Assembly: GCF_000208925.1 (NCBI RefSeq)
Contig: NW_001914902.1
Coordinates: 25,535-89,534, forward strand
Direction: 5' to 3'
From: Entamoeba histolytica HM-1:IMSS
Lineage: Eukaryota > Evosea > Mastigamoebida > Endamoebidae
DNA: 64,000 bases
The notes under the pieces are model-generated. The model did no database searches. It was not told the DNA's origin and saw nothing but the letters and a program-made list of their open reading frames with translations. Shown piece after piece: positions 1 through 64,000 of the stretch; position 1 is the first letter of the stretch; the number at the start of each line of letters is the position of its first letter. Both the position numbers and the translations under genes were made by a program.

Positions 1-117
1 ATATGTAATTGATTCGTTAACAAGTTTAAGGTTTTGGAGTTCTTTCTCAAGCCAAATCCTTTCTTTTTTCTTTTCATTTAGGAGTTGATTGAGTTTATCA
101 AATGATGTATCTCCCAT
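1..117 (-). CDS. Partial coiled-coil protein, N-terminus only
   Basis: An open frame on the minus strand begins with ATG at 117 and runs off the left edge of the window, giving 39 residues that start MGDTSFDKLNQLL. The visible part is charged and heptad-like (NEKKKERIWLEKELQNL), typical of a coiled coil. It is divergent from the COG2-like gene at 252, with a 134-bp shared upstream region. No family can be assigned from so short a piece. The start is chosen because no earlier in-frame ATG is close and because the composition switches from T-rich to coding at that point. Confidence 0.55.
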   Translation of the reverse strand, partial: MGDTSFDKLNQLLNEKKKERIWLEKELQNLKLVNESITY

Positions 118-251
118 CAATATATGTTTTGTTTTTTTACTCCTTTTTTCAAGATTTCATTCTTCTTTTTCTTTAGTATAAAATAATTTATATTTATAAT
201 AATATTTACTAGAAATGAATAGTAAATTCTATTGAAACTCCAAAAGTCAGA

Positions 252-991
252 ATGACAACAACATCCCGAGAACAAATACTCAAATATATTACTGACTACA
301 ATGAATTTGACGTTTGGGAATGTATTGGAAAATGTGAAAGTGATGGAGACATAGATGGTATTGCCAATGAATTACAAGAGTATAAAAACAAAAATTCTAA
401 TGCATTAATTGAACTTATTAATACAAGGTTTGAAGATCTTGTATTTCTCTCAAAAACATTATCTGAAATTAAAGAAGTTACAAATGAAATCAAATATCCA
501 ATGAAAGTACTTGAAAAACAAACTTCAGATAAAATTAAATTAATTAAATTAGAAATTGAAGAAGTAGTTAATGAATTAACTCAAAAACAAGTTCATGAAG
601 AAGAAATGGAAAAACAAAAAATTGAAATGCAAATAATGAATTGTTATAAAAGACTTAAAAATAATCTTATTCAACCTAAAAGTGTAGAACAAGTAGAAAC
701 AGCATGTTATCAATTAGAAATGTTAAAATATCTTATTCATTGTCATAATGAAGCAGAATGTGCAGAAAAAATATCACGTTTGTTTTTTTTTTTTCTTAAT
801 AAAGAAATCTTTGAAATTTATTTAATCTTTTAGGAAGTTTTACTGATATTGAAAATACTATTCATACATTATTAGAAAATTTTTTATTGGAATACGCTAC
901 AACAAATGATCAAGAAAAAATAGAAATATGTTCTAATTGTTATCATCTACTTGGAGAAATGGATTTATCTCAAAACATTCAAACAAAATAA
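252..991 (+). CDS. COG2-like subunit of the conserved oligomeric Golgi complex (short form, one intron)
   Basis: Two exons, 252-777 and 834-991, are separated by a 56-nt intron (778-833) that begins GTTTGT and ends TAG. Splicing restores the frame and gives 227 residues. The N-terminal ~110 residues resemble the COG2 N-terminal domain: a FDVWECIGKC segment, then ALIELINTRFEDLVFLSKTL followed by a long amphipathic helix. This matches the pattern in which COG2 helices bind partner subunits of the Golgi tethering complex. The family role is tethering of retrograde intra-Golgi vesicles. Typical COG2 proteins exceed 700 residues, so this one keeps only the N-terminal helical module. The assignment rests on motif-level recall, and a generic coiled-coil protein is the alternative. 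The unspliced frame would stop in the intron at 833. Confidence 0.62.
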
Positions 992-1124
992 ATTTATAAC
1001 TCTTTTTTTTTTAATATACTTTATATTATTTAATATTTTTATTATTTAATAAACTATGAAGAATGAGGATTAAAAACAATATATGAAATGAGAACAATCT
1101 TAAAAAAGTATTAAAGGAAGTTAA

Positions 1125-1409
1125 ATGCAAACACCTGAAAATCCTGAAATAACTGAATTAAAAAATCAATTGGAACAACTCAAAGTTCAAAAAAATGAGT
1201 TGGTTCAAAAAAAAGAGGAAATTGAAAAACAAAAATCATCTACTTATTTAAAAAGTTTATTACAACAACAAAATAAACAAATTAATCAAAATTGTTCTGA
1301 ACTTATTTCTAAACTTATGTCGAATGAAATAACTTTTGATGAATTTTCAACAAAGTTTATTGAATTAAAAACAAATTCTCATTTAAATATAATGTTAATG
1401 GGAAAGTAA
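1125..1409 (+). CDS. Small coiled-coil protein, possible VPS37/Mod(r)-like ESCRT-I subunit
   Basis: A single-exon ORF of 94 residues. The first ~60 residues form a strong coiled coil (ELKNQLEQLKVQKNELVQKK). The C-terminus ELISKLMSNEITFDEFSTKF, followed by IELKTNSHL, resembles the end of a Mod(r) domain, where a short helix is followed by a Phe-rich segment and an R/K-x-x-x-HL turn. VPS37 proteins are the ESCRT-I subunits that carry this domain. The size is at the lower limit, and no other ESCRT-I subunit is nearby, although VPS25 (ESCRT-II) lies at 24.6 kb. Without a profile search the functional label is tentative; that it is a gene is fairly sure from codon composition and its placement between two genes on the same strand. 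Confidence 0.5.
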   Translation: MQTPENPEITELKNQLEQLKVQKNELVQKKEEIEKQKSSTYLKSLLQQQNKQINQNCSELISKLMSNEITFDEFSTKFIELKTNSHLNIMLMGK

Positions 1410-1480
1410 TTAAAATGTTTTTTTTATTTTGTTATATATTACAAAAAAAAATTTGTTTTTTGAAACTCTTTAAACAAAAA

Positions 1481-1548
1481 AACTTAAAAAGAAAAAAGAA
1501 ACTTAAAAAAAAAGAAAAAAGAAACTTAAAAAAAAAGAAAAAGAAAGA
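1481..1548 (+). repeat. Purine-rich short tandem repeat just upstream of LRR-PP2C gene
   Basis: Three imperfect copies of a 19-23 bp unit with core acttaaaaa followed by gaaaaaagaa lie directly before the ATG at 1549. Strand bias is extreme (almost no C or T outside the ctt of each unit). It probably forms the 5' UTR or core promoter region of the downstream gene. Confidence 0.7.
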
Positions 1549-4050
1549 ATGGCAATAGTTAAAAAGATAGATCAACACCTTAAAGTTATTCCCGAAGAAT
1601 TATGTAGAACACAAAGTATTTATATAAATGTAGGAGAATTAAATTTTGGGAATAATGAATTTGAAGAAATACCTGAAACCATTCAATTATTTAGTTCATT
1701 AAAGAAAATATCATTTGCAAGTAATAAGTTAAGAGAAGTAAATGATTATTTATTTTCATTAACAGGATTAGAATATATTTGTTTAAATCAAAATAAAATA
1801 GAAGAAATTAATAATAAAATTACTGAATTAACACAATTAACATCATTTGAAGCATGTGCAAATAAATTACATGAATTTAATTTTAATCTTAATATTCAAC
1901 GATTAGATCTTTCAGCTAATTTCTTTACAACATTAAATTTTAGTTCAACACGATTAACATTTTTAGATATTTCACAAAATGATTTAACGTCATTTCCAAA
2001 TTTAAATTGTCCAAATTTAGAAAGAATCAATGCGTCATTTAATAATATTGAATTATTACCAGATGATATTACAATTTTAAGTTCACTTAAAAGTTGTGAT
2101 CTTAGAAATAATAAAATAAAATCATTACCAAAAAATTTTTCAATTCTTACTTCATTAACATATTTACAATTAGCTAATAATCCAATTAATAATGTTCCAC
2201 CCAATTTTGAAGTAATGAGAATTAGAAAATTAAATGTAAATGGAACACAAAATTTAATATTTAATCCAATAACAACATTAAAAGAATTAAATTATTCAAA
2301 AGTAGGAGTAGATGTATTATTTGATAATTATTCAATATTAAAGAATTTAGAAACACTTGATGTATCAAATAATTTATTTAAAACATTAACATTAACATCA
2401 GAAAAAATGATAAGTTGTAATTGTTCAAATAATAAATTAACAACATTAATAATTGAAAAAGGATGTTCTATTCAAAAATTATTAGCTAGAAATAATGAAA
2501 TTAGTTTTATTGATTCTTCAATTTATTTTAATTCAAAATTATGTGTTTTAGATTTAAGTAATAATAAAATTACTTCATTACCAAATAAACCAGATATGTC
2601 TAGATTAAATTATTTAAGTATTGGATTTAATAAATTATCTTCTTTTGATATGGATTTGAATAAATTCTCTTCATTAACATTTTTAGATATTTCTTTTAAT
2701 AAATTAAATGTAATTCCTTCTCAAATCGGTGGATTAACTCAATTAAAAACTTTATATATTACTGGAAATAATATTTCATTATTACCAAATGAATTTTCAA
2801 ATTTAATTTCATTAACTACTTTACATTGTTCTGAAAATAAATTTACTTTATTTCCTAATGTTCTTTTAAATTTATCTCATTTATCTAAATTATATATTTC
2901 TTCTAATTATTTTGAATCAATTCCTTTATTATCTTCTCTTATTAATCTTCAAACTTTAGATATTTCTAATTGTTTCTTAACTTCTTGTACTTCTATTATT
3001 AATTTATCTCATTTAGAACAATTAAATTTAAGTAATAATTATTTATCAATTCCTCATAATTTTAATGGTTGTACTTCATTAATTTATCTTGATTTATCTT
3101 ATAATTCTCTTCAATCATTTATTGATGTTAATGACTTTAAAAATCTTGCTTTATTAGATTTATCTTTTAATGATTTAATTAAATTACCAAATCATAATCC
3201 TTCTACAACTGTTCTTATTAATGGTTGTATTCGTCTTCAAAAATTCCCATTTTTATCTAGATTTTATCATAACCTTAAGTTTAGGTCAATCCCTACTACT
3301 TGTGCAACTGCACAAATGTGTGCTGATAGAGATGAAATGCAAGATTCTTTAATTTGTATTCCTCATTTCGCAGCACCAGAACATTATTTATTTGCTGGAA
3401 TTGATGGACATTCTGGAAAATATGTTTCTTATAAGTTTTCTATTAGATTTCCAGAAATATTTTATGAAATGTTATCAAGAGATTCTGGAGCATTAAATAT
3501 TATAGATGCTTTATATCAATCATTTGATACTATTCAAAATGAATTTGCAAATGATCCTAATGTTACTGATGGTGCTGTTGCAACAGTAATATTTATGACT
3601 CCTACTAAAATTTATACTGCACAATGTGGAGATTGTCGTGCTGTTTATATTACTTCATCTGGAGTTGTTCAATTAGCTCCAGAACATAAAACAAGTGATA
3701 GAATAGAACAAATGAGAATTCGTTCACAAGGAGGTTTTGTATCTGAAAATCTTAGAGTTTGTGGATTACTTGTTGCTCGTTCTGTTGGTGATGTAAAAAA
3801 TAAACCTATTATTACACATGTACCTGACATTACTTGTTTTGATAGAAGAGATGATGAAGAGTATTTAGTTGTTGCAACTGATGGAGTTTGGGATGAAATT
3901 TCTAATTTAAAAATTCATGATATATTACATTCAAATAGAAGAGTTTATAGAACAAGTGAATTATCTGGTTTAGTTAAAGATATTGCTTGTGTTAGTTGTA
4001 TATCTGGACAACATCCTGATAATATTGGAATTGTTCTTTGTCGCTTCTAA
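1549..4050 (+). CDS. Leucine-rich repeat protein with C-terminal PP2C phosphatase domain
   Basis: An uninterrupted 833-residue ORF. Residues ~25-575 hold over twenty leucine-rich repeats of the LxxLxLSxNxL type (for example LDLSNNKITSLPN). Residues ~577-833 are a PP2C/PPM Ser/Thr phosphatase domain. The metal-binding and catalytic landmarks are all recognisable: R-x-x-M-x-D (DRDEMQD), DGHSGK in place of DGHGG, GDCRAVY, ARSVGD, ATDGVWDE and the final DN in HPDNIGIVL. The enzyme is therefore predicted active. There is no signal peptide or membrane segment, so it is cytosolic. LRR-PP2C fusions resemble the LRR-PP2C part of fungal adenylate cyclases and PHLPP and are common in Entamoeba. The LRRs probably target the phosphatase to partners; the substrate is unknown. 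Confidence 0.9.
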   Translation: MAIVKKIDQHLKVIPEELCRTQSIYINVGELNFGNNEFEEIPETIQLFSSLKKISFASNKLREVNDYLFSLTGLEYICLNQNKIEEINNKITELTQLTSFEACANKLHEFNFNLNIQRLDLSANFFTTLNFSSTRLTFLDISQNDLTSFPNLNCPNLERINASFNNIELLPDDITILSSLKSCDLRNNKIKSLPKNFSILTSLTYLQLANNPINNVPPNFEVMRIRKLNVNGTQNLIFNPITTLKELNYSKVGVDVLFDNYSILKNLETLDVSNNLFKTLTLTSEKMISCNCSNNKLTTLIIEKGCSIQKLLARNNEISFIDSSIYFNSKLCVLDLSNNKITSLPNKPDMSRLNYLSIGFNKLSSFDMDLNKFSSLTFLDISFNKLNVIPSQIGGLTQLKTLYITGNNISLLPNEFSNLISLTTLHCSENKFTLFPNVLLNLSHLSKLYISSNYFESIPLLSSLINLQTLDISNCFLTSCTSIINLSHLEQLNLSNNYLSIPHNFNGCTSLIYLDLSYNSLQSFIDVNDFKNLALLDLSFNDLIKLPNHNPSTTVLINGCIRLQKFPFLSRFYHNLKFRSIPTTCATAQMCADRDEMQDSLICIPHFAAPEHYLFAGIDGHSGKYVSYKFSIRFPEIFYEMLSRDSGALNIIDALYQSFDTIQNEFANDPNVTDGAVATVIFMTPTKIYTAQCGDCRAVYITSSGVVQLAPEHKTSDRIEQMRIRSQGGFVSENLRVCGLLVARSVGDVKNKPIITHVPDITCFDRRDDEEYLVVATDGVWDEISNLKIHDILHSNRRVYRTSELSGLVKDIACVSCISGQHPDNIGIVLCRF

Positions 4051-4284
4051 TTTACGTTTTGTTGAGTCTTTTTAAAACAATTCTTTTTATTATTTTTTTA
4101 TAATTCTTTTATTATATGTAATAGTATTTTATTATAATATACTATAATAAAACTATTCTATTTTTATTAAACGTTTTTTTCTTTTTTTTTTTTTAAATGC
4201 AAAAACTTTTCTAAAAATATTATCCATAAACTAAAAAAGGAAGGAAAAAAAGAAAAAATTTTAGTTTGGTAAACTCTAACTAAA

Positions 4285-6396
4285 ATGAACCCACCTTTTC
4301 CCTTTGAACAACTTGTAACAGAAATTAATAATGACCCTACTAACGAATTACTTCATCAAGATGTTGTTTATTATGTTGAACAAATGAAAGTTGATGATAA
4401 TAAAAAACGAGAATTAATGGAATTATTATGGCCAATTATTAAATACAGATCATCTAATGAATTAATAGAAGCAGTTACATCAGTGTTGTGTGATCAAACA
4501 AGTGATTTAATAGATGTTGAAATCTTAATAACAATGATAGAAAACAATCACAAAAGATTTGGGTTAATGTGTTCATATTTAATAGAAAAGTTGAGTAAAT
4601 ATGAATTACTTAATGAAGAATATGCAAAACGTATAATTAGTATTATGAATATAATTGATATCAAAAATGAAGAAATGTTATGTTGGTTATTAGATGGATT
4701 GTATTATATTTTTCAATGCTTTGATTTTGAAACAGTTCCATTCTTTTCACAAATTCAATTTAATTCATCTATTGATGTTTTAAAACGATTAGCAAATGTT
4801 TTATTAATTTCTCCATCAGATAATTATTTAACAGTTGTATGTGATGTAGTTTCAAACAGGACTGAAAGTGATTTAGTAAGTTTATATATTCAATTATTTA
4901 GATATAAAAATTATCCTATTGAATATATTATTCCATGTGTTAAAAGAATTCCTACAACAGATGTAGCTAATGCAGTAGCATTAATAATGAATTTTGTTTG
5001 TGATGATGAAAAAAGAAAAGCAGAAACAATTGAAAAAGGGGGTGTTCGTTGGGTTGTAGAATCATTAATGAGCGATCTTTCAGAACAAACAGCAAGAAAT
5101 CTTTATGGTTATATTGCATCATTATTATATGATGATAGTGCAGTAAAACAATTATCGTATGATCCATCTTGGTTTGTTTTATTTGCAAAAAGTTTATTAA
5201 AAACAGTAGTAGATCCAGGATGTCTTAAAGCAGGATTTGAAGTTGTTTCAATGATATATAAAGGTTTACCAGAAAATGGGGAAATTGTTTCCATATTAGC
5301 AGAAATATGTATTAAAGCATTATTTGCAGCAAATAAATCATTTGAAAATACAATAATAGTATTAACATTAGCTATTAATATGTCAGTTAATGCATCATTT
5401 TCACTTTATTTATTAGAATGGAATTTAGAAGAAGCTTTAGACAGAATATTATTAAGTGGACAAGATGAATTAGTTGAAAAAGGATGTGCATTATTAATGA
5501 ATATTATTGTTGATCCAGATGCTGCAGATTTATTATGTGATCATTATATTTTATTATCAGTTGATGTTATTGAAAAATATAAAAATACTGTTATTGGAGC
5601 AAGAGCAATGGGTTGTGTTGCTGCATTTGCTAAATCAAAACATGGAAGAGAAATATTAATTGAAACCCAATTGTTTCATTGTATTCCAAGTATTCTTGGA
5701 GAATATACACTTGAATCATTAATTGATAAAACATTTATTGCATTAAATTATTTTACGTCAACACAAAAAGATATTGGATTACTTGTGTCATCAGGAGTAT
5801 TACAAGGAATAACAAGAATAGTATCAAATTTTAAAGATACAGATGTATTAGAGAAAGCATTAAATATTGTAGTTACTATTGCTAAGACAGAAGAGTGGCA
5901 TGAATTTTTATTTGCTACCAAAGTAGCTCAAAGCGTTGTTGAAACAGTTGTTTTATCAGCAACAACAGAATTAGAAATATGTTGTAAAGGATTAAGTGCA
6001 TTAATTAATATAGCAGCAGTAAAAGAGTCAAGAGAAAAATTATTTTTATTAGGAGCATTAGATGCAATAATATATGCAATTGAACAACATAAAGAAGATG
6101 AAGATTTAGTTAAACTTGGGTTTGGAGCAATAGCGAATATGTCATTATGTGAAGAAGTTAAAGAACAAACAAGAGAAAATGGATTTTTAGATAGAATTAG
6201 ACCATTTTTAGAATTACATAAAGATCAATTAATATTATTAAAAATAATTACATTTTTATATTGTTCATGTCATAATAATGAAGTAAATAAAAAGGTTATT
6301 AAAAAAAGTATTGGAGATATATTAAAAAAAATGCTTACTCAATATCGTGGAATTATTCAATTTGAACAAAAAATTAATTTTATATTAAAGAAATAG
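4285..6396 (+). CDS. Armadillo/HEAT-repeat protein
   Basis: A single-exon 703-residue all-helical protein without signal peptide or membrane segments. Degenerate ARM repeats of ~40 residues are visible, clearest in the C-terminal third (GLSALINIAAVKESREKLFL and GFGAIANMSLCEEVKEQTRE are successive repeats with the LxNL/LxNIA core). Such superhelices serve as protein-binding platforms. No second domain is present, and importin-alpha hallmarks (IBB domain, W-x-x-x-N array) are missing, so it is not a classical importin. UNC-45/SmgGDS-like adaptors are possible. Neighbouring genes are on the same strand with short gaps and give no functional hint. Confidence 0.75.
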   Translation: MNPPFPFEQLVTEINNDPTNELLHQDVVYYVEQMKVDDNKKRELMELLWPIIKYRSSNELIEAVTSVLCDQTSDLIDVEILITMIENNHKRFGLMCSYLIEKLSKYELLNEEYAKRIISIMNIIDIKNEEMLCWLLDGLYYIFQCFDFETVPFFSQIQFNSSIDVLKRLANVLLISPSDNYLTVVCDVVSNRTESDLVSLYIQLFRYKNYPIEYIIPCVKRIPTTDVANAVALIMNFVCDDEKRKAETIEKGGVRWVVESLMSDLSEQTARNLYGYIASLLYDDSAVKQLSYDPSWFVLFAKSLLKTVVDPGCLKAGFEVVSMIYKGLPENGEIVSILAEICIKALFAANKSFENTIIVLTLAINMSVNASFSLYLLEWNLEEALDRILLSGQDELVEKGCALLMNIIVDPDAADLLCDHYILLSVDVIEKYKNTVIGARAMGCVAAFAKSKHGREILIETQLFHCIPSILGEYTLESLIDKTFIALNYFTSTQKDIGLLVSSGVLQGITRIVSNFKDTDVLEKALNIVVTIAKTEEWHEFLFATKVAQSVVETVVLSATTELEICCKGLSALINIAAVKESREKLFLLGALDAIIYAIEQHKEDEDLVKLGFGAIANMSLCEEVKEQTRENGFLDRIRPFLELHKDQLILLKIITFLYCSCHNNEVNKKVIKKSIGDILKKMLTQYRGIIQFEQKINFILKK

Positions 6397-6491
6397 ATTC
6401 AATCCATTTATATTATTTTATTTTTTATTGTTAGTTTTTTTCTTCCATTCATTTATAAAAAAAACTTAAAATATTTATTTAATAAATAATA

Positions 6492-7325
6492 ATGAATGGT
6501 GGAATTACTAATTTATTTAATTATGGTAATATTTATTTCATATCAACTCCTTTTAAAGAATTTCAAGGATATAATGACTCTATTACATCAACAACTACAT
6601 CATTTGATAGTTTAAATAATAAAAATATAAATACACAAGAAAAATGTTATGAAAAACAAAAAATAATTCAAGAAGAAAATAGTAATACTATTATTCAAAA
6701 AGAATCAAAAGATGAATTAGAAATTAAGAAAGAAACAAAAGAAATACAAAAAGAAAAAAGTATAAACAAAAGAAAAGGAATTGATATGAAAAATATTGAA
6801 AATGAAAAATATTTTATTGGAATTCCAATAATAGAAAAATCATTTTTTCATAAATTTTATGAACCATTAAAAGAATGGACATCTAAACAAACATTTAAAT
6901 TAATTTATGATAGTAATTCTGATGGTTTAACTGCTTGTTCATTTAACACATTATTAAAAGGAAAAGAAAATATTTTATTAATGGCATTCACAAAAAAAGG
7001 ATATGTTTTTGGTTCTTTTCATTCAATAATTCCAAATGATAAATCAATGATTTCTAATGATTTAAATCATTTTTTATTCTCTTTATCTTCTCCTTATCTT
7101 ATTGAACCAACAAAATTTATTGGTAATGGTATTCTTCATCTTCATGATGATTCTGAAGATAATAATGTAGTTGATATTTTCTCAGGTTATTCTATTTATT
7201 CTAATAACACTGTTATGGTTTATTCTTCTTTTGATTCTACATATAACTCTAATTCTTTAAATTTAGTTGGAAAATCTAATTCAAAAGTTATTATAACAAA
7301 ATTTATTGCTTTTGAATGTATTTAA
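6492..7325 (+). CDS. TLDc-domain protein
   Basis: A single-exon ORF of 277 residues. Residues ~1-105 are Asn/Lys/Glu-rich and low in complexity, with a charged coiled segment. Residues ~110-277 look like a TLDc domain: a buried helix before FKLIYDSNSDGLTACSFNTL, then ILLMAFTKKGYVFGSFHS, and a glycine-rich beta end. The domain opens with the usual strand 'xLIYxSxxDG' and contains the G-x-V-F-G-x-F motif. Entamoeba carries a large family of such genes. TLDc proteins elsewhere act in oxidative-stress resistance or bind V-ATPase, but Entamoeba members have no assigned role. The family call is fairly firm; function is unknown. Confidence 0.7.
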   Translation: MNGGITNLFNYGNIYFISTPFKEFQGYNDSITSTTTSFDSLNNKNINTQEKCYEKQKIIQEENSNTIIQKESKDELEIKKETKEIQKEKSINKRKGIDMKNIENEKYFIGIPIIEKSFFHKFYEPLKEWTSKQTFKLIYDSNSDGLTACSFNTLLKGKENILLMAFTKKGYVFGSFHSIIPNDKSMISNDLNHFLFSLSSPYLIEPTKFIGNGILHLHDDSEDNNVVDIFSGYSIYSNNTVMVYSSFDSTYNSNSLNLVGKSNSKVIITKFIAFECI

Positions 7326-7676
7326 ATTAATACAAATTTAAAAGTTTATTGATTTTTTAATTGAATTTATAAAATATTCTTTATTTTAATTACTAAAAAC
7401 TAATTTCTTTTTTAAGGATGTAATAAAAAAAAAAATTTGCAAAATGATACTAAAGAAGTATTTGAATAATTTTAAAAGAGATTTAAAATTAGTTTATAGA
7501 AAGTACAAAATGAAATGAAAAAAAAAAAAAACAAAAAAAGTAAAAACTATAAATAATAATAAAAATTTTAATAATTAATAATAACAAATTAGTAAAGAAT
7601 TAAAAATAAAAAATTAAAAATAAAAAATTAAAAAAAAATAAAATTAAAAATTAATTTATTTTGTAATACATCCTAA
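7326..7676. other. AT-rich intergenic region with short A/T repeats
   Basis: About 350 bp of over 85% A+T between the TLDc gene and the large kinase gene. Around 7600-7640 there are three to four copies of a taaaaataaaaaat unit. No ORF or RNA gene is seen. It presumably holds the promoter of the downstream gene. Confidence 0.6.
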
Positions 7677-10600
7677 ATGACATCTCCTCGGCTTAGTTTT
7701 AGATATAGTTTCACATCACCACTTTCTAGTACTCCTAATGATGTTCCATTAGTGTTATTTTTAACTAATAAAAATGATATGAATGAAGCAATGAAAAAAT
7801 TACCACCATCATCAATGTTATTTTGGGTACTTCATCCAACATTAAATGAACCGTCAAAGTTTGTTATTTAAATAACATTATAAAAGTATTATTTATTTAT
7901 AAAAATAGAGGAATTATTATGACAATTAAATATTATCATCTTATATTACACTATTCATTTTTAAATGATTTTGTTACAACAAAAATTTATAAAACAAAAA
8001 CCCAAAAAAAGGAAATGGAACCTGTTATTAATTGTGATATTAAAAACACAACAATTAATAATATTAAAACTTTATTCACTCAATTTGTTTTATATCAACA
8101 GTTCATTCAATTTCTTATGAAAACGAAATACTTTAATGATTCTTCTTCTTCCTCTCAACAAAAAATTATTTTCCCCGATTTAAAAACACCTCGATTACTT
8201 TGTAATAATATTCATGGATTAAAAATAATTGAATTGGATCAAGAAAATGGTGTTTTAACATTTATAAATGAAAATTTAGAAATTATTAATCGTTTTGATA
8301 CTCTTGAAGAATCAATTTGTGAATTAAAAAAGTATTTAACCACTACACAACATATTATTCAAATACAATATAATAATGATAAAGCTGATCAATTATTAGA
8401 AGAAATTAATCAACTGTGTTATTCTGAACAATTTGATCATAATACTATACTTGATTCAATATCTTCTTACATTAAAGTTGTATGTAAATTACATGATATA
8501 AGAGTAGAAGAATCATTAGAAGCATTAATTATTAGACTATTTTCTTGTTCACCAAATGATAAAGTTAAAGTATTCAAATTACTTTTTGATCATATCCGGT
8601 GTCATCCATTATGTTCATGGGTTTATATATTATTAGGTCATTTGATAAATAATTATAAAGATGATATTCAATCTCTATTAACAAAAGAAAAGATATCATC
8701 CTCTCTCTCTCAAAAGCTTCATCAAATTCATGAATCTCTCTTTGGGGGATATCTTTTTGATGAACAAGCTCTCCCTTCAATTAAAACTATTGTCTTAAAT
8801 AATTCTGATTTAAAAAATTCTTCTCAAGAACTTGATAAGTCGTCATACCCATTAATACAAAATAAACGAAAGTCTATCTTCTTCTCAAGTCCAATGTTTC
8901 AAGAAGATGATACTTTCTTAAGAAGACAAAGTAGAAGTTTTCAACGTGCTATCACTCCAAAACATTTTGGTAAACCTCTTAAAGGAGGGATTTCACAACA
9001 ATTAACAGAAGAATTATCAGGATCAAAAAACGAAATAAGAACAGAGGCTAAACGATTAGCTCAAGCATTTTTTAATGAAAGTCTTCCTTATATTCTTAAA
9101 GTAGATCAAACAGGTGTTACACTACAAAAACAAAAAAGAATAGTTAGAGATACTGAAGATGAAGAAATATATAAAGAAGAATTAAAAGAGTTAAAAGAAT
9201 TAATGAAAATTATTGGAATGAGTATTGTTATGGAAAGGAATAGAGATTTAATGAAACAAATTTGTCATCTTTTAGTGACTAGTATATCATTAAAATTTAA
9301 ACTAACATTTTCTACAGTTGTTATTAATCTTGAAGAATATTTTAAACATGTATTTATTTCAGGTCAAGAAAATATTATTGTTAGTATATTAATATCATGG
9401 GAAAATGTTATACAAGAATCTAAATCCCTCCGAGCATATTTTTTTTGTATTTTATTAAAAATATTTAGAGTTTATATGAAAATAGCTAGATATCAAACAA
9501 TTGGATTAGGATTATCAGAAAGAATTTTAATGCCTATTTCTTTATGTCTTCAACGTCCACAAACAGAATGTTATTTAGACTCTCAATATGACCTTTTAAT
9601 AGAAGTTGGTCGTTGTTTTAAAATTTTTAATAATAAATGTTTAAATGAAACACACTCAGTTCATGCAATTCAATTAATGTATGCACCTCATAATATTGGT
9701 TTATTAGCCATTACTTGTATTAAAAGATATCTTATTGATTGGGATAAAGAAACATCAAACTACCATGAAAATGTTAACAAATTACTTGGAAAGAAACGAG
9801 AATATGCCATTCTTTATTTTCAAGTTCTTGTTCGTTTGTTACAAGTCTTTGATCAAAAATCTCTTCCAAACAATCAAAATTATACATCAATTCAAGAAAA
9901 TTTAGAAAATCTAGTCGTCCCACCAAATGGATTTCTTTTTAGATTTTTAAGGGATGAAACTGTTTTATTTGGAGTTGACGCTAAAGTTACTGCACTCTCT
10001 TTTTTTACATATTTCTTTAGTGTGAATTCACCAATTATCAGAAGAAAATCTGTTGTTAATGAGTATATTAGATTTGCATTTAAATTATTCATTAAAATAT
10101 ATTATAAAGATACTTGGACTGATGATGATATTAGAGTATTAGTTGGAGCTTTGAAAATGTTAAATGGACTTGCAGCACATAAAACTGAGTTTAGTAGACA
10201 AACCTTTTTCAGACTAGGTTTATTCTCATTATTATTACACGAAGTTATGTTAGAATTTAATATGAGTTGGAATAACTCTCATGAAGAAGAAACTGGGATT
10301 TTTGATGCTTTTAAACAACAACCTAAAAAACAATTAGAACAACCAAAAGCACAAACAAAACGTATGACTGGAAGAAAAAATATGAAAGTTAATATTCCTA
10401 GACTTTGTGTAAACGCTAGTCCAACTAAACCACTTTCTCCTCGTAAATTTGAAACAAAACCAGAAATTGATATTAAAAAGGATGGAATTACTCAATTATC
10501 ACCTCGAATTATGTTGGAAACTTCTAAAAAACAAACACACACTTCTTTTTCTGAGTTTAAGTCACCAGAAACAAGTGAAATTCCTGGTAAAGGAAGTGTT

Positions 10601-13600
10601 GAAACCCCACGTTCTTCTCCACAAATGGAAAAACGAGTTGATGATACAATAAAAACACCAAAAACTCATTTAAAACATAAAGTTGGAAATATTTCAATGT
10701 CTGAACTTGGTTCAAACTCAAGTTCTCCGGACATTCATAAAGGAGGTGTAGTTATTGATTTCAATAAAGACAATGTAAGTGATACTCCTCTTTCTAGTAG
10801 TCCATTAAAAAAACATGTTTATGGAAGTAAAACCCCTATGAGACTTTCTTTCCTAAAAACTAATCCAATTCAAGTTAACCAAACCTCACCCTCTCCTATG
10901 GGGTCTAGTGCATCTAGTCTTAGAAATTCATTGGAAGTTGGAACTGAATTAAGTTTAGGAAGATTAGAGAATGAAGTTCATGAAGACTCAACTGAATCAA
11001 AAAAGCCAAGAAAAGATAACATGAGGTTTTGTGTAAATACATCAGACAGACGTCAAGAAAATGAAAGAAATGAATCAATAAAAGTTCCAACAACACATAT
11101 TGCTTCTGTTTCACCACTAATACCTTGTGTTATTGAAGACAATATTTTAAAGGAAGAGTCGAAGAAGAAAGAGTCTATTAACCCAACACCCAATAACACA
11201 AAGCCAGTTGAAACAAGAATTGAAGAACCTCAAGGAATTGTTTCAACTGACAAACCAAATGATACAAAAGTTAAAGAAGAAATAAAGAAAGAAGGTATGC
11301 CTCCTGCTCGAAAAAAGCGACCACCACCACTTAAAATGGTTCCAGCTATTAGAAAGTCTATTGATAACTCAGGAACTGGAACGTCATCTGCATCAGGAAG
11401 TACAACTAATAGTTCTACTGGATTATTGACACAAGTAGAACAGAAATTTAAGGAAACAGGGAAGTTACATCTTATTCTTGATACGATGATGTTTGAAAAA
11501 ACAAACACTGAAGTAGTAAAAGTTGATGAACATTCATATGAAAATATGAGAAAAACAAGAAGAATTTATGTTAATAGTGATGTACATAAAGAGATTTTAA
11601 TGTTATTGTTTAATTTAATAGTGATGGAGAATGGAGTATTAGACCCATTATATACTGACCAATTTCCAGATTTAAAAGGTATGAAAGATGCATTATTTAT
11701 TTTGTCATGTCATTTAGATCGTAGTTCAAATAGAGAAATAGCAAAACAGTTATTCTGTCAAGAATCGTTAAATCCAGGAATTCAAGAGTTATTAAGGTTA
11801 TTATCACAACAATTTTTTGATATGTCAAAATATTCAATTATTAAAGTCATTGGAGAAGGTGCGTATGGAGTATGTTCTGAGGCATTGGTAAAATATGGAT
11901 CAGATGTAACACTGAATAAAGTTGTCATCAAACAAATTAAAATTTCTGAATCTCCTAAAGCAAGAAGTGTTCTTCATGACATTTTTAATGAAATTCTTAT
12001 TCTTGAAAGACATTGCAGAGATGAAAGAGTTTCTCATTTATTTGAATATGGATATAATGAAGGGTTTTATAATATTGTTATGTATCAATATTCTGCATCA
12101 TTAGGATCATGGAGAAGAAATTTACAACCATCAACATCAAACACACGAATTCATTTATTGTTAAATATTTACAAAGAAGTATTACGAGTTTGTCAAGTTT
12201 TAAACCAACGAATTATTCATTTTGATATTAAATGTGAAAATTTCTTAATTGAGCCATTACCTGGAGTATCATTAGAAACAGTCAATAATCCACAAACAGA
12301 AATTCCACCATTTAAGTTATGTCTTGCTGATTTTGGGGAGGCATGTGTTTATCGTAATGATAAAGAAGCAAATACAACTAGACATCGTGGAACAGAATCA
12401 ATTAAACCACCAGAAATGTTAAAAATGGATTTAGCAGGAGGAATGCCTGTAAATGCATCATGTGATATTTGGGCATTAGGCTGTTTGTTATATGAATTAT
12501 ATACATCAAAAATGCTTTTTGCAATTGCTGATGTTGGAGAATTTTATTTCAGAGTATTAAAGAGTGAAGAATTATTAACTGAAGAAAATAAAGAATTACT
12601 TGGAAATAACGAATATTTAATTGGATTTCTTGAATTTGTATTAAACAGAGATCCAACGAAACGACCACAAATATCTACATTAGCACAAAGATTTGATGAA
12701 GTAATTGAAAAGTTTAAAAAAGATAATAAAAAGGATTTACTTAAAGCAAAGAAGTGGGAAAAGAATAGAAAGATGTTGGAAAGAAAACAATATGAAGAAA
12801 TTGAAGAAGAAAATATTCAATCAAAGAAAGATATTGATATTAAAAGAGGAATAGAAGTTGTTGATTTTGAAGAATCTAAACAAGTATTTAAATATTTTAA
12901 TAATGTTCTATTTGGTGGAGAAATGAATGATGAAGAAGTATATAAAAGAGGAATTAAATATGTTATGCATTTTGGAGAAGAATTACCAACATCACTTTCA
13001 CTTACTGCTATGAATTATCCTATTCCAAAAACAATTGAAGAAATGATTAAATTATTTTCACGAATTATTGAGGTATTAAGGGAATTTGTTGTATCAAAAA
13101 GAGCTGTATATATTTGTGGAGATAAAGGATATATGCCAGCTGCTTTGTTAGTTGGATTTACAATGCAAAAACATTACTTATCAGAGTATGAGTCTTATCT
13201 TTACATTCAAAAAGTATGTCCATATGTTAGACTTCATGAATCTGTTTTAAGTGGATTAAAGTATTTTGAAAAGAATCCAATTCCATCAATTTTCAGTGGT
13301 AATGATAAATTAAGACATTTCCATTGTTTATGTGGAATTGTTGATATAGTTTTAACCCAACCCATTGATGAAGAATTAGTTAGAAATTGTAGATGTGAAG
13401 CAGATGGTAAAGAATGTTGTCCTAATCGTCATAATGGGTGTAGAATCTTTTTAGAAACAATGAAAGAAAAATCATCGTATGATGCAATATTTATGAAATG
13501 GGTTGGAGTAAAACAAAAGAATGTTGTGGGAATGAAGAATCTTTTGAACGTTATGAATGTGTTTGTTTATTCTTTTTTTTTGTATTTTATTTGCTTAATT

Positions 13601-13782
13601 AAAATATTCACCTAATTAGACTACCATCTTCTGGTAAAAGTGCAAAGATATATTCTTGTAAGAGTTGCGGATTTATTATGTTTGCCATTCCTAAAAAAGG
13701 ATTGGAAAAGAAGTTTTCAACAAACGGCAAAGGATATGATTTATTTATAGTGGTTAATAATGCTGGAATAGAACTGTTCTAA
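7677..13782 (+). CDS. Very large protein kinase with C-terminal inactive dual-specificity-phosphatase domain (two introns)
   Basis: Three exons, 7677-7858, 7909-13560 and 13620-13782, with GTTTGT...TAG introns of 50 and 59 nt, encode 1998 residues. The N-terminal ~900 residues are helical and unrecognised. Residues ~870-1270 are Ser/Pro/Thr-rich and probably disordered. A kinase domain spans ~1368-1664 with intact residues: GEGAYG glycine loop, VVIKQIK lysine, HFDIKCEN catalytic loop, ADFGE and GTESIKPPE. Residues ~1710-1860 follow the fold pattern of a dual-specificity phosphatase (VLFGGEMNDEEVYKRGIKYV, then VYICGDKGYMPAALLVGF). The signature Cys is present, but the Arg of CX5R is Met, so the domain should be catalytically dead. 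A Cys-rich tail follows (CRCEADGKECC, then YSCKSCGF), possibly zinc-binding. Splicing of the last intron supplies this YSCKSCGF end. Confidence 0.82.
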
Positions 13783-14737
13783 ACAATTTCATTTGTAATT
13801 TATCAATTTATACAATATGTTGTTTATATTCCATTTTTACCAAAAATGTTTTTAAGTCTATTTCCTAACTTAACAAGACTATTTTGACTTTGTATATCAT
13901 CTTTTTTTTCATTATTTCCTGTCTACAACAACCTAATTTGTTATACTCTTTTTCAAACCTTCTATTTTTTGTTTCTTTTTCATGCAACTTTTGTTCATTT
14001 TATTCTTTTATTTATCATATAATCACAAAACTGTTATTATTTTATGTCTCATACATGAATTGTTCAATAAAATTGTTTAACAAACTCATTTCTAATAACT
14101 TATTAAAAAGCACATTTTAATGGATATTAAAAGTGTTTCATCTGTACTAACAATTACTTATTACTTGGATTAACTATGTTTTTAACTAAATATAGGATGA
14201 AACTATCAAGTCCCAATAAACTCAAGAATTTCTAAATAAATACTTAATAAAAGTGGACATTGGATTTTTCATGGATTTTCGATTAGTTATTTTTATAAAG
14301 AATAGAATATAAAAATGATTTGAACGTGTTTATAAAATTTCTTACAGACAATTTAGATAACACTGACAATTCATTTAATATCATATAAATAAAGAATAAA
14401 AAAGAAGAAATAACAACGGAGTAAAACAAAAGGTAATAAATAATAAGTTAATAAAACAAATATAAAACTATTAATTCGAATAAATAATCAAATAATTAAT
14501 AAAATAAGATTTTAACTTCTTTTGTAATGTCTGTTTCAATTCTTTAATTAATCTAATGCTTTATTTATTATTCCATTTGATTCAATTTGTTATTCAATTT
14601 ATTTTCAGATTTCATATTTTCTATATTCTTTATACTATTCTTTATTTACTTAACTCCATTCTTATTGTGATATACATTAATAATATCATTTATTAAAATT
14701 ATTTTATTCTTTTTATTTCTTATTTATATTTTATCTT
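13783..14737. other. Gene-poor AT-rich stretch
   Basis: No convincing gene. A 78-residue hydrophobic frame at 13884-14120 consists of Phe/Leu/Ile/Ser codons, as expected for T-rich DNA, and is not called. The composition becomes more random than in flanking regions. Confidence 0.5.
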
Positions 14738-15623
14738 TATATTTTATTTGTTTTATTACTTATGTGTTGTGTCAATGAATATTTCCAGTTACTAATTTTC
14801 ATTATACTTATATTTAATTCATTTAATGTTATTATGACATTATCATAATTGATATATCTTTCATTCCACGAGGTGATTTGTTTTATTTTCCAATTTTCTT
14901 TATTTAATATCACATGTGTTTCATATAACGATTTCAAATATTCTAAAGTAATATCGTTATTTGGGTATATTTCATTTTTTGTTTCTTCCTTATTTTAATT
15001 TTCTTATTAGAATCAAACATTAGTTTATTTGTATTGATTCTGACTATTTCTTCCTTATTAAATTTAATTCTTTTATCATTGTCATCATATATTTTAGGTA
15101 TTTTATTCTTTCTAATGTTTTGACTTTAATTCCTTCTTCATCATATTCTTTTAATTTTATGATGCACTTTATTCTCTACAATTTCATTGACCAAATCTTC
15201 TAGTCTATTTATTTTCTTTAGGATTTCTTTTATTTCATATCAAATTTGTCTCTTATTATTTTATTTTGGAGATAGAGGTGCATAACCATTGAAATATTCA
15301 TATCATCTTACAGATCCTACATTCTGCTTCCTGACAATACCAATCTATTATTAATTTCTCTTATGAATTCTTCAGTTTCTTTTCTTTTCCAGTAGTAATC
15401 AATGTTTGAACATTTTTCTACTTTCATTTCTTTTACTTTATTGATGAGAGTGTTAAGATATTCTTCATCAATTTCAATAGAGTTATTCTTTAATTATGTT
15501 GTTTTTTATTATTGAATTACACTCTACTCTTCCTTCTATTATATTACTTACTTTCACTTTAATGTATTGTTTAATGCTTTCTTTTATTTTATGTGATAAT
15601 TTTAATATATTTAATATATTCAT
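14738..15623 (-). pseudogene. Decayed coiled-coil protein gene
   Basis: Reading the minus strand from an ATG at 15623, the frame MNILNILKLSHKIKES runs to a stop near 15490. It is continued in another frame (NSIEIDEEYLNTLINKVKEM, then CSNIDYYWKRKETEEFIREI) to ~15340, then in further frames (KEILKKINRLEDLVNEIVEN; EYDEEGIKVKTLERI) and finally to 14738 (NDITLEYLKSLYETHVILNK). Together these give about 290 residues of charged, coding-like sequence interrupted by at least four frameshifts or stops. No GTTTGT...TAG introns explain the breaks. The parent family is not recognised. Confidence 0.62.
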
Positions 15624-16629
15624 TTTCACTCGTAAATGAAATATAATTTATCATCTTAATTTATCCATTTTATTTAATTAAAATAAAAATTTATCAAGTA
15701 AAAACGATACAAAGAAATATAGAAGGTGTTATTGAAAAATAAGAAATAATTAAAGTTGGAATAATACACAAAAAGAATATATTTTGATTGTTTATTACCA
15801 AAAATGAAAAAATCTTATTGTCGTTATTAAACAAAAGAAATATATTCATATTTATTAAGAATAGGAAGAAATGTAATTATTCAAATAATAACAGTATCAA
15901 TAAAATATATTAGTATTGATAGAAAATATAAAACAATTACTAACTAAAAAAATTGAGAGTAAAAAGATAATATTAATAATATTACGAATCTACTTCTATA
16001 TAAATTTTAAATAAGATTTTGTTTATCATAAGAAGATAATTAAAATATAATCAAATAATATATAAACAGATTCTAATACAATAATACTAGAGAATAACAA
16101 TGAATATAAGATTATTATAAATTTTTAGAAGAATCAAAATTGCTTCATCCAAGTCATTCATTCAATACTATTTGAAGAAAATACAATGCTATTCATAAAG
16201 AAACTATTGATTATTTTGTTATTAAAAATGTCTCATCAAATTTATTGATTTTTTGATGTTAATTTAATTTTTAATTATCACAAAACTCTCTTTTTTAAAT
16301 GCTTAACTAAATTTAAGATATTCAAACATAAAAAGTACATGTTTCAATCTTGACAAATTTTTAATTTAAAAGAATAGATGAATTCCATTTCTATCTTTAT
16401 TATTTTAAAAAACTAACGATTTTATAAAAACTCAATTTTTAAAAAACAATCGTTCAAATCAAATACCTTTCTTTGTTATACTGTACATTTCAATAAAACT
16501 ACAATTATTAAAACAAATCATGTGTGTCAAACCAATAATATAATAAAACTATTTTTAAATAGCATAATTTATATTAATAAGATAGAAACTGAATCTCATA
16601 TTTTACAAATAAATCAAAACAAAATAATA
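15624..16629. other. Long AT-rich intergenic region, no gene seen
   Basis: About 1 kb without a coding-like frame on either strand, upstream of the TMK-like ectodomain gene. It may hold further unrecognisable remnants of the decayed gene at 14.7-15.6 kb. Confidence 0.45.
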
Positions 16630-18123
16630 ATGTTATTCATTATTTTATTTATTCTTGTTAAAGATTGCCAAAGTAAACTACTTTTTGATTGTGTCCCAAT
16701 TGGTAATAAATTCAGTGATGGATTTAATTCTCAGACAAACACATCATCTCTACAATGTTCAACAACGCATTCAAACAAAACATATTTATTTACAAAAGAC
16801 TTCAGTGATGATTCAGAAAAAGATTGGTTAGTTGGTCACACAGTGGTTGATGGTCAAATTCTATTTTCTTCTAATAACCATCATTTATTTATTACATCGA
16901 ATTTAACTTTAACTAACCAAAGTCAGTTATATCTTCAACGACCCTTTCAAGTAAGTTATTTATTGAAAATGATGTCACAGTCTCAAATATATGTATTTCA
17001 TTCATTACAAATACAAAAAAGCATTACTATAAACAGTCAATTAAAAACAAATTATCCATTAATTGTTTCATGGAGTGCTATTGGAATCGAACTCTTTAAG
17101 TCTCTTCAAATTAATAACAGCACTGAATGCTTTGACCTTCTTTCAATGCAATCGTCTTATATCCTCAATACTGCTAATTCTATTAATACAATAAAAACAA
17201 ATGATTTTCCTTATCCTCTTTCAACTGGTCATATTCATCTTCTTTCTGGACAACGTCTTATTCGTTATTGCCCTTCTTCTGTCCCGTTTACTAATGAAGT
17301 TAAATGTATTTTAACAACTCCATTTTATCAAAAGTCTTATTCAGGTAGTGGAAATTATGCCTTTGCTTACCCTCATTGCCCGTGCAATGATGAACATACT
17401 TCATGTATTCTTGAATTTTTATCTTCTGAAGTGTACCTTCAATCAAATGACCTATCACATACACTACTTCACATTAATCATAATACTACTCTCCACCAAC
17501 TTGACACTTCAAAATTAATTCACCTTGAAGACTTATGTTTATTACGTCTTATCTCTATGAGACTATTTTCTCAAAATGTTATTAAAACATCGTTTGGGTT
17601 TATTACGAATTTTGGAGATAGTGATGGTATGTTTTTCTTTAATCCATTAAATAATACTTTAGTACTAACTGGAACAAATGAAATTTGTTTGACCCAATAT
17701 AAAAATAAAATTCCATTTACTTTCATTGGTCATGGAATGATTTATTTAAAAGATATTCAAGATTCATCTGTATTTGCTTTTAGGATAGATAATGAAAAAG
17801 AAAGACTTAAAATCCATATCAATCAAAAAGGAAATAGTCAAGTACTGATATTTGACCAACAAAGTTATCTTGATGAATTACCATATTGTGCTGTGGTGAT
17901 AATCAAATCTAAGAATAATTTCACTTGTCAATCTTGCAAAGAAGGATTGACTTTAACTCGGTCTAATCTTTGTATTAAAGATATTCATTGTATTCGTCAC
18001 TCTCCAAATAGTCATTGTCTAAGTTGTAAGGATGGATATCAATTGTCTGTTGATAGAACTTGTCAAAGTAAATATAATAATATTGAAAAAATATCGTTAT
18101 GCAAAGGTGATACTTGTGATTAA
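16630..18123 (+). CDS. Secreted TMK-like ectodomain protein with C-terminal cysteine-rich region
   Basis: The start is placed at ATG 16630 because it opens with a signal peptide (MLFIILFILVKDCQS), giving 497 residues. An upstream in-frame ATG at 16522 would add 36 unlikely residues. The body is rich in N-glycosylation sequons and short beta-like hydrophobic repeats. The last ~80 residues carry C-x-x-C pairs in an EGF/furin-like spacing (CQSCKEGLTL, then CLSCKDGYQLSVDRTC). This architecture matches the extracellular part of Entamoeba transmembrane kinases (TMKs), but no membrane span or kinase follows; the frame ends LCKGDTCD. A membrane-bound pseudokinase without an ectodomain lies convergently 318 bp away. 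Family assignment is inference from architecture. Confidence 0.65.
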   Translation: MLFIILFILVKDCQSKLLFDCVPIGNKFSDGFNSQTNTSSLQCSTTHSNKTYLFTKDFSDDSEKDWLVGHTVVDGQILFSSNNHHLFITSNLTLTNQSQLYLQRPFQVSYLLKMMSQSQIYVFHSLQIQKSITINSQLKTNYPLIVSWSAIGIELFKSLQINNSTECFDLLSMQSSYILNTANSINTIKTNDFPYPLSTGHIHLLSGQRLIRYCPSSVPFTNEVKCILTTPFYQKSYSGSGNYAFAYPHCPCNDEHTSCILEFLSSEVYLQSNDLSHTLLHINHNTTLHQLDTSKLIHLEDLCLLRLISMRLFSQNVIKTSFGFITNFGDSDGMFFFNPLNNTLVLTGTNEICLTQYKNKIPFTFIGHGMIYLKDIQDSSVFAFRIDNEKERLKIHINQKGNSQVLIFDQQSYLDELPYCAVVIIKSKNNFTCQSCKEGLTLTRSNLCIKDIHCIRHSPNSHCLSCKDGYQLSVDRTCQSKYNNIEKISLCKGDTCD

Positions 18124-18441
18124 TTAAATATTGTTTTAATAATATCTTTCTCAACTCTTATTAATTTTGTTTTTTTTTTGAGGGGGGTTTATTTTAAATA
18201 GTTCTTAGTCATAAGAAATATTAATTAAGGTAGTGACTAGATAAACTTTTATATTAAAAAACAACTTTTTTGATAACTGTTGTATTAATTACTATTACTA
18301 ATAACCTTGACCATTTGAAGAAAAGGTTAAAGTATCAATTTACAATTAATAAATAGTAATATAAAATATTATACTAACTAAACGATGCTTAAAAAAAGTT
18401 GTTAAATTAATCACTCACAATACGAATAAAAGAAAGAGCAA
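18124..18441. other. Convergent intergenic region between ectodomain gene and pseudokinase gene
   Basis: 318 bp between two 3' ends. It contains a conspicuous T-run followed by a G-run (tttttttttgaggggggttt near 18170-18190), unusual in such AT-rich DNA. No coding frame bridges the two genes. Confidence 0.5.
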
Positions 18442-19356
18442 TCAAACTTGACATTCATTTATTTTCAAATTCGTGATATGTTGAATTAACAATGACACTG
18501 GTGGTCTTCTGTATGGTTCGTAACTTGTACATTCTTTTACAATTAGTTCTATTTCTTGAGATTCAAGACTAACTAACAGATGTTGCTTCTTTTTTATTTC
18601 AACATCCCTTCCAAGGATAGTTTGTAAAGGTTTTCTAAGAAGCACAAATGCCATAACCATTCCAAAAGAAAAAACATCAGAAGATGGAGTGGTGAATTTA
18701 TTTTGTGTTTCAGGAGAACAATATTCCATTCCAGGAATATGGGATTGAAAATGGGATGAATTTAATAAGAATTGACTCATTCTTGAAAAACAAGAGAAAG
18801 AAGGGTCAGACAATTTCATCTGATAATCATTAGTAACAAGAACATTCGATGGAGACACATTCCCATGAACAACTCCATTTGAATGTAGATATTTAAGACC
18901 ATTTAAAATATCAAGTGCAATATCATAATAGAAAATTTGGTCATGCAAATTGGGATGATTAGTTTGAACAAACTCATTCAAAGAAAGTCTATGACAGTAT
19001 CCTTCTATCAAAATAGGTGGTGTTGTTTGGTAGGCATAAACCTCTAGAAGATTTTTATGATGAAATTCTTCAAAATATTTCATAGATTTATGAATTACTT
19101 GTGGAGGCAATTGCTTCAATAATAATTTGATAATAAAACCATCATATCCATCAAGAAATTCATTTTGAACTTCTTTAAATTTATTGGCTTGTGCGTGATA
19201 TATTTTAGAGTAATCAGTAATACTAATAGCAGGTTCATTGATATTAAAATATTTCAAACTCTTAATAAATAAAATTTGTTGTTTATTCTTAGTAATTATA
19301 ACAAAAATTAACGTACTGACAACAAGTAATGAAACAATAAGGACATAAAATTCCAT
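18442..19356 (-). CDS. Membrane-anchored pseudokinase (TKL-like)
   Basis: 304 residues. Residues 3-21 are a hydrophobic span (MEFYVLIVSLLVVSTLIFVI) followed by lysines, so it is a signal anchor with a cytosolic kinase-like domain. The fold is recognisable from GLKYLHSNGVVHGNVSPSNV through to DVFSFGMVMAFVLL and YRRPP. Key residues are lost: HRD is HGN (catalytic Asp to Asn), the catalytic-loop Lys is Ser (HGNVSPSN), and DFG is DPS. No glycine-rich loop is evident. It should not transfer phosphate. It looks like the TM-plus-kinase half of an Entamoeba TMK without the ectodomain. The convergent neighbour is an ectodomain-only protein, so the two could be split from, or partners in, one receptor. 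Confidence 0.75.
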   Translation of the reverse strand: MEFYVLIVSLLVVSTLIFVIITKNKQQILFIKSLKYFNINEPAISITDYSKIYHAQANKFKEVQNEFLDGYDGFIIKLLLKQLPPQVIHKSMKYFEEFHHKNLLEVYAYQTTPPILIEGYCHRLSLNEFVQTNHPNLHDQIFYYDIALDILNGLKYLHSNGVVHGNVSPSNVLVTNDYQMKLSDPSFSCFSRMSQFLLNSSHFQSHIPGMEYCSPETQNKFTTPSSDVFSFGMVMAFVLLRKPLQTILGRDVEIKKKQHLLVSLESQEIELIVKECTSYEPYRRPPVSLLIQHITNLKINECQV

Positions 19357-19487
19357 TTTGTTTTTGTTCTCAATATTTCAAATTACCTTAAATATTTCTG
19401 TCTATTCCAGTATGAATTTTTCATCCTCAATGTAAGAATTAAAAAAAAGCTATAAAAGAAATAAAAAAAAGAGAGAAAGAAAACAAA

Positions 19488-20405
19488 TTAATCAAGTTTG
19501 TAGTAAGTTTTTTTATTGGCAGGTAATAAAGCTTGTTGTTCTAATACTTTCTTTACTAAACCATAAGATATTTTAACATCAGGATTTTCTCTTTTAAAGT
19601 CTTGTAAAACTCTAGAAACTATGAACTTATTGTAAGACTTAATTTGGTTCATATGAGTGTCAATGAAATCAATTAACATTGAATGTTGTTTTGTATATTT
19701 TCTTTCTTTATCTTCAATAACAAGTCTTCCATTAACTAATTTTTGACGATGAACTTTAGGTTCTCTTGTTTTACCACTTTGTTTTTTAATATAAATTTTT
19801 TGAGGATGTTCATCACCACCTTTATTTTTAACTAAATAAGTATAACAATAAAACAAAGTACCATCTTTGTCTTTAACAATTTCTTTATGAATACATTTAT
19901 TTTGTTTTGATTCACTAGCATTTATTGTTTGCATTAATGGAGATGGTTGTTCTTCAATAACTGGACAATCTGGTAATAATGTTTGTGTCATTGAAAGATT
20001 TTGATCATTCATTAAATGCATTGGATATAATTCATTTACTTCTCCATCATATGGTAGTTCACTCATCATTGGTTGTGGTATTTCTGGTGGAAGATCTGTT
20101 TCTTGTTGAACTTGATTATGACCAATCATTTGACCTTCTTCAATTCTTTGTCCACATTCATTTTGTTCTTGTGCAAGTGGTTGATTAAGTTCAAGAACAT
20201 GTGCCACTTGTTGTGTCTCAACATTTAATTCAATTTGTTCTTTCGTTTGTATTACTCCAGCACTATGTAAATCAATTTGTTCTGGTTTCATTTGAACACT
20301 ATCAGCACTAATCTCTTGAATATGAACTGAACTATCCATTTTAATTTCTTGTGGTTCAGCTCCAGTGGTACTTGTCGTTGGTATTTCACTCATAAAACTA
20401 GTCAT
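19488..20405 (-). CDS. Unknown acidic/basic bipartite protein
   Basis: 305 residues, not recognised. The first ~165 residues are Gln/Glu/Pro/Met-rich and acidic, probably disordered. The C-terminal ~140 are basic and more ordered (KIYIKKQSGKTREPKVHRQK, then QHSMLIDFIDTHMNQIKSYN and a helix ending KKVLEQQALLP). This layout, an acidic Gln-rich region followed by a basic folded domain, would suit a nucleic-acid-binding or transcription-related factor, but no known DNA-binding motif is identified. A second Met at residue 5 could be the true start. There is no signal peptide or membrane span. Confidence 0.6.
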   Translation of the reverse strand: MTSFMSEIPTTSTTGAEPQEIKMDSSVHIQEISADSVQMKPEQIDLHSAGVIQTKEQIELNVETQQVAHVLELNQPLAQEQNECGQRIEEGQMIGHNQVQQETDLPPEIPQPMMSELPYDGEVNELYPMHLMNDQNLSMTQTLLPDCPVIEEQPSPLMQTINASESKQNKCIHKEIVKDKDGTLFYCYTYLVKNKGGDEHPQKIYIKKQSGKTREPKVHRQKLVNGRLVIEDKERKYTKQHSMLIDFIDTHMNQIKSYNKFIVSRVLQDFKRENPDVKISYGLVKKVLEQQALLPANKKTYYKLD

Positions 20406-20840
20406 CTAATTAATTTTAGAACTTCAATAACAATTTTACATTTATCTGTGTTTTAATTCTTTTTTTTTAATATTTTTCTTTTAATTTTACTATTTTCCTT
20501 TTTTTCTCTTTTCAGTTTTATTCTTTTTCTTCCATTCTTTTTTAGGTTTTCTTTTTATTATTTTCTTTTAATTTTTTTATTATTACTTTTTTATTTTTCC
20601 TTTTTCTATCTTTTTATTTTTTAGTTCTTTCTGACTTTTATTTAAAAATTCCTTCTTTCCTTTAAATAACAAGAGGGTTTTTTTCGATAAAAATAAATAA
20701 AAAAATATGTTTTTTTTTTCTTAAACTGAAAATTTTTATTTTTGATGTTTTGAAACTTAAAATGTTTGTTTCTTAGATCTACTAAAAGAAAAAGAAAAAA
20801 GAAAAAGAAGAACTTAAAAGAACTAAAATATTAAGTGGAA
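20406..20840. other. T-rich divergent intergenic region
   Basis: 435 bp between divergent genes, dominated by T-runs and tttct/ttttt repeats on the left and A/G-rich sequence near the SNARE gene. It presumably contains both promoters; no RNA gene seen. Confidence 0.5.
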
Positions 20841-21593
20841 ATGGAAAAATATAATCCAGGAGCATCTATTATTTATTCATGTGTAGCATATAGTGAAACA
20901 ATATTAGTAGAATATTCTGATGTTTCAATTCCCCAAATAGATTCTGTTATTCATCAAATATTAAAAAAAGTAATAAATGTGAATGATACTATGGTAGTCA
21001 GAAAGGAAAATATCATAATTAACGTGTTATCAAAATACAATCTTGTCACTGTTGCAATCACAGGAACAACTTTTCCTACAGAACGTGTTTTTGACTTTCT
21101 GGATGATATTTATGTAACTTTTGTAAAAACATTTAATGAAGATCAATGGAAAAAATGTAGTGAAAAAACACTTAACTCTACTTTCTCTTTATTAATTAAA
21201 CAAAAAATTAAACATTTTAATGACCTAACTACAGACCCTTTAAATTCTATTCAATTGACTATGAATGATACTTTAAATCAAATAAATGATAATATTGATG
21301 TATTAGTTAATCGTGGTAATGTTCTTGATGAAATTGAAACTAATTCAAACTATCTTGCTGAGGCTTCTTTAGAATTAGAACGGTCATCAGTAAAACTTCG
21401 TCAAAAATATTACTTGACTACCACCAAAACTATCTTTTTGATCTTCTTCTTAGTTGTAGTTTGTTATTCTTTACCATATTTTAATGATAAAAATATTAAT
21501 ATTTATAGTTTGTGCTATTTCTTATTGTTTGGGGTCACTGTGGTGTTACTTTTGAACAATGTCACCATTAGCTTTTTAATTAAAAATTTATAG
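20841..21593 (+). CDS. Longin-type R-SNARE (VAMP7-like)
   Basis: 250 residues starting at ATG 20841 (MEKYNPGASIIYSC); the frame is open slightly upstream but has no ATG. Residues 1-125 match a longin domain with the typical opening strand and FDFLDDIYVTFVKTF helix. Residues ~130-190 form a SNARE coil (NDTLNQINDNIDVLVNRGNV), with the zero-layer Arg visible in VLVNRGNVLDEI. Two hydrophobic segments follow (~198-217 and ~222-248), separated by NDKNINIY. R-SNAREs drive fusion of vesicles with target membranes; VAMP7 types act on late endosomes, lysosomes and phagosomes. The second hydrophobic segment is unusual because R-SNAREs normally end after one span. Confidence 0.8.
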   Translation: MEKYNPGASIIYSCVAYSETILVEYSDVSIPQIDSVIHQILKKVINVNDTMVVRKENIIINVLSKYNLVTVAITGTTFPTERVFDFLDDIYVTFVKTFNEDQWKKCSEKTLNSTFSLLIKQKIKHFNDLTTDPLNSIQLTMNDTLNQINDNIDVLVNRGNVLDEIETNSNYLAEASLELERSSVKLRQKYYLTTTKTIFLIFFLVVVCYSLPYFNDKNINIYSLCYFLLFGVTVVLLLNNVTISFLIKNL

Positions 21594-21648
21594 TTTTTTT
21601 TAGAAAAAATAGTTTTAAAGAAGAAACCTAAAAACAAACAAATCAAAA

Positions 21649-22884
21649 ATGAAAAGTATAATTGCCACAACACTTGATGGATTTACTTATCTTATTAATA
21701 CTCAAAACAACCAAATTCAGTGTAAATGGAAACAACCACAAAATATAACCTCAGCTTCAACAGTATCATATAACCCATCACAAAGTAAATTTATATTATG
21801 TGATAATGAAAAATCCTTTACTTATGAATACTCATTTATTAGAGAAAATGTCATTGCTAAATCCCCTATATTAGAGCCACTATCATCTATTTATTATCTT
21901 TCTACATCTTATATTGTTGGTGGAACGATTAGTGGGAAAATAGTTGTTTGGAGTAACTCTAATGGATTACTTCTTAAACAATTCCAAGCTCATAATAAGA
22001 AAATTACTTCTATTGTTTATTGCAATGATAATGGTATATTGATTACTGCTGGTGAAGATTCAGTTATTCGTGGATGGAATTTTGTTAGTTTGTTTTGTAA
22101 TTCTGTTCCTGAGCCATTGTTTACTTATACTTCACATTCTCTTCCTATTACTGCTTTGTATTGTGGAGAAGGTCTTAACGCAGGTATTATTTCTATTGCA
22201 TTAGATAATACAATGAAGTGTTGGAAAATTGGAGATTCAACTCCAACAGCTTCATTTACTCTTCCTTCACAACCACTATGTGTTTGTGTGAACAGTTCAA
22301 AAACTGTTATTTCTGTTGGGTGTATTGATGGGAAAGTTTATAGTATCCCAGTATTATATGCTCCCCAATTTGATCGTATTAATAAAAAACAAGACATGCA
22401 GGGAAAAGTATTTTATCACAGTGATTGTGGTGCTGTGAGATGTGTACAAGAATATAATGACACTTTGATTGTATCTTATCAAAATGGAAATCTTATCACT
22501 TTTGATTGTGAAACAACAGAACCATTACTTGTTAATGATGAGATTAAATCTCCAATTATTCATTTTCAAATCATTTCTCCCCCACTTCACTTCAACTCTC
22601 TTGAAGACTTAACAATTAAAAAGTCTAAAGAGTGGAAAGTTGATACATTAATTCTAAAGAAATACCCAGCTCTTGTTGATGAAATTCTTTCAACACCAAT
22701 TTCTATTTGTCCATCAAAACCTTCAAAATATGATTTACAAAAAACTATTTATTCATCAACTAGTCATTCAATTGATACCTCAACACCAAATAACCAATCT
22801 GAAATAGAAAAATTAAAAATGGAACTTCAACGTTGGAAAACCGTTAATTCTCAGTTAATTCGTTTATTGCAACGAACAAATTAG
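21649..22884 (+). CDS. WDR18/Ipi3-like WD40 protein of the Rix1 ribosome-biogenesis complex
   Basis: A single-exon 411-residue WD40 beta-propeller with a short C-terminal coiled coil (EKLKMELQRWKTVNSQLIRL). The central repeats fit the WDR18/Ipi3 signature very well: VGGTISGKIVVWSNSNGLLL, then LITAGEDSVIRGWNFVSLF, a sequence order and spacing seen in that family, followed by the H-x-x-x-I-T repeat and GCIDGKVYSIPV. Ipi3/WDR18 works with Rix1/PELP1 in ITS2 processing and export of pre-60S particles and in pre-replication complex loading, in the nucleus. Upstream, agttttaaag at 21611-21620 lies 29 nt before the ATG and resembles the Entamoeba TATA-like element. Other WD40 families are less likely. 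Confidence 0.75.
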   Translation: MKSIIATTLDGFTYLINTQNNQIQCKWKQPQNITSASTVSYNPSQSKFILCDNEKSFTYEYSFIRENVIAKSPILEPLSSIYYLSTSYIVGGTISGKIVVWSNSNGLLLKQFQAHNKKITSIVYCNDNGILITAGEDSVIRGWNFVSLFCNSVPEPLFTYTSHSLPITALYCGEGLNAGIISIALDNTMKCWKIGDSTPTASFTLPSQPLCVCVNSSKTVISVGCIDGKVYSIPVLYAPQFDRINKKQDMQGKVFYHSDCGAVRCVQEYNDTLIVSYQNGNLITFDCETTEPLLVNDEIKSPIIHFQIISPPLHFNSLEDLTIKKSKEWKVDTLILKKYPALVDEILSTPISICPSKPSKYDLQKTIYSSTSHSIDTSTPNNQSEIEKLKMELQRWKTVNSQLIRLLQRTN

Positions 22885-23052
22885 AAATACTCTTCGGATT
22901 GCTTTAAAAATTGATTTGGACTTTTTCTTTCTTATGATTTTTCAAGTCTTTTATAATTTTTTTATATTTAATATAGAAATAATAATTTTCTTATATTTTT
23001 ATCTGGAGATGAAAAATAATGAAAAGCAAAAACAAAGAGAATTTCTCAGTAA

Positions 23053-23060
23053 AATGAACT
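23053..23060 (+). promoter_or_regulatory. GAAC-type core promoter element
   Basis: AATGAACT matches the consensus of the GAAC element, the third core promoter element of Entamoeba, and lies 29 bp before the ATG of the PKB-like kinase. Position and sequence fit; function is inferred. Confidence 0.5.
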
Positions 23061-23088
23061 AAAAAAATATATTACCAGATTATTAACA

Positions 23089-24411
23089 ATGTCTGATGTA
23101 TTAAAACGTGGTGTAATGATAAAAGAAGGAAGTAAAGTAAAGAATTGGAAGAAGAGATGGTTCGTATTTCATAATAATGGAATGTTAGATTATTTTACAG
23201 ATAAAAAAGAAACCGACCAAAAAGGAAGTGTTGATATGAATAGAGCAAGTTCTTTAAGAAAAACAGAAGACAAGAAGAGAATTATGTTAGAGATATTATT
23301 AGAGACAAAAGTTTTTCGATTAGCTTTTGATTCAGAGACTACTCGAGATGAATGGACAACTGTATTTCAAAAATTTATTGATGAGAAATGTAGTAAATCA
23401 GATCAATCTTCAAATGCACTAAAACCTAAACTAGAGGATTTTGAAACATTAAAACTTATTGGTAAAGGAACATATGGAAAAGTAATGTTAGTTAAAAAAA
23501 TTGATACAGGGAAAATCTATGCAATGAAAATTTTAGATAAGAAAGCAGTTGTTGAAACAAATGAAGTTGAACATACAATGGCTGAAAGAGAGGTGTTAGG
23601 AACCATTGATAATCCATTTATTGTTCATATGCATTATTCATTCCAAACGGAAAATAAGTTATATTTTGTAATGGATTTTATAAATGGTGGGGAATTATTC
23701 TATCATTTACAAAATGAAAGAAGATTTTCTATTGCTCGTGCTAAATTTTATGCTGCTGAAATATTGTTAGCACTAGAACATTTACATTTACATGGTATTA
23801 TTTATAGAGATTTAAAACCAGAAAATGTATTGTTAAATGCTGATGGTCATGTCTGTATCACAGATTTTGGATTAAGTAAAACAGGAATGAAAGGAGAAGG
23901 AGATATGACAAGCACTTTTTGTGGAACTGCTGCTTATCTAGCACCAGAAATTCTATTAGGAGAGAAGTATGATAGTGCTGTTGATTGGTGGAGTTTTGGT
24001 ATTTTAACATATGAAATGATGGTTGGTATTCCACCATTCTATAGTGAGGATGAACGTGAAATGTATCAAAATATTGTTAATGAAGCTGTTAGATATCCAC
24101 CAAATACACCGTCTTCTATTAAAACATTTATTGATGCATTATTAGAAAAGAATCCAACTAGAAGATTAACAGATACAACTATTATGAAACATCACCCATT
24201 CTTCCAAGGACTTGATTTTGATCGTTTAATGAAAAAAGAAGTTGTTCCACCTTATATTCCTCAAGTCCACTCTGCTGATGATGTTGCTAATATCGATCCA
24301 TATTTCTTAGGAGAAACAGATGCCGCTATTGCAGAGGAAAAAAATTCAAATACTTCAGGTGGACAAGAATTTAAGTTTGATGGCTTTACCTATATTTCTA
24401 AAAAGGATTAA
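23089..24411 (+). CDS. PH-domain AGC kinase, PKB/Akt-like
   Basis: 440 residues. A PH domain occupies ~6-105 (KRGVMIKEGSKVKNWKKRWF) and a complete AGC kinase domain ~117-370: GKGTYGKV glycine loop, YAMKILDKK, IYRDLKPENV, ITDFGLSK and the activation segment TSTFCGTAAYLAPE with its phosphorylatable Thr. The C-terminal tail ends with a hydrophobic motif F-x-x-F-T-Y (FDGFTYIS), the site phosphorylated by TORC2 in Akt relatives. All catalytic residues are intact. The basic KxnKKRW pattern of the PH domain suits phosphoinositide binding, so it should be recruited to PI(3,4,5)P3-type lipids at the plasma membrane or phagocytic cup. PH-AGC kinases of this layout form a small family in Entamoeba. Confidence 0.93.
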   Translation: MSDVLKRGVMIKEGSKVKNWKKRWFVFHNNGMLDYFTDKKETDQKGSVDMNRASSLRKTEDKKRIMLEILLETKVFRLAFDSETTRDEWTTVFQKFIDEKCSKSDQSSNALKPKLEDFETLKLIGKGTYGKVMLVKKIDTGKIYAMKILDKKAVVETNEVEHTMAEREVLGTIDNPFIVHMHYSFQTENKLYFVMDFINGGELFYHLQNERRFSIARAKFYAAEILLALEHLHLHGIIYRDLKPENVLLNADGHVCITDFGLSKTGMKGEGDMTSTFCGTAAYLAPEILLGEKYDSAVDWWSFGILTYEMMVGIPPFYSEDEREMYQNIVNEAVRYPPNTPSSIKTFIDALLEKNPTRRLTDTTIMKHHPFFQGLDFDRLMKKEVVPPYIPQVHSADDVANIDPYFLGETDAAIAEEKNSNTSGGQEFKFDGFTYISKKD

Positions 24412-24570
24412 AATAAAGTAAACACAAAAATGAATTTTTCAAAGTTCAAATTCAATTCTTCTGGTTTTTTTTTTGAATCATTTGATAAATATGTAAAAGA
24501 AATAGTATTTTTATTTTTAAGAAAGTGGCATATTAAAATTTCAATAAAAGGATAGAGAACTAGAAATTCA

Positions 24571-25210
24571 ATGACATTTGGAATTCCTGAATTTGCCAAA
24601 TTTCCACCATTTTATACGTTTGGCAGTTGTTGAAAATAATAAACTTCAACAAAACTTATTTCATAGAATACAACTGGTAGACAAAACAAAAAATCAGCAA
24701 CTTCAACTTTGGTCACAACTTATATTAAAATATTGTGAATGTATTAAAAAACCAATAATGAAACAGTCAGAGTTCAACAAACTACCAATTTTTCATAATG
24801 AAGAACTTCATCGTTTGTTGGTTAATATATAATGATAAATAATGAATTGTTATTTAAAAATAAGAAGAATAAAAATAAATGTAATAGGAACATTAAGTGA
24901 AAATGGAATTGAATTAGTTAAAGAATTTATGGTGAATAATAACAAAATTATAGACCTAAACAAATCTAGTAAATTAATACTTCTTTATAAACCACTTAGA
25001 GAATGGGGAAAAGAGTTATATGAATATGGAAATTCTAAAGGATTAATTGGACAATCAGATACATTTTTTTCAATTGAAAATGATAAAGAATCTGTTTTTT
25101 ATCAAATGGATGATGAATTACTAATAGAAGGATTAAATTCAATTAAAGAACAAGGGAAAATGAAATTGGTTCAGCATGAAGGAGAATATGGAATTTTTTG
25201 GTTGAAATAA
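24571..25210 (+). CDS. VPS25: VPS25, ESCRT-II subunit (two introns)
   Basis: Three exons, 24571-24617, 24667-24812 and 24888-25210, give 171 residues, close to human VPS25 (176). Intron 1 (49 nt) begins GTTTGG rather than GTTTGT and ends CATAG; intron 2 (75 nt) is GTTTGT...TAATAG. The spliced protein contains EFAKFPPFYTIQLVDKTKNQ, the FPPF-F/Y-T opening that packs against VPS22/VPS36. This is followed by QLWSQLILKYC, then PIFHNEELHRTLSENGIELV across the second junction, and LLYKPLREWGKELYEYG (winged-helix W-G motif). This agrees with VPS25 along its whole length. The role is nucleation of ESCRT-III on endosomes. Without splicing only disconnected fragments would appear. Confidence 0.9.
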
Positions 25211-25420
25211 CAAAATAAATTTTTAAAAGAAAAAGATACGTTGAGTTTTAAAGAAAAATAAAATGAGTTTTAATAGAGTTAAAGATGAGATTATTTTAAT
25301 TTATATCTTGTCTAATCATATTTTCTGTTTTTTTTTTTTTTTGATGATGCAGTGTAAAAGAGGTACACTTCTTTTTTTTTCACAAAAAAAGAAGAGAAAA
25401 TAAAAAAATGAACAGTTAAG

Positions 25421-25654
25421 TTATTTTTTAAAATGAAGTTGTTTCTTTAAGAGTGTATTTTCTTGTTGAAGATATTCATATTTTTCTCTGTAGAACTGAA
25501 GGTCATTTTGTAACGTTTCTAGTGTCTGTTCTATCTTTTTTGGTGAATCTTCATTCATCGGTGATTGCTCAACACACTCTGTTGACGGCGGTGATTTACC
25601 ACATGAGTCTGTTTCATTTGGTTGTGAGTCTGAGTGGTCTGTTATAACAGACAT
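25421..25654 (-). CDS. Small leucine-zipper-like protein, unknown
   Basis: 77 residues. The first ~38 residues are Ser/Pro/Glu-rich and probably disordered; the rest is a coiled coil with heptads (LETLQNDLQFYREKYEYLQQ, then ENTLLKKQL). No basic region precedes the zipper, so it is not a bZIP factor. Composition is coding-like with more G/C than the flanks. The complementary frame on the plus strand (25453-25647) is judged a shadow. Confidence 0.55.
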   Translation of the reverse strand: MSVITDHSDSQPNETDSCGKSPPSTECVEQSPMNEDSPKKIEQTLETLQNDLQFYREKYEYLQQENTLLKKQLHFKK

Positions 25655-26142
25655 TATCTATTAAAAATTATGTTCATAGTCAATTTTTGATTATTTTTTT
25701 CATTTTTCTAATTTGATTTTTAACTTGGTTCTTTCATCGTACAGAGTTTCTAACCACCTTTTTCATTTTATTTTTCTTTCAACTCTATTAATCTTTAGTT
25801 CAACTCTTTCTGCGTTTTTATCACATTTTTTTACAAGGCATTTTTAAACTGTCTTTTGCTCCAAAAATGAAAAGATTATCACTTTTCTATATCTACAGAA
25901 ACAATCTATCCATTTGTGGTGTTTGTTGATTTCTCTCCCAACTTTTTTAGAATCTTATCCATAAACAGGAAGTTTGAATAGTAATTAATGTGTTTTATAT
26001 AACGAAAAATATTTGACAAAAACATAAATGAATAATAAAAAAAGAGTATGAATTAAGAATAATAATAAAAACTAAAAAGAATTATCTACTGGGTTGAAAC
26101 AAAAAACCCTTTTAGAGTAAAAAGAGAGATCTATAGATCACA
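25655..26142. other. Divergent intergenic region upstream of uS7 gene
   Basis: 488 bp with no coding frame. Just before the uS7 ATG are the palindromic agatctatagatct-like bases (26127-26138), and the whole should hold the strong ribosomal-protein promoter. Confidence 0.5.
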
Positions 26143-26763
26143 ATGGCCGAAGCTGTAGCCCAACCAGTTGAAACTGTTGCACACACTTTTGCACCAAAAC
26201 TTTTCAACAAATGGAGTTATGATGTTACTGTTAGTGATATTTCACTCAAAGAACTTCTTGCAATTAACAGTAAACTTAAGTATCAAGTTTTCCTTCCACA
26301 TACAGCTGGAAGATATCAAATTAAGCCATTCAGAAAGATTCAATGCCCAATTGTTGAAAGATTAGTTTGCTGTATGATGCAACATGGAAAGAACTCAGGA
26401 AAGAAACTTCTTGCTATGAGAGTTGTTGAAGAATCCTTTGAAATTATTCATTTATTAACTGAAAAGAACCCAATTCAAGTATTAGTTGATGCTATCATTA
26501 ATGCATCACCAAGAGAAGATTCAACTCGTGTTGGAACAGGAGGAAATGCTAAGAGACAAGCTGTTGATGTTTCACCATTAAGAAGAATCAACCAAGCCCT
26601 CTATTTAATGACTATGGGATGCAGAAGTGCAGCATTCAGAAACTCTAAAACTCTTGCCGAATGTCTTGCTGATGAAATCGTCAATGCATCTAAATCTAAC
26701 ACTGCTTCATTTGCCATTAAGAAGAAGGAAGATATGGAACGTGTCGCTAAATCTAACAGATAA
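26143..26763 (+). CDS. RPS5: 40S ribosomal protein S5 (uS7)
   Basis: 206 residues, the usual size of eukaryotic RPS5. Diagnostic segments are [60 protein letters not shown] and [20 protein letters not shown]. It sits in the 40S head near the mRNA exit channel and contacts E-site tRNA. Codon use is visibly more C/G-ending (aag, aac, atc) than in neighbours, as expected for a highly expressed gene. Single exon; the out-of-frame ORF at 26168-26365 is a shadow. Confidence 0.98.
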
Positions 26764-26877
26764 ACTCAAGGAACTAATTTGGTTATTGTGTCGTTGTTTT
26801 TTTTAAGATTTTTTCTTCATTTAGTCAGAAAAGTAAAAGATTAATTTTTTTTTTTGAGAACTTTAATATAATGACTT

Positions 26878-27549
26878 ATGGAAATACCTAAAGAGATTTT
26901 TCATCAATTTCACCTTCGAGTTCAACCATTTGGAAGTACTAACTCATTGAAAGAATTAAAACGAGAAAGAAAATTTGCTGAATTAATGCTCCAATCTGAG
27001 AGAAAGTGTCGTTTAAAATGTCGTGTTACTGCAAATGACCAAATAGAAGTTGAAGGATATAATAGTTTAAATCGAGCACTAGTACTTATTTATATTAATC
27101 ATGCTGTTATACTTAAACAAGTTGAAGTACAAAAAGGATATTTTTTGTTTTCATTTAATCCAATGGTTAGAGGGGTCATTCAAGTATGCCTTGTAGAACC
27201 AGAACTTCAAATTGTACTTGTTGGACTTACTAATTTTAATAAAAAATATCAAACAGAAATTAGTCAAATTAATGTTTTAAATGCTTCTATTCAAATTTCA
27301 TTTTCACCAAGAACTATTGAAGAATGCTGCTGTGGTATTTTTGAAAGAAAAGAGAATGACTCATTACATTTCATTAAAAGCATGAAAGTCTTACCAAATG
27401 TTAAGAAAATACAAATGACTTTTAACCAACCTTTAAAAAAAGGATCTTATTTTATTCGTATCTTTGTTAAACAACCAAACATGCTTTTAGACCCAAATAC
27501 TATTTCATCTGAAACACCTTTTGTTCTTCAACACTATTTTACTAAATGA
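26878..27549 (+). CDS. Conserved-looking protein of unknown function
   Basis: 223 residues, unrecognised. It has alternating hydrophobic strands (ALVLIYINHAVILKQVEVQK, then YFLFSFNPMVRGVIQVCLVE), suggesting a beta-sandwich, and a basic N-terminus. No signal peptide or membrane span. An out-of-frame ATG at 26871 opens a six-codon frame that overlaps the chosen ATG at 26878, so leaky scanning or a very short leader would be required. Confidence 0.65.
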   Translation: MEIPKEIFHQFHLRVQPFGSTNSLKELKRERKFAELMLQSERKCRLKCRVTANDQIEVEGYNSLNRALVLIYINHAVILKQVEVQKGYFLFSFNPMVRGVIQVCLVEPELQIVLVGLTNFNKKYQTEISQINVLNASIQISFSPRTIEECCCGIFERKENDSLHFIKSMKVLPNVKKIQMTFNQPLKKGSYFIRIFVKQPNMLLDPNTISSETPFVLQHYFTK

Positions 27550-27636
27550 CTCATTAATATTTAATTATTGTTCAAACTACTTTTTCATTCTTCTTCAAAT
27601 CAAACCTATGAATAATGGTGAAATAATGAATGAGAA

Positions 27637-27984
27637 TTAACTCTTCTGAAGAAGGTATGTTGTAACTACTAATCCAACAATACCAAGAATAAGAAGGATT
27701 AAAGCAATTGGTGATATAATAAAAATTATCCTCCAAATTGCTTTATCTGCCATTTCCTCTCCATGACTTTTCACTTCTTTGACATCATCACTATCTTCAT
27801 TATTTTCTTCATCTCGATCTTGATTTTCAGATTCATCAGGTTGATTTACTAATCCTAATATCTCTTCTTGTTGGTTAATGTTGTTGTTATGCCCTTCATT
27901 TCTTTTTTTGATTTCTACTTCTTCGTTTGTGGAGATAGTAAGATCATTAATTTTTAATTCAGTGGTGTTTGTTAGATTTTCCAT
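27637..27984 (-). CDS. Acidic tail-anchored membrane protein
   Basis: 115 residues from ATG 27984. The first ~80 are Asn/Glu/Asp-rich and polar (DQDRDEENNEDSDD-like run), followed by a C-terminal hydrophobic span IIFIISPIALILLILGIVGL and a three-residue basic end (QKS). There is no signal peptide. This is the layout of a tail-anchored protein inserted post-translationally with its N-terminus in the cytosol. Function unknown. It is divergent from RPA12 with only 53 bp between the two ATGs. Confidence 0.65.
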   Translation of the reverse strand: MENLTNTTELKINDLTISTNEEVEIKKRNEGHNNNINQQEEILGLVNQPDESENQDRDEENNEDSDDVKEVKSHGEEMADKAIWRIIFIISPIALILLILGIVGLVVTTYLLQKS

Positions 27985-28037
27985 TTGCTGAAACAATACC
28001 CTGATCTAAAAAAGATTTTAGGTTTTTTCATTTTTCA
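27985..28037. promoter_or_regulatory. 53-bp bidirectional promoter region
   Basis: Only 53 bp separate the ATGs of the divergent tail-anchored and RPA12 genes, so both transcripts must start within or very near this stretch, or 5' ends must overlap. Confidence 0.5.
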
Positions 28038-28537
28038 ATGTCTAATTGGAAAGAAGTAATTGGAACAATTCCATCTAGTTTTTGTCCACGTTGTGGTACA
28101 TACCTTATTCTTTCAGACAGTGGAGATATTGTATGTGATGTGTGTCATTTTGTTATCAGTGCAGATCGTTTGTTATTATCTATACTTTTTATAAAGAAAT
28201 AAACAATTGAAATGAGTGAATTGGATTGAAAATGAAACGCTTGTTCTTCTTGTTGTTAAAATCGTAAAGAAAGAGTTAGACATTTACATAAATTATAGAA
28301 TTCAAATACAACCCAATTGAAACAACATCTTCAATATTTGAGATGAGTAATAAAAAACGTATTGATTCAAAAATTAAAGAAATTTTACCAACAGGTGCTA
28401 TTGTATACGAAAAATGTCCTAATTGTGGAAATGAAACAATGCATTATCACTCTGCACAAGTTAGATCTGTTGATGAAGGTCAAACTGTTTATTATGAATG
28501 TCCTAATTGTGGTCATCAAGAAACTGTTAATACATAA
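28038..28537 (+). CDS. RPA12: RNA polymerase I subunit RPA12 (A12.2), one intron
   Basis: Exon 1 (28038-28167) and exon 2 (28299-28537) are joined across a 131-nt GTTTGT...TTATAG intron and encode 122 residues, the family size (~125). The N-terminal zinc ribbon is FCPRCGTYLIL...CDVCHF. The C-terminal TFIIS-like ribbon is KCPNCGNETMHYHSAQVRSV, followed by DEGQTVYYECPNCGH, including the invariant acidic hairpin motif R-S-x-D-E-G. A12.2 supports transcript cleavage and termination by Pol I. The E-K-C-P-x-C-G-x-E-x-M-x-Y-H string is closer to RPA12 than to Pol II RPB9 or Pol III RPC11. The splice is supported by restored frame and length. Confidence 0.87.
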
Positions 28538-28664
28538 TTTGATAAAGAAAGTTTTGATTGACTGATTATTTTGTTTTTTTTCGTTTTATCATTTTAACTA
28601 CAATAAGATTCTATCTTATCATATTAAAACAGTAGGTCGTTTTCTTATTATTTCATTCATTCTA

Positions 28665-28915
28665 ATGGAAACATCATCACCTATTCAAGAATCTTCTTGT
28701 CTTCATCAAGTTTGTTGAATTTTATCTATAAAAACAATATAACTTAATTAAAGTAGTCAGACTATGTTTCTTCTTTATTAGATATTGAATGCTCAGTATC
28801 AGCTCATATTGGTTATTCTAATAATGAGTATGACGACTGGATTCCTTTTGACAAAAATGCATTTCAACATTCAATATCATATCCATACAAACAAACCCAA
28901 TCTATTCAGAAATAA
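28665..28915 (+). CDS. Small two-exon gene, unknown
   Basis: Exons 28665-28709 and 28757-28915, separated by a 47-nt GTTTGT...GTAG intron, encode 67 residues. The product starts METSSPIQESSCLHQ and continues SDYVSSLLDIECSVSAHIGY. It is polar and lacks a signal peptide or membrane span. Alternative 3' splice sites (for example 28781) give a frame of poorer composition. Support is the consensus intron and the 52-codon open second exon; no homology is recognised. Confidence 0.45.
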
Positions 28916-29924
28916 CAGAGAATAATTTTAAAAGTATTGAAGAAACAACTACAAACACATCCAAATAATAATTAATAAATAATTTTTTAATCAATTTCTT
29001 TAAATGATTTCAATGACATGATTTTCAGTAGAATTTAACCAAGTAATATAATAATTACATTTTTGTGTATTATTGGAAAAATGGATTATGGTTTTGAGTA
29101 ATTGTTTACTTGTTATTATGTTTATTTTATGAGATAGATATTGGTAATGAGAAAATTTTATTCATTTTACTCTTATGAGAATGATATTATTAGTTATAAA
29201 AGTGATTATTAATCATAGCTGTACAGAGTAAAACAAGTTCAAAGAAAAGAATAATTTAAGTAAGTAATTAATTCTTAATTAATATAAGACATATAAAAAT
29301 TGTTTGATTAGTGCATGCCAAGAAAAATATAATGGAATGATTTATTAACAAGAAATACAAAGCAATGAATGATAGTTAGTACTTTAGATAAAAATACTTT
29401 ATAATAGCAAAAGAATATTAATAATAAAAAGAAAGGATTAAAAAATAATTAAAATTAACAGAAAAATAAGAAGTAAAATATCCTTGATATAAAAAATAAT
29501 AAAAATAATAATTAATATTTTGTTCAAAACAATTAAAATATAAATATTTTCTATCTTAGAAATATCTTATTGTTATTTAATTTATTTGAAATTAATAATA
29601 TTATTTTTGAAAAGATAATAAAGTTTTATTCTTTTAATAATAAGTAAATGAAAAAGAAGTATTGAGAAAATTACATCTTTGTTTTATAAGTTTATAAATA
29701 AGAATAAAAAAAAAGAATAAAAAAAATTAAATCAATTTTTTTTTACTTAAAAAGGTTTTGAATGAAATATTCCTTTTGATTAATCATTAAATATAAGAAA
29801 AGTAAAGGTTTATGAAGAAAGAATTAATAAAAAAAAAAACGAATTTAAAGAAAGAAATTAATATAAAAACATTATAAAACTAATAAAAGAAAAAAGAAAA
29901 CTGAAAAAAGAATTGATTAATTTA
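28916..29924. other. 1-kb AT-rich intergenic region
   Basis: No coding frame, tRNA or repeat of note. A-rich towards the BspA-like gene (runs of aaaaagaaaa from 29,690). Confidence 0.5.
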
Positions 29925-32900
29925 ATGTTCATTATTTTATATTTCTTCATATATAATTGTTTTGGTAAATGTGAATTAAATTTTACTAGTGCAAGTAGAT
30001 ATGGATTAAATGGACTTATAGTTATAAGTTCAAATACACGTGAATGTAGTGGAGATATCAAAATACCAAATAGTGGAATAGATCCAATTTCCAATGAAGA
30101 AAAAAGGGTAGAAGTAATTGGATGGAATGCATTTAGTAATTCATTAATAAAGAGTATTGAAATACCAACAAGTATAAAAATAATTTGTCTTAATGCATTT
30201 TCAAATTGTAATAACTTACAAAATATAAATATTCCAAAAAGTGTTTATAGAATTGATTATCAAGCATTTTCTAATTGTAAATCTTTAGTTTCAATAAATT
30301 TTAATAATGCAGAAATTAAAGAATTAGGTAATGAATTATTTATTGGATGTAATAAATTAAAATCAATAGATTTATCAACATTTTCAATTGAAACAATTTA
30401 TGAAGATACTTTTAATGGATGTTCTAATTTAATAAATGTTATTCTTCCATATACTTTACGTGAAATTAAAGAAAGTGCATTTTCTGGATGTACTTCATTA
30501 ACAACGATTAATCTTCATAATACATTAATTAATTCTATTAAAGAAAAAGCTTTTAAAAAATGTACTTCTCTTATTACTATTACATTTCCTTCTACTCTTA
30601 CTTCTTTATCAAATAATTCATTTGAAAAATGTACTTCATTAACTTCAATTATTTTTCAGTCAGTATTATCATCTTCAAATAATAATATTCCTTTTAATGA
30701 ATGTAATAAACTTAAATCAATATATTATACTGGAACAGATTTATTTACTAATTGTATTTTCTCAAATAATCCAATACAAAATATTTATGTTAATTCAGAA
30801 TATCAACAAGACTTTATTTGTTCTATTAAAGTAATTAAAAATATTAATCATTCACCAATTATTTATCTTTGTAAATATTCTGATTCAAACGAATGTGTTT
30901 CTTATCTTTCATATAGAAAATCATCTATTAATCAATTAACAAATAATGAAATTTGTTATCAAAGAGGTTCAACAAATCAAAAAATTATAATAAATGATAA
31001 TAAATATTATCTTGTAGATTGTAATAATAATACTAAAATACAATATTATCAAAATAAAGAAATTAATAATAATATTATTTCTAATTTTATTTTTTCAGTA
31101 GGATATAAAGAAATAAATGATAATAATATTCATATTTTAAGAGAATATTTCATTTCTAAACGTATTGATAATATTCAATGGATTACTAATCAATGTACAG
31201 TTACAAAACATCTTTATTTAAATGAAAATGAAAATTCTTCAATTAAAACAAAAGATATTATTATTGAAATATATAGAAATGGATATATTTTAAATAATGG
31301 AATATTTTATATAGAAAAAAATATAAAAATGAATGAAATACAAACATTATATTTTGGAAATGAACAAATGTATAGAGAAGTATTAATTAATGATTATTTT
31401 GAATCAATGAATCAAGAAAATGAATATATTTTTGAATGTATTTCAAAAGATTTATGTAAAACATATAAATTTAATACTACTAATAATCTATTTATTGAAG
31501 ATATTGATTTTCCTCTTCTTAAAAAAGAAATAAAAACAAATATTTTAGCTATTGGTTATGAATATTTTCATTTTTATTATTCTCCTTATTTTAGTCAACA
31601 AGTTAAATTTACAAATTATTGTGAAAATGGAAAAATATTTAGAACTATTGGAATGGAACTTCAATTAATGTCTAATTTTGTTAATGAAAATGAATGTCCA
31701 AAAGATGATTATTCATCTTTTTCTATTGAAATTGAATCAAAAAATGAAACAATTGAAATTAATTCAAGAATATATAAAATTTCAGTTCTTGATAATAGAA
31801 TATCAGACTCAACACCAATATATTTAAAATTTACAAATTCATATTTAAGAGTTATTCCAAATAAATGTTTTCAAATAACAAATTCATCATCATTATTATT
31901 TATTCCTGGAATTTATGGAGATAAAAATTATATATTTTTAAAAGAATATAATTCAACAAATAATTGTAATGGAATATATGGTATTAGTGAATTTTCACCA
32001 GACCAATATAGTTATACTAAGTTTAATATCAATGATGATTATTCAATTATTAGTTATTTTGATAATGATTATAAAGATTGTGGAATTAATAAAATAGAAG
32101 AAGCAAGTTTAATTAGATATGTATTACCTGATATAAATAAATGTCAATTTAAGTCTACATATACCATCAATGAATTTAATTTAATTGAAACAAAATATGA
32201 TAATTCTGATTGTAAAGGTAATATAATTATTCAAGAAAGTTATGCATTAAAAAGATGTATAAATGATACGAATCAATTACATATTATAATTGCAACATTT
32301 CCTATTAAATCTGAAGATTGTAATAATAAATTTAAAGGATGTATAAATTGTGATTTAGATGAGTGTTATGAATGTCCAAGTGGTTATGGGTTATCAATGA
32401 AAAAGGATAAGTGTATAGACTGTTCTATATTTACAAATGATTGTATTCAATGTAATAATCAAACATGTACTAAATGTAATAGTATAGATAATGAAATTAG
32501 AGTTTATCATAATAATAATTGTTTAACATGTAAAGAAGCATTTAATGATAATGGTTGTTTAGAATGTAATGTAAATAATTGTACACTTTGTTCAAGTATT
32601 AATGGAACATTAAGATATTATAATAATGGTTCATGTAAAACATGTGAAGAAGCATATGATGAAAATTGTTCAGATTGTGATGGAATAGAATGTAAAAAAT
32701 GTAAAATAGAATATGGATTAAAAATAGGAAGACATGGATGTATGAAATGTTTTGATTTAGATAGTAAATGTTTAGAATGTGGAGAAGGAATATGTACTAA
32801 ATGTTATAATAATTTATTATTTAAAAACAATAAGTGTCAAAGTTGTGATGATATTTATGGAAAAGATTGTCTTTCATGTGATATAAATAATTGTTTAACT

Positions 32901-33122
32901 TGTGATAATAATAAAGTTGTTATTGAATCAAAGTGTATTAGTTGTAATAAACTATTTGATCATTGTGTTCATTGTAATACTACTCATTGTTTAGATTGTG
33001 ATTCAATTGCTTATTCTTTAAGTAATGGAAAATGTATTAATCAAAATAATGAACAAGGTAATAATTCTTGTTTAATTTCAATATTGTTAGTTTTTTCAAT
33101 AATTCTTTTCTTCTTAATTTAA
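29925..33122 (+). CDS. BspA-type LRR surface protein with cysteine-rich ectodomain and C-terminal membrane span
   Basis: 1065 residues from ATG 29925, chosen because it begins a signal peptide (MFIILYFFIYNCFGKCELNF); the open frame reaches 12 nt further up without an ATG. Residues ~55-280 are LRR_5/BspA-like repeats, each ending with a F-x-N/G-C-x-x-L turn (LNAFSNCNNLQNINIPKSVY). Residues ~290-780 are unrecognised, Asn- and Tyr-rich. Residues ~785-1035 are a furin/TMK-like cysteine-rich array of C-x-x-C units (ECYECPSGYGLSMKKDKCID). The C-terminus NSCLISILLVFSIILFFLI is a terminal hydrophobic span, suitable for a GPI signal or a membrane anchor without cytosolic tail. It is probably exposed at the trophozoite surface. 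Confidence 0.8.
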   Translation: MFIILYFFIYNCFGKCELNFTSASRYGLNGLIVISSNTRECSGDIKIPNSGIDPISNEEKRVEVIGWNAFSNSLIKSIEIPTSIKIICLNAFSNCNNLQNINIPKSVYRIDYQAFSNCKSLVSINFNNAEIKELGNELFIGCNKLKSIDLSTFSIETIYEDTFNGCSNLINVILPYTLREIKESAFSGCTSLTTINLHNTLINSIKEKAFKKCTSLITITFPSTLTSLSNNSFEKCTSLTSIIFQSVLSSSNNNIPFNECNKLKSIYYTGTDLFTNCIFSNNPIQNIYVNSEYQQDFICSIKVIKNINHSPIIYLCKYSDSNECVSYLSYRKSSINQLTNNEICYQRGSTNQKIIINDNKYYLVDCNNNTKIQYYQNKEINNNIISNFIFSVGYKEINDNNIHILREYFISKRIDNIQWITNQCTVTKHLYLNENENSSIKTKDIIIEIYRNGYILNNGIFYIEKNIKMNEIQTLYFGNEQMYREVLINDYFESMNQENEYIFECISKDLCKTYKFNTTNNLFIEDIDFPLLKKEIKTNILAIGYEYFHFYYSPYFSQQVKFTNYCENGKIFRTIGMELQLMSNFVNENECPKDDYSSFSIEIESKNETIEINSRIYKISVLDNRISDSTPIYLKFTNSYLRVIPNKCFQITNSSSLLFIPGIYGDKNYIFLKEYNSTNNCNGIYGISEFSPDQYSYTKFNINDDYSIISYFDNDYKDCGINKIEEASLIRYVLPDINKCQFKSTYTINEFNLIETKYDNSDCKGNIIIQESYALKRCINDTNQLHIIIATFPIKSEDCNNKFKGCINCDLDECYECPSGYGLSMKKDKCIDCSIFTNDCIQCNNQTCTKCNSIDNEIRVYHNNNCLTCKEAFNDNGCLECNVNNCTLCSSINGTLRYYNNGSCKTCEEAYDENCSDCDGIECKKCKIEYGLKIGRHGCMKCFDLDSKCLECGEGICTKCYNNLLFKNNKCQSCDDIYGKDCLSCDINNCLTCDNNKVVIESKCISCNKLFDHCVHCNTTHCLDCDSIAYSLSNGKCINQNNEQGNNSCLISILLVFSIILFFLI

Positions 33123-33786
33123 TTGATTCTTTCTTTATTCTTGTTTTTTAATATATTTTTTTTACTATAAATTACTGGTTCTTACAGTTTAGTACAAAAG
33201 AAATAGTTACATAAAAGTTTTATACTAATTCAATTTCTTTAATTTTCTCAAATATTGAATTTGAATATAAAGATATAAATGTTATTTAATATACAAGAAC
33301 CAATAACTTGTAATTAAAAAGAAATGTTTTAAAGAATGAATATTAGAATAAAGAACAATATCATTATATATAGTAATTTAATATTAGAAAATAATTATTA
33401 TTATTTTGAGTAAAAATAGAATAACTGTTTGTTTCAATTATAACAAAACTAAATCTATTCTTCTCAAATAATATGTTTATCTTATATTATAATGAAATTC
33501 TTAATAATTTAAAGGAAATTTAGTGAATAATTTATATTAAAATGTTTGCAAAACTTTAAATTAGATGAATAAAATAAAAACAAATTGATGAATTTGATTT
33601 TGATTTGTTCATATCTAATATAGAAAAAAGTATGAATGTACTGAAAAATAAAAATTTATATTTTTAAGAATTAGTATTTTTTTTCATTAAATTATGAATT
33701 TAAATATTTTGTAAAAACTAAAATTATTTAAAAATAATAAAGAAAAAAAAGAAACAAGAACTAAAAATAAATATTCAATTCAAAAG
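33123..33786. other. AT-rich intergenic region, nothing recognised
   Basis: 664 bp without coding-like frames between two plus-strand genes. Confidence 0.5.
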
Positions 33787-35385
33787 ATGGAAATAACACA
33801 ACCTGAAAAAAAGAAACTTGGCATTTTGATGAATACAATTTCACTGAAAGGAATTCTTGCAATTGCAATGATATTTATATTAATTACTGGTGCAATTACT
33901 ATTATTGCTATTATATCACCAAAACCATATATTCAAACAAAAGTTGGATTATGGGAATGTTCACAATCAACACAAACTTTTAATCCTAATATCTGTAAAG
34001 GATGGGATTCTTACTCTACATTAACTTCACCATCTACAGATAAAAATATTTCTACTTCTATTGTTGTTGGACCATTTGCAACATTAAATAAAGATGTAAC
34101 ATTTGGACTATTACTTAAGAATGTTTTTACAAGTTCTAATATGCCTTCTTTTAGTTGTTTGTTTTCGTTTTGATATAATCAATTTTTTCTTTTCATTTAA
34201 GAAAATCTTTAATTGTAAGATTGCAATTTAAAGTACTGGTGATAATATGATTACTCATTATTAGTTAAATTAAACTTAGAATATTCATTCCAACCATTTA
34301 ATGATATTAAACTTGTTTCAACTGTTAATTATGTTAGAGAAGTTGCACAAAATATTAATGTTGAATGTACTAATGGAAATGAATTTTGTAATGTTGATTT
34401 TAGTGTATTTAAACGATTTGGTACATTAACATATGAACGATTTGATATCTTTTCATTATCATCTAGTTCATTAGAAAAAATGGATCAAGCTGAATTCTAT
34501 GGAACAATTCAAACATCAAACTCATCATCAACTGTATTTGAAATATATTGGAGAATTTGTTTAGCCTTTGGTAACTGTGTTTTATTATGTTTATTCTTCT
34601 GGTTCCTTCGATTATATTCAGTTTTCAATTGGGCATTAGAACAACATTTAACTGCTTTACTGATTTATGGATTAATTCTCTTCAATAATCCATTCTGTTT
34701 ATTAGAACATATTACAGGAGCATCATTCTTTTTAATGGTAGATTCATTCTTTGAAAGTTTCTTCACTGGATATTTAATGTTTTATATATTAGCAGTTTTC
34801 AATTCAGTCAGAAGACCAGAACGAGCAAAAGGATTTATCCCATTAATTGTTCGTGCTATTATGGCAATTATTATTTCATGTTCAGCATTTGGAAGTATTC
34901 TTTCTATTCGTATGACCATTCAGTCAAATAGTAAATTCCATTCAAATACTTTAACTATTTTCTTTAGTGTCATGTTTTTGTTGAGTATTGTTATTTATTT
35001 ATTCTGGTTATTATTTGAAGTTATTAGGTCATTCAGTGAAAGAAGAAAGATGAGTGGTAGTAACAAAAATAGAGTTGTTATTTTTGGTATTGTTACTTTT
35101 GGATGTATTTTCTTATTAATGGCTGTTTATGTTGGGGTTTATTTCTCTGGATATATGGTTTCAAATATGTTTATTGGATTATTAGCATACGTCAACTTAT
35201 ATTGTTTCTTTGTTGCAATTCTTAATTTACCATCATTACAAAAACAAGGTTCTAATACTAATGGTGTTAATATTGCTAAATTAGATACAGAATTCAAGGT
35301 TGAAACATATGACGATGATGATGAACTAGTTGTTGAAAATAAAAATGAAGAAGGAACACTTGAAGACTCTGTTGCATTAAATTAA
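33787..35385 (+). CDS. TMEM181/Wntless-family seven-pass membrane protein (one intron)
   Basis: Exons 33787-34156 and 34265-35385 with a 108-nt GTTTGT...TTAG intron give 496 residues. Order: cytosolic N-terminus, first span (ILAIAMIFILITGAITIIAI), a ~190-residue luminal beta-rich (GOLD-like) domain, then seven spans from about residue 230. The segment WALEQHLTALLIYGLILFNN, followed by PFCLLEHITGASFFLMVDSF, corresponds to the E-Q-x-x-x-x-L-L-x-x-L-x-L-x-N-D-P-F motif of TMEM181. The tail is acidic (YDDDDELVVENKNEEG). Family members move between Golgi, endosomes and surface; Wntless escorts Wnt, but a Wnt-independent cargo role must apply in Entamoeba. The splice removes stops at 34171-34245. 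Confidence 0.75.
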
Positions 35386-35446
35386 AAAGTTAACACAACG
35401 AAGAAAAAAATTTAATCAATTTCTTTCAATGAGTTTGGTTGTTGGG

Positions 35447-36039
35447 TTAAAGATCATCTGCCTCATCAGCATAAATTGGTTTAGGTAATGGAATAATTGA
35501 CTTTTTGTCTACGTCTCGAGGTAGAGAAGTTCTCATATCATAAGCACTTTCATTATTACTGCTATAATATTCTAATATTTCTCTATACACAGAATAACCT
35601 AATCTGTGATACATTCCAATAGCCGTTTCATTACTTTTTCTTACAAATAAATCAACATAATAACAATTTGCCCTAATTTTTTTAAATACTTTTCTGATTC
35701 TTCAAATAAATGTATTTGTTATTATTCAATCAAAACAAACTCTTCACTAATTTGTTTTAACCAAAACATTAATTGGTTACTTAGTCCAATTCTTCTAAAC
35801 TCTCTTGCAATAGTAATAGCTGTAAGATGTCCATGATATTTTTCTCCTTCTCCTTCTATTTTTCCAAAATGATATCCTTCTACTCTTCCATTACAATCTC
35901 TTGCAATAAAACACATCTCTGGCCATTTAGAAAGATATTCAAAATAAAAAGGAAAATGAAAAGTTTCTGTATAATAGTCAAGATTAACATTTGAATATTC
36001 TAATATATCTCTACATTTGAACTTTCTTATTGTTGTCAT
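35447..36039 (-). CDS. NAA20: NAA20, catalytic subunit of N-terminal acetyltransferase B (one intron)
   Basis: Exon 1 (36039-35741) and exon 2 (35672-35447), with a 68-nt GTTTGT...TTAG intron, encode 174 residues (human NAA20 is 178). The order of conserved pieces is complete: MTTIRKFKCRDILEYSNVNL, YTETFHFPFYFEYLSKWPE, HGHLTAITIAREFRRIGLSN (acetyl-CoA loop R/Q-x-x-G-x-A/S variant), YYVDLFVRKSNETAIGMYHR and LGYSVYREILEYYS, ending AYDMRTSLPRDVDKKS. NatB acetylates nascent Met-Asp/Glu/Asn N-termini on ribosomes together with NAA25. The unspliced frame would end after 105 residues and lose the C-terminal half of the GNAT fold. Confidence 0.95.
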
Positions 36040-36262
36040 CTTTTGTTGTTTTATTAGTTTTTTTGTTTTTTATTTCAGTATTTATTTGTATTTAAATTAT
36101 ACTTTCCTAATTTTAATTTACTATAAAATTGTAATATATAACAGTTATTATTATTACTATTTTTGTTATTTAATACTATTTTTTATAACATTTTTGTTTA
36201 ATAATTCACAAAATAAAAGTTTCTGATTGAAATAAGAAATAAAATCAATCAACACAAGTCAA

Positions 36263-38881
36263 TTAAAAGTCAGAATAACTCTTTCCTTTCTTTTTGATAA
36301 TGACTACCACAATGATAGTAACAATAATAACAATGACTATAAATGCAATGAAAATAGCAGCAATAATACCAACAATAGCACCTGCACTTAAACCATCATC
36401 ATCTTCTTCTTCACTATTAGTACTATTATCATTTAGTCCTTCTTCTTCTTTCCAAGAGAAAGAAATTCTACCAAGACCAGTGTTGGTATTGCTATGAGCT
36501 CCAACAAAGACATAAACAGAATCACCTTTTTTCATTGGGTAAGAAACAATAGTTCCTTTTCGACCAACAGGAGAAGTAGTATAATCTCCAAAGGCAACAC
36601 ATTCTTTTGGCCATGACTCTTCTAAGTTAGTAGTACATTCTTTATACATATCAATATGGGAATAGAATGTTGATGAGTCATCAGTTAATGCCTGAAGAGT
36701 TTTATCTTCTGGAGCTGTGATATGATACCATACACCTTTTATTCCATCTTCAGTTGATCCACAAATTCTTCGTGATGAAGTAGAGAACATTGTATTGAAA
36801 TATTTGATTGCTGGAACATGAATTTCTTCAGCGTTCGAACACATTGAATTTTTTGGTCTAACATTTTGTTCATAAATACTTACTCTAGTAAATGCTTTTT
36901 GAGCATTGACATCTTTTGCATGGAAAAGAATTGAAGTATTAATAGCAGGAATAGTGTTATATAATTCTAATTGGATTGTACTTCCAAACCCACATGTTGA
37001 TTCAGTGTCTGGAGAGAAACATGTCCAATATGGATAATAATAGTCACCAGATGCAGTAACTCCAATATTTGTATTAGTTTCCTCACCACAAGATGTAGCA
37101 ACATAAGTAATGCCACCATATGTTTTAATTCCATACCAAATACCAATTGATTCTTTTTCTTCATCACAACTCCATTTAGAACGTGCTCCACCAAGTAAAG
37201 CAACTCCAGTATATGGAAGACTATCAATCATGATTCTTTTTTCAATTGAAGAACCTCTAGTTTCAATTCCATAAGAAGCATAAAACAAAAAAGCACCATA
37301 GTCAGGTAAGTCATTAACTTCCTTAAGAGTTTTATGTGCTGTAGCAAAAATGTATTTACTTTCTCCTTTATTAATTGTAAATGAATATAATCCTGTAAAT
37401 GAATTACATTGTGTTGGTTCTTCACAAAGATCTTTCACTTCTAAATAACTAGTATATTTGTTTACATTAGTTGGAATAACACCTACTACAACATTTGTTT
37501 TTTGTTGAAGACTCTCAATCTTATACCAAGCACCTTGCCTTATAACTGGACCTAAACATCCTGTTGTAGTTGGAATTCTATTTGATGCAATAACATTTGA
37601 AGAAAAAATATCTCCTTTATTTCTAAGTAAAACTGAATGAGCATTAGAACATTGGAAATTACTAACATCATCTACTCTTAAAATATTCAAAACAACAGTT
37701 GCATTTTCATCAGTTGATGATGCTCTAATATAATAATGATGATTCTTTTCTAGTTTCATAACAATATATGAATTTATTCCACATTTTCTATATCCCCCTG
37801 AATAACAAACATTACAATCATCAACATAAACTTCTATATCAGTAGGTTTATTTATTGAAGCACAGGTATGAATTGCATACATATTATCATCACCTTGAAC
37901 TGATGTATAAAATCCATAATTATTTTTACCACATCCTGTTTTGTCTTTATTTAATCCTGCAACTTCAACTTCAAGAATAGCTGGGAATGAAGTAATTGCA
38001 TATGAACTAGAACATGTTGATGAATCAGCCTCATATGAGAAATATGTTTGAATAGTTCCAGGTTCTGGATGATAAATATCATGTTGTTTAAAACCAACAA
38101 AAACAAAATATTTGTTTCCAACTACAACATTATATGCAAGTCTTGATTTTAATCCACAATTCTTACTAACTTGAATTAATGGTTCATCCCCTTGACAATT
38201 ACCTGTAATATTGGCTCCTTCAACAGAAAGTATAGAAATAGAAGTACTAACAGTAGTAAATTTGTTGCATGTATTAATATAAACTTTATCTTTCTTTGCT
38301 GTAAATTGATACCAAAAGCCATGACCAAATTTATAAGAATCTGGTTTAGTATGATTTGTATCAATGTCTTGAGTAATAGTAATTGGAAGTGCTAATTTAA
38401 TAGCAGTTTGACAATATGAATTATTTAGTTTTGTTTCCTTATTAACAGTTAGTCTAAATGCACCAGTTTCATTCTTTGTAACACCAGTAACCATTACAAA
38501 GACTTCTTGGTTTTTAAGAACATTAAATCTAACTTTTGATCTATGTCCTTCACATACATTTTGAGAAATATCTTCTGCTCCAATACATTCTGTAGTAACA
38601 TCATTTTCACATTTTGTTCCAACAATAATTCTTGGTGCAATAACTGTCTCTGGATAACAAGTACTTGCAATATATGATGCATCAGAATCACTAGTAAATT
38701 TAAAGACATAAGCATTTTGATTAACATTACCAGATGAATAACAATTCCATGTAGATGGATTATTATCTGTTAATGTAAATGTTCCTGAATCATATACATC
38801 AAAATGTGGAGTAATAGAAATAGCTGTTGAACATTTATTTTGAGCAAAGGATATTGCAACAAGACTAAGAAGAATAAACAT
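36263..38881 (-). CDS. CPBF-like lysosomal/phagosomal sorting receptor
   Basis: 872 residues, single exon. A signal peptide (MFILLSLVAISFAQNKCS) is followed by a luminal region of repeated ~120-residue beta modules that begin with C-x-x-A (CSTAISITPHFDVYDSGTFT, CQTAIKLALPITI, CSSSYAITSFPAIL, CSNAHSVLLRN, CSNAEEIHVPAIKYF). These resemble prepeptidase-C-terminal (PPC) domains. The C-terminus has an acidic stalk, a strong membrane span (AIVGIIAAIFIAFIVIVIIV) and a 10-residue tail ending YSDF, a tyrosine sorting motif of the Y-x-x-hydrophobic type at the extreme end. Size and layout match the cysteine protease binding family (CPBF) of Entamoeba, whose members carry hydrolases to phagosomes and lysosomes. 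Which CPBF member it is cannot be decided here. Confidence 0.78.
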   Translation of the reverse strand: MFILLSLVAISFAQNKCSTAISITPHFDVYDSGTFTLTDNNPSTWNCYSSGNVNQNAYVFKFTSDSDASYIASTCYPETVIAPRIIVGTKCENDVTTECIGAEDISQNVCEGHRSKVRFNVLKNQEVFVMVTGVTKNETGAFRLTVNKETKLNNSYCQTAIKLALPITITQDIDTNHTKPDSYKFGHGFWYQFTAKKDKVYINTCNKFTTVSTSISILSVEGANITGNCQGDEPLIQVSKNCGLKSRLAYNVVVGNKYFVFVGFKQHDIYHPEPGTIQTYFSYEADSSTCSSSYAITSFPAILEVEVAGLNKDKTGCGKNNYGFYTSVQGDDNMYAIHTCASINKPTDIEVYVDDCNVCYSGGYRKCGINSYIVMKLEKNHHYYIRASSTDENATVVLNILRVDDVSNFQCSNAHSVLLRNKGDIFSSNVIASNRIPTTTGCLGPVIRQGAWYKIESLQQKTNVVVGVIPTNVNKYTSYLEVKDLCEEPTQCNSFTGLYSFTINKGESKYIFATAHKTLKEVNDLPDYGAFLFYASYGIETRGSSIEKRIMIDSLPYTGVALLGGARSKWSCDEEKESIGIWYGIKTYGGITYVATSCGEETNTNIGVTASGDYYYPYWTCFSPDTESTCGFGSTIQLELYNTIPAINTSILFHAKDVNAQKAFTRVSIYEQNVRPKNSMCSNAEEIHVPAIKYFNTMFSTSSRRICGSTEDGIKGVWYHITAPEDKTLQALTDDSSTFYSHIDMYKECTTNLEESWPKECVAFGDYTTSPVGRKGTIVSYPMKKGDSVYVFVGAHSNTNTGLGRISFSWKEEEGLNDNSTNSEEEDDDGLSAGAIVGIIAAIFIAFIVIVIIVTIIVVVIIKKKGKSYSDF

Positions 38882-39225
38882 TATTTAATGAATGAATCAC
38901 TTTCAGTTGTCTTTAAATAGTCTACAACTTTTCCACCGAAATATTGTATTGAAAATATTGCATTGAAAAAGAAATTTAAAACAGAAATTTCAATAGTAGA
39001 TTCTTTGATTTTAATTAAATCTTTTTTCTTACAGTATTGAAAAGAAATGTCATTTCAATAAATTAAACTATTAAAAACTAACATTTTTAACATTTTTTCC
39101 CTTTTTGTGAAATTTCAAGAGAATAATTAAGAGATTTCTAAAAATAGTAATAACATTTTTTATTAAAAATTGTTATTCAAATAGAAATGGAAAGTGAAAA
39201 ATAAAAAACTTGTAATGAAAAAAAA
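38882..39225. other. Divergent promoter region
   Basis: 344 bp between the divergent CPBF-like and glycosyltransferase-like genes. Apart from the TATA-like element, nothing specific is seen. Confidence 0.5.
38911..38919 (-). promoter_or_regulatory. TATA-like element for the CPBF-like gene
   Basis: On the minus strand, TATTTAAAG lies 30-38 bp before the ATG at 38881, matching the Entamoeba TATA-like consensus GTATTTAAAG/C except that the base before it is C. An ATTCATT sequence downstream could be the initiator. Confidence 0.5.
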
Positions 39226-40194
39226 ATGAGAAATAAAGTCACTAACCACATGTGTAAATGGGTTATACTTTTTTTTGTCATATGCTTTATGTTTGTGTTG
39301 TTATTAGGAAGAGAAACTATTGTTGTTGATACTCGTCATGAATGTTTACAAGAAAAAACAGGGATGGCACGTGATAATGATGTTATTTTATTATCTATTG
39401 CAGATGAAGGGCGTGTTGATTTAGACAGTATAATAGTACCAATATCATATATGAGGCGAGAGACATACTACAGCACTATCGTTTTATTTATTGAACATAG
39501 CTTATATACAAACAATACCAAATTCTTTAATAAAATGAAAGAAAAATTAAGGATTAATATTGAAAAATTTAATAAACCAAAAATTCATATTGCAAATTAT
39601 CGAATAAAACTATATTATGAATATCTTAAAAGTCATACATTCAATCGAGTGATTCATTGTGATGTCTCTGATATTTATTTTCAAAGTGATGTATTTAAAT
39701 ATATTCCAGAAAATGGTAAACTTGTTATGTTTAAAGAAGGATGCAATTCAATTATGCTTTTGAGTGATCAAAAGAATTTACAATGGTATAAAGAATGTTA
39801 TCCTAATTTAGATGGTTTAGATTCAACAAAAGAGATTATTAATGCAGGAATTGTATTAGGAGGATATGATCAAATGTTAAAATATATGGAAATAATATGG
39901 AATTTATTAGAAACAAATAAAAAATGTGATATTAGTACATTTGGTCCTGACCAAGCAGTAGTAGAATATGCATACCATAATGGATTATTAAAACAACTAA
40001 TTGGTAAAGTAGAATCAGGTCCAGTTTATTGTAACACTCATCAGTTTAAATATAAAGGTGGGAATTATCTTAGTTATGGAGTAATGTATGACAATTATGA
40101 TTGTGTTGTACCATTTATTCATGGAAGACCACCATATTATCCACAAAAAAGAATTGATTTTGAAATTTCTCTGTATCGTGAAAATAAAGCATAA
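39226..40194 (+). CDS. Type II membrane glycosyltransferase-like protein
   Basis: 322 residues. A short cytosolic N-terminus precedes one membrane span (WVILFFVICFMFVLLLG) and a luminal domain, the topology of Golgi glycosyltransferases. The pattern RVIHCDVSDIYFQSDVFKYI at ~140-160 resembles the strand plus D-x-D region, followed by IINAGIVLGGYDQMLKYMEI and GPDQAVVEYAYHNG, the N-A-G-x-x-x-G and D-Q elements of nucleotide-sugar GT-A enzymes. Sugar and acceptor are unknown. It is convergent with the next gene, with 19 bp between the stop codons. Confidence 0.65.
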   Translation: MRNKVTNHMCKWVILFFVICFMFVLLLGRETIVVDTRHECLQEKTGMARDNDVILLSIADEGRVDLDSIIVPISYMRRETYYSTIVLFIEHSLYTNNTKFFNKMKEKLRINIEKFNKPKIHIANYRIKLYYEYLKSHTFNRVIHCDVSDIYFQSDVFKYIPENGKLVMFKEGCNSIMLLSDQKNLQWYKECYPNLDGLDSTKEIINAGIVLGGYDQMLKYMEIIWNLLETNKKCDISTFGPDQAVVEYAYHNGLLKQLIGKVESGPVYCNTHQFKYKGGNYLSYGVMYDNYDCVVPFIHGRPPYYPQKRIDFEISLYRENKA

Positions 40195-40213
40195 CAAATA
40201 AACAAGACATGAT

Positions 40214-43200
40214 TTATTCTGTTATAGACTCTAATTGAACAAGTACTTCTTTCATTGTTGGTCTTAGTGTTTGGTCTGCATTCCAACAATGTGTAATGAG
40301 AGAATTAAAAACTGTCATTTTTTCGTTTAAAGCTGGTCTGTATCCCATTAACACTTTTTCTCTAATTTCACTAAAGAATTTAAATTCCGAGAATGGTGTC
40401 TTGTTAGTGCTAAGTTCCCAAAGGACAATAGCATAAGAATAGACATCACTTTTTTGAGTGAAGGCATTTCCACTAATAACTTCTGGGGCAAGCCAATATG
40501 GACATTCTACTTTTGATGAAGTTGAAGCATAAGCTGGTACTGTTTCACCAAAGTCACTTATGGCACAGCTAACAAATGATTTATTGTTATCTAGTTTAAT
40601 AAGTACATTTGGTGATTTAATATCACAATGAATAAGAGGGATTTTATAAGTATGAAGAAAGTTAATTCCATCTGCTATTTGTTTTGCGATTTGAATTTTT
40701 TCATGTAATGAAAATTCATAATGGTTTTGATTAATAAGACTGTACAAACTACCTCCATTAAAATATTCTATTGTAACAAATAATGGGTAAAGAGAATATC
40801 CATAAATTTTAGCAATTGATTGATGAGAAGGGAAGTTAATAAAGTTAATTTCACGTAAAAATTCTTCTAATATAGAGGTAAATAATTGAATGGCTGTTGT
40901 TTCTTTATTAATTCCAGTAACACTAAAATCAATATTTCCCAATTTAAGTACCATAAGTTCTTTGTTAACTTTTCTTTCAAACAATGAAATAGTAGAGTTA
41001 GATCCAGTACCAATGTCATTAATAAAATTAAATTGATCTAATGAATCAATACAATGTTTTGGAAAACTGTCTATTATATAATCTAATAAACATGCAACAG
41101 AATTAATTTCATGTTCTTTCCATTTAAAATTATATATAAAAGAATTAATATTTTGTTTAATAATTTCATTTGGAATAATTGTTTTAATTCCTTTAGATAA
41201 ACATTCATTACATAAAGCGTCAATCCTTTCTATTTTACAATTAGTTTGTTGACAAATAATTTTAATTTCATTAAAAATAGTATTAATAGTATTTACCATT
41301 AAAAATGGTATTTCTACATCATTAACTAATCCTCTAATTCTTATTTCAATTGTTTTTGATAATCTTTTTCCTTCTATAAGAACATATAATTTTCCTAAAT
41401 TTCTACCTTTTTGTACAATAACAATAGCACCATTTTTCCAATATGAATGAACAGTATATTTTAACATAAGAATTGAAATAATTAAATTGATTGCTTTATA
41501 ATTAATTACTTTCATTTTTATAATTCTACCAATTTCTATTTCATTTCTTAAATGTTGTTCTGGCCAAATGTCTTTATTAAAACTATCTTTATAATCATGA
41601 AAAGTATATAATATGACATTACTTAATTCTATTTTTTCAGTAACAATAATAGGAATAGAACTCCAACTTCCATTAGAAGATAATGCAGATGAACTACTTG
41701 TTGTTTGACTATATTTTTTTAACTGAGAAGATTGTTCAGAACAATATTTAAAAACATTTTCAAATTGTTTCTGACAACGGAATGGTTTAACAATATCTTT
41801 TGTAATTTGTATTAAAAATCCATTTTTCTCAAGAAGTCTTAAGATAAATTTAATAGTATCATTTTTAATTCCAAGTAATTCAAATATATTAACACATAAA
41901 AATCCATTTTTATCACAATTCTTTTGTATAGTCTTAGAAGTTAAAGGAAATAGATCCCAATCAACTAAAACTTGTTGGTCATCCTTAAATTCAACTAATT
42001 GATTTTTATCTCTAAAATCATTATCAGTTAATAAATATCCATTCCTAGTAAGCCAATTTAATACTTTTTGCCATTCTTTCATTCCAAGACATTGAATAAT
42101 TTCTTTAATTTTACCTATTGTAAGACAAAACCCTGGTATTCTCAACCCACTTAATTCATTTAATAAATTAAAACAATTTTCATCTCCTTCAATAACCATT
42201 TTGTTTATTTGTTTAAATAATTTATTCCATAAACATGTAATTGTTTTCTTCTTTTTATTATCCATATAACAATAATATTCAATATCCATCATATTGTTAT
42301 CAACGTTTATATATTCTTTTACATTTATTTCTTCATTACAAATAATATGAATATACCCATGAATCTCCATCATTTTTAATAACTCTAAAACAACTTCTTC
42401 TTCAGAACTTTCTTTATTTTGTTTACAAACAATAAATAAACTTCTTCTTAATCTCCATATATCATTAAGTAATTGTTCTATTGACATTTCAATAATAACT
42501 AAACTTTTCTTTTCTTTCTTCTTTTTATCAATAAATTCAAATGTTAGAGAATGTTCTTCATTCATTTGAATACTTCCTTCTTCTATAAATTTCTTTTGTA
42601 ATATAGTAAATATTTCCTTTCTTAATAAACTACCAGTGATAATAATACACTCTAATTCCATTAATCTAATACCATCATTACACATTTGTTTCATTGTTTT
42701 AAGTGAAGGAATTGAAATTAAAGATAATTTTGTTTTTCTTGGAATAACGTTATTAGCAATAACCTTCAATTGTTTCATAGTTTTAAACAATGCATTTGTT
42801 CCATTAACATGATTTGATGAAATATTTAATACTCTTAAAGAAGACATACTAAAAAATGAATAATTCATTTTACTAATATAATTGTCTGACACATCTAATC
42901 CAGTTAATGCTAGTCTAGTAATTTCTTCAGGTATAATTGGTAATCTACATCCTGATAATTTCAATTCTTGTAATGAACGAGGTGGATTATTAATAATATC
43001 GAGTATATCAAATCTAACATGTGAAAAATTTAATGAAGTAATATTAGGTAATGAACCAAGAATTGTTGGATATGAAAGAAATTCACTTCCATTAAAATAT
43101 TCTAAATCATTTCCAAGTTCAAATTGAAAATTTCTTGGAAAATCATTTGATGAAAGATCTAATTTTCTTAATGGAATATTACTTAATTCAGGTAAATTAA

Positions 43201-45757
43201 CTAAACAATTATTCCCTAAACTTAATGAAGTTAAATTTGATAATTGAGAAATTCTAGGAGTAATATAAAATATATCATTGTCATTTAAATTTAATTCAAT
43301 CAATTGTGGTAATTGAAGTAATTCAACAGGGAAATCTTTAAGACGATTGCTACTAAGGTCTAATATTCTTAATGTAGAAAATGAAGAAATACAAATATCT
43401 ATTGGTGGGAATGAATAAATTCTAAGTCCAATATTTTTTGTTGATAAAATATCACTTGTAAAGACTTTAGTACATTTTTTACTATAATTTAACCATTTAT
43501 AAATTAATGCACAATAATCTCCTTCAATAAGTTCATTCTTTAATAATTCATTAGAACGTTGATATAATGGATTAACAAATTCTGATGAATAATATTGAAC
43601 TAATGAAATAAATGAACTCTTTGAATTAACTTGACTATGATTAAATTCATAGAATCTGTGAGAAAATATAGAATGAAATGTTAATTGAATTAAACGTTCA
43701 TCAAACTCAAAAGCATAATTATTTTGTCTATATAAAAAGTTTATACAAAGTAAGAATAATATAAAATAATTTGAATATTCATATCCATCATTTTCAAAGA
43801 AACAAAATGAAATGAAATCTTTTTGTATTAATTCCATAAACCCATTAATAGTACGATAATGTGGATCAACTACTAACTGAATTAATCCACTCAAAACACA
43901 TAACCCTTTTTCACAATTTTTATTTGAAATAAGAATTAAATGAATTTGTTTTGTAGTAATTTGTTTAACTAATCTAAAAGTATAATCTAATGTAGTTCTT
44001 ATTTCATCACTAATTCTATTTGAAGCTTCAAATAAATATGATATATTTTGATTATTTTTTGTATTAACAGTTGGAAGTAATTCTTGAATTTTATTAACCA
44101 TTTCACTAATTTCATGTTCTCCAATAATGTCATATTTAGAAATAGTACATTGATATCCCTCTTTCATTTTAATTGTAAAACTTGATAATACAGTATCTGC
44201 ATATACATTTTTTAATAATGGAAATCTTATTAATTGACTTCCATTACTATGTTGATAACAAATAACAGCCTTTAAATCTTTTTCATTAATATGATATACT
44301 TCTTGACAAATTGGAACATTAACACTCATCATATTAATTGATTCAATATGTCCTTCTATTCCCATTCTTTTTACTTCATTAATAATAACATTATTAATTG
44401 TTGATGTACAATATAAATATTCTGTTTCAGTTGGATATCTATAATGTTGAATAATATTTTGAATCATTTCTTCATATGGTTGAATAGGTCCAACAATTCT
44501 AAAAGATAAAACTCTTAAGTCTTTACAAATAATACGTAAACAATGAGAATGTTCATTTTGACTAACTTGAACTCCAAGAACATTACAAATAGAACTACAT
44601 CCTAAATATTTTAAAACATTTAATTCTCTTTGGTTTAATTGAGAATCTGGCATAAATATAATTCTATGTGATGTAAAATAAACTGATCCTGGAACTGCAT
44701 CATTAGTGTCAATTTCTTCTGTTAATCCAACACAAAATAATGGACAAAACGCAAATTCATATTTTTTAATTACAACTTCCTTCTCATAAGGAAATAGTTC
44801 ATTAATATCTCTATTATATCTTTGTTCAAAAAACATTAAATCAACTAAAGGAAGAAATTCTTTTTTAAAAGAATTATTTTGTAACATTGCATTAAAATAA
44901 CAAAGATATAATTCTTCTTTCTCTTGTCCATTTAATCCATTTTGTTCAACAAATGCTCTCATAAATAAAATCATTTCTTTAAATAATAAAAATGCACATG
45001 GAGAATCTTCATTCATTCTTAACATAATATTTTCTATTTCTCCCATTAAATAATTCCTTAACCTTTCAATACCTAATTTATTCTTCATTGATAATCCCAT
45101 TTCAAAAACTTTTAATACACTATCATTAATCATTGGTTTAGGAAGACATAAAAAGAAATATTTAAGTAACACAAAAGCAAAATGTGTATCTTTATCTCTA
45201 ACTAATACTGGTAATTCTCCTAATGAATATTTATGACTAGTTGAAATAAGACGAACAAAGTCTTCATTTGAAATATTTCCATTTGTATTTAATAATGTAA
45301 AATAATTATCTCCAACACTCTTACATTCTTCTTTTATTGTCAAAGAATCTTGTTCAGTAAATCCTAATTGAATTAACTCTTTAATAGTTTTGTTTCTACA
45401 TTTTAATAATGAATAGCTTTTAATAATTTCTACATCTTTTATATTAAATCTATCCCAATGTAATGGAAATTCTCCTAATTTTCTTTCTGTAAGATAATTT
45501 AATTTATTAGTAGATTGGTGATAAATGAAAACCATAAGTTGGTGAACAACAACAGGAATATCTTTGAATGTTTTTTCATTTTCTTGATAACTTTGAAGAC
45601 TTCTTTTAATTAAAGACTGTATATTTGTTTCAACTTTAGAACAAAGTATATCTGAACTTGAATTATGATGAAAAAAACCTGATCCAATTTTGTTAATTTT
45701 CCCAATTTTTTTCTTTGTTAATGAAATAGATGACATTGGATAAACCCCTGATTGCAT
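40214..45757 (-). CDS. Giant pseudo-myotubularin / LRR / Roc-COR / TKL kinase
   Basis: A single-exon ORF of 1847 residues. Approximate order: helical N-terminus; GRAM/PH domain ~335-450 (AVPGSVYFTSHRIIFMP); myotubularin-type region ~450-760 with VVDPHYRTINGFMELIQKDF and YAFEFDERLIQLTFHSIF; LRRs ~770-1040 (LDLSSNRLKDFPVELL); degenerate Roc-like segment with a broken P-loop (IIITGSLLRKEIF); COR-like region ~1190-1430 (GFCLTIGKIKEIIQCLG, then LLEKNGFLIQI); kinase ~1575-1847 with HCDIKSPNV, SDFGE and WLAPE intact. The myotubularin signature C-x5-R reads CEKGLCV: the Cys is kept, the Arg is Val, so the lipid phosphatase should be dead. The kinase is predicted active. ROCO-type architecture suggests a scaffolded signalling kinase at PI3P-type membranes. 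Confidence 0.83.
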   Translation of the reverse strand: MQSGVYPMSSISLTKKKIGKINKIGSGFFHHNSSSDILCSKVETNIQSLIKRSLQSYQENEKTFKDIPVVVHQLMVFIYHQSTNKLNYLTERKLGEFPLHWDRFNIKDVEIIKSYSLLKCRNKTIKELIQLGFTEQDSLTIKEECKSVGDNYFTLLNTNGNISNEDFVRLISTSHKYSLGELPVLVRDKDTHFAFVLLKYFFLCLPKPMINDSVLKVFEMGLSMKNKLGIERLRNYLMGEIENIMLRMNEDSPCAFLLFKEMILFMRAFVEQNGLNGQEKEELYLCYFNAMLQNNSFKKEFLPLVDLMFFEQRYNRDINELFPYEKEVVIKKYEFAFCPLFCVGLTEEIDTNDAVPGSVYFTSHRIIFMPDSQLNQRELNVLKYLGCSSICNVLGVQVSQNEHSHCLRIICKDLRVLSFRIVGPIQPYEEMIQNIIQHYRYPTETEYLYCTSTINNVIINEVKRMGIEGHIESINMMSVNVPICQEVYHINEKDLKAVICYQHSNGSQLIRFPLLKNVYADTVLSSFTIKMKEGYQCTISKYDIIGEHEISEMVNKIQELLPTVNTKNNQNISYLFEASNRISDEIRTTLDYTFRLVKQITTKQIHLILISNKNCEKGLCVLSGLIQLVVDPHYRTINGFMELIQKDFISFCFFENDGYEYSNYFILFLLCINFLYRQNNYAFEFDERLIQLTFHSIFSHRFYEFNHSQVNSKSSFISLVQYYSSEFVNPLYQRSNELLKNELIEGDYCALIYKWLNYSKKCTKVFTSDILSTKNIGLRIYSFPPIDICISSFSTLRILDLSSNRLKDFPVELLQLPQLIELNLNDNDIFYITPRISQLSNLTSLSLGNNCLVNLPELSNIPLRKLDLSSNDFPRNFQFELGNDLEYFNGSEFLSYPTILGSLPNITSLNFSHVRFDILDIINNPPRSLQELKLSGCRLPIIPEEITRLALTGLDVSDNYISKMNYSFFSMSSLRVLNISSNHVNGTNALFKTMKQLKVIANNVIPRKTKLSLISIPSLKTMKQMCNDGIRLMELECIIITGSLLRKEIFTILQKKFIEEGSIQMNEEHSLTFEFIDKKKKEKKSLVIIEMSIEQLLNDIWRLRRSLFIVCKQNKESSEEEVVLELLKMMEIHGYIHIICNEEINVKEYINVDNNMMDIEYYCYMDNKKKKTITCLWNKLFKQINKMVIEGDENCFNLLNELSGLRIPGFCLTIGKIKEIIQCLGMKEWQKVLNWLTRNGYLLTDNDFRDKNQLVEFKDDQQVLVDWDLFPLTSKTIQKNCDKNGFLCVNIFELLGIKNDTIKFILRLLEKNGFLIQITKDIVKPFRCQKQFENVFKYCSEQSSQLKKYSQTTSSSSALSSNGSWSSIPIIVTEKIELSNVILYTFHDYKDSFNKDIWPEQHLRNEIEIGRIIKMKVINYKAINLIISILMLKYTVHSYWKNGAIVIVQKGRNLGKLYVLIEGKRLSKTIEIRIRGLVNDVEIPFLMVNTINTIFNEIKIICQQTNCKIERIDALCNECLSKGIKTIIPNEIIKQNINSFIYNFKWKEHEINSVACLLDYIIDSFPKHCIDSLDQFNFINDIGTGSNSTISLFERKVNKELMVLKLGNIDFSVTGINKETTAIQLFTSILEEFLREINFINFPSHQSIAKIYGYSLYPLFVTIEYFNGGSLYSLINQNHYEFSLHEKIQIAKQIADGINFLHTYKIPLIHCDIKSPNVLIKLDNNKSFVSCAISDFGETVPAYASTSSKVECPYWLAPEVISGNAFTQKSDVYSYAIVLWELSTNKTPFSEFKFFSEIREKVLMGYRPALNEKMTVFNSLITHCWNADQTLRPTMKEVLVQLESITE

Positions 45758-46289
45758 TAACGACTTTGGACGGGTACATAAATTCTACTCTTGTGAGTTG
45801 ACTTTCTTTAATAAATTTTACAAAAACCTCTTTTATAAGCACCAAACTTTCTTTACACCACTTTTGATTCCCTAGTTCATAAATTTTTTATTTATTAAAA
45901 GTATTATTTTTCTTTCAAAAAAAAATGAATCAAACATTAACTGGGTTCTTCTGATCTATCTCCCCAGACATCTCTCAATTTGATATTTTCTTTTTGCAGT
46001 TCATCTCAACACTTCTAAAAACAAAAAAAAAATAAAAACATTATTTAATAGATATGTTAATCATTGAATTTTCTTTAGACTAAAAATTGTTTATTCATTA
46101 TCTTCTCTATTATTATTTCACACTCCATTTTCAACACATAAATAATAGAAACTTCTTTTTCCAAAATATAATTCCAAAATTTTCTCAGCATCTTCTAAAA
46201 AAAAAACTTTAAAACCTTAAAAAAAATTATGATTTTGTTTAATTTGATTTATTTTTGTTATAAATATCAAATTATTTAAAAGAAAGAAA
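45758..46289. other. Intergenic region with coding-like fragments on the minus strand
   Basis: Between two minus-strand genes. Two short coding-like pieces on the minus strand (46118-46196 and 45937-46005) are described in the findings; no intact gene could be built. The rest is AT-rich. Confidence 0.4.
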
Positions 46290-47017
46290 TTAAGCAATTA
46301 TATCCCATTTACCTGTTGTATCTATAGTAATTGGTCCAATAATATCTGACCCTTCTGAATCTACTACACCTAAAAGATATTGATTTCCTGCCCAACAATG
46401 ATTTAAATAAAGAATTTTCATACATCTCTCAATTAGATGTTCAGCTTCTTCTCGAGACATATGATCTTTCCATTCTTTTCGTAATAGTGGCATAGCCATA
46501 TGAGCACCTATACCACTAGCAACATAATTTTCTGTAAATGATGTACCATACATATCAGTTTGTCCAAGGAAAATTTCATCTTTTTTAACTCCTCCAACAA
46601 TCAATGTAACAAATAATGGTTTTTGATCACATCGATGTTTGTATAAAATACGTTGAGCATAACTATATAATTCACTTGGTTTATATCCATTTTCTTTACC
46701 TTCACAACATTCATCACCATTGCTATTTAAATTAAATCCAGATAATAAATTATTATTTGAAGAATAACAAACACTTTCTTTTGTAGTGTTTCATTTAATT
46801 CAATGAAATCAGAATATTCACCTGAACCAGCAATTATTGTGTATTTCCCTAATTTTATGACTCGTTCTAAATCTTTGAATAATGCCATAGACCCATATGA
46901 TCCAAGTGTATCTGCGGCAATAAGAACACCACCTTCATATTTAATACCAAGAACAGAAGCTGTACCTAATACAACTTCAGCTGGTTGTTGAATAGGAACA
47001 TCAATTAATTTATTCAT
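46290..47017 (-). CDS. PSMB4: Proteasome subunit beta type-4 (beta-7), one intron
   Basis: Exon 1 (47017-46773) and exon 2 (46722-46290), joined over a 50-nt GTTTGT...AATAG intron, encode 225 residues. Characteristic segments are LGTASVLGIKYEGGVLIAAD, LGSYGSMALFKDLERVIKLG and AGSGEYSDF, and after splicing LIVGGVKK...FLGQTDMYGTSF, LIERCMKILYLN and TGKWDIIA. The order and the non-threonine mature end (TA-S instead of a catalytic TTT) fit beta-7, the inactive structural subunit of the 20S core. The short N-terminus (16 residues before GTAS) suggests a reduced propeptide relative to human PSMB4 (~45 residues). Confidence 0.93.
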
Positions 47018-47237
47018 GAAATAATCTTTAGTTCAAATCAGTTCTTTTTCTCAATCTTCTGTTTCTTTTTATTTTTTTTTATTTTTTTTCTTTTTTATTG
47101 AATTATTAGGTTTTCCTAATTTCTTAATAAAATTTAAGGGTTTCTTAAATTCAAAGAACAATTAGATAAATAAAAAAAAGGAAAACAAAATTGTTTCAAT
47201 ACATTTATTAACTTTTTTTTATTAAGAACTTGTATCT

Positions 47238-48130
47238 TTAAGCGTTGTCAATATCAACATCCTAATAATTATTAATCTTTTTTGTTCAATCAGAAGAAAA
47301 AAAAAGTGATATAAATATCAAAAATAAAAACAAACAGCTAACCAAGGGTCTTGTAAAGCTTCCTCTGCGGTTAATCTTAATGAAGGTTCAAGTACTAACA
47401 AATTACTAATAAATTGGATTGCTTCATTTGAAACTTCAGACCAATACTCTTCTTGAAAATCATAATCAGCTGCACATACAGCACTTAATATTTCACCTAA
47501 TGTATCACCAAAAAATGGAGGATAACCACATAATAAGACATATGTAATAACCCCAATTGACCACATATCAACTTCCATTCCATATCCTTTTGCATTTAAT
47601 ACTTCAGGAGCAACATAAACTGGTGTACCACAAGCAGTTAATAATATTTGTGCATCTTCAGTAATCATTTTAGAAAATCCAAAATCAGCAATACGAACAT
47701 CAGTATCATCATCAGGACTTTTTAATAATATATTTTCTGGTTTTAAATCTCTATGAACAATGTTCATTGAATGTAAATATCCAATAGCAGAAATTAATCG
47801 TTTAACAACAATTTTTGCTTTATCTTCTGGATAAAATGTTTTATCACTAATTCTATCAAATAACTCTCCTCCTTTAACTAGATCAGTTATAATATATAAT
47901 TTACCATCATTCCCATCAAATACATCATATAATTTAATTATATATGGATGGTCAACCATTTTTAATATTTTAATTTCACCTTGAAGCTTTTGTGGATCTG
48001 ATTTAGCTGTATCTATCACTTTTACTGCAACTTCTTCATTTGTTGATTTTTTTATTGCTTCATAAACTACTGAAAATGCACCTTTTCCAATTTCTTTTTT
48101 AAGAAGATAATCTCCAACTTCCTTTGACAT
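47238..48130 (-). CDS. Minimal CAMK-family protein kinase (one intron)
   Basis: Exon 1 (48130-47336) and a tiny 24-nt exon 2 (47261-47238), joined over a 74-nt GTTTGT...TTAG intron, give 272 residues. The kinase domain fills nearly the entire protein: GKGAFSVVYEA, EVAVKVID, IVHRDLKPENILL, IADFGFSK, ACGTPVYVAPEVL, DMWSIGVITYVLLCGYPPFF. Splicing replaces VCFYF with DVDIDNA at the C-terminus. The CAMK signature (GTPxYVAPE, then YxLLCGYPPF) is clear, but there is no autoinhibitory or calmodulin-binding tail, so it may be constitutively active or need an upstream kinase at the activation-loop Thr (LLTACGT). Confidence 0.88.
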
Positions 48131-48460
48131 ACCAACTGAACTTTGTAGTTCTTTTTTTTTTGTTAAAACTAAAAAATTTTCTTAAGAATTTTTAATTAGA
48201 TTTTATTCAATTTATTTTTATTTTATTTTTTGTTTTAAAGATCTATAAACCAATTTTTCTTCACATTATTTTAACATAATTTTAGAGGTTATGAAGTTAG
48301 TTTAATTGATGGAATATTCATTCTTTTTAATTCTCTTTTTTTTTGTTGAAAAAATCTGTTGTTGTAAAAAACAAATTTTCTTTCCTTAATTTCTTGTTTT
48401 TTTTTTTTTTTTTGATATTATTAAAAAGATAATAAATTAGTCTTTAGGATTAAATTTTAG
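48131..48460. other. T-rich intergenic region
   Basis: 330 bp with long T-runs (e.g. 48398-48414). No gene seen. Confidence 0.5.
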
Positions 48461-49150
48461 TTAGTCTTTATTCTCACTATGTTTTCTTTCAATCTCTTCT
48501 TTTAATTCATCAAGGAATGTATTAGATCTTTGAATGTGAAGTAATGAATATTGACTTAATAATTGATGAATTTGTTTTATTGTTTTTAATTCATTTTTTA
48601 ATTGAATATTTTCTGTTTCTAAAACTGCACATTTATTGACCATTCCACAATACTCTTCATACATACTTTCAAGAATATTTGTTAATTCGTTTTCTCTGTG
48701 TTCTTTTCTAAGTTCTTTAATCCATGGAATTTCTTCATATTTCTTTAATTGAACTTCTAGCAATTCAACGTATGTTTGTTGTTTTTCACTACTAATAGAA
48801 GAACTAAAACTATTTGATGTTTTTAATGAATTACTTGGAGCAGGTAATATATTTCTTTGTTGTGTACTAAGTAAAGGTTGATAACTTGTATCAACAAAAT
48901 TATATTCTATTGTCTTTTCTTGAGAATGAGATTGATAATTTTGGTGTTTTTCATAAGAACTAGGTAACTGAGATGTTTTAGTTTTTATAGTAGTTGAAGA
49001 GGTATCACTTTGTGTTGGTGTACTTTCATTGATGAGTTGTGTTTGTTTACTTTTTTTAGAGTGAGGCAATAAAAGTCCTGATTTAGAATAACCACTTGAT
49101 GTTGAACCAAAACCAAGAACAAAAGGTTCATAACTTGATGGTGAGCTCAT
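48461..49150 (-). CDS. Ser/Thr-rich coiled-coil protein, unknown
   Basis: 229 residues. Residues 1-120 are Ser/Thr/Gln-rich and probably disordered; residues ~125-225 form a coiled coil (VELLEVQLKKYEEIPWIKEL, then CAVLETENIQLKNELKTIKQ). No signal peptide, membrane span or known domain. It could be a cytoskeletal or centrosome-type adaptor, but there is no specific evidence. Confidence 0.6.
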   Translation of the reverse strand: MSSPSSYEPFVLGFGSTSSGYSKSGLLLPHSKKSKQTQLINESTPTQSDTSSTTIKTKTSQLPSSYEKHQNYQSHSQEKTIEYNFVDTSYQPLLSTQQRNILPAPSNSLKTSNSFSSSISSEKQQTYVELLEVQLKKYEEIPWIKELRKEHRENELTNILESMYEEYCGMVNKCAVLETENIQLKNELKTIKQIHQLLSQYSLLHIQRSNTFLDELKEEIERKHSENKD

Positions 49151-49318
49151 TTATTGAGAAACAAAACTACATCAAAAAGAAGTTACAGAACTTTAAATGA
49201 CTAGAAATCGATAATGATATCTATTCTATATATAAAGTTCTGAGGCTTATTATGAACATATAAAGAATATACAACATAAATTAAAACAAGAACTTAAAAA
49301 GATATTTGATAAACAAGA

Positions 49319-50863
49319 ATGATGAAATTATATTTTGTGATGGGTATACTTTCCATTTGTTCAGCTTTTTCTTATCTTGATGATGAATATTTATATTATA
49401 AAGACAGAATAACTGAAATGGAATTTAGTGGAAAACAATACGATGGTATAAATTTTGTTACAACACTAACAAAAAACCCACATTGTTTTCAGTTATTGGA
49501 AAAAACAAAAATCCCTTATGAAGATGATGATACTATTGTTTTTAATGTCTCTCATATCCATCCTTTATCAGCATTAGTCACATTATCAAATTTGATCTTT
49601 GCCCAACATGAAAATCCTTATTTCTTAGTCCCCTTTCTTTATCCTTCTCAAATGATGGTTCTTCAAAACTATTTTAATATTTCCTTTATGGCTCTTCAAT
49701 CTGGAATTGTTCAAACATATGCCAAAGTTAATCAAACTTCAGTAATTATAATAGAAAGTAGTATGATAACTACAGTATCAGTTTATGAATGGAAAGATGG
49801 ATTATTTTTAGAGACTGAACGAAAAGTATTTAATAAAGGTAGAATAGAAAGACAAATTCAACTAGGAAAACTTATTACACGACAAGACTCATCTCCAACA
49901 GAAATTTTTAGGTGTGGTAAAAAATTAGATGAAATTCTTGCAAATAAAGAAGATTTTAGTGAGAAAAATCAAATTCCATTTTGTTTAGTTACATCTCACA
50001 AAAATATTATATCTACTCTTGAAGAGTTTTATACTGAAATTATTCAATATATTAAAAATATTCTTCCACTCAAAAAAGGACAGTTGTTATATTCAAGTTT
50101 TTTAATAGGATATTTCGAGGATTTAATTAGAAAAAGTCCAGACTTTAAAGAATGGAATGTAATTACTGTTGATATTCATAATGTATTACAAAACAAAAAA
50201 CTTGATAAGTACATTGTCACCACTAGAAGCCATGATCATTATACATTATTTAATCCTTATATAAAAAAGTCTATCCCTATTTTGACAGATAAACAACTTA
50301 ATCAAACTCTTTATATTAATATTACTCTACCTTCAAATACAATTCATTTATGTGAATTACGTGGAACACTTGACTTCTCTCTTCCAGAAGAAGTTATTGG
50401 AACTATTTATTTAGAAAGAGAACCAAATAAATACCAAGTTCAGATAACAGGAAGTTTTGAGATAACTGTAAGTAATTTTAAACCAGAAATAACTAAACAA
50501 TCTATTTTTTATGAAGAGTATCAATGTCATACTTTACAAGGAGAGGAGAATTGTACAACATCTTTAATTGAAGTTCCAATAAAATTAGTTCTAAGAAAGG
50601 ATATTGACTTAGCCATTCGAAATAAAAACTCTTTCATAATGGAATCAAAACAATTAATATCCAAATTACAAATAGCTACTTTGCAATTTAAATCATTAAA
50701 TTATCTTCAAGATGGAATTGAATGGATGAAAAGGAATGGTCTTAGTGAAGAATCACTTATTCTTTCAAAATTTATTTCTAAATCTTCAAGTAGTTATGAA
50801 CTTATTGAAATAGCTGATTTAGTCTATGATTATGTAATGGAAAATAGTCATGAAATGGAATAA
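49319..50863 (+). CDS. Secretory-pathway protein, possibly a highly divergent Hsp70/GRP170-like protein
   Basis: 514 residues with a signal peptide (MMKLYFVMGILSICSAFSYL). Two regions resemble the Hsp70 superfamily: PFLYPSQMMVLQNYFNISFM, then ALQSGIVQTYAKVNQTSVII, which follows the order of the pre-hinge 'VPAYF...EPTAAAL-YG' segment and the phosphate-2 strand; and LCELRGTLDFSLPEEVIGTI with IYLE...YQVQITGSFEITVSN, like the beta-sandwich region of substrate domains. The DLGGGT-type phosphate loop is replaced by IESSMITTV, so nucleotide binding is doubtful. There is no KDEL-like retrieval signal (ends SHEME). An ER GRP170/Lhs1-like relative is the best guess. Confidence 0.45.
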   Translation: MMKLYFVMGILSICSAFSYLDDEYLYYKDRITEMEFSGKQYDGINFVTTLTKNPHCFQLLEKTKIPYEDDDTIVFNVSHIHPLSALVTLSNLIFAQHENPYFLVPFLYPSQMMVLQNYFNISFMALQSGIVQTYAKVNQTSVIIIESSMITTVSVYEWKDGLFLETERKVFNKGRIERQIQLGKLITRQDSSPTEIFRCGKKLDEILANKEDFSEKNQIPFCLVTSHKNIISTLEEFYTEIIQYIKNILPLKKGQLLYSSFLIGYFEDLIRKSPDFKEWNVITVDIHNVLQNKKLDKYIVTTRSHDHYTLFNPYIKKSIPILTDKQLNQTLYINITLPSNTIHLCELRGTLDFSLPEEVIGTIYLEREPNKYQVQITGSFEITVSNFKPEITKQSIFYEEYQCHTLQGEENCTTSLIEVPIKLVLRKDIDLAIRNKNSFIMESKQLISKLQIATLQFKSLNYLQDGIEWMKRNGLSEESLILSKFISKSSSSYELIEIADLVYDYVMENSHEME

Positions 50864-50880
50864 AGACTAAAATCATTGAT

Positions 50881-52178
50881 TTAATTATAGTTGAAATAAA
50901 AACGTTCATGTTTTGTGGTTTTTTCGCTACGAATGTCAATTTGTGATAGAGACTTAATCATTTGAACTAAACCTTCAAATTCTTTAATATGATAATTTTC
51001 TATTCTTCCAGTTTTGAGTTCAAAAGTAATTTGGACTATTGAGTTTTCAGTAACAACAATAAATATATAATTTGGGTCATTCTCATTATTTACTTCACAC
51101 ACAGAAATAGTTTGACTTGTTGGTGAAGAAAAACAACAAATTGATTGCTCATCTATATAAGTACCTAAGGTTAAAGCAGAACCAGGTAATGGAATAAATC
51201 GAATAGACTTAGAAGATACAAATATAACTATTTTTGCATCATGAGAAAATGAGAGTTGTTGTACTTGAGATTGAGACTGTCCTCTATAGTAAGTACCAAA
51301 TGGAATTAACTCTGATTTTTCTATTTGATATATAAAACAATATGTTCCAGTAATATCCACAGCTGCTAAATACTTTGCTGAATTATCAATGGAAACCTTT
51401 GAAAGTTGTTTTGGCGTAACATTTTGTCTAATAATAAATTTATTATCATCCCAAGACTTAATTTCTACACCAGCAAAAGAATTAGACATTAAAAAATATT
51501 TTGCTGTTAGCATCCCTAAAGAAGGACGAGGTAGACTTGAGTCATTAATTCTTGTTATAAAATACTTACAATTACATTCAAATAATGATGGGTCAGCAAT
51601 TTGAAATTCCCCACTAATTTCATATCTTTCCTCTTCTTCTTTAAGTCTAGTTTTTTCATTTATTGAGTCCCAAGTTTGGAAGTACTTTCTTATCTGTTTG
51701 TCAAGGATTAACACCAATTCTCTTGTTTTATCAGTATCAAAACATCTAATCTGTGAAGGTTTAACTGTTCCAACATCAATTTTTTCAACTAATGGTGTAG
51801 TAGGATCTTGACTTGAAGCAGTAATTCTATAAGCGATATTATTTGCTGTTAATACAGTAATAGTAAATGGAAGCCTTTCGCTTAAATAAGCATCAATAAC
51901 ATTTCCTTTATAATTCCAAGCTCTTAAACATTCGGTCAATTTTTCATTTTCATATTTCAAAACATGTAAAAATGTAGTTTCTCCTTCTGTCATCCATATA
52001 ATAATTCCTGATTTTCTAATTGATAAGAATAAACTTAAAGATAGAAAAAATTAACAAACTGACTTTCTCCTGGTAATTTCACACTTTTTGCTTTAGTTTT
52101 AATGTGAACATTATTTTGTGAAATAAAGTTAGTATCTAAATCTTTAGCCTCAGCTTCAATAATATTTCGTTTAAACAT
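50881..52178 (-). CDS. Beta-propeller protein with PROPPIN- or Rab3GAP2-like region (one intron)
   Basis: Exon 1 (52178-52060) and exon 2 (52015-50881), with a 44-nt GTTTGT...TTAG intron, encode 417 residues. The best-conserved part, around residues 245-390, is QLSKVSIDNSAKYLAAVDIT, then a G-T-x-x-x-I-Y strand and GTYYRGQSQSQVQQLSFSHD. This resembles the phosphoinositide-binding blades of Atg18/WIPI proteins, where YYRG occupies the place of FRRG. It also resembles the 'LAAVxDxxGRV...GYRDAQ' region of Rab3GAP subunit 2. Only one of the two PROPPIN arginines is kept. The splice adds 39 residues (start MFKRNIIEAEAKDLD). Both candidate families act on membrane traffic or autophagy, but neither is secure. 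It ends 18 bp from the convergent gene. Confidence 0.55.
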
Positions 52179-52832
52179 AACAACTTATTTTTTTTCAGTT
52201 ACTTTTTATTAGTTTTTTGTTCTTTGTTCAATATAACATTATAAACATCATTAATTTAAAATAATAATAAAGTAATTAATTAAGTGTTAATAGATTTTTC
52301 ATATATTCTTCCATGATCAGAAGATACTAATCCCATCTCTTCGCTGTTTAAAAAAGGGGAATCTTTTTGTTTAACCTATCATTTATGTTTTTCTTGCAAA
52401 ATGAGAAAATCACTTCTTTGTTTTATTTTTTCCTATTAAGGTTTTTCAAACTTCTTCTGCTTATTCCTTCTTTTTAATCCTTTGTTTGTTTTTTGATTTA
52501 AATTGAAATAGTCTCATTTCCTTATTTTTATTTTATTTATGAATGAGAGAAGAGACTATTTCATTACTATTATATTATTGTGATTGCCTTACCCTCATTT
52601 TAGCAAATCCTTATATTACAATCATGTAATATTCTACCATAATAGCTTGCTCCACCCTTTGCAGCATTACCTAATACATTTCTAATTCAAATACACCGTC
52701 ATAACCAGATAATAATTAGGAGAGTCGAAGCTTGAACTATATTAAAGTTGGTATGAGGTGTTTCAGACGTGCCACCTTCGATCTTACAATTAAAAATAAT
52801 AATAAAATATAAGAATAATGATTGAACGTTAC
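52179..52832. other. Intergenic region with a decayed coding fragment
   Basis: 654 bp. The part from 52,590 to 52,790 has higher G+C and coding-like frames on the minus strand (see finding). The rest (52,190-52,580) is AT-rich without a gene. Confidence 0.5.
52590..52790 (-). pseudogene. Short decayed coding remnant
   Basis: On the minus strand, three adjacent frame pieces read like protein: KIEGGTSETPHTNFNIVQAS, LLSGYDGVFELEMY and GNAAKGGASYYGRILHD. Each switches frame and each frame soon stops. Base composition is richer in G/C than the surrounding intergenic DNA. The family is not recognised. Confidence 0.45.
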
Positions 52833-53838
52833 TTAATTTAATTCAGAAATAATTTTCTGGATTTGTTCTTTATTTGGATACGATGATTGAGTACCATGTC
52901 TCGTAACAGAATCTGAAGCTATTCTAACAGAAATCTCTGCTGACCTTTTTGGATCAAGTCCAATTGCCCAACAACGTGCATAACTTCCAACAAACGCATC
53001 ACCTGCTCCAGTTGTATCAATGGCATTAACACGGACAGAATCAATTTTAGTTTGTTCCTCTCCAACAATTAAACAACCTTTATCTCCTAATGTAACAATA
53101 ACAAGAACTCCAAATTCTTTATGCAATTTAAGTGCAGATTCTTCAGGTGTACTTTCACCTCCAATTTGCATTGACTCATTGGTATTAACAATTAGTGTAT
53201 CAACATATTTTATGATATTACGATCAATCTCTTTTGGTGCTGGAGCAGGATTCCATAATGTAAGACAATCATGTTGTTTAGCTTGTTTTAATGTCTCGTA
53301 TGTGGTTTCAAGAGGAATTTCATTTTGACAAACAACAATATCTCCTTTTTTAAAAATGTCATTAGCGTTGGTACTTATCTATTTAATAAGACTAAAAAAC
53401 TATAGTTTTTATCAAAAAACTAACAAACAAATTGAGGAGTAAGTGCTTCATTTGCTCCTGGAATAACAATAATTTGGTTTTGTGCCGTTTTATCAACAGT
53501 AATCATTGCTACACCAGTTGGTAAGTTACAAAAATGGATCTGACTAGTATTAACTCCATTATCTTTATAGTTTTGTAAAGTTGAATTACCAAATTGATCA
53601 TGACCTAAGAAACCAACCATAGAGACTTCAACATCATTAAATTTAGATGCCATAATACATTGGTTTGCTCCTTTTCCCCCAAACCCAGTGTGAAATTCTC
53701 TAATTTTTAATATGATTAATAAGAATATTAAATATAAATAACAAACTTACCAAGAATAGTTTCTCCAGGTTGAGGATAACGTTCACAATATCCAATAAGA
53801 TCAGTATTTGAAGAACCAACAACAACCACTCTTTTCAT
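52833..53838 (-). CDS. Ribokinase (two introns)
   Basis: Exons 53838-53747, 53699-53429 and 53378-52833, with introns of 47 and 50 nt (both GTTTGT...TAG), encode 302 residues. The pfkB signature is complete: VVVVGSSNTDLIGYCERYPQ, GETILGKEFHTGFGGKGANQ spanning the first splice (substrate-binding GGKGANQ), and near the C-terminus DTTGAGDAFVGSYA with the catalytic Asp of GAGD. TRHGTQSSYP near the end is typical of ribokinases. The reaction is ATP-dependent phosphorylation of D-ribose to ribose-5-phosphate, feeding nucleotide and sugar-phosphate metabolism. It shares a 58-bp divergent upstream region with the next gene. Related pfkB enzymes are less likely because of the ribokinase-type N- and C-terminal motifs. 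Confidence 0.9.
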
Positions 53839-53896
53839 TTTATATTTATTAGATCTAGTATATTCTACAAATTCCATTTAACACAAAAACATAAAA

Positions 53897-54196
53897 ATGG
53901 CATCAGCTTCTATTATTTATGATGATATTCATAAAGATTGCTTCTTTTATGAAGAGAAACGTGGCAAAGAGTTTTATGAAGAACAAGCTGAAAAATGTGA
54001 AAAGTTTATTAATGCCAGTCGCAAAGAGCAAGAATTATTAGGAAAAGAAATAGAGGAATTATTAAAGACTTATCATTCAAAACAACAACAATATAATCAA
54101 TTACAACAAAGAAAAGAACTAATAAAAGAACGATTAAAGGAGTTTAATGATTATATTGATCATTACAGTGGAGATGAACGAACGGCTAAAGAATAA
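53897..54196 (+). CDS. Small coiled-coil protein, unknown
   Basis: 99 residues, nearly all helical (EKFINASRKEQELLGKEIEE, then QQQYNQLQQRKELIKERLKE). It sits between two pfkB-kinase genes, starting 58 bp from the ribokinase ATG and ending 11 bp from the stop of the 1-phosphofructokinase-like gene. Possibly a subunit of a multi-protein assembly (prefoldin-, BLOC- or mediator-like size), but no family motif is seen. Confidence 0.6.
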   Translation: MASASIIYDDIHKDCFFYEEKRGKEFYEEQAEKCEKFINASRKEQELLGKEIEELLKTYHSKQQQYNQLQQRKELIKERLKEFNDYIDHYSGDERTAKE

Positions 54197-54207
54197 TAAA
54201 AAATAAT

Positions 54208-55065
54208 TTAAATCAATGATCCTGGTGTGATGGTTTCAATGTTTCTAGCAGCACAGTGATGTCCTTGAGTAATAGCATTTGATAAAGATGAAGATGAGAT
54301 TAATGATGCAGATAATCCAGCTGTAAATGAGTCACCACAGCCAATTGGATTAACAAATAAATTAATTTGTTCAACTGGTATTTCTGAACGAATGCCATTT
54401 TCATAAACAATTGTTGGCTTACTTCCGCGAGTGATAATAACAGTAGTACCTAACTGACTTATTTCTTTTGCTTTATCTAATGACCCATAAGTTTGTATGA
54501 ATTCAGACTCATTTGGTTTGATAATTTCTGGATGCTCTTTCATAAGAGATAATAAAGGCTCTCCACGAGTATCAGCAATAACCTTACAGTTGTTAAGATG
54601 AGCGATATGTGCCATTTGTTGAAAAGTATCACTTGGTATTCCAGGGGCAGTACTTCCTGTGAAAACAACAACTGAGATTGAGTGTGATTGAATAATCTGT
54701 TTGAAAGATGGAAGGAGTTGGTGGACTTCTTCTTGAGAAATAGGAATACCTTCTTCTACAAGTTCTGTTGCATTTCCATCTTCAAGGATTGTTGTACAAA
54801 ATCTAATTCCACCAATGGGAATAGAAACTAGTTGAATTGAATCCTTTTTGCATAACTGGGTGAACCATTGTGAATGTTCACCGTTGTTTTGAGTAAGTAA
54901 GATATGAGGGATTGATTGTTGTTGTAATACCCTACAAACATTAACACCTTTCCCACTAGCACACCAAAACGATTCTTTTGCTCGATTGACCTCTCCCTTT
55001 AGAAACTTCTTAAAAATCATAGTTTTTTGAATGACAGGATTAAGACATACAACCAACACAGTCAT
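54208..55065 (-). CDS. PfkB-family kinase, 1-phosphofructokinase/tagatose-6-phosphate kinase-like
   Basis: 285 residues, single exon. It has the LacC/FruK pattern: VVCLNPVIQKTMIFKKFLKG (the N-P-x-x-D/Q start), ASGKGVNVCRVLQQ (substrate loop), VVFTGSTAPGIPSDTF, and the catalytic NPIGCGDSFTAGLSASL, with the base Asp of G-x-G-D present. Such enzymes phosphorylate a sugar phosphate to the bisphosphate (fructose-1-P or tagatose-6-P). The family is mainly bacterial, so this gene may have arrived by lateral transfer. Start MTVLVVCLNP is standard for the family. No intron, in contrast with the neighbouring ribokinase, which has two. Confidence 0.8.
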   Translation of the reverse strand: MTVLVVCLNPVIQKTMIFKKFLKGEVNRAKESFWCASGKGVNVCRVLQQQSIPHILLTQNNGEHSQWFTQLCKKDSIQLVSIPIGGIRFCTTILEDGNATELVEEGIPISQEEVHQLLPSFKQIIQSHSISVVVFTGSTAPGIPSDTFQQMAHIAHLNNCKVIADTRGEPLLSLMKEHPEIIKPNESEFIQTYGSLDKAKEISQLGTTVIITRGSKPTIVYENGIRSEIPVEQINLFVNPIGCGDSFTAGLSASLISSSSLSNAITQGHHCAARNIETITPGSLI

Positions 55066-55262
55066 TAATATACATATTTTGAAGTTGAAATTTTATTTAA
55101 TCAGAAATTAAAAAGAAAGTCTTAACAATAAGAAAAAATACTTAAATCAATATTGTTTTTCTTTAAAAGAATTTATTTAATTTCATAAAAATATTTTAAA
55201 AAAACAAACAAATACAAATAAGATATGATTAGCTCAATTGAACTTATTTATTCAATAAATAA

Positions 55263-56903
55263 TTATTTATGTGCGATAAGAAGAATACCTCGTGGTGAAA
55301 TAAACGGATGAAATAATCTTCTACAACTTACAGAAGAACAAAATTCTTTCATAAATAAGACTCTATCAGCCCATACAAACCCTTCAAGAATTTGAGAAAG
55401 TCGTGCTTGTAATAAAATGAAAGGGATACATTGGAAAAGAACTTCATCACATGCTCCTATAGATTTATACCATTCATCGCATTGTTGAATAGCGTTAGGT
55501 GTTTTAAGAAATTCATCAATCCATTGAATTAATACTTCTTTATAACTTGGGTTTTTAAAAGTAAAGGTATATGCATGTCGTCTAATGTTTTGTAATGCCC
55601 GAACCAAATATGCACCAAATGATTTTGAATATTGTTCTCGAATTGCACCTGTATAATGAACTTCAATATAATTAGGGAGATGATTATGAATAAAAAGTTC
55701 TAATGCAGCACGATAAGATTGCATCTTCATCGCATATAGCCATTCTTCTCTTGTTTTAGATTGTGGATGTGGATTAGAAGTAACATAAGATTGTGATAAA
55801 TGAAATTTAATTTTATGTTCACCTTGAAGTAAATATTGACTCATTGGAAATCCATATTTATCTGCTTCTTTGACAATTTCATCTTGGTTCTGGTCAAAAC
55901 ATCTTGATAATGATTTTGGATTTTCTGTTAATTTATGATAACAACATCCAACCATACAAACTGTTTTAATTTGTGGAATTGCTTTAAAAAATCTCATAAG
56001 TGTTGGAGTTAAATCTCCACATGGATGAAGTCCAGTTAACATCACTTTTTCATCTTTTAATTTAGCTATTGACTTAAACTCTTCTGGAGTAGTTTGAGCA
56101 GTTAAAAATGCAGTATAACCTTCTGCACGACTTAATTCTTTTCCTTTTGCCTTCTTTTGTTCAATGGTATTAACTCTAACTTCCATTTTTGAAGTAAATT
56201 CAGCATTACCTTCAATTCCAACAACACGAAGATTTGAATTTAAAACTACATATTCAGTTAAATACCCTTTACCACAACCAACATCAACCACTGTAGAAAT
56301 TCCTTGTTTTTTTGCTGTTTCAATAATTTCATTTCCAAGTAATTTAATTTCATATTTTTTCTTTTGTTTCATTAAACATAAATCAATTGGTTGAGAATTT
56401 CCTTTTAAATCAACAACAAACCAACTATTTGTAGTTGGATCTTGAATTCGATCCATTTCAGCAATTTTAAATGTTGGTGTTAATTTTCTACAAGTATCAA
56501 TAAATTGTTGAAGAGAAACAGGTAAAGGATAATTAGAGGCTAAATAATTTACTATGTCTTTATCAACTTTTGGTGGAAGAACAACAGATGGCATAATATC
56601 AGTTGTTATATTCATCATATAACAATAAACCTCTTTTGAATGTTCAGGATGTGTTTTAAGATAATGTTCTAATGGTTCATAATATTCTTTTATCCATTCA
56701 GTTGGAAGATTACGATAATGATCAGTTATCATCCAATGAACGCTTTTAGTGACAGACAATAATTCATGACTTTCATCATAAGTATTCCCTACAAACAAAT
56801 ATTCATATTGACTAAGAAAATTATTAAGCTCATCACAATACTTTTCATAGGAAGTAAAAGTGGTAGGGAGAATTTCTTCTTGATGTCTTTCAACACGTGA
56901 CAT
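55263..56903 (-). CDS. METTL25-family methyltransferase
   Basis: 546 residues. The SAM-binding motif I is STVVDVGCGKGYLTEYVV, followed by a second strand ending in an acidic residue (LRVVGIEGN). Then come GLHPCGDLTPTLMRFFKA and VGCCYHKLTENP, the G-x-H-x-C-G-D-L-x and V-G-C-C-Y-H strings that mark METTL25/METTL25B-type (Methyltransf_32) proteins. The N-terminal ~150 residues and the C-terminal ~200 helical residues correspond to the extensions of that family. Substrate is not deducible. Single exon, cytosolic or nuclear. Confidence 0.82.
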   Translation of the reverse strand: MSRVERHQEEILPTTFTSYEKYCDELNNFLSQYEYLFVGNTYDESHELLSVTKSVHWMITDHYRNLPTEWIKEYYEPLEHYLKTHPEHSKEVYCYMMNITTDIMPSVVLPPKVDKDIVNYLASNYPLPVSLQQFIDTCRKLTPTFKIAEMDRIQDPTTNSWFVVDLKGNSQPIDLCLMKQKKKYEIKLLGNEIIETAKKQGISTVVDVGCGKGYLTEYVVLNSNLRVVGIEGNAEFTSKMEVRVNTIEQKKAKGKELSRAEGYTAFLTAQTTPEEFKSIAKLKDEKVMLTGLHPCGDLTPTLMRFFKAIPQIKTVCMVGCCYHKLTENPKSLSRCFDQNQDEIVKEADKYGFPMSQYLLQGEHKIKFHLSQSYVTSNPHPQSKTREEWLYAMKMQSYRAALELFIHNHLPNYIEVHYTGAIREQYSKSFGAYLVRALQNIRRHAYTFTFKNPSYKEVLIQWIDEFLKTPNAIQQCDEWYKSIGACDEVLFQCIPFILLQARLSQILEGFVWADRVLFMKEFCSSVSCRRLFHPFISPRGILLIAHK

Positions 56904-57861
56904 TCAAATGGCGTTTCTATGAAAATAATAAATTTTTTTTAATAAAAAAAATTATTAATTCAATTTAACTCAATAATAATTTTATGGAATAACACCTAAT
57001 CCAAAGAGAAAAATATAATCTATCTTCATTTCTTCAGTAAATAAAATATTAAAATAGATGAAATCACTGAAATTTTATCATTCCTTTTCAAAGACACGTT
57101 GGTGTATTATCTATTTAATAACATAGTGTTTAATCCTTCTTTTTCTTTATCTATAATGTTTATTAGAAAAGCTAGATTTAAAATTATTTACATTAATTAA
57201 AGATATTAAAAGAAAGAAAATTCATACTGATTTTCTTCTAACATAAAACGGAGTTTATTTTCTAACTCTATGTCAAAAAAAAACCTATGTAATACAACCA
57301 AAGTGATTAAAACAATACATACAAAATCACTGAGAATGTTGATAAGAACAACTAATATTTCTATAAACTATCTAGCTTTAAAAAGTGTAATAAATTCAAA
57401 TCATTTATAAACATAAAAGAATTTATATAAAATAAACAACAATAACTAAAATGACAATTTATTTTGTATTTATAAATTACTGTAAAATGGTAAGTATTGA
57501 GAAAAACAGTAATGAAAATAAATTAATATAAATACTATATAATAAGAAAGGAAATTTTTTTGAGTAGTTAATAGTAATAATATTGTGGACTGTCTTCTTC
57601 TGAAAAATTAGTCTGTTCATTTGATAAAGAAAAAAAACACTAAATAACCAAAATTATTACACTTAAAAAGATTTTTATTGAACAGAAGGAATCATAAGTA
57701 TTATTTAATAATGGTAGTGATTGTTTCAAGAGGAAGAAAAGAAAATAAATAAAATTTAAATATTAATTTATAATAAAACCATTAATTTTAATAGGAAAGT
57801 ATTAAAACCTAATTTTAAGTTATAACAACTTAAAAAAGGAAATAAGTAAAATTGATAAAAT
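56904..57861. other. 958-bp AT-rich intergenic region
   Basis: No open frame of coding character on either strand; the ORF at 57768-58079 on the minus strand mostly lies inside the next gene and is a shadow. Nothing recognised. Confidence 0.5.
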
Positions 57862-58575
57862 ATGAGTGATGTTGCTATATTCAATTTAAAACAAGACATT
57901 AATGAAGATGACTTAAAAACATTATTACAACCATATGGAAAAATTAGTGAAGTAAAAAGGATATTAAAAATGAATAAACAAAGTATTGGAATTGTTGGGG
58001 CAACAAAAAAAAAAGAAATAAAAAAAATAATAGAGGCATTAGATGGTAAAGAAATTGAACCAAATAGAAAGGTTAGCACATTAAGACTCGGTTTTGTTCC
58101 ATTATCCCCAATTGAAGAATCATTTAATAAAGCTTGTCAAGAATATATTTCTAAAGAACAAGAAATTAAATCAAAAGACAAAATAAGTGATGACTTCAAA
58201 TCCCGATTAAGGGATGTATCAAACGATGATTTTAGAAGTAGATTAAAAGATAAATCAAAAGACAAACCAAAAGATAAGTCAAAAGATAAGTCAAAAGATA
58301 AGTCAAAAGATAAACCAAAAGATAAACCAAAAGAATTAGATGAAATTGTTACTCTTATTAATCAATTAAATGACTCGAATAACAAAGGCAATACTGATAA
58401 ACTCAATGAATTAAATAAAAAACTAAAAGAATTTGAACAAAAAACTGGAGGAATAAAGCAGCATCATTCTTTTTATGACAAAAAGAATTTCAAGTATCAC
58501 GGCAAAAAAGATTTTAAATCCTATAAAAAACATCAACAAGAGGCAAAACCAAGACCATACCAAAATAAAAAATAA
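57862..58575 (+). CDS. RRM-domain protein with KDKS tetrapeptide repeats
   Basis: 237 residues. Residues 1-80 form a divergent RRM: RNP2-like VAIFNL, a helix EDDLKTLLQPYG, ISEVKRI, then a weak RNP1 (IGIVGATKKKE). The middle has two copies of a D-D-F-K/R-S-R-L-R/K-D block (~112 and ~125) running into about seven KDKS/KDKP tetrapeptides (~130-160). The C-terminus is basic and aromatic (SFYDKKNFKYHGKKDFKSYK), likely RNA-binding. It resembles small RNP-associated or mRNA-handling proteins, but no orthologue is named. Confidence 0.7.
   Translation: MSDVAIFNLKQDINEDDLKTLLQPYGKISEVKRILKMNKQSIGIVGATKKKEIKKIIEALDGKEIEPNRKVSTLRLGFVPLSPIEESFNKACQEYISKEQEIKSKDKISDDFKSRLRDVSNDDFRSRLKDKSKDKPKDKSKDKSKDKSKDKPKDKPKELDEIVTLINQLNDSNNKGNTDKLNELNKKLKEFEQKTGGIKQHHSFYDKKNFKYHGKKDFKSYKKHQQEAKPRPYQNKK
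58246..58330 (+). repeat. 12-bp in-frame tandem repeat encoding KDKS/KDKP
   Basis: Successive copies of aaagataaaYcaaaagataag-type 12-bp units within the RRM gene. The length is a multiple of three and the frame is kept. Confidence 0.8.
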
Positions 58576-58835
58576 TGAATCTTAAAGGAACGGATAAGTC
58601 AAGCCAAATGAATTTTTATAATGATGATTGAATTATTTTGTCTAAGATATGTTGGTTATTTTTTTATAATAAAAATAACATTTGTAAATTAAAAAAAAAA
58701 GATAGTTATTATGAAGAATAAAAATGAGATTAGTTTAAGTCATATCCTTTAAGAGCAATTTAATAACTAATGAAGAATTGAAACGAAAAGGCATTAGTAC
58801 TTTAAACTTCCTCAGAGACCTAGATCTATCAAAAA

Positions 58836-59636
58836 ATGGAAAAACAAACCAACAACCTTGGAAAAATAATCAATACATTAAATCAAAAAATTGAAGACTT
58901 AAGCTATTTGATTCAAATTCAAAACATCGAATTTACTAAAGAACTTCGTAAACGTGATGAAAAAATAAATAGTCTAGAAAAAGAAATACAGTATATTAAA
59001 CAACTGAAATGTATTGAAGAAGGAATAAAAGAAGACAATGATTATGCACCAATCATTGCTAATAAATTACATATTAATAAGATGATTGTCAAAGAAAAAG
59101 AAACAAAATGGAAAGAAATTTTTGAAGAATTTGTATTGAAAGAGTATGTTTCAACTGTTCTTATTCCAAATAAAAATGGTGTTTTAATTTCATCTAAGAA
59201 ATGGAATAAGGAAAAGAAACCAATTATGATAAATAACTTAAGTCATGTATTACTTATAGTTACTAATCATCAATATTTTGAAATTTCAATTCAATCTGCT
59301 CCACCAAAGTTAATAAGTTTTGGAGTTGTTTCATCTTTAACTTATAAAGAAAAAGTTCCAATAGGACAAGAAAAAGAAAGTATTGGTTTTGATTCAAATG
59401 GTACTTTATTACTTGCTAATGGATTGAAAAAAAAGATAGCTCGTGCTTGGAAATCAAATGATGTTGTTGGATGTGGTTATGATGCTCAAGAGAGTAATGT
59501 TTATTTCACATTGAATGGGAAGAAGATAATTCAAGTATCAACTGTATTTAGTGACTGGTATCCAGCAATTCAACCCTCTGGGTTTACTCAGTTCACGACA
59601 AATTTCGGAGAAACTCCTTTCGTTAAGAGTTTTTAA
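58836..59636 (+). CDS. Coiled-coil plus SPRY-domain protein
   Basis: 266 residues. Residues 1-70 are a coiled coil (NTLNQKIEDLSYLIQIQNIE). Residues ~130-266 are a SPRY domain of the RanBP9/Ash2 sort: YFEISIQSAPPKLISFGVVS, PIGQEKESIGFDSNGTLLLA, NDVVGCGYDAQESNVYFTLN, GKKIIQVSTVFSDWYPAIQP, ending NFGETPF. The diagnostic S-I-G-F/Y...D-x-x-G-C-G-Y-D...V-F/Y-F-T-x-N-G-x string is intact. SPRY domains bind peptide partners; with a coiled coil instead of LisH/CTLH it may be an adaptor rather than a CTLH-ligase subunit. Single exon. Confidence 0.82.
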   Translation: MEKQTNNLGKIINTLNQKIEDLSYLIQIQNIEFTKELRKRDEKINSLEKEIQYIKQLKCIEEGIKEDNDYAPIIANKLHINKMIVKEKETKWKEIFEEFVLKEYVSTVLIPNKNGVLISSKKWNKEKKPIMINNLSHVLLIVTNHQYFEISIQSAPPKLISFGVVSSLTYKEKVPIGQEKESIGFDSNGTLLLANGLKKKIARAWKSNDVVGCGYDAQESNVYFTLNGKKIIQVSTVFSDWYPAIQPSGFTQFTTNFGETPFVKSF

Positions 59637-59970
59637 TTTAATTAATCGTTTTATTTCGTCTTTTTATTAAATTTTTTGTTTTAAAACCACGAATTTTTTT
59701 CTAATCTATAAATAAGAATAATAGCGAAAAAATTCCATTTTTTTTTTGAAAGAAAAATAAAAATAAATCCTGTAAAAACAAAAATAGATCACCATTACTT
59801 TTTAGAGTCATTTCTTATGAATAAGCGAAATCTTTATGAGCTTAAAACAACTAAAGAAAAATGATTTTTTCGTATTAGAGAGTATTAAAATCATAGAGTT
59901 TATTTGTAAGATTTAAAGTAGTTATTCAAAAAAATATATAAGCCAGATTATATTTCATCTAGAAATTACA
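59637..59970. other. AT-rich intergenic region
   Basis: 334 bp; only the aatatataagccag bases near 59,932 stand out as a possible TATA-like element 30-40 bp before the next ATG. Confidence 0.4.
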
Positions 59971-60291
59971 ATGAGCAGAACAGCTAGCTGTAAACAACAG
60001 AATTATAAAACAGTTGAAGTTTTAAATGTAAATAAAGTTATTAGTGTCCATAAGAAAGCTAAAGATGATTCAGAGAGTATTCAAAATTATATGAATCAAC
60101 TTAAAAAATTAAGAAACAAGAGAAGAACTCAAAGTTGGTCTCCGATACAATCACCAAAAGAAACAGCTATTCAAGTCGGTGATCAACAATTTGAAGACCG
60201 TTATGATTTACTTAATTATTGTATGAACACAAACTCAGAACCAACTACTATAAGCGATACACTCTCAAATAAAAGCTCAATTAATGTATAA
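59971..60291 (+). CDS. Small basic protein of unknown function
   Basis: 106 residues. It has a basic patch (MNQLKKLRNKRRTQSWSPIQ) containing possible phosphosites (QSWSP, QSP), flanked by polar, probably disordered sequence. No domain recognised. Codon composition and ATG context look genic. Confidence 0.5.
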   Translation: MSRTASCKQQNYKTVEVLNVNKVISVHKKAKDDSESIQNYMNQLKKLRNKRRTQSWSPIQSPKETAIQVGDQQFEDRYDLLNYCMNTNSEPTTISDTLSNKSSINV

Positions 60292-61017
60292 TAGTATTTT
60301 TGATTAATATTTTTCTTTATTGTTCTTTATTTATCTTAATTTTTCTCAAGAATGTTTATGATTTGAATATTACGAAGACAAATGACGTTGTGCCAACTAA
60401 ATAGTTTTTTATTGAGTTTAAAGCATATTAATATCATGACTGTGAATTATTTTTTTATTATTAAAAAGCTTGTTGTCATTATCAATACTATTATCATGGT
60501 CAAATACAACTAAAGAATATCGAAAGGTTTTTGAATATTTTTCATAAAGAAAATATTCTAATATATTCATAAAAAATTATATAAATAAAGAGTTTTTGTA
60601 CTTAACACGTCGGCTATTCCTACGAATAAAACATGTTGTAGTATATAACACATTAACTCGCTAATAAAAGGAATGAGTAGAAGTAAAAAATTATTTATAA
60701 CTTAATGAGAACAAATAATCATAAATGAAGTTAACATTTAATTAAATTAGAATCATTTCTTCCTTCATTATTTCCATAATTTGAATTGATTTTCGAAAGA
60801 ACAATTCAGTGGAATTTCTCTTAATTTCATGTTTATTTCAATACTCTAAATATAGATTGATATTGTGTTTAAAAAATAACAAAATAAATAACATAATATA
60901 AATTTGTTTTTAATAACAATGTTTATCAAAAAAAGTTATTTAATTAATAATAAAATGAATAATAAAAATAATAAAAAAGAATGGCTTAGTTGAGGCGAAC
61001 TGGAATTTTTATAAAAC
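60292..61017. other. 726-bp intergenic region, nothing recognised
   Basis: AT-rich with no coding-like frame. A three-codon ATG-stop (atggcttag) at 60981 and gcgaactgg nearby precede the p24 gene and may belong to its leader or promoter. Confidence 0.45.
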
Positions 61018-61680
61018 ATGTTTGCACTTATCTTCTTCATCCAACTTTCAATAGGATTTATTATGGAGGTTCCAACAAACGGATTTCGGTGCATTTCAGA
61101 TGAAGGGTTTGATAAAGAAAGAGCAGCAGGAACATACAGATTAGCTGAAGGACAATCATTAGATAAAAGACAAGTTGTATTTAAAATTTTTAGAGGAGAA
61201 ACAGACAGAACCGAGATTTTCAGTGCTGATTTTGATGACACAAAAAAACCAAGAGAGTTTGGTGCATTGTACAACGAAGATCTTGACAAGTTATATTTCT
61301 GTGTTATTGATTCTGCAAATTCTCGTGGAATTGATCCTGTAAGAGTTGAAATAAACTTTGAAACGGGTAAAGTTGAAAATAATTTTGTTGGTAAAGATAA
61401 AATAGATACTGTATCAGATAAAGTAGATGATGCTTTAAAAAATTCTGAAGCTATTAAAGAGTATGTAGATAAATGTAAAAAATTATATGACACTCGTCGT
61501 GGTTTAAATGGTTTGTTCTTCTTTTCATTTTAAAAAAGTTCCTCTTTGCTCATGTCTTTAGAGGCAACAAATTCTATGACGTTGTGGATGATGATCCTTG
61601 TTATTTGTGCTGTTATTGGAAGTACTCTTTACCAACTTCGTTCAATGAAACAATTCTTTTTGAGAAGAAAATTAGTTTAA
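61018..61680 (+). CDS. p24/TMED cargo receptor (one intron)
   Basis: Exon 1 (61018-61510) and exon 2 (61562-61680), with a 51-nt GTTTGT...TTTAG intron, give 203 residues. Order: signal peptide (MFALIFFIQLSIGFIMEVPT), GOLD domain with the two conserved cysteines (FRCISDEG...LYFCVIDSA), a coiled coil (DTVSDKVDDALKNSEAIKEY), one span (LWMMILVICAVIGSTLYQL) and the cytosolic tail RSMKQFFLRRKLV. The FF pair is the COPII exit signal and RRKLV resembles the KKLV-type COPI signal of p24 proteins. They cycle between ER and Golgi as sorting adaptors. Without splicing, the span and tail would be lost (frame ends FFFSF). Confidence 0.93.
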
Positions 61681-61741
61681 ATCAAGTTTTTTATTTTTTT
61701 AGTTTTATGCTTTTTATATTGTTGTTATGAACAATTAATTA

Positions 61742-61833
61742 ATGAGTAACAAAAAACCGTTTGATAAAACACCAGAAGAAGTTAGAAAACTGTCTTAGAA
61801 AAGAAACAATCTTTAATTGAAAAAACTAAATAA
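61742..61833 (+). pseudogene. Short frameshifted ORF
   Basis: ATG 61742 opens MSNKKPFDKTPEEVRKLS, stopped at 61796-61798. A shift of frame continues LEKKQSLIEKTK to a stop at 61833. The two halves together form one ~30-residue charged helix, so a single indel probably broke a small gene or an exon. No intron consensus fits the gap. Confidence 0.35.
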
Positions 61834-64000
61834 ATCCATAAAGCACAGAATGAATGTTTGGAAATGCTACATTTATAAATTATTTTGATTTGACTTTTAA
61901 AACCATTTTATTATTTTAAATTTATTCAATAAGGTTTTTTGTTTCAGTGATATTGTTTATATGTTGTACTACTACATTGAGTCTTATAATTTGTTTATGA
62001 AATAAATTATTTATATGAGTTTTTATTATCAACTCAGTTAAAAACTCTTTTTTATTTTAACACAAAATTTCAAAGAGTCTCATAACCATTACCACAAAAC
62101 AAAATGAAAAGAAAATGGTAATAATAATAAAATTTGATCAGAGAATGTTTCAGATGTTTTTTTTTTTAAAATAATATTGTTATATAATATTGTTTATTTT
62201 TCTTATTTCTGTCTTATTTGATAATTAAAATTTATTTTTAATTGTCATGGTTGTATTATTCTTATTGATGTTAATAGTTCTGTTGATAATGATGTGTTAT
62301 ACTTATTTCTTTATCAATAAATATCAATGTCAATGAGTCATTCATTTATTTCATATTTTAATAGTCACATTCAATACAAAGTGAATAATATTAACGATTA
62401 GTCATACTATAATTATTGTTATATAATTATATTACAAAATAAATGATATTGAAATAATTTAATTTAATTTCTATTTTCATATTGAGAAATTGAAATGTTA
62501 AAGAGTAAACAGAATTATATGAATATTGAAAATGATTAAGAGAATGTCAATGACGATTTGTTGATGAATTTGAATGATTCATTGAATTTTGATTTTCATA
62601 AATTGAAAAATCAGTGTTTATGAATTAATGAATGAAAGTTTCATAGTCAAAGTGAATTCTATGTTTTAAGAATCATAAAATACAATTTTCATGTTTTCAA
62701 TGAATAATCTCATGAAACATTTCAACTTGTTAGATAAAAAGAGTTATTATATATTCATTTCATATTTGGTCAAATGTAAAAACAATCATTATTGATATTC
62801 TCTTTTATTTCTTTATTATTTTCATTCTCTCGAGTTCTATTTATTATTGAATCATTATCAGTAATATCATGTTAATTTATTTATATTCTTCTTTCTTTTA
62901 CTCATCTTTTTTCTATAATTATAGTTTATTATTCCATTGTCAATATCTGTCGACTAATTTATTATTTTCTCTCTTCATTTTTATTGAAAAATAATGAAGT
63001 TATTCGTCTTTATTTTTGATAATGAAGATACTCAACAACATGTACTTATTGATTTAAGTTCAACGTGTAGTTTTCTACAATAGATAATTAAACATGAATA
63101 GATTCAATGTACTTATTTGAATTATTATTGCGATAATTCATGAGAAAGAATCAGAGTAATAAATATAAATACATCAATAGTTTGTATATATCTGGTTATT
63201 GGTTCAATAGAATATAATGTTTATTTCATAATAATTGTTATATGTAATGTTATACAAATTCTAATCAATTTCAATCAAAAAGTTGGGAAATGAAGAATTA
63301 TAAAAATGTTGTTGTATTTTGTTCAATTTTATAGACTGTTAAAAAATATCAATGAAGTTCTATTCAAGTGAATTCAAATGAATAAAACACCGATAATATT
63401 TGTTCTATTCATTATTTTATCAATTATATCATTTTGTTTATTATTAATTTGTATCAGATTAGTAATGAAATGTATAAACAAGAGAGAAGCATGGTTTTAT
63501 TAATATGTGGTATTCTCATTTCAATTATTACATTTCTTATTCATTACACTCATAAACTATGAAATTTTCAAGAGAATCATCAATATTAAAATGAATAACA
63601 ACAAACAAATAATTCCAAAATGAATTATGAATTTTATTCATCAGAAATTGTTCATATAATCTTTCTTGGTATTGTAATTATTAATGTTTTTAATTTTACA
63701 ACAAAGATTATTTCATAACAATAGAACTAAGCAAGATAATATAAATAAGAATAATTGTATGAACAAAATTATATACAATGAAACAAATGATGAGTATAAA
63801 ATAGAAAGAATAACAAATGAAAGTATTTGAACATTTACAGTTGTATTATAGATATTCAATTAGTATTAATCAATAAAATATTGTGATTAATGTATTTTGA
63901 ATATTCAAAGAAATAGAATGATTCAATTCAAACAAAATATAACAGAATATTTTGAGAGAATAATTTTGAATTAGAATTTCATCAAGACAATTTAATATTA
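61834..64000. other. Gene-poor terminal region
   Basis: About 2.2 kb of AT-rich DNA with frequent ttcaat/attgaa and gaatga/tcattc words. No intact gene; only the remnants at 63378-63830 read like protein. Confidence 0.5.
63378..63830 (+). pseudogene. Decayed membrane-protein gene
   Basis: ATG 63378 opens a 41-residue frame with one strong span (MNKTPIIFVLFIILSIISFC, then LLLICIRLVMKC) ending at 63503. Downstream, other frames continue with FLGIVIINVFNF and then LQQRLFHNNRTKQDNINKNN to a stop at 63830. Topologically this looks like a small multi-span protein with a polar C-terminus, interrupted by at least two frame breaks without intron signals. Confidence 0.4.

What the first reader, a model, noticed from the sequence alone, without database searches (positions are those of the whole stretch)
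40214..45757. Pseudo-myotubularin fused to LRR, degenerate Roc-COR and kinase in one 1847-residue protein
Seen: GRAM-like and myotubularin-like blocks (VVDPHYRTINGF, YAFEFDERL) precede LRRs, a Roc-like segment whose P-loop is broken (GSLLRKEI) and a COR-like region, before an intact TKL kinase. The lipid-phosphatase signature keeps Cys but has Val instead of Arg. So two enzymatic switches (PI3P phosphatase, GTPase) appear dead and only the kinase live. Myotubularin fusions are reported from Entamoeba, but the double loss within one ROCO-type kinase deserves study.
Basis: partly seen in the sequence, partly recalled or inferred. Interest (0 to 1): 0.78.

Follow-up and report, generated by a model that had tools for sequence, protein, structure and literature searches.

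The report
Known Entamoeba kinase with dead domains
This Entamoeba histolytica gene encodes a large signalling kinase that carries a dead lipid phosphatase and a dead GTP switch; the family was described in 2010, so the find is real but mostly known, apart from an overlooked third domain that also looks dead.

Summary
The 1847-aa ORF and its architecture are real. The genome is Entamoeba histolytica: both paralogues compared match named E. histolytica proteins at every aligned residue. The E. nuttalli orthologue has equal length and 24 differences. Pfam finds myotubularin, LRRs and kinase. COR is supported by profile-profile comparison and weakly by Pfam. The Roc segment has no sequence-profile support, only its position, a broken P-loop and a model that is not independent of Roco sequences.

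This is not new. Kerk & Moorhead 2010 (PMC2927912) named the family IMLRK, counted nine in E. histolytica, and concluded that MTM is dead, ROC lacks GTPase activity and most kinases are active. I also find nine loci.

Likely function: a membrane-targeted scaffold kinase switched by binding partners (inferred).

The parts
40214..45757 (-). whole gene: IMLRK-type protein, 1847 aa, one open frame
   Evidence: E. nuttalli orthologue P0002 colinear, 1823/1847 identical
45509..45574 (-). first helix of the RhoGAP-like region, res 62-83 (TFKDIPVVVHQLMVFIYH)
   Evidence: alignment of N-termini; VIA rows spanning model res 52-313
45263..45508 (-). insert, about res 84-165, where the RhoGAP arginine-finger loop would lie; SAM-like at best
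   Evidence: SAM_2 only in paralogue L006, E 0.0085, under the cut-off; low pLDDT over most of it
44819..45262 (-). rest of the RhoGAP-like region, res 166-313
44438..44794 (-). PH-GRAM domain, res 322-440
43520..44392 (-). pseudo-myotubularin domain, res 456-746
43904..43927 (-). remnant of the phosphatase loop, res 611-618 SNKNCEKG, aligned to HC[ST]DGWDR
   Evidence: MAFFT with active myotubularins; one search gives a register one residue away
42809..43384 (-). leucine-rich repeats, res 792-983
42173..42652 (-). Roc-like segment, res 1036-1195, G-domain-like order of strands and helices in a low-confidence model
   Evidence: no profile-profile support
42611..42634 (-). broken P-loop, res 1042-1049 GSLLRKEI
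   Evidence: no GxxxxGK[ST] anywhere in the protein
41795..42172 (-). COR-A, res 1196-1321
   Evidence: profile-profile 90.7%, E 1.3e-6, match res 1169-1321
41195..41572 (-). COR-B, res 1396-1521, with the YW[KR]xG block
   Evidence: Pfam COR-B E 0.0011, under the cut-off; alignment with Roco proteins
41201..41212 (-). C1516-x-x-C1519 (CNEC), invariant in 9 of 9 paralogues, CPxC in 3 of the 5 Roco relatives of the same alignment
40232..41026 (-). TKL-type protein kinase domain, res 1578-1842
40622..40630 (-). HCD (res 1710-1712) in place of HRD

Best explanation
It is one of the nine IMLRK proteins of Entamoeba histolytica: a ROCO-family (LRRK-like) kinase whose regulatory domains have kept their folds but lost their chemistry. 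Shown by sequence: no phosphatase Cys or Arg, no P-loop, no G-loop Walker Lys in the Roc place, kinase residues present. Inferred: the GRAM and pseudo-myotubularin parts hold the protein on phosphoinositide membranes and may pair with the amoeba's active myotubularins; the RhoGAP-like part binds a Rho-type GTPase without acting on it; LRR, pseudo-Roc and COR give dimerisation and lock the kinase; binding of membrane lipid and partner proteins, not GTP in its own Roc domain, releases the kinase.
For: Domains in order by Pfam, profile and fold; 0 of 9 paralogues keep Cys or Arg, 0 of 10 loci have GxxxxGK[ST] while 3 of 3 Roco relatives tested do; LRRK2 is Foldseek's first match for the C-terminal half (E 5.4e-14); kinase G1585, K1605, E1636, H1710, D1712, N1717, D1735, D1771 present. 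Dead parts are not decaying faster: between E. histolytica and E. nuttalli res 541-1400 carry 2 of 24 differences in 860 residues, the kinase 5 in 287 (window chosen after looking). Kerk & Moorhead proposed membrane targeting by PH-GRAM, pairing with active myotubularins and partner-based kinase control. 10 standalone myotubularin loci exist in the genome as possible partners.
Against: No biochemistry. The Roc segment is not recognised by profile-profile comparison, and the model that shows a G-domain-like order used Roco sequences in its alignment. Both models are of low overall confidence (pLDDT 52 and 58). HCD instead of HRD could alter kinase regulation or activity. RhoGAP does not reach Pfam's cut-off in any paralogue and is not seen in this protein; Foldseek's own first 50 rows list RhoGEF DH/PH, no RhoGAP.
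Confidence: 0.6

Rival explanations
1. The segment between LRR and COR is not a Roc domain at all but a different small alpha/beta or linker region; the protein is an LRR-COR kinase whose GTPase was replaced.
For: No Roc signal in profile-profile comparison (0.1%, equal to controls) while COR scores 90%; Pfam on the segment alone gives only a sub-cut-off NTPase-like NPHP3_N match (E 0.012).
Against: Position between LRR and COR; strand-helix order of a G-domain with a turn where the P-loop would be; IITG-S/D block alignable to the beta1-P-loop of Roco proteins; G/S/D-x-x-R-K pattern shared with paralogues L001 and L004.
Confidence: 0.2
2. The gene encodes a pseudokinase scaffold: the kinase is dead or nearly so and all enzymatic activity is lost.
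For: HCD in place of HRD, the only such row of 10 Entamoeba loci; one sister (L009) has clearly lost the catalytic Asp and Asn (HRN...SA), so kinase loss does occur in the family.
Against: Catalytic Lys, Glu, Asp, Asn and DFG are present. Roco relatives also lack the HRD Arg: three fish LRRK1 rows read FCDLKS and P0019 HLDLKS. Kerk & Moorhead predict activity for nearly all.
Confidence: 0.15
3. The helical N-terminus is not RhoGAP-like but a DH-like or other helical bundle, so there is no third dead regulator.
Confidence: 0.2

Closest known systems
IMLRK proteins of Entamoeba histolytica (Kerk & Moorhead 2010, PMC2927912)
   Same: Same species, same order GRAM, inactive MTM, LRR, degenerate ROC, COR, TKL kinase; nine loci here and nine there; some with an N-terminal RhoGAP. 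This protein must be one of the nine, but no call tells which EHI number.
   Different: Nothing essential. Refinements here: register of the dead phosphatase loop, the insert at the arginine-finger place, and the HCD kinase motif.
Dictyostelium Pats1 and Roco9
   Same: Inactive MTM, LRR, ROC-COR, kinase (Roco9 also RhoGAP), as stated in PMC2927912; not fetched here.
   Different: Kerk & Moorhead describe poor conservation of critical ROC residues for the Entamoeba set, not for these.
P0019, an unnamed-organism EukProt transcript (2508 aa)
   Same: MTM, LRR, Roc, COR-B and kinase by precomputed Pfam; MTM loop also without HCX5R
   Different: Roc P-loop intact (GKTKVGKS); DEP domain in the Pfam list; insert in the MTM loop.
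LRRK1/LRRK2
   Same: LRR-Roc-COR-kinase order; LRRK2 8u7h is the first Foldseek match of the C-terminal half; YWKxG and CPxC blocks
   Different: Live Roc GTPase; no GRAM-MTM; other N-terminal domains.

Membership tests
IMLRK | myotubularin domain without the catalytic HCX5R | tested here: met
   PF06602 E 1.1e-19; aligned loop SNKNCEKG
IMLRK | LRRs between MTM and the kinase half | tested here: met
IMLRK | ROC-COR region | tested here: inconclusive
   COR supported; ROC by position, broken P-loop and a non-independent model only
IMLRK | C-terminal TKL kinase | tested here: met
IMLRK | PH-GRAM domain | tested here: met
   weak for this protein alone
ROCO GTPases (enzymatic sense) | nucleotide-binding P-loop GxxxxGK[ST] | tested here: not met
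   no match in the protein; GSLLRKEI in its place
Active myotubularin | catalytic Cys and Arg of HCX5R | tested here: not met
RhoGAP | RhoGAP fold | tested here: inconclusive
RhoGAP | arginine finger | tested here: inconclusive
   no GIFRVSG-like stretch; an insert lies there; position of the finger recalled, no residue-level structural alignment was available
Protein kinase (active) | catalytic residues Lys, Glu, HxD Asp, Asn, DFG | tested here: met
   activity itself not testable
IMLRK | phosphoinositide binding, pairing with active myotubularins | not testable with these tools
   needs bench work

The most novel reading that the evidence does not exclude
The GTP switch of this ROCO kinase has been moved outside the molecule: its own Roc is dead, and a RhoGAP fold that has lost its arginine finger to an inserted helical module now serves as a reader of Rho-GTP, so that a separate Rho GTPase, together with phosphoinositide at GRAM-MTM, gates the kinase. 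Three dead enzyme folds would then act as three sensors for one live kinase.
Probability: 0.15. Interest if true: 0.65.

Novelty: already known. Interest (0 to 1): 0.27.

Why it matters
If the family works as inferred, it is a natural case of a LRRK2-type kinase that runs without GTP in its own Roc domain, and so could show what COR and LRR do apart from the GTPase. That argument was already made in 2010. What is added here is a sharper picture of how each regulatory domain was disabled and a possible third one.

Tried and rejected
Sequence search of the nine-paralogue Roc-COR profile against the PDB: no Roco chain; 5 weak unrelated matches, best RctB E 0.0035. Pfam on the whole protein: no GRAM, Roc, COR or RhoGAP at E up to 1. 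SAM domain in the insert: only L006, E 0.0085, under the cut-off; not claimed. VIA for the C-terminal model was filled by kinases (res 546-853), so it does not test Roc-COR. Which EHI number this gene has could not be settled; by motifs alone L003 fits EHI_107230, L009 EHI_135010 and L022 EHI_188050 as those are described in PMC2927912 and PMC6563779. Kinase tree: 18 sequences given, 3 fish LRRK1 rows dropped by my motif filter, 15 used. DNA of other Entamoeba species was not available, so no dN/dS. Literature searches for the family; the word IMLRK is in 3 held papers. Papers: PMC2927912 section 6 read whole, the rest as passages; PMC6563779, PMC4104024, PMC6337361 as passages; others as search listings.

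Full report
What is there. The window holds one open frame of 1847 aa at 40214-45757 on the minus strand. A protein from E. nuttalli, ENUP19_0341G0052, has the same length and matches at 1823 of 1847 residues without gaps. The genome itself is E. histolytica by two comparisons, the only two made: L001 equals the E. histolytica protein P0010 at 1689 of 1689 aligned residues (11 residues of L001 are missing from P0010) and L003 equals P0011 at 1669 of 1669.

Domains. Pfam on the whole protein gives kinase (E 7.3e-38), myotubularin (1.1e-19) and LRRs; no GRAM, Roc, COR or RhoGAP at E up to 1. Cut pieces give GRAM (0.01) and COR-B (0.0011), both under the curated cut-off. A profile of nine paralogues finds MTMR1, 2, 6 and 8 in the PDB (E 1.4e-20 to 8.9e-25), with GRAM and phosphatase parts in one stretch for MTMR1 and MTMR6. 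The same approach for Roc-COR finds no Roco chain. Profile-profile comparison with 15 canonical Roco sequences detects COR-A (90.7%, E 1.3e-6) but no Roc (0.1%); reversed and shuffled controls lie at 0.0-0.2%.

Paralogues. The search with this protein and with PF06602 gives nine loci with both MTM and kinase: this one, L001-L007 and L009. PF06602 passes its cut-off in 8 of 9; L006 reaches 22.3 of 25 bits. Of the 22 matches, 8 lie in these loci and 14 in 10 standalone myotubularin loci. Kerk & Moorhead count 9 IMLRKs plus 10 others (8 active, 2 inactive), so the complements agree. A tenth locus, L008, is an 865- to 882-aa protein with a COR-B-like block and kinase and no MTM or LRR hit. In a kinase tree of 15 rows the window gene pairs with L001 (94/90) and L002 (98/98).

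The dead phosphatase. The motif scan recovered the active-site block of 5 of the 10 standalone loci: four read HC[ST]DGWDR, one CIDGTGI. Aligned to these, the window protein reads SNKNCEKG: His to Ser, Cys to Asn, Arg to Gly. The HMMER alignment to MTMR2 is shifted by one residue and also shows neither. In one search, 0 of 9 paralogues keep Cys or Arg.

The dead Roc. GSLLRKEI stands where Roco relatives have GPPRQGKT and the like, two residues shorter in the alignment; the G4 place reads VCKQNKE against VGTHLDL. No GxxxxGK[ST] occurs in any of the 10 loci, against 3 of 3 relatives tested. The model of res 995-1847 shows a beta-alpha-beta-beta order typical of a G-domain at pLDDT about 60-78, and its first Foldseek match is LRRK2. 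This is weak support, because LRRK1 and other Roco sequences were in the input alignment.

The kinase. The residues expected for catalysis are there, but HRD is HCD. This is the only one of 10 Entamoeba loci without that Arg; L009 reads HRN and lacks the Asn. Three fish LRRK1 rows also read FCD, so the change need not mean loss of activity.

Selection. Of 24 differences from E. nuttalli, 2 fall in res 541-1400 (most of the dead MTM, LRR, dead Roc, COR-A) and 5 in the 287-residue kinase. The binomial value for 541-1400 is 7e-5, but the stretch was chosen after seeing the data. It suggests that the dead parts are held by selection.

What is known. PMC2927912 states that Entamoeba IMLRK myotubularins are inactive, that the ROC critical residues are poorly conserved so that GTPase activity is presumably absent in all but possibly EHI_048230, that kinases are probably active in nearly all, and that this changes the usual paradigm of ROC control of the kinase. 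PMC6563779 and PMC4104024 repeat this (passages). The finding is therefore already known; the corrections and the RhoGAP detail are the added value.

Mechanism. Shown: loss of the residues. Inferred: membrane scaffold with partner-based kinase control, as Kerk & Moorhead also proposed in part.

Noticed in passing
L008 (G000:C160:6000-10600), 1588-4182 +: A shorter relative, 865-882 aa, with the COR-B-like block (NELEIAR, FCPKC) and an intact-looking kinase but no MTM or LRR match; not among the nine IMLRKs.
   Followed up: partly
L001, about 1900-1932: The public E. histolytica protein P0010 lacks 11 residues here, exactly at the dead phosphatase loop; the DNA shows no GT-AG borders, so this looks like an annotation artefact or a strain difference.
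   Followed up: partly
L002, 1013-1015: An in-frame TAG separates the N-terminal part from the rest of this paralogue: pseudogene, strain variant, intron or assembly error.
   Followed up: no
P0019 (EukProt transcript): An IMLRK outside Entamoeba with a dead MTM loop but an intact Roc P-loop, which suggests that MTM died before Roc.
   Followed up: partly
L009, kinase: HRN and no catalytic Asn: a pseudokinase member, fits EHI_135010 of PMC2927912.
   Followed up: partly
window 1549-4050 +: LRR plus PP2C phosphatase fusion, 833 aa.
   Followed up: no
window 29913-33122 +: BspA-type LRR protein, 1069 aa.
   Followed up: no
window 7919-13615 +: 1898-aa protein whose only Pfam match is a kinase domain at res 1305-1590.
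   Followed up: no
window 36263-38881 - and 49319-50863 +: Long ORFs (872 and 514 aa) without a Pfam match at E up to 0.001.
   Followed up: no
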